DNA of 15,671 bases, from the NCBI GenBank assembly GCA_001464165.1, contig LNEX01000582.1, positions 1 to 15,671 of the forward strand. The letters run 5' to 3'. Source of the stretch: a bacterium Ga0077546. Lineage in GTDB: Bacteria; Cyanobacteriota; Vampirovibrionia; Obscuribacterales; Obscuribacteraceae. The translations under genes and the position numbers were made by a program. A model generated the notes under the pieces. The model saw only the letters and a list, made by a program, of their open reading frames with translations, made no database searches and was not told the DNA's origin. Within the stretch, counting starts at the first letter, position 1. Every line of letters begins with the position of its first letter. Of this stretch, positions 1 to 15,671 are shown one piece after another.

Positions 1-81
1 ACTTTCGAGAAGAGGGAGGGTGGCCGCACTGAAGCGCGCCACCTTGGTGTTGGCCGGAAAGAGTTGGAGGAAGCCGCTCAT
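1..81 (-). CDS. Hypothetical protein, N-terminal fragment (runs off window)
   Basis: An open frame begins with ATG at 81 and stays open for 27 codons to the window edge. The peptide starts MSGFLQLFPANTKVARFS. Its start codon overlaps the TGA of the upstream gene in an ATGA arrangement (positions 78-81). This is typical of translational coupling and is the main reason to believe the gene. No family can be recognised from so short a piece. The fragment has no signal peptide or membrane segment. Confidence 0.55.
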   Translation of the reverse strand, partial: MSGFLQLFPANTKVARFSAATLPLLES

Positions 82-296
82 GGCGTCGCCTGCCCGCGAA
101 CCAGACGGAAAAGCAGCCCCACAGCGCGGACGACAGCGAGCACCGTCAGCGCCACCACCAGGAAGAGCGCACACAATGCAGCGACGAACAAGCCCTTAGC
201 AACCGACGGCGCACCCACCACAGTCACCACAGCGAAGACGATGGCCAAGTCGACCAGGGTTATGCCGCCGGTGAAAGATTGAAGACGAATTTTCAT
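78..296 (-). CDS. Small membrane protein, possibly prepilin-like (72 aa)
   Basis: The 72-residue product begins MKIRLQSFTGG and has two hydrophobic stretches (about residues 12-31 and 34-62), ending in a basic tail. A GAAAGG Shine-Dalgarno site lies about 9 bases before the ATG. The short basic leader ending in Gly-Gly, followed by ITLVDLAIVFAVV, resembles a type IV prepilin cleavage site. Here Asp sits at mature position +5, where Glu is usual. The next gene upstream carries a perfect prepilin motif, which makes the resemblance more interesting. The stop overlaps the start of the following gene. The product could instead be an ordinary two-helix membrane protein; function unknown. Confidence 0.6.
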   Translation of the reverse strand: MKIRLQSFTGGITLVDLAIVFAVVTVVGAPSVAKGLFVAALCALFLVVALTVLAVVRAVGLLFRLVRGQATP

Positions 297-309
297 GACA
301 GACCTTTCG

Positions 310-322
310 CAGGCTGTAAGCC
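310..322. other. Small intercistronic hairpin
   Basis: AGGCT-GTA-AGCCT forms a 5-bp stem with a 3-base loop between the two prepilin-like genes, just before the Shine-Dalgarno site of the 72-aa gene. It has no U-tract. It is too short to be sure it matters. Confidence 0.25.
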
Positions 323-336
323 TCAGTTGGAAGCGA

Positions 337-648
337 CTAGGAGAAGCTGATGTGCACCCTGCCGCTGAAGAAGGTGAAATAGATGACGGTGCCGACGATG
401 ATGGCCAGAATGCCCAGAATGGCCATGCAAACCAGCAGCTCGATCAAGGTGAAGCCACCTTGACGACGACAACGACCAGACCCGCCGTAGCAGCCGCGGC
501 GCAGCGGAGGAGCTGCCGCAAAGGCCAGAGCGATGGCACCGCCAGTAGCGGCATCGCGCCGCTTTTGCCAGACAAAAAGCGACAGCGGCAAGATCACGGC
601 CAGCGCAAAAGTCAGCGCAGAAGGGAAGAGCGAGATAAAGTGTTCCAT
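337..648 (-). CDS. Membrane protein with internal type IV prepilin motif (103 aa)
   Basis: The 103-residue product has one hydrophobic segment near residues 8-27, a basic/glycine-rich linker (about 28-63) and then a textbook prepilin signature. This is Gly65 followed by Phe66-Thr-Leu-Ile-Glu70, with a hydrophobic helix to about residue 93. Known prepilins and pseudopilins carry this motif after a short N-terminal leader. Prepilin peptidase cuts after the Gly, methylates Phe +1, and needs Glu +5. Here a transmembrane segment precedes it, and cleavage would leave only about 38 residues with almost no globular domain. No ATG, GTG or TTG lies in frame just before the motif. The start ATG has a GGTGG-type Shine-Dalgarno site. 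Role unknown; a minor pseudopilin or an assembly-competing peptide are inferences. Confidence 0.65.
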   Translation of the reverse strand: MEHFISLFPSALTFALAVILPLSLFVWQKRRDAATGGAIALAFAAAPPLRRGCYGGSGRCRRQGGFTLIELLVCMAILGILAIIVGTVIYFTFFSGRVHISFS

Positions 649-685
649 TTTGCCACCTGTGAATTTGAGTGAGTTGAATCAGTTA

Positions 686-714
686 CGAGAAGCGAGAGAT
701 TTTCTCGCTTCTCG
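686..714. other. Strong intercistronic stem-loop without U-tract
   Basis: CGAGAAGCGAGA (686-697) pairs perfectly with TCTCGCTTCTCG (703-714), a 12-bp stem around a loop of five bases (which may tighten by a G-T pair). It lies 15 bases after the stop of the lipoprotein gene in the direction of transcription. The bases that follow in the minus-strand transcript (UAACUGAUUC) are not a U-tract. It therefore does not look like a classical intrinsic terminator. It may be an RNA-stabilising or processing element, or a Rho-independent terminator of atypical form. Confidence 0.55.
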
Positions 715-729
715 CTGAGCTAAAGACGC

Positions 730-1164
730 TTACTTGCCTTGATGCTTGAAGTGCGGGCGATCGCGCATGTCGATCAGCATCCACGCCTCCATCTGCGGTG
801 CGCCGATGTCGCTAATGATCTGCTCTTCGGTGAGCAGAGGGATGTCCTTGTTGGCGTACCAGACCTTGCCCACGAACACCGTGCGACCGCTGGCATGGTA
901 GACATATTCCAGCCTCTCGCCGCCGTCACAGAGGACTTCGATCAGGGCATACTGACCGGCCACGTGGGTGTTCAGTCGCAGACAATTGACGAGGTTGCCA
1001 CCGGAGGGGATGTTCGCCAGATCTTGGTCGACCAGGCCTTGCAGGTAGACACCGTCGGCAGCAGGCGCAGGAGGAGCGTCCACCGACTCACGATTGCAGG
1101 CACTGAGGCCAGACAGAAGTACGAGGGCGGAGGCGACGACCAGTTTCGAACGCAAGGATTTCAT
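730..1164 (-). CDS. Putative lipoprotein (144 aa)
   Basis: The N-terminus has a basic start (MKSLRSK), a hydrophobic core and a lipobox LSAC with Cys23. This is the standard signal for lipid modification and cleavage by signal peptidase II. A Pro/Ala-rich linker follows the cysteine (PPAPAADG). The rest is a soluble domain of about 100 residues with no family I recognise. Residues after Cys23 are Asn-Arg, so the +2 position gives no clear inner-membrane retention signal. The ATG at 1164 is preceded by a modest GGAA Shine-Dalgarno site. The gene lies in a minus-strand run with membrane and prepilin-like proteins, which suggests a cell-envelope role. Confidence 0.75.
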   Translation of the reverse strand: MKSLRSKLVVASALVLLSGLSACNRESVDAPPAPAADGVYLQGLVDQDLANIPSGGNLVNCLRLNTHVAGQYALIEVLCDGGERLEYVYHASGRTVFVGKVWYANKDIPLLTEEQIISDIGAPQMEAWMLIDMRDRPHFKHQGK

Positions 1165-1223
1165 ATATTTCCAATCAAAAGGTGGGGATGAGGAAGAGAA
1201 CGGGGAAGGGGAGAAGAAAGAAG

Positions 1224-1245
1224 CGACGAGTCATTCAGCTCGTCG
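1224..1245 (-). terminator. Weak terminator-like hairpin after the 192-aa gene
   Basis: CGACGAG (1224-1230) and CTCGTCG (1239-1245) form a 7-bp stem with an 8-base loop that includes the stop codon of the 192-aa gene. The minus-strand transcript continues with a pyrimidine-rich CUUCUUUCUUCUCC. That is suggestive of termination but is not a clean U-tract. Confidence 0.35.
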
Positions 1246-1813
1246 GCAGTACCACCGCAAGCAGTGCAGCACCAGCTCTTGGGCAAGAGGCTGAAGCAGA
1301 GTCGCCGGCAGGAGCAGACAGCGCGACAATCTTGCCTTGCAGTGCCAAAGATTCGGCTTGCTGGCGACCGAGTTTGGCCTTGAGGAAATCACACTCGCCG
1401 ACGGGGCGATCGTGACCTTCACACTCGGCGACATCGGCAAGCAGACCAGAGCAGATCTGCTGCGCTTCGATGGCCTTGATCTCGGCGTCGAGGGCATGCG
1501 ACTGGCGCAGGTAGAAGCTCAAGTCGCTGGGGAAATCGGAGCGCCGGTAGGTCAAGGTTTCACCGACGTTGCCCGCCGTCTTTTCCACCAGTTGAGCCTC
1601 GTACTTTGCGGTGGCAATCTGCTGAACGCGCTGCTTCTGTTCATGCACAGACAGCGTGACACAGGTAACAGCGTCGAGCGACTGCCGGGCCGACAATGCC
1701 TGAGCGGTCACCTTGAGCACGTAGGCCTGATTGAACGCTTCCAAAATCACACGGTAAAGGCTGTGCGTCGGAGTGGTCAACTTGGGCTTGAACTCGAAAA
1801 TTTTGGCTGACAT
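1235..1813 (-). CDS. Hypothetical protein, mostly helical (192 aa)
   Basis: The product starts MSAKIFEFKPKLTTPTHSLY, with an ACAGGAG Shine-Dalgarno site about 6 bases before the ATG. Residues about 20-100 are rich in Ala, Gln, Glu and Lys and look alpha-helical, perhaps coiled coil. The second half contains several cysteines and ends in a hydrophobic Ala/Leu/Val stretch (about 170-190) that could be a weak C-terminal membrane anchor. No conserved motif or family was recognised. The frame choice rests on the strong ribosome-binding site and on its fit within the minus-strand gene run; the opposite frame is a shadow. Confidence 0.6.
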   Translation of the reverse strand: MSAKIFEFKPKLTTPTHSLYRVILEAFNQAYVLKVTAQALSARQSLDAVTCVTLSVHEQKQRVQQIATAKYEAQLVEKTAGNVGETLTYRRSDFPSDLSFYLRQSHALDAEIKAIEAQQICSGLLADVAECEGHDRPVGECDFLKAKLGRQQAESLALQGKIVALSAPAGDSASASCPRAGAALLAVVLPTS

Positions 1814-1871
1814 AAACGGCTCCTGTTGTTAAACGGTCAAACGAAGAACGGCTGGTATGGCGATCTTGCAA

Positions 1872-2663
1872 TCACCAAACGCGGAAAGAAGCCAGCAGAA
1901 AGCTGCGATTGTGAAGGCCCTGGTGCTCGAGTTCGCCGTTGTAGAAATCACCAAGCCCAGAGAGCTTATGGTCGAAGCCCGGCATCGGCTCGTAGCTGAC
2001 ATTGGCGCAACCGGCTTGAGCAGCTGTGGCCTCGGAGAAACAGAAGAGCAGGAACGTCCACCTGGGGTAGAGCTTGTCGAGCTTGGCGAAAAGCGCTGCA
2101 TTGAGCTGAGGACGCTTGGCCTCGGCAACGGCACCGATGGCACTGACGATCTTCTCGGCGCGGTCAGCAATCACCACGTCGTAAATGCCGTTGTCGAAGT
2201 TGGAGATGACTTCGACACCACCAATGGGGTCAACGCGAGGGCTCGGTGACTGAGGCGCAGAGGTATCGCTGTTGGCGCTCATGAAAGATGAGACTTTGCC
2301 CTTGGGGACGAGGCTGTCGCCATCAACAGTGCCAGGCTTGGCGGGGACGGCGATCATCATGGCATTGCCCAGATTGAGGGTGACAGGCTTGCTGGAACTG
2401 ACTGCCTTGGCGCCTTCGCCGGTCAATGGAGCGCTCAAGATACCCTCCGGAGTCTCATCCAAAAGATCGCGACGCGATACCAGAGCACGAGTCGGCACAT
2501 TGCCAGTCGTCGCCCTAGGAGCACCGCTCCTGTGCACTTCGACCGTATTAGAGTAACTGCAGAAATGACGATAGCCGCCATTGACGCGCTCTTCGGAAAC
2601 GACCAGCATGCTGTTGCTGTACGTGAACACGATTTCGGGATGACGATCATTGCTGAGAGACAT
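1872..2663 (-). CDS. Hypothetical protein (263 aa)
   Basis: The product begins MSLSNDRHPEIVFTYSNS, after a TAGGACA Shine-Dalgarno site about 8 bases upstream of the ATG. The first 60 residues look beta-rich. Residues about 125-150 form a Ser/Pro-rich linker, followed by a mixed helical region with one moderately hydrophobic patch (TFLLFCFSEATAAQ). There is no signal peptide or clear transmembrane helix. I recognise no family. It could be a two-domain structural or regulatory protein of the surrounding minus-strand cluster. Confidence 0.6.
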   Translation of the reverse strand: MSLSNDRHPEIVFTYSNSMLVVSEERVNGGYRHFCSYSNTVEVHRSGAPRATTGNVPTRALVSRRDLLDETPEGILSAPLTGEGAKAVSSSKPVTLNLGNAMMIAVPAKPGTVDGDSLVPKGKVSSFMSANSDTSAPQSPSPRVDPIGGVEVISNFDNGIYDVVIADRAEKIVSAIGAVAEAKRPQLNAALFAKLDKLYPRWTFLLFCFSEATAAQAGCANVSYEPMPGFDHKLSGLGDFYNGELEHQGLHNRSFLLASFRVW

Positions 2664-2700
2664 AGTCTATTTGTCCTATAGAATTGTGCAGCGAGTATTG

Positions 2701-2727
2701 CTGGACCAACTAAACTAGTTGGCCCAG
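2701..2727. other. Intercistronic stem-loop without U-tract
   Basis: A 12-position stem with one A-C mismatch (CTGGACCAACTA against TAGTTGGCCCAG) closes a 3-base loop. It lies about 20 bases after the stop of the YvlD-like gene and before the 263-aa gene. The minus-strand tail CAAUACUCGC is not U-rich, so it is not a classical terminator. Confidence 0.5.
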
Positions 2728-2746
2728 ATCCAGTGAGAAGCTGCTG

Positions 2747-3121
2747 TCAGCGGCTGCCGGTGCTGCGGCGGCTCAGAAGACCGAACACGTGGTTGACCAG
2801 CCAGATGCAGAGGCCGGCGACGACTGCAGCTTCCCAACTGGCCACGGTGAGGCGCTCGGGGAACCAAAAGGACGTCAGCTGCAGGGTGACTGCCGGGATG
2901 AACATCTGCAGGACGACGAGCACGATCAAGCCGATGCCGAAAGTGCTGAGGCCGATGACCGCCGCCAAGAGGCCGACAACCACGCTGACGCCGGTGAAGA
3001 GCGCGCCGCAAACGATGCCCTGGGGCCAGAAGCCGCCATGGATGGCAACACCGGGGACGATGGCGGGGAAGGCGTAGGCGAAGAGGAGAGCCATGATGAT
3101 GATGCGAGCGACGAGATTCAT
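2747..3121 (-). CDS. Four-helix membrane protein, YvlD / 'phage holin family 4' type (124 aa)
   Basis: The product MNLVARIIIMALLFAYAF has four hydrophobic helices (about 5-24, 33-55, 57-76 and 96-114). It shows the internal duplication typical of the YvlD/PF04020 family: a P-x-V stretch, then FW and an Ala-rich helix, appearing once at about 23-45 and again at about 86-108. Despite the 'phage holin' label, most members are chromosomal envelope proteins of unknown function, in Bacillus linked to the envelope-stress operon yvlABCD. The frame is open further upstream, but that extension would run over the purine tract and the next gene. The ATG at 3121 begins a standard-length family member. Its Shine-Dalgarno site is weak. 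An adjacent membrane gene upstream suggests a pair. Confidence 0.7.
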   Translation of the reverse strand: MNLVARIIIMALLFAYAFPAIVPGVAIHGGFWPQGIVCGALFTGVSVVVGLLAAVIGLSTFGIGLIVLVVLQMFIPAVTLQLTSFWFPERLTVASWEAAVVAGLCIWLVNHVFGLLSRRSTGSR

Positions 3122-3146
3122 GATTTGCTTTCGAAGTGAAGTGGAA

Positions 3147-3169
3147 GGGAAGGGAAGGGAAGGGAGGGG
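3147..3169 (+). repeat. GGGAA pentanucleotide repeat, potential G-quadruplex
   Basis: Within an intergenic polypurine tract (about 3141-3183) there are five G-runs, GGG at 3147, 3152, 3157 and 3162 and GGGG at 3166, separated by one or two A. This meets the usual G3N1-7 rule for an intramolecular quadruplex. The G-rich strand is the template strand for the flanking minus-strand genes; their RNA would be C-rich. A pure microsatellite is the alternative explanation. Confidence 0.6.
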
Positions 3170-3210
3170 AGAGAAAGAAAGAGGGCAGAGACTTTGCCAC
3201 GCTCGTCGAA

Positions 3211-3651
3211 CTAGTCGACCTTGCGATTGGGGAAGCCGACGATGCCCAGCGGTTGCAGCAAGCCCGCAAGCAGAAGCGGTAGGCCACCGCTGCAAAGCAG
3301 ACCGACCAACAGCGGCCAAGAAGAAAGGACTGACCACTGATGGATGAAGCTGGCCAGCACCGGGCCAAGGCCGTAGCCGATGCCGAAGGCAATGTACCAG
3401 CCGAGCATCTGCTTCAGCGACAAACGTGGAAAGTTGAAGGGCGGGAACGGCAATGTCATGATCACACCGAACAGCAGTTGGGCCCAGACGATGCCGCCAA
3501 TGCCGGTGAAGAGAGCAGCCGTCATCAGCGAATCGGTATACAAATTGGCAGCGGTGAAGAGGCCGAAGCCGACCAAGCCATTGGGAACTGCGATCAGAGA
3601 GCCACCACCGACGATGACGATGGAATTCACGATGAACTCATACAGTCTCAT
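3211..3651 (-). CDS. Polytopic membrane protein (146 aa)
   Basis: The product begins MRLYEFIVNSIVIVGGG and has four hydrophobic segments at roughly residues 8-28, 42-68, 83-104 and 110-138. Pro/Phe/Arg and His/Gln/Trp-containing loops separate them. A TTAGGAA Shine-Dalgarno site lies close before the ATG. I do not recognise the family. It sits directly upstream of the YvlD-like four-helix gene and has a similar size and layout, so the two may act as a pair in the membrane. The strong terminator only about 50 bases upstream leaves little room for a normal promoter. Expression may therefore depend on read-through or an internal start. Confidence 0.65.
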   Translation of the reverse strand: MRLYEFIVNSIVIVGGGSLIAVPNGLVGFGLFTAANLYTDSLMTAALFTGIGGIVWAQLLFGVIMTLPFPPFNFPRLSLKQMLGWYIAFGIGYGLGPVLASFIHQWSVLSSWPLLVGLLCSGGLPLLLAGLLQPLGIVGFPNRKVD

Positions 3652-3703
3652 TTTGTTTCCTAACTACGGTTAGAGAGAAAGGAGAGAAGTCGACAAAGAA
3701 AAC

Positions 3704-3739
3704 TCGAGATAGAGCCAGGCAAGCCGGGCTCTATCTCGA
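3704..3739 (-). terminator. Intrinsic terminator after the 66-aa gene
   Basis: TCGAGATAGAGCC (3704-3716) and GGCTCTATCTCGA (3727-3739) form a perfect 13-bp stem with a 10-base loop, beginning one base after the TAG of the 66-aa gene. The minus-strand transcript continues with GUUUUCUUUG, a good U-rich tail. It is the only convincing intrinsic terminator inside the long minus-strand gene run, and it divides that run into two parts. Confidence 0.8.
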
Positions 3740-3740
3740 T

Positions 3741-3941
3741 CTAGTGGACGTCACCGACGTTCACGTAAATCAAGAAAACACCTTTCTTCCATTCAGCAGA
3801 ATCCGTTGGGTTGCCACCGGCCAGCCACGCTTTGTAGGCAGCAGGCCACTGTGCGTCCGTCGGCTTGATGCTGAGCGAGGGGAGGCCAGCAGAAGGAGCA
3901 TTCTGCAAACCCACCAACTCAAAACACGATTTCGTTTCCAT
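3741..3941 (-). CDS. Small hypothetical protein (66 aa)
   Basis: METKSCFELVGLQNAPSAGL is preceded by a very strong GGGAGG Shine-Dalgarno site (about 3948-3953) seven bases before the ATG. The start lies 23 bases inside the 3' end of the upstream TPR-like gene, in another frame. The ribosome-binding site and the terminator immediately after the stop make this a real gene despite its size. The sequence has a Trp-containing middle (QWPAAYKAWLAG) and a hydrophobic C-terminus (GVFLIYVNVGDVH). No family was recognised. Confidence 0.65.
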   Translation of the reverse strand: METKSCFELVGLQNAPSAGLPSLSIKPTDAQWPAAYKAWLAGGNPTDSAEWKKGVFLIYVNVGDVH

Positions 3942-4530
3942 CAGACACCTCCCTCAGTAAAAGACTGGCAGTGCCACCATTGAGCACATCGGGATTGGCA
4001 ACAAGGTAAGCACCCATGTTGCTGGCAGCAGCAGCAGCAGCTTCCTGATTTCCCAGTAACATCTCGCTGCGGTAGAGCCAGTAGTAAGCGTAAGCAGCCG
4101 ACGGACTGCAATAGCCTGGCACTTGTTTCAGCACCGCTGTTGCTACCTTGGCCGCAGCCTGCCCGGCTACAGCGCGGCCACCACGAACGCAGGCTTCAGC
4201 AAGCAGCACCGTCACCTCGAAGGAGCGACGGTTGCCGCTGCCGAAGAGACGGTCATAGCCGACCACCGCAGCCTCGAGGTGGGGAGCAGCCTTGGTGCAG
4301 TCAAGGCCGACAAGATAGATACGGCCCAGTCGGTCATGCACGTGCGCCATCAGCTGTTGCAAGCGATGCTTCTCGTTGGTGCCGGCTGCCAGCACTTCGA
4401 GAATGGCCAAAGCGACGTTGTAGTGCAGCAGAGCTTCCTCTGTCGTGCGGGCCGATTCGAACTGATGGCCTGCGGTGATTGCCTCTTCTACTCGGACGAA
4501 GTAGCCTTGGAGGGAAGTTTGGTTGTTCAT
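3919..4530 (-). CDS. Helical TPR-like protein (203 aa)
   Basis: The protein is almost wholly alpha-helical and Ala-rich. Paired helices such as ARTTEEALLHYNVALAILEV and RLGRIYLVGLDCTKAAPHLE have the spacing and small-residue pattern of tetratricopeptide repeats. About three to four degenerate units are visible between residues 20 and 185. Such folds mediate protein-protein contact. No signal peptide or membrane helix is seen, so it is probably cytoplasmic. A CGAGGAA Shine-Dalgarno site lies about 9 bases before the ATG. The 3' end overlaps the 66-aa gene, which suggests coupled translation of the two. Confidence 0.65.
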   Translation of the reverse strand: MNNQTSLQGYFVRVEEAITAGHQFESARTTEEALLHYNVALAILEVLAAGTNEKHRLQQLMAHVHDRLGRIYLVGLDCTKAAPHLEAAVVGYDRLFGSGNRRSFEVTVLLAEACVRGGRAVAGQAAAKVATAVLKQVPGYCSPSAAYAYYWLYRSEMLLGNQEAAAAAASNMGAYLVANPDVLNGGTASLLLREVSDGNEIVF

Positions 4531-4587
4531 GTGGAAGTTCCTCGTTTTCGTGTTTTAACTTGCGCGAAGCAACGGCAAGCCCAAGCT

Positions 4588-4658
4588 TGACGCTGCCTCT
4601 TCTTCTTTCTTTTCTTTGAAGTCGCTTGAACTTCTACGCCGCTCTCAAAGCAGCGTCA
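4588..4658. other. Long-range inverted repeat around the stop of the 106-aa gene
   Basis: TGACGCTGC (4588-4596) and GCAGCGTCA (4650-4658) are perfect 9-base reverse complements about 53 bases apart. The right arm contains the stop codon of the 106-aa gene. The loop holds a polypyrimidine run (about 4596-4617). It might fold into an extended 3' structure in RNA, but chance cannot be excluded. Confidence 0.3.
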
Positions 4659-4976
4659 GCGGATTGCCGGACCTTCGCAGATGACGCCCTCGGGGAAAAT
4701 CAGGCAGTCGCGCAGTGACTCCGGGCCCACGGGAGGCTGGGCCTCGCCGGCAGAAGGCAGAGCCGGGGCGCGGAAGTTCAGGGTCTGTGTCTCCGGGTCC
4801 CACCATGCCGGGGCCGTGGCCTTGTCGACAGTGAAGTCGATCTTGGGCAGGTCCATGGCGTTCAGCAAGCTGCGCACGGCTGCGCCAGGGTCGAATGTCG
4901 CTTCCACAGACTCTTGCTCGCTTTCCGGCGGCGGGGTGAAGAACGGGTAGTGACTATAGAAACTGTCGTTGCTCAT
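4656..4976 (-). CDS. Small acidic hypothetical protein (106 aa)
   Basis: The product starts MSNDSFYSHYPFFTPPPESE. It is acidic and Pro-rich, with no membrane segment and no motif I recognise. I chose the ATG at 4976 because the longer frame (from 5090) would overlap the end of the dikinase-like gene and adds a low-complexity Thr/Lys stretch. The Shine-Dalgarno site for the chosen start is weak (GAAAG). It lies 46 bases after the dikinase-like gene, so it is probably co-transcribed with it and might be a partner. Confidence 0.55.
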   Translation of the reverse strand: MSNDSFYSHYPFFTPPPESEQESVEATFDPGAAVRSLLNAMDLPKIDFTVDKATAPAWWDPETQTLNFRAPALPSAGEAQPPVGPESLRDCLIFPEGVICEGPAIR

Positions 4977-5022
4977 GATTTTCTTTCGTTTGGTTTGGTT
5001 TGTAGTCGATTTCAGTCGACCG

Positions 5023-7821
5023 TTAGACGCAGTGGTCAGGGGGTGCCATGTGGCCAGGGCCGTGATAGTAGTCAGCTGGCATGTGGTCAATCAACAGGAG
5101 GTTCGACGGCTTCTTGCTCCACGCTTCGAGCTGCTCGATGGTGGAGTGCGCCAACTCATGGGACACCACCGGTTGCTCCGTCCCAAAATTCAATTTCTCC
5201 CCGTCCCAGAACGAATTCCAGGGAACATCACCAGAGGACTTCTTGAAGTACTCAGGGGCAGACATCGAACCGCTCTCATCGATACTCTTCGGATCGAAAC
5301 CTATGCCCTTGTACTTCTCCAGCAATGCCTTCAGTTCACTGATGCCTTCGTCATAAAGCGATGTGCCATGGCTGAAATCACTGGGGGTGGCGAAGAAGTC
5401 TTTCGGTGTGACATAATCCTTTCCATTTTCCATGCACGATACGTAGAAAGCATTTTCCTCGGCCTGCTGCTGCTCGACATCAGCTTCACTCCAGAGCGCC
5501 AGCCTGAGGCCCTCCTGATACAGCGAATTCAGGTTCGGCCGGGCAAATTTCTCGCCGCCGAGCAGCCGGGCAAAGCGAGCACGCAGCGAAGCCACAGAGC
5601 GAGCCTTCTTCTTCGCTTGCAGCAATGAATGCACTGTCGAGCTGTTGGCTGCGATCATCGGATTTTTGCCAAAGACACGACCACTGTTGTGGTGCAAGTC
5701 GAAGGCGTGATCGACAAACAAGCTATGACTGAGCGAGCCATTCATGAACTTGTAAGCAGCCTCGGCAATCTTAGCCCAGCGCCCTCCACCGTAGCCACCC
5801 TGCCAATTCCCCATGCGAAAAACATCAGTACAGAGCTTGAGAAAGCGCACCTGCTGTGCCACTTCCATCTCCCGTAACACCACATTGGTGCTCGCTTGTG
5901 CCACGCTGCGGAACGCTTTGGAGTGATCGCGAGTCACCTTGTAGGTGCCAAGCAGCTCCTCCACAGCGTCAGGGCAGAATCTGTTGGACAGCGACACATG
6001 GCGCATCTCTCCGCCAATCGCCAGCACCAGGTAGACGACGATGCGCTCCGCCACTTCCATGTGCACTTCTCGCCGCAGGTCGTTAGCCTGCTCTTCCAGG
6101 GCTGTTCCTTGAGCGGCCGTAGCCATGGCATCGCTGAGGTAGAAGTCGGCGATCATTACCTCGACGTTCTTTTGCTCAGCAACATGCTCGAACACCAGAC
6201 GCGGTGCCCGCCATTTGTCTGCTTCGGCCGAGGCGCGCCAGCGGCAGATCACTTCTACCTCCTTGGTCAGCCTGGCTGCTGCCTGTTGAATCTCGCCACT
6301 GAGCACGGCCCCATAAGCGCCGTCAACAGAAACGATATCTCCTTCTTTCAAAGCAACGAGACTGGCACCACAACCGACCACTGCCGGCTTGCCCAGCTCA
6401 CGTGCCACCACCGCAGCATGACAGGTAGCGCCACCGGTCATGGTGACGATAGCCTTAGCTGCGATCATACCGGGCAGGTCATCGGGTGAAGTGTCCCGCC
6501 GCACCAGCACCACTGACTGCCCCGATGCCGCGGCCTGAACGGCCCTGGTCGAATCGAACACCACCGTGCCAGTGACGGCACCAGGCGCCGCCGGAACGCC
6601 CAAGTACAAGAGACGGCTGGCCATGGCCAATTCCAGCTCAACGGCGTCGAAGCCTTTTCGCCGCACTGCAGCAAACTCTTGCGGGGTCACCCGGGCGAGA
6701 ACTTCCGCCCTGGTCAAACGGCCTTCCTCGTAGAAATTTGCGGCGATTTGGACAGCGGCCAACGGCGTCAGAACAGCCTTGCGCACCTGCAAGATGTAGA
6801 GCACACCTGACTCAACAGTGAACTCCACCTCTACAGGATAGTTACGCTTGGTCTCCAAGCGTTCAACCCGTGAGCACAGCTCCTTGTAGAGCGCCGCGTT
6901 CCATTCTTCCATGTCAGGCAACCAGCCGGGCGTCACCTTGCCAGCCACCTGGTCTTCACCCTGAGCGCCCACCGTGTACTCACCCCAGATGCCGCGATGG
7001 CCGCGCACAACATCGCGGCTGAAAGCCACGCCGCTGCAAGAGAGCTGATCGCGGTTGCCGAACACCATGGTTTGCACCGTCACCGCCGTGCCCAGGTCGT
7101 CGGCAATCTGCTTGCTGCGGCGGTACTCCGAAGCCCGCGGATTGTTCCACGAGCGCAGCACAGCTTCCACCGCCATGGTCAACTGCACCCAGGGTGCGTC
7201 AGGGAAGGCTGCGCCACTGTGCTCTTGGCAAATCTGGCGGAAGCGATGGCAGCTAGCTTTCAGCTGGTCAGCCGAAAGAGTGCTGCTATCACCACAGTCA
7301 GATTCACTCGATTGCGCTTCGAATTGCTCTTTGGCGACGCCGAGCACCACTTCACCGAACATGCGGATGAAGCGCAAGTAGCTGGAGTAGGCGAAGACGG
7401 CGTCGTCGTTGCCATCGCCATCCGCGGCAAGGGCCTCGACAATCTCCCAGTTCATGCCAACATTGAGCACAGTGTCCAACATGCCCGGCATTGAAACTTC
7501 GGCAGTGGAGCGCACCGAGACGAACAGAGAATCGGCACCACCTTGAGCGGCAACGCCGAAGCGTTTGCCTGAAGCGGCCTCGAGCGCTGCAATCTTGCGA
7601 CGCAGATGCCAGGCCAGCCCCTTGGGCACGCTGCCGGTTTGCGCGAACGAGCGCGCCACCGCGGTGCCGATGGTGAAGCCGCAGGGCACGCGCATGCCCA
7701 GTGAAACCAACTCGACCAGACCGGCCCCCTTGTTACCGAGAACTGCAGCGCTGCTTTCAGTCTCGTCGAAAAGAAAAGCCACGGGCTGAGCCTGAGTTGG
7801 CCTTTTGCGATTTGTTTGCAT
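5023..7821 (-). CDS. PPDK-like dikinase with novel C-terminal region (932 aa)
   Basis: Residues 1-510 match the layout of pyruvate phosphate dikinase: an ATP-grasp nucleotide-binding half (GNKGAG with Lys31, VSVRS with Arg104, SMPGMLDTVLNVG, GEDQVAG, and VEVEF/LQVR with Glu331, Glu333, Arg347) and a swivelling phosphohistidine domain (GGATCHAAVVAR, His468). These correspond to the ATP-site residues and catalytic histidine known in PPDK (Lys22, Arg92, Asp321, Glu323, Arg337 and His455 in Clostridium symbiosum). Autophosphorylation of His468 from ATP is therefore likely. The PEP/pyruvate TIM barrel is missing. Residues about 515-932 are unfamiliar, with a W-x-GGYGGGRW segment (673-682), VDHAFDLHHNSG (703-714) and HELAH (888-892). 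The acceptor is unknown. Rifampin phosphotransferase is a known precedent for a PPDK-like enzyme with another acceptor. I placed the start at 7821; the longer frame (from 7941) overlaps the upstream gene. Confidence 0.85.
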   Translation of the reverse strand: MQTNRKRPTQAQPVAFLFDETESSAAVLGNKGAGLVELVSLGMRVPCGFTIGTAVARSFAQTGSVPKGLAWHLRRKIAALEAASGKRFGVAAQGGADSLFVSVRSTAEVSMPGMLDTVLNVGMNWEIVEALAADGDGNDDAVFAYSSYLRFIRMFGEVVLGVAKEQFEAQSSESDCGDSSTLSADQLKASCHRFRQICQEHSGAAFPDAPWVQLTMAVEAVLRSWNNPRASEYRRSKQIADDLGTAVTVQTMVFGNRDQLSCSGVAFSRDVVRGHRGIWGEYTVGAQGEDQVAGKVTPGWLPDMEEWNAALYKELCSRVERLETKRNYPVEVEFTVESGVLYILQVRKAVLTPLAAVQIAANFYEEGRLTRAEVLARVTPQEFAAVRRKGFDAVELELAMASRLLYLGVPAAPGAVTGTVVFDSTRAVQAAASGQSVVLVRRDTSPDDLPGMIAAKAIVTMTGGATCHAAVVARELGKPAVVGCGASLVALKEGDIVSVDGAYGAVLSGEIQQAAARLTKEVEVICRWRASAEADKWRAPRLVFEHVAEQKNVEVMIADFYLSDAMATAAQGTALEEQANDLRREVHMEVAERIVVYLVLAIGGEMRHVSLSNRFCPDAVEELLGTYKVTRDHSKAFRSVAQASTNVVLREMEVAQQVRFLKLCTDVFRMGNWQGGYGGGRWAKIAEAAYKFMNGSLSHSLFVDHAFDLHHNSGRVFGKNPMIAANSSTVHSLLQAKKKARSVASLRARFARLLGGEKFARPNLNSLYQEGLRLALWSEADVEQQQAEENAFYVSCMENGKDYVTPKDFFATPSDFSHGTSLYDEGISELKALLEKYKGIGFDPKSIDESGSMSAPEYFKKSSGDVPWNSFWDGEKLNFGTEQPVVSHELAHSTIEQLEAWSKKPSNLLLIDHMPADYYHGPGHMAPPDHCV

Positions 7822-7840
7822 CTTTTCGCTTTCGTAAAAG

Positions 7841-8491
7841 TTATCGCTCGATACGCAACATCTGCTGTCGCTGAGCTTCAAACCGCGCCTGTTCAGCGTC
7901 GACCCGCTCCAACCCTTCAGCCACCCACGCCAGCTCGGCATCGACCAGACCCGGAGCCATCTTCAGCAGCTGTATGCTGTGCTCGAGCCAGTCCTTGGCA
8001 GCTCCAGCCACAGCTCGATCTTGGCTAATCAATGCACTGAAACCAGCCAATCTGAGTTCGTCAAGACAGCGCTTCAGCTCGTCATGCAGAGCCCGAAGGT
8101 TTGAAGCCGTGGCCAGTCGCAGTTTGGCCAAAGCACGTATTGCCTCCCAAGTGAATCCAAAGAAGCAATGCAGCTCATCGTCCAGACGTTGCAACAGCTC
8201 TTGGTTGCGGCGCGTAGACGCCAGCTGCGCTTCAAGCACTTGCTTGAGAGTCTCGCCGCGAGTGGTTGCATTTGCCAGAGCTGACTGCGCGTACGACCAG
8301 GCCTCCATCACCGCAGGCTGCCGCTGGCCGACGAACTGATGCAAGACCTGGCAGTAAGCGCTTTCGTAGCGCTCCAGCTCGCGAGTGGTATCTTGCGACC
8401 GCCTCTCAGCTCGCCGCAAGGCGTACTCTGCCACACCCGCGTCCTCTCGGGCTCGCTCCAGAAGAAGACGAAGACTTGAAATATTTTCCAC
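7841..8491 (-). CDS. Helical coiled-coil protein (216 aa), GTG start
   Basis: The protein is nearly all alpha-helix, rich in Leu, Ala, Glu, Arg and Gln. Heptad-like stretches lie at about residues 5-45 (SSLRLLLERAREDAG onward), 70-150 and 180-216. No enzyme motif, signal peptide or membrane helix is seen. The start is GTG, supported by a GAAAGGA Shine-Dalgarno site seven to ten bases upstream. It ends only 19 bases before the dikinase-like gene, so the two are almost certainly one transcript and may form a complex. Family unknown. Confidence 0.65.
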   Translation of the reverse strand: MENISSLRLLLERAREDAGVAEYALRRAERRSQDTTRELERYESAYCQVLHQFVGQRQPAVMEAWSYAQSALANATTRGETLKQVLEAQLASTRRNQELLQRLDDELHCFFGFTWEAIRALAKLRLATASNLRALHDELKRCLDELRLAGFSALISQDRAVAGAAKDWLEHSIQLLKMAPGLVDAELAWVAEGLERVDAEQARFEAQRQQMLRIER

Positions 8492-8513
8492 GTGAATTCC
8501 TTTCAGGTACTGA

Positions 8514-8529
8514 CACCGGGTGACCGGTG
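8514..8529 (-). promoter_or_regulatory. Hairpin just upstream of a ribosome-binding site
   Basis: CACCGG (8514-8519) and CCGGTG (8524-8529) form a GC-rich 6-bp stem with a 4-base loop. In the minus-strand RNA it lies about ten bases before the Shine-Dalgarno site of the coiled-coil gene and could modulate its translation. There is no direct evidence of regulation. Confidence 0.3.
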
Positions 8530-8591
8530 CACTGTAGGCGAGATGCCGGGGTCAATGACCTCCAGCTCGATATAGAACGACTGACGGCAAA

Positions 8592-8882
8592 TCAGCGGCG
8601 ACCACCCCGGCCCGAGCGCATCTTGGGCACCAGCCAGAGAGCGGCAAGGCCAGAGCCAACCAACGAGCCGATGGCAGCCGAGCCACCGAGCCAGTAGCCG
8701 ACGCAGCCGGTGACAACGGCAGTGACAGCCGCGAGGATGAACAGGTCACGGACGCGGGTGTCCTGACCGCCGCCACCGCCGGCAACACCGCCGATCAGCA
8801 GGATGGCGAAGCGCACCACCGCGAAAATCGCGAAACCAGCCAGGGCGAAGAGAATGAAGAAGACAGAGTCGAATGAGTTCAT
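8592..8882 (-). CDS. Small membrane protein with glycine linker (96 aa)
   Basis: The product begins MNSFDSVFFILFALAGFAIF and has hydrophobic segments at about residues 6-32, 46-66 and 69-86. A Gly-rich loop (GGVAGGGGGQD, about 31-41) separates the first from the rest. The end is strongly basic (MRSGRGGRR), so the C-terminus is probably cytoplasmic by the positive-inside rule. An AAGGAATC Shine-Dalgarno site lies close before the ATG. No family was recognised. Confidence 0.65.
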   Translation of the reverse strand: MNSFDSVFFILFALAGFAIFAVVRFAILLIGGVAGGGGGQDTRVRDLFILAAVTAVVTGCVGYWLGGSAAIGSLVGSGLAALWLVPKMRSGRGGRR

Positions 8883-8914
8883 GTTGATTCCTTGAAGTTG
8901 CGAGATGAAAGTTC

Positions 8915-9409
8915 TCAGCCTTGCGGCTCGAAAATCGGATTGAGCACCGGCACCGCGTTCTTGGCCAAAAGGCCTTCGGGCTTGAGCACGATGACGCCAG
9001 CCGCAACGAGCACGCAGGCTTCTTGAAGCGTGAGCTGGTCGATGGGACGGGTGAGGTCGAAGGCCATGCCGAGCTCGTTGCGGTGGTGACGCAGAGCATC
9101 CTTGACCGTGGCAGCCCCGATCACCACAGCATGATCATCCGCTGCCAGAGCTGAGTAGGCGATCACCTTCCAGAACCAGTGCAGGTTAGGCATGGTGAAG
9201 AGGATGGCGACGGCCTCGGCACTGAAGAACGTCGGCAGCACCTGGTCGTCATTGACCGATTCGACGCCACGAACACGCATCGCCAGCCGGTAGATGTTCA
9301 GACCGAGCATCTGCGGGGTGAGCGGCTGGCTCCAGTTGCGGCTCAAGGCGTGTTCTTGCTGAGCGATGGAAGCGATCTGGTAGAGCTGAACGGAGAAGGA
9401 AGTGGTCAT
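8915..9409 (-). CDS. Hypothetical protein, paralogue 1 of tandem pair (164 aa)
   Basis: This soluble protein shares its whole length with the next gene upstream. Common blocks are VLPTFF (57-62), PNLHWFW (74-80), RPIDQL (121-126) and NPIF (157-160), with conserved helical spacing between them. The shared pattern defines a small family I do not recognise by name. Trp/Phe-rich blocks suggest a compact hydrophobic core or a protein-binding surface. There is no signal peptide. An AAGGAGC Shine-Dalgarno site precedes the ATG. The two copies have diverged strongly, so the duplication is old and both copies seem to be kept. Confidence 0.7.
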   Translation of the reverse strand: MTTSFSVQLYQIASIAQQEHALSRNWSQPLTPQMLGLNIYRLAMRVRGVESVNDDQVLPTFFSAEAVAILFTMPNLHWFWKVIAYSALAADDHAVVIGAATVKDALRHHRNELGMAFDLTRPIDQLTLQEACVLVAAGVIVLKPEGLLAKNAVPVLNPIFEPQG

Positions 9410-9477
9410 TTGAGCTCCTTGCGCATGGGTGAAGTTAGTACAGACAGATTGAGCAGCAGCTTCTGCCGAACGGCATT

Positions 9478-9984
9478 TCAGCCTTGCGATTGCTGCTGAA
9501 AAATCGGGTTAAAAACCAGCTCGGCACCGTTGAGGTGCTGCCATTCTGTGCTCTTGAACAAGATCACGCCTTCGGCAACCAGCATCGCCATCTCCGAGGC
9601 AGAGAGTTGGTCAATGGGCTTTTTCAGGTCGTAGAAAGCGGCACAGCGATCACGGAAGCGGTCGATCACGCGACGAACAGTGTTGTCATCGATCAGCTTG
9701 CTGCCTCTCGAATCACCGACGGCGTAGTAGACCACGTTCCAAAACCAGAACATGTTCGGCGAGCTCATGAGCAGCTCCACGGCGCCGGGGGTGAAGAAAG
9801 TGGGGAGCACAAGGGCGTGGTCGAGCGCAGCCACGCCAAGCACACGGCGGGCCAATTCGTTGATGTCGTAGCCCTGGCTCACGAAAGAGACGTCTTGCAC
9901 GACGTGACGGTGTTCGGAGAAGATGGAACGGCCACGAATGGCGACGTCACGGAGGCTGGCCGGGAAGTGTTGAGTTTGATTCAC
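9478..9984 (-). CDS. Hypothetical protein, paralogue 2 of tandem pair (168 aa), GTG start
   Basis: It is paralogous to the following gene: VLPTFF (59-64), PNMFWFW (76-82), KPIDQL (122-127) and NPIF (159-162) fall at almost the same positions. The start is GTG, sharing a GTGA overlap with the stop of the 33-aa gene upstream. An AAGGAAAA Shine-Dalgarno site inside that small gene supports this start. Translation is probably coupled. There is no signal peptide and no known motif. The N-terminal 40 residues differ most between the two copies and may carry their separate roles. Confidence 0.7.
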   Translation of the reverse strand: MNQTQHFPASLRDVAIRGRSIFSEHRHVVQDVSFVSQGYDINELARRVLGVAALDHALVLPTFFTPGAVELLMSSPNMFWFWNVVYYAVGDSRGSKLIDDNTVRRVIDRFRDRCAAFYDLKKPIDQLSASEMAMLVAEGVILFKSTEWQHLNGAELVFNPIFQQQSQG

Positions 9985-10082
9985 AGTTTTTCCTTTTTAC
10001 ACATGTAGATGATGATGCCCATAGGCGAGAAAGCGAGCAACGCCACCATCGGAACGGTGAACAGCGCAATGAAGAAATCCAT
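9981..10082 (-). CDS. 33-aa single-helix membrane peptide
   Basis: An ATG at 10082 opens a 33-codon frame, MDFFIALFTVPMVALLAFSP onward, ending in a basic KKEKL tail. Most of it is one hydrophobic helix (about 3-27). A strong TAAGGAG Shine-Dalgarno site lies seven to eight bases before the ATG. Its TGA overlaps the GTG of the next gene in a GTGA arrangement. The strong site, charge layout and coupling make it a likely real small protein. It may be a regulator of a membrane complex; family unknown. Confidence 0.65.
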   Translation of the reverse strand: MDFFIALFTVPMVALLAFSPMGIIIYMCKKEKL

Positions 10083-10109
10083 GACTATTCTCCTTAGCCT
10101 GCTGAATCA

Positions 10110-10131
10110 GCGCTGGCGGTGCCCGCAGCGC
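10110..10131. other. Intercistronic GC-rich hairpin
   Basis: GCGCTG (10110-10115) pairs with CAGCGC (10126-10131) around a 10-base loop, between the 184-aa gene and the 33-aa gene. It has no U-tract on the minus strand (UGAUUCAGC follows). It could set the relative output of the two genes. Confidence 0.35.
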
Positions 10132-10136
10132 AAGCT

Positions 10137-10691
10137 TCAGTCGATGAAAGCCAACCCGGGGCACCAATCGGTTCCAGCTGCAGCGAGGAAAGTGCGAACA
10201 CCACGCTTGCGAACAGCTGCGCGCTCAGCCGCAATGGCAGCTAGGCGTTCGGCCGATTCGGGCAAGAGTTCCGCGGCGACGGCGAGGTTCTTCTCGATTA
10301 CCTCCTGATGCATGAAGATCTGGCGCGAGAACAGCATTTCAGCCCGCAGGTCGCCGTCGGCGAAGGCCGTGCCGGGAAAGCAAGTGTGCCAGTTCCAGCG
10401 CAACGACACAGGCAGAGCCGGTTTGCTGTGCAAGAGAAAGTTCTGGGCGTAGGCAGCCGGGAAAGCACGGTCTTTCACTCCATGCAGAAATTCTTCCACC
10501 TCGGGGCCGAAGTGAGCGAACAGCTGCACCAGAGAATTCTCTGCACAACCAAGCTCAGCCGCAGCGAGAGCTACAGACTCTGCGTCGATCGGCGTTTGGC
10601 GATTGTCGTTCAGTCTTTGCAGAAGCAGCTTGTAGCGTTTGTGCAGCGAAACAAATTCAGCGAGATGGAACGCCACTTGTTCAATAATCAT
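10137..10691 (-). CDS. Hypothetical protein, first gene of the left cluster (184 aa)
   Basis: MIIEQVAFHLAEFVSLHKRY begins a mainly helical soluble protein. The middle has aromatic residues (SLRWNWHTCFPG), and a long Ala/Glu/Arg helix lies near residues 130-165. A GAAAGG Shine-Dalgarno site lies 6-8 bases before the ATG. It is the first gene of the minus-strand run and follows a 660-bp gap, so its upstream region should hold the promoter. I could not find a convincing -35/-10 pair there. No family was recognised. Confidence 0.65.
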   Translation of the reverse strand: MIIEQVAFHLAEFVSLHKRYKLLLQRLNDNRQTPIDAESVALAAAELGCAENSLVQLFAHFGPEVEEFLHGVKDRAFPAAYAQNFLLHSKPALPVSLRWNWHTCFPGTAFADGDLRAEMLFSRQIFMHQEVIEKNLAVAAELLPESAERLAAIAAERAAVRKRGVRTFLAAAGTDWCPGLAFID

Positions 10692-10894
10692 GGAGAACCT
10701 TTCGGAATTGATGGTTTGAAAATTAACGCAATGCAGAATCTGAGAAACTGCAACGGCTAACTACACGACAGCAAACTGTCGAGAAGAAAGAGTTCGGTGG
10801 GGAATGTATTAGTGTTTTAAAGGAGTTATTGGGTTTTTCAGGTTTGTTGAAGAGATATCGAATTCACTCTAAATAAAGCCCTTATAACTAATCA

Positions 10895-10916
10895 ACTACG
10901 CGCGCTTATGCGTAGT
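10895..10916. other. Inverted repeat in intergenic region
   Basis: ACTACGC (10895-10901) and GCGTAGT (10910-10916) are perfect reverse complements around an 8-base spacer. It lies about 200 bases upstream of the left cluster's first gene and could be an operator or a hairpin. A chance dyad is also possible. Confidence 0.35.
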
Positions 10917-11174
10917 CTCCTGACTGAGGAGGAACTAGCAAATCGATACTCGCTTGACGGCGCTAGCAGAGTGGGCGAAAGACGCACAGGAAGGCACAAG
11001 CAGGCGCAGAAGAAAGCTTGCACAGCTAGAGCAAGTACACAGAAGCCAGCCCGCAGCAACAGTCGACGCCAGACGTTACAAAGAAAAGCAACTAGCGCAG
11101 CGACACTACCGGCGGTGGCGTTAAGCAAAAGACTGCACTGCGAATGCATCAGCAATCGAAGTGCAGCGATAAAA

Positions 11175-11191
11175 TCGATCGACTCGATCGA
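11175..11191 (-). terminator. Candidate terminator or operator dyad, TCGATCG repeat
   Basis: TCGATCG (11175-11181), ACT, CGATCGA (11185-11191) is a perfect 7-bp dyad with a 3-base loop. In the minus-strand transcript it is followed by UUUUAUCG, so it could end the kinase transcript, whose last stop lies about 160 bases upstream. The stem is short, and it could equally be a protein-binding site. Confidence 0.4.
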
Positions 11192-11353
11192 ATACAGATA
11201 TTTAGACACCGCCTATAGTGCAACCACACAAACCAACATGCAGGCAGAAGAGCCTTAAGCAGATTCAGATCACAGCAGCGGAATTACAGCTAATCTAGTT
11301 GATCAAGTTTGGCAATTTAGGGGCACAAACATCAAGTTTAATCACGCTGACAG

Positions 11354-13078
11354 CTAGTCAGGTTCGCGTACATAGCCCTTACTATTGAGATGATTTGCTC
11401 CAAATCGCTTCTCCATTGGCTTTATTGTCTGAGCATTCCAAAACGAACTCGGCATATCAATTGTCATCGGCGTCTTTAGCTTCAGCATTACGGCCAAAGC
11501 TGATTGATCAATGGGATTGGCAATGAGACTCAACTCTTGCAAATTTACTAATTTGAGTAACTCTGGCAAACACTTAGCAGTGATCGAATTATCTTCAATA
11601 TTCAACTTCAACAACATTGTCATGCCACCAATGGCCTGCATATCATCATCTCTAAGCCGGCAGCCCTGGGCCGTGAAGTGAAGCAGACTGTTATGCTGAG
11701 CCAGACTGGTAATTAACGGAGAAGCATTCTTCGTTCCGCTAACAACAAAACTTTGAAGCTTCGGCAAGCAATTCAACTTGAGCAAATCTTCTCCTGTCAA
11801 TGTTGAATCAGATAGGTCAAGATCGATCAACCCAGGTAACTTATTGAGGCTATTTATGGCTGCCAGACTAAACTTGCCACGACTAACAATCACTTTCCGG
11901 AGCGACGTAATATGCTCTATAGAAACGAGTGACTTATCACCCCAGTCACCAGAAACACCGTCATCAAAGCGCACAGCGAACAAATCATTAGCGCCAAAAC
12001 CCCGCAAAAGCTCAGGCTGATCACATATTGCTTGACCAGCCCGAAATACTACAGCTGGGCCATCTTCAATCTCGACAACACCACAAGCAGGACGACAGTT
12101 TTTTTCGTCACCCTGACCAATCCTACCGATTTCTCTATCAGGAAATTGAAAGCAGATAAAACCAGATCTCTTTGGCCGTAAGCGATAAGTACCTAACGCC
12201 GGCACTGGAACTTCGCCTGGCTGCACCGACATTGAAGAATCGGGCCTTGGAGAACTAGCCTGCTGCAAAGCTAAGAACACTCCAAGTGCAAACAAAGGCA
12301 AGACCAATATCAACAAATACACTTTAAATCGTCCATCAATCGCCCCTTTAGACTGGCTGGCAGCAGTAGAGAGCAGCTCAGGCGAAGGCAAGTGAGAATT
12401 AAGTTGCTTAGTATGCTCGCCCATCACCTCTAATACTTCCGAAAACGACTGGGGACGCTCAGCTGGATCTTTGGCTAGTAGCTCGGCCACCAGCTCCTCA
12501 AGCCAATCTGGGTAAGCTTGCACTTGCTCCAAGCCGCACGCCTCTACCAAAGTCGGAGCCGGAACTTCCTGATGACAGAGCATAGTGGCAAAGGCCGTTG
12601 CCGCGCGAAAGGGCGGCTTACCTGTGAGCATTTCAAAAAGAGCACAGCCACTAGAATAAATGTCTGAACGGGCGTCTACTTTGTCACCCACTGATTGCTC
12701 AGGGCTCATATACAGCGGGCTACCAAATACTGTTCCGGCCACGGTCAGCTGCTGGCCAACAGATGCCGTAGCTGACAAAGCAGCGATGCCAAAGTCAACG
12801 AGCTTAACAGCGACGATGGCATCACTAGTGCTACTGCGCAACTCTAGGAAAATATTGGCCGGCTTAATATCGCGGTGGACAACACCATTTTCATGACAAA
12901 CAAGAAGGCCCTGACAAAGCCCAGAAAAGACATACAGTGCCTCTGCCACGTCCAACATGCCCTTGCGAGCAATGCGTTCAGCCAGTGACTCGCCATCGAG
13001 ATGCTCCATGGTGTAATAAGGCAAGCCACCTTCGGCAATACCAAAATCGAAGACTTGCACAATATTCTTGTGCTTCAA
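11354..13078 (-). CDS. 5'-truncated membrane Ser/Thr protein kinase with LRR outer domain
   Basis: The frame opens after a TAG and enters a Hanks-type kinase at the alpha-C/beta-4 boundary (KHKNIVQVFDFG). The C-lobe is intact: HRDIKPAN with Asp70, DFG at 95-97, SPE at 125-127 and SDIYSSGCALFEMLTGKPPF. A transmembrane helix lies at about 252-271. The outer part (about 370-550) shows leucine-rich repeats such as LPGLIDLDLSDSTL and LVNLQELSLIANPI. The glycine-rich loop, ATP-anchoring lysine and alpha-C glutamate (normally about 60-90 residues earlier) are absent, and no frame just upstream encodes them. The only start is a TTG without a Shine-Dalgarno site. It is probably a decapitated, inactive kinase or pseudogene, though its long open frame suggests recent loss or a kept function. 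Confidence 0.75.
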   Translation of the reverse strand: MKHKNIVQVFDFGIAEGGLPYYTMEHLDGESLAERIARKGMLDVAEALYVFSGLCQGLLVCHENGVVHRDIKPANIFLELRSSTSDAIVAVKLVDFGIAALSATASVGQQLTVAGTVFGSPLYMSPEQSVGDKVDARSDIYSSGCALFEMLTGKPPFRAATAFATMLCHQEVPAPTLVEACGLEQVQAYPDWLEELVAELLAKDPAERPQSFSEVLEVMGEHTKQLNSHLPSPELLSTAASQSKGAIDGRFKVYLLILVLPLFALGVFLALQQASSPRPDSSMSVQPGEVPVPALGTYRLRPKRSGFICFQFPDREIGRIGQGDEKNCRPACGVVEIEDGPAVVFRAGQAICDQPELLRGFGANDLFAVRFDDGVSGDWGDKSLVSIEHITSLRKVIVSRGKFSLAAINSLNKLPGLIDLDLSDSTLTGEDLLKLNCLPKLQSFVVSGTKNASPLITSLAQHNSLLHFTAQGCRLRDDDMQAIGGMTMLLKLNIEDNSITAKCLPELLKLVNLQELSLIANPIDQSALAVMLKLKTPMTIDMPSSFWNAQTIKPMEKRFGANHLNSKGYVREPD

Positions 13079-13107
13079 TTGAGTCTACTTTTGAGAGGTC
13101 TGCCGGC

Positions 13108-14451
13108 TCACCGGTCATTGACCTTCTTTCCCTTAGCTAGTACATCAGCACCACACTTACTGCACTTATAGTAGCCCTCAAGGGGAGTGCCGCAAACCGC
13201 ACAGTCATCAGTAGTTCTGCGAAGGGAGTCTTCAGGGGCAACTTCAATTACTTTCCAACTACCAGTAACAAAGCCGGTGGCACAAGCCTGTAAATGTTTC
13301 GCTTCGTCTTCGCGGTGGGTCTGGCGCAGCAAATTAGCATAATTTTGCAAGACTTTCACAGTATCAGCGTGGCCTGCACCCTGAACCTTAGTGCGAATTG
13401 CCAAACAACGTTTATAGGCGTTCTCCGCCTCAAGCATTTTTTTATGGACAAAATACAACATAGCAATATTGCCCAGACAAGTGGCCACCGTAAGGTGCTC
13501 AGGACCATACATTTTTTCGTAAATCTTGCAGCTCTCTAGGGCGCTTTTTTCAGCAGCTCCATAGTTTCCACAATAATAATAACAGCGAGCAAGGCTATCG
13601 GCCGACTCTGCCACAACAGTATGATTAGGACCAAAAACACGCACCTTAGCCTTGTGCACTTGCTCTAAAAGTGGTGCCGCTTGCTGGTTGCGATCTTGCG
13701 AACCGAGAGCCTTTGCCAAGGCTTCCAGAGTAAGACAGAGACGATGGTCTGTTTCACCAAATGACTGCGCGATTTCAAGAGCTTTAGCGAGTCGCTCTTC
13801 AGCTCTAGCCCAGTCGCCGACCGCCAATGCTTCGCAACCGTCTCGATAGAGTGGCTCCCAGAGAGCCATGGCTTCGTCAGAGGTAAGGACCTTGCGTGGA
13901 GCGGGCGCTGCGGCAGGCGGCTTCATGGCCTCAAAGCGACCGGTCTTCGACCACTGCCTAGCATTTACCACTGCTGGAGCAGAGCCCTTATTCCTCAATT
14001 TGAGCAAAACATCGTCGTAGGTAGCTTGCAATTTCTGCACATCTGGATGAGCTAGGCCGAGAATGCGTTTTTTAATATCCAAAGCTTTGAGAAGAATTGG
14101 CTCCGCCAACTCTTCCTTTTGCATAACAACATAAAGCAAACCAAGATTAGCCTGCATTCCCGCAACGTCAACATGCTCTTGGCCAAACACCTTGGTATAA
14201 ATCACAACTAACTCTTGTGCCATCGGTTCGGCATCTTTGAACTTCTCTTGAAACCAAAGACATTCGCACAAACGCTCTAAAGACAAGGCTCGCCGACGAT
14301 CTGTTGGACCAAATTCTTTGCTCTCTTCGAGGGCTGCATACCATAGGTTCTCGGCATACTCGTACTTACCCTCCGACTGAGCTTTCTCTGCCGAGTTCTT
14401 ATAATTCTGCCAGCGGTCTTTTATTGCCAAGATAGTACGCCCAGTAGACAA
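13108..14451 (-). CDS. TPR (kinesin-light-chain type) protein with C-terminal zinc ribbon (447 aa)
   Basis: Two blocks of tetratricopeptide repeats (about residues 15-155 and 205-390) have the kinesin-light-chain style, with phrases such as FGQEHVDVAGMQANLGLLY, MYGPEHLTVATCLGNIAMLY and AGHADTVKVLQNYANLL. An Ala/Pro-rich linker separates them (about 160-195). The C-terminus has CxxC-x9-CxxC (Cys417, 420, 430, 433), a probable zinc ribbon. It is a cytoplasmic scaffold or adaptor by fold. The start is TTG at 14451 just after an in-frame TAA, with only a weak, distant Shine-Dalgarno site, so the start is uncertain. It lies 29 bp upstream of the truncated kinase and is probably co-transcribed with it. 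Confidence 0.8.
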   Translation of the reverse strand: MSTGRTILAIKDRWQNYKNSAEKAQSEGKYEYAENLWYAALEESKEFGPTDRRRALSLERLCECLWFQEKFKDAEPMAQELVVIYTKVFGQEHVDVAGMQANLGLLYVVMQKEELAEPILLKALDIKKRILGLAHPDVQKLQATYDDVLLKLRNKGSAPAVVNARQWSKTGRFEAMKPPAAAPAPRKVLTSDEAMALWEPLYRDGCEALAVGDWARAEERLAKALEIAQSFGETDHRLCLTLEALAKALGSQDRNQQAAPLLEQVHKAKVRVFGPNHTVVAESADSLARCYYYCGNYGAAEKSALESCKIYEKMYGPEHLTVATCLGNIAMLYFVHKKMLEAENAYKRCLAIRTKVQGAGHADTVKVLQNYANLLRQTHREDEAKHLQACATGFVTGSWKVIEVAPEDSLRRTTDDCAVCGTPLEGYYKCSKCGADVLAKGKKVNDR

Positions 14452-14530
14452 TCTAATACATAGTTACCACCCTTCGCTAAGTTTTCACCGCTTTTCAGCT
14501 TCTCTTTTTCCTTACGTAACAGCAAATAGA

Positions 14531-14575
14531 CACTTTGAAATATGTATTTGGGGCCTCTAGCCCTTGATCAAAGTG
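14531..14575. promoter_or_regulatory. Nested dyad in divergent intergenic region
   Basis: CACTTTGA (14531-14538) and TCAAAGTG (14568-14575) are perfect inverted repeats. They enclose a smaller dyad GGGC-CTCTA-GCCC (14551-14563). The element lies between the divergently transcribed TPR gene and the repeat-rich membrane protein gene and overlaps the candidate plus-strand -35 box. It fits an operator for shared control, or a cruciform. Confidence 0.45.
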
Positions 14576-14590
14576 GTTGGATCTTAATAA
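14564..14590 (+). promoter_or_regulatory. Candidate promoter for the repeat-rich membrane protein gene
   Basis: TTGATC (14564-14569) and TAATAA (14585-14590) resemble -35 and -10 boxes, but with a 15-base spacer, which is short. The position, about 30 bases before the ATG, leaves a short leader containing the Shine-Dalgarno site GGAGG (14608-14612). Confidence 0.3.
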
Positions 14591-14619
14591 ACTAAGCATT
14601 ACATTTTGGAGGCGGTCAA

Positions 14620-15432
14620 ATGGACGAGGAAAAATCTCAACCGAGCTTGAGTGAACAGCTAAATGCTATTCCAACGCCTTCTACAGTGAAGCCAACCCCA
14701 GGTGCATCCCCAAATAGCCCGATCGGGCGAATCACTAATTCTGGCATGGCTTCGCAGTCGCCAGGGCGAATAACCAGTTCCGGTATGGCTTCGCAGTCAC
14801 CCGCCCAACCAGAGGCGCAGCAGCAAGGCGCGGATGTGCCGCAGTGGATGAAAAACTACGCCTCTTATCAAAACAATGGTTCGCCAGCGCCGATCACTAG
14901 CAATAGTTATCAGACAGCATCACCTGCCGGTGACCCATCTCAAGGCAGCGGAGGAGGCTACCAAATCATCATGGTTGTCATGATTTTGGCTTGCGTAGCT
15001 GTCTTCGGCTTCCTTTACATTAACAAAGACAAAGCACCCGCAATGCCAGCCACACCGGGTATGCCCGGGGCGGTGAGCAGTCCACTAACACCAACAACAA
15101 ATGTCCCAGCTGCAACCAATCAAATACCAGCAAGTACAACTCAACCGCTAAACCCGGTGCCTCAGGTTAACCCAACTAACGCAATACCAGCTCAGAGCCC
15201 ACCTGATCAATCGGCACAACCGCCAGATCCAAACCAACCTCAGCCAGCCGCAGGCACGACCTACCCAGGCGGAACAACTTATCCAGGCGGAACTACCTAC
15301 CCAGGTGGGACAACCTATCCGAGTGGTACCACCTACCCAGCGGGAACGACCTACCCGACTGGAGCCCCTACTAGCCCCGAGGCTGGCACGCAAGATCCTA
15401 ATGCTACACCTGGAACCACCCCAGCCCAGTAA
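14620..15432 (+). CDS. Repeat-rich single-pass membrane protein (270 aa)
   Basis: GGAGG lies seven bases before the ATG. The N-terminal 113 residues are polar and include a tandem pair of 13-residue repeats (GRITNSGMASQSP and GRITSSGMASQSP, residues 36-61). One transmembrane helix follows (about 114-133), then NKDK, then an outer region rich in Pro, Thr, Ala and Gln. This ends in six hexapeptides GTTYPx (212-247). The positive-inside rule is only weakly informative, but the single helix without a signal peptide suggests a signal-anchor protein with the Pro-rich tail outside or in the periplasm. The Ser/Thr-rich inner repeats could be kinase targets; this is inference from the kinase-like gene nearby. 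No enzymatic domain was recognised. It is the only complete plus-strand gene here. Confidence 0.75.
   Translation: MDEEKSQPSLSEQLNAIPTPSTVKPTPGASPNSPIGRITNSGMASQSPGRITSSGMASQSPAQPEAQQQGADVPQWMKNYASYQNNGSPAPITSNSYQTASPAGDPSQGSGGGYQIIMVVMILACVAVFGFLYINKDKAPAMPATPGMPGAVSSPLTPTTNVPAATNQIPASTTQPLNPVPQVNPTNAIPAQSPPDQSAQPPDPNQPQPAAGTTYPGGTTYPGGTTYPGGTTYPSGTTYPAGTTYPTGAPTSPEAGTQDPNATPGTTPAQ
14725..14802 (+). repeat. Tandem 39-bp in-frame duplication
   Basis: Two adjacent 39-bp units encode GRITNSGMASQSP and GRITSSGMASQSP. One residue differs, plus several silent bases, so the duplication is not brand new and the peptide seems to be conserved. Confidence 0.8.
15253..15360 (+). repeat. Six 18-bp repeats encoding GTTYPx
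   Basis: Six consecutive 18-bp units encode GTTYP followed by Gly, Gly, Gly, Ser, Ala and Thr in turn. Codons vary between copies while the peptide is kept, pointing to selection on the protein. Such arrays readily change copy number. Confidence 0.85.
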
Positions 15433-15449
15433 TCGGAACAGTTAAAACA

Positions 15450-15489
15450 AAAAAGCACGTGACACCAAATACGAGGTCACGTGCTTTTT
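15450..15489. terminator. Bidirectional intrinsic terminator
   Basis: AAAAAGCACGTGAC (15450-15463) and GTCACGTGCTTTTT (15476-15489) form a perfect 14-bp stem with a 12-base loop between convergent genes. The plus-strand RNA ends in a U-run. On the minus strand, the complement of the A-run at 15449-15454 gives UUUUUUG. The right arm overlaps the stop codon of the minus-strand gene. Confidence 0.85.
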
Positions 15490-15671
15490 ACTTAAAAGCA
15501 TCCAAAAATTGCTCGACGCTGCTGTTCAATGCTTTAGAGTCATAGAGCACTTCGAATTCAAGAGGGACAACCTGAAAGTTCTTCGGATAAGTAAGAAGCG
15601 AGAGCGGCAGAGATACTGTTTTGATTGCAGTAGTAGAAAGCAAATGTGATTCACCGCCGATTTTAAATTTC
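15488..15671 (-). CDS. Hypothetical protein, C-terminal fragment (runs off window)
   Basis: An open frame of 60 codons enters from the right edge and ends at TAA (15488-15490), inside the bidirectional terminator. Its end reads VVPLEFEVLYDSKALNSS and then VEQFLDAFK. The fragment mixes beta-like and helical stretches and has no motif I recognise. The coding-like composition and the terminator at its stop support it as a real convergent gene. Confidence 0.55.
   Translation of the reverse strand, partial: KFKIGGESHLLSTTAIKTVSLPLSLLTYPKNFQVVPLEFEVLYDSKALNSSVEQFLDAFK

Follow-up and report, generated by a model that had tools for sequence, protein, structure and literature searches.

The window analysed here, a stretch of 15,671 nucleotides, contains a gene whose predicted product resembles pyruvate phosphate dikinase (PPDK) as far as the phosphohistidine domain and then continues into a region unlike that enzyme. 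The C-terminal region is referred to below as DOM, followed by a tail.

Gene and genomic setting

ORF reading placed an open frame of 932 residues on the minus strand of the window, from 7821 to 5023, and the plus strand of the same interval is interrupted by stops. An earlier note had reported the frame without a strand; length and strand are now confirmed. A copy with 90% identity and the same gene order was found in G122, a genome of the class of Candidatus Obscuribacter, and stretches along the whole window match contig C10 of G122 in kept order with 73-91% DNA identity. The earlier note had allowed for a sequencing or assembly artefact of an ordinary PPDK. This was not borne out: the syntenic copy, the 20-member fused group and the constraint on both halves of the protein effectively rule out an assembly or frameshift artefact, and no evidence favouring one was found.

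The G+C content of the window is 55-61% across the first 10 kb and 45-53% from there on. A similar step in G122 borders an island of about 15 kb, and the fused gene of the window sits in the GC-rich island. Between the window and G122, dS was 0.17 for the fused gene and 0.18 for the preceding gene, against 0.76 for the two genes beyond one end of the island. Inside the island dS ranged from 0.09 to more than 0.9, a spread that may reflect later exchange of part of it. Coordinates of the features are collected in Table 1.

Table 1. Features of the fused gene, in positions of the window
Feature	Position	Strand	Basis
Fused kinase-DOM gene, 932 aa (P0001)	5023..7821	-	ATG start at 7821; stop 5025-5023; 90%-identical copy in G122
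ATP-grasp (PPDK_N) region, residues 16-400, including K31, R104, E333, R347	6622..7776	-	PF01326 E 1.5e-33; 1dik alignment
Phosphohistidine swivel domain, residues 406-514	6280..6606	-	PF00391 E 9.9e-26
His468 codon (PPDK His455 in alignment)	6418..6420	-	His in 73/73 fused rows
Helical domain DOM (phrog_20946 family), residues 520-795	5437..6264	-	phrog_20946 E 3.2e-18; hhalign of fused against stand-alone DOM; conserved columns
DOM marked residues E605, R607, H608, G678, G679, W682, D704, H711, N712, K719	within 5437..6264	-	
C-terminal tail, residues 796-932	5026..5436	-	low model confidence; form seen only in P0002, P0003 and the G122 copy

The kinase half

Residues 16-530 of the window protein were aligned with PPDK of Clostridium symbiosum (1dik) with an E value of 1.1e-101. 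In this alignment K31, R104, E333, Q345, R347 and H468 stand opposite K22, R92, E323, Q335, R337 and H455. The residues named in the earlier note were accordingly recovered at K31, R104, E333, R347 and H468; E331, which it had also counted as kept, faces Asp321 of 1dik and is a D-to-E change. The five recovered residues have no alternative in a 27-row alignment and are unvaried, gaps aside, in 73 fused rows, which include some proteins twice from two sources. Residues 22-515 match phrog_18609, a phage family labelled 'kinase'.

Pfam returned PPDK_N and PEP-utilizers only, with nothing past residue 504, and the PEP-binding barrel PF02896 was absent from the window protein. PF02896 was found in 0/27 barrel-less kinases and fused proteins and in 4/4 control PPDKs, in agreement with the missing PEP/pyruvate barrel claimed earlier. 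When the four controls were used to build a barrel profile, it matched neither the window protein nor the fused proteins tested. Against TIGR01828, the PPDK equivalog model, the window protein scored 488 bits, below the cut-off of 843. Judged by sequence, the protein has an intact PPDK-type ATP-grasp site and catalytic histidine without the PEP/pyruvate barrel.

The earlier note had also suggested a resistance enzyme or conflict-system effector, a role not supported so far. PADLOC models gave no match to the window protein at E values up to 0.1, and the rifamycin phosphotransferase model NF041857 scored 47 bits against a cut-off of 999, in the His domain only (model positions 764-860 of 864, residues 407-505 of the window protein).

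DOM and the C-terminal tail

No Pfam family matched residues 515-932 (418 residues). Residues 588-736 match phrog_20946 (E 3.2e-18), a phage family without annotated function that is also matched by 36/36 members of a DOM alignment. A profile of the 36 DOM members retrieved 610 proteins at E values up to 0.001 among 7999 candidates scored, and the 120 proteins listed of those 610 are 329-386 residues long. Profile alignment (hhalign) of five fused DOMs with 23 stand-alone DOMs gave a probability of 99.5% and an E value of 2.6e-23 over 177 columns. The motifs E-x-R-H, GG-x-x-W, D, L-x-H-N and F-x-K are common to both forms. In the 73 fused rows E605, W682 and D704 are kept in 73/73 and H711, N712 and K719 in 72/73; R607 and H608 are kept in 66/73, each varying in 7/73.

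The model of stand-alone DOM was confident and mostly helical, and the model of the window protein gave a DOM at about residues 520-795 that is almost all helical, with a tail of low confidence. PDB searches with the DOM model returned no significant match to a solved structure, and no kinship with the rifampin-binding domain was detected. Because the fold matched nothing solved in these searches, a candidate acceptor or substrate site was placed in DOM from its conserved residues by themselves.

The approximately 420 C-terminal residues that had appeared unfamiliar can now be divided. About 275 belong to the known phage family phrog_20946, and about 137 form the low-confidence tail, in which pLDDT is below 50 at residues 796-893 and 904-932. 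P0004 terminates ahead of the tail. Over residues 515-932 the window protein is 86% identical to P0002 and 67% identical to P0003, which speaks against a chance or artefactual region. In the one pairwise comparison made, window against G122, dN/dS was 0.22 and 0.21 for the two halves and 0.56 for the tail; the kinase half and the DOM half look equally constrained.

The phage cassette

DOM occurs in siphophages of roughly 80-105 kb, usually as its own gene, next to genes for a PPDK-like kinase that lacks the barrel, for DSP-type phosphatases and for a small domain named SM. In an annotated phage collection the barrel-less kinase, one or two DSP-type phosphatases and DOM were found together in 8/9 DOM records opened (L001, L002, L004-L008 and L227), in each case near terminase, DNA polymerase or portal genes. 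The ninth record, L003, has two DOM frames and no kinase within the 24 kb read. A query with DOM of phage DLP3 gave 40 phage records, from phages of Vibrio (33), Stenotrophomonas (4), Rhizobium (2) and Rhodobacter (1).

A kinase search of IMG/VR confirmed 126 places, from which 80 loci were kept, 66 with a kinase frame shorter than 840 residues and 14 with a long one. Gene content was counted over those 53 viral loci of the short-kinase type for which 3 kb or more of downstream sequence is available; two of them (L009 and L016) are fused. DOM was present in 51/53, at least one phosphatase in 51/53, two or more phosphatases in 47/53 and SM in 47/53. The two loci without DOM are L025, which holds part of the barrel, and L045, a short barrel-less kinase with no DOM in 7.9 kb downstream. 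The phosphatases keep the motif CX5R(T/S) in 122/123 matches and resemble DSP-PTPases. SM spans about 90-100 residues close to the frame end, in frames of mostly 250-340 residues in phages and 138-332 residues at fused loci. The T of its GTxGxxxY-like motif does not vary among 11 SM rows of the fused type; across the full set of 66 rows both T and Y vary.

Only one of the 14 long-kinase loci, L013, has DOM, with a phosphatase alongside. Its barrel is present but divergent (82 bits, against 255-279 in control PPDKs). Because L013 pairs a divergent-barrel PPDK with DOM and a phosphatase, DOM need not replace the barrel.

L013 also speaks for the reading that the phage kinases and fused proteins are ordinary PPDKs, auxiliary metabolic genes with a diverged PEP-binding part. 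That view has been published for ORF98 of Vibrio phage J26, where an AlphaFold model and PEP docking accompany its description as a genuine PPDK that uses PEP, with the TIM barrel assigned to residues 524-691 (PMC12038007). ORF98 belongs to the same barrel-less kinase family as the window protein, and the genes after it include the cassette phosphatase, DOM and SM, under the record names protein-tyrosine phosphatase, membrane protein and pyruvate decarboxylase, the last being that of the SM gene. However, no PF02896 match was found in ORF98 at E values up to 0.1. The proposed PEP domain has 168 residues and four strands according to that report (PMC12038007), about half of the 351-357 residues spanned by PF02896 in the four controls. 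The window protein falls short of the TIGR01828 cut-off, its modelled DOM is helical, and G001 and G122 each already encode a barrel-bearing PPDK (944 and 962 codons) that the control barrel profile matches. An ordinary PPDK is thus very improbable, and the metabolic reading of the phage kinase is contradicted by these data.

Fusion in bacterial genomes

Besides the viral contigs L009 and L016, fused kinase-DOM genes were found in three MAG contigs, 3/80 genome loci kept: L089 (Candidatus Obscuribacter), L090 (Moraniibacteriota) and L091 (an Alphaproteobacteria bin). The L090 gene adjoins genes that we take, from their sequences, to be RuvB-, pilus-ATPase- and TsaE-like. With the DOM part of the L090 protein as query, 53 proteins were retrieved, every one matching both kinase and DOM; some are identical to proteins of loci already counted, and at least two (P0159 and P0160) begin within the kinase.

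Among 289 genomes drawn from the class of Candidatus Obscuribacter, DOM was found in 12/289 as 15 copies, and the frame of every copy matches the kinase as well; a contig start truncates two of the copies. Up to three fused copies occur in one Obscuribacter genome, and rare longer versions carry an AAA ATPase as well. The phosphatase family was detected in 5/289 class genomes (E up to 1e-10), each of which also has DOM (Fisher p 4.9e-8), and SM in 10/289 (E up to 1e-5), seven with DOM and three without (p 2.9e-9); both p values are too small because the class genomes are related. Six phosphatases and ten SM genes lie beside the 15 copies. SM was found within 0.9 kb downstream of DOM in 10/15; none was found alongside the other 5/15, which include the closest relative of the window, and no phosphatase was found alongside 9/15. 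No phosphatase or SM was detected in the window, and the adjacency of kinase, DSP-type phosphatase, DOM and SM was seen neither there nor in G122; in both, the fused kinase-DOM gene is without recognisable partners of either kind.

A kinase tree was built with FastTree, in which 20 fused, 58 split and 26 long proteins each fall to one side of a branch with local support of 100, 100 and 96. Long proteins were defined by a frame of at least 840 residues; 26/101 long rows and 0/20 unclassified rows were used, and L090, which duplicates L181, was omitted. Because this tree is unrooted, it does not fix the sequence in which fusion, splitting and barrel loss took place, nor the direction that the earlier note had assumed in calling the barrel lost.

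Proposed mechanism

The dikinase probably uses ATP to charge His468 and hands the phosphate on to an acceptor other than pyruvate, bound by the helical DOM, with the phosphatase partners reversing or completing the step. ATP would phosphorylate His468, and the swivel domain would then turn to bring the phosphate to an acceptor held by DOM. The putative acceptor site would be made up of E605, W682, D704, H711, N712 and K719, in most members also R607 and H608. AMP would be released together with phosphate or pyrophosphate. The DSP-type phosphatase and SM encoded beside many homologues would either act on or regulate this phosphorylated product. Up to the charging of the histidine the scheme is well grounded; the later steps are ones that we infer.

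DOM may be read as the acceptor module of the kinase because the two are fused in one gene. The earlier proposal that His468 is charged and that a C-terminal domain takes the acceptor held in its outline, with ATP-grasp and phosphohistidine domains, no barrel and, at the C-terminus, a domain of another kind as plausible binding place of the acceptor. In line with it, kinase and DOM are two genes in phages and a single fused gene here. Among possible acceptors, a nucleotide, a nucleic acid or a small protein seems more probable than a glycolytic intermediate, because the phage cassette lies near terminase, DNA polymerase and portal genes.

The same neighbours would suit a role in phage DNA or nucleotide modification, in which the kinase phosphorylates a modified base or nucleotide held by DOM and the phosphatases complete the pathway. 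This is a narrower form of the preferred explanation, with which its probability overlaps, and taken by itself it is doubtful. Two phages have a gene for dCTP deaminase or dUTPase upstream of the kinase; a third has genes for ThyX and a dCTP deaminase-dUTPase in other parts of its genome. DLP3 DNA resisted all 15 restriction enzymes tried (PMC7326821). However, DLP3 and Rhodobacter phage RcZahn share a cluster of deacetylase, epimerase, aminotransferase, methyltransferase and glycosyltransferase genes, and this sugar-transfer cluster is a rival cause of the resistance; the glycosyltransferase is discussed as a possible DNA modifier in the DLP3 report (PMC7326821). Bacterial and viral fused loci moreover share little beyond SM and the phosphatase.

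Alternatively, DOM could be a docking or regulatory module, the charged histidine phosphorylating a protein in trans, for example SM, and the DSP-type phosphatase reversing this as a protein-phosphorylation switch. The frequency of SM in the viral loci and close behind DOM in the class copies, the T invariant in fused-type SM rows and the DSP-PTPase-like motif of the phosphatases are in its favour. It is nevertheless unlikely. Many polar DOM residues are kept in fused and stand-alone forms, as suits a reaction or binding site more than a scaffold; no SM adjoins the fused gene in the window and in 5/15 class copies; and T and Y vary over the 66 SM rows.

For transfer to an acceptor bound by DOM, the data may describe a phosphohistidine phosphotransfer system not described before, with a new acceptor fold, and we regard the chances of this as evenly balanced. 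It would consist of a PPDK-type kinase, a helical DOM presenting a non-pyruvate acceptor, DSP-type phosphatases and SM, would be an apparent core function in a large group of siphophages and fused in bacterial islands, and may phosphorylate nucleic acid, a nucleotide or a protein. No description of the kinase-DOM domain pairing was found in the literature.

If the proposal is true, phage genes of this kind, at least one of which is in print as a carbon-metabolism auxiliary gene (PMC12038007), are instead part of a dedicated phosphate-transfer cassette, and their neighbours (pyruvate decarboxylase, thymidylate synthase, membrane protein) are misnamed too. The fused bacterial gene is a natural clue to the joint working of kinase and DOM, and provides a single polypeptide in which the acceptor can be sought.

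Comparison with known systems

The window protein shares with PPDK (TIGR01828) the aligned ATP-grasp and phosphohistidine domains and the catalytic residues, with E331 in place of Asp321. It differs in having no PEP/pyruvate barrel and in its sub-threshold score, and fused, split and PPDK-length kinases occupy separate branches of the tree. A parallel in architecture, with the same logic reported for the mechanism, is given by the small-molecule dikinases rifampin phosphotransferase (RPH), HpeHI, CreHI and PpsAB, which combine ATP-grasp and swivel-histidine parts with a second-substrate domain unlike the PEP barrel of PPDK, HpeHI, CreHI and PpsAB as two proteins and RPH as one (PMC12167813). 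Domain order separates the window protein from rifampin phosphotransferase: ATP-grasp, His and other domain follow one another in the window, whereas the rifamycin phosphotransferase model NF041857 ends in the His domain. The phage families phrog_18609 and phrog_20946 each match one half of the window protein; they correspond to two genes in the opened phage loci and in the majority of viral contigs that contain both, and to one gene in the window, L009 and L016. The kinase-DOM protein is a variant form of swivel-type dikinase in which a widespread phage family probably serves as acceptor module, and the pairing of this kinase with a helical phage domain points to a phosphate-transfer system common to phages and bacteria.

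C-terminal tail of the fused protein

The tail of the fused protein carries two short motifs, DxSGSM and HExxH, which we take to be MIDAS-like and metallopeptidase-like, respectively. Peptidase_M4 was weakly matched by the tail, with an E value of 0.083 for the window protein and 0.0032 for the copy in the Candidatus Obscuribacter class genome G122; a blastp search with the tail gave no significant match. Both motifs were found by eye in three longer fused homologues (P0174, P0177 and P0178), of which P0174 and P0177 also contain an AAA domain (PF00004). In the close homologue P0002 the glutamate of HExxH is absent.

Genomic neighbourhood

A GC-rich island spans window positions 1-10700. Nine neighbour proteins of the fused gene were scanned against Pfam, and none (0/9) had a family above its cut-off.

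Features of the window
Feature	Position	Strand	Remarks
Small protein; type IV pilin-like motif (prokaryotic N-terminal methylation), located internally	337-648	minus	PF07963, E 9.2e-11
C-terminal tail of fused protein	5026-5436	minus	DxSGSM and HExxH motifs
Ser/Thr kinase-like protein	11354-13078		lower-GC part adjoining GC-rich island
TPR-like protein	13108-14451		lower-GC part adjoining GC-rich island; by eye

Related loci

One Obscuribacter MAG (G001) contains three fused copies, each adjoined by the small domain protein SM, as well as a barrel-bearing PPDK; its C290 match was flagged for two internal TAA. In the viral contig L013 a divergent barrel-bearing PPDK, a phosphatase frame (483 aa) and the helical domain DOM adjoin one another (4753-10610), an arrangement that is possibly an intermediate. 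The 595 kb uncultured phage L003 encodes two DOM proteins in tandem (949 and 694 aa; 11557-16502), and no kinase was found within the 24 kb read. Genes annotated as thymidylate synthase in the phage records L001 (14461-14937) and L002 (12623-13399) match DSP-type phosphatases instead.

A cluster of deacetylase, epimerase, aminotransferase, methyltransferase and glycosyltransferase genes is common to phage DLP3 and Rhodobacter phage RcZahn (L226 34671-40096; L224 30784-35575) and could serve in the decoration of DNA or of the cell surface.
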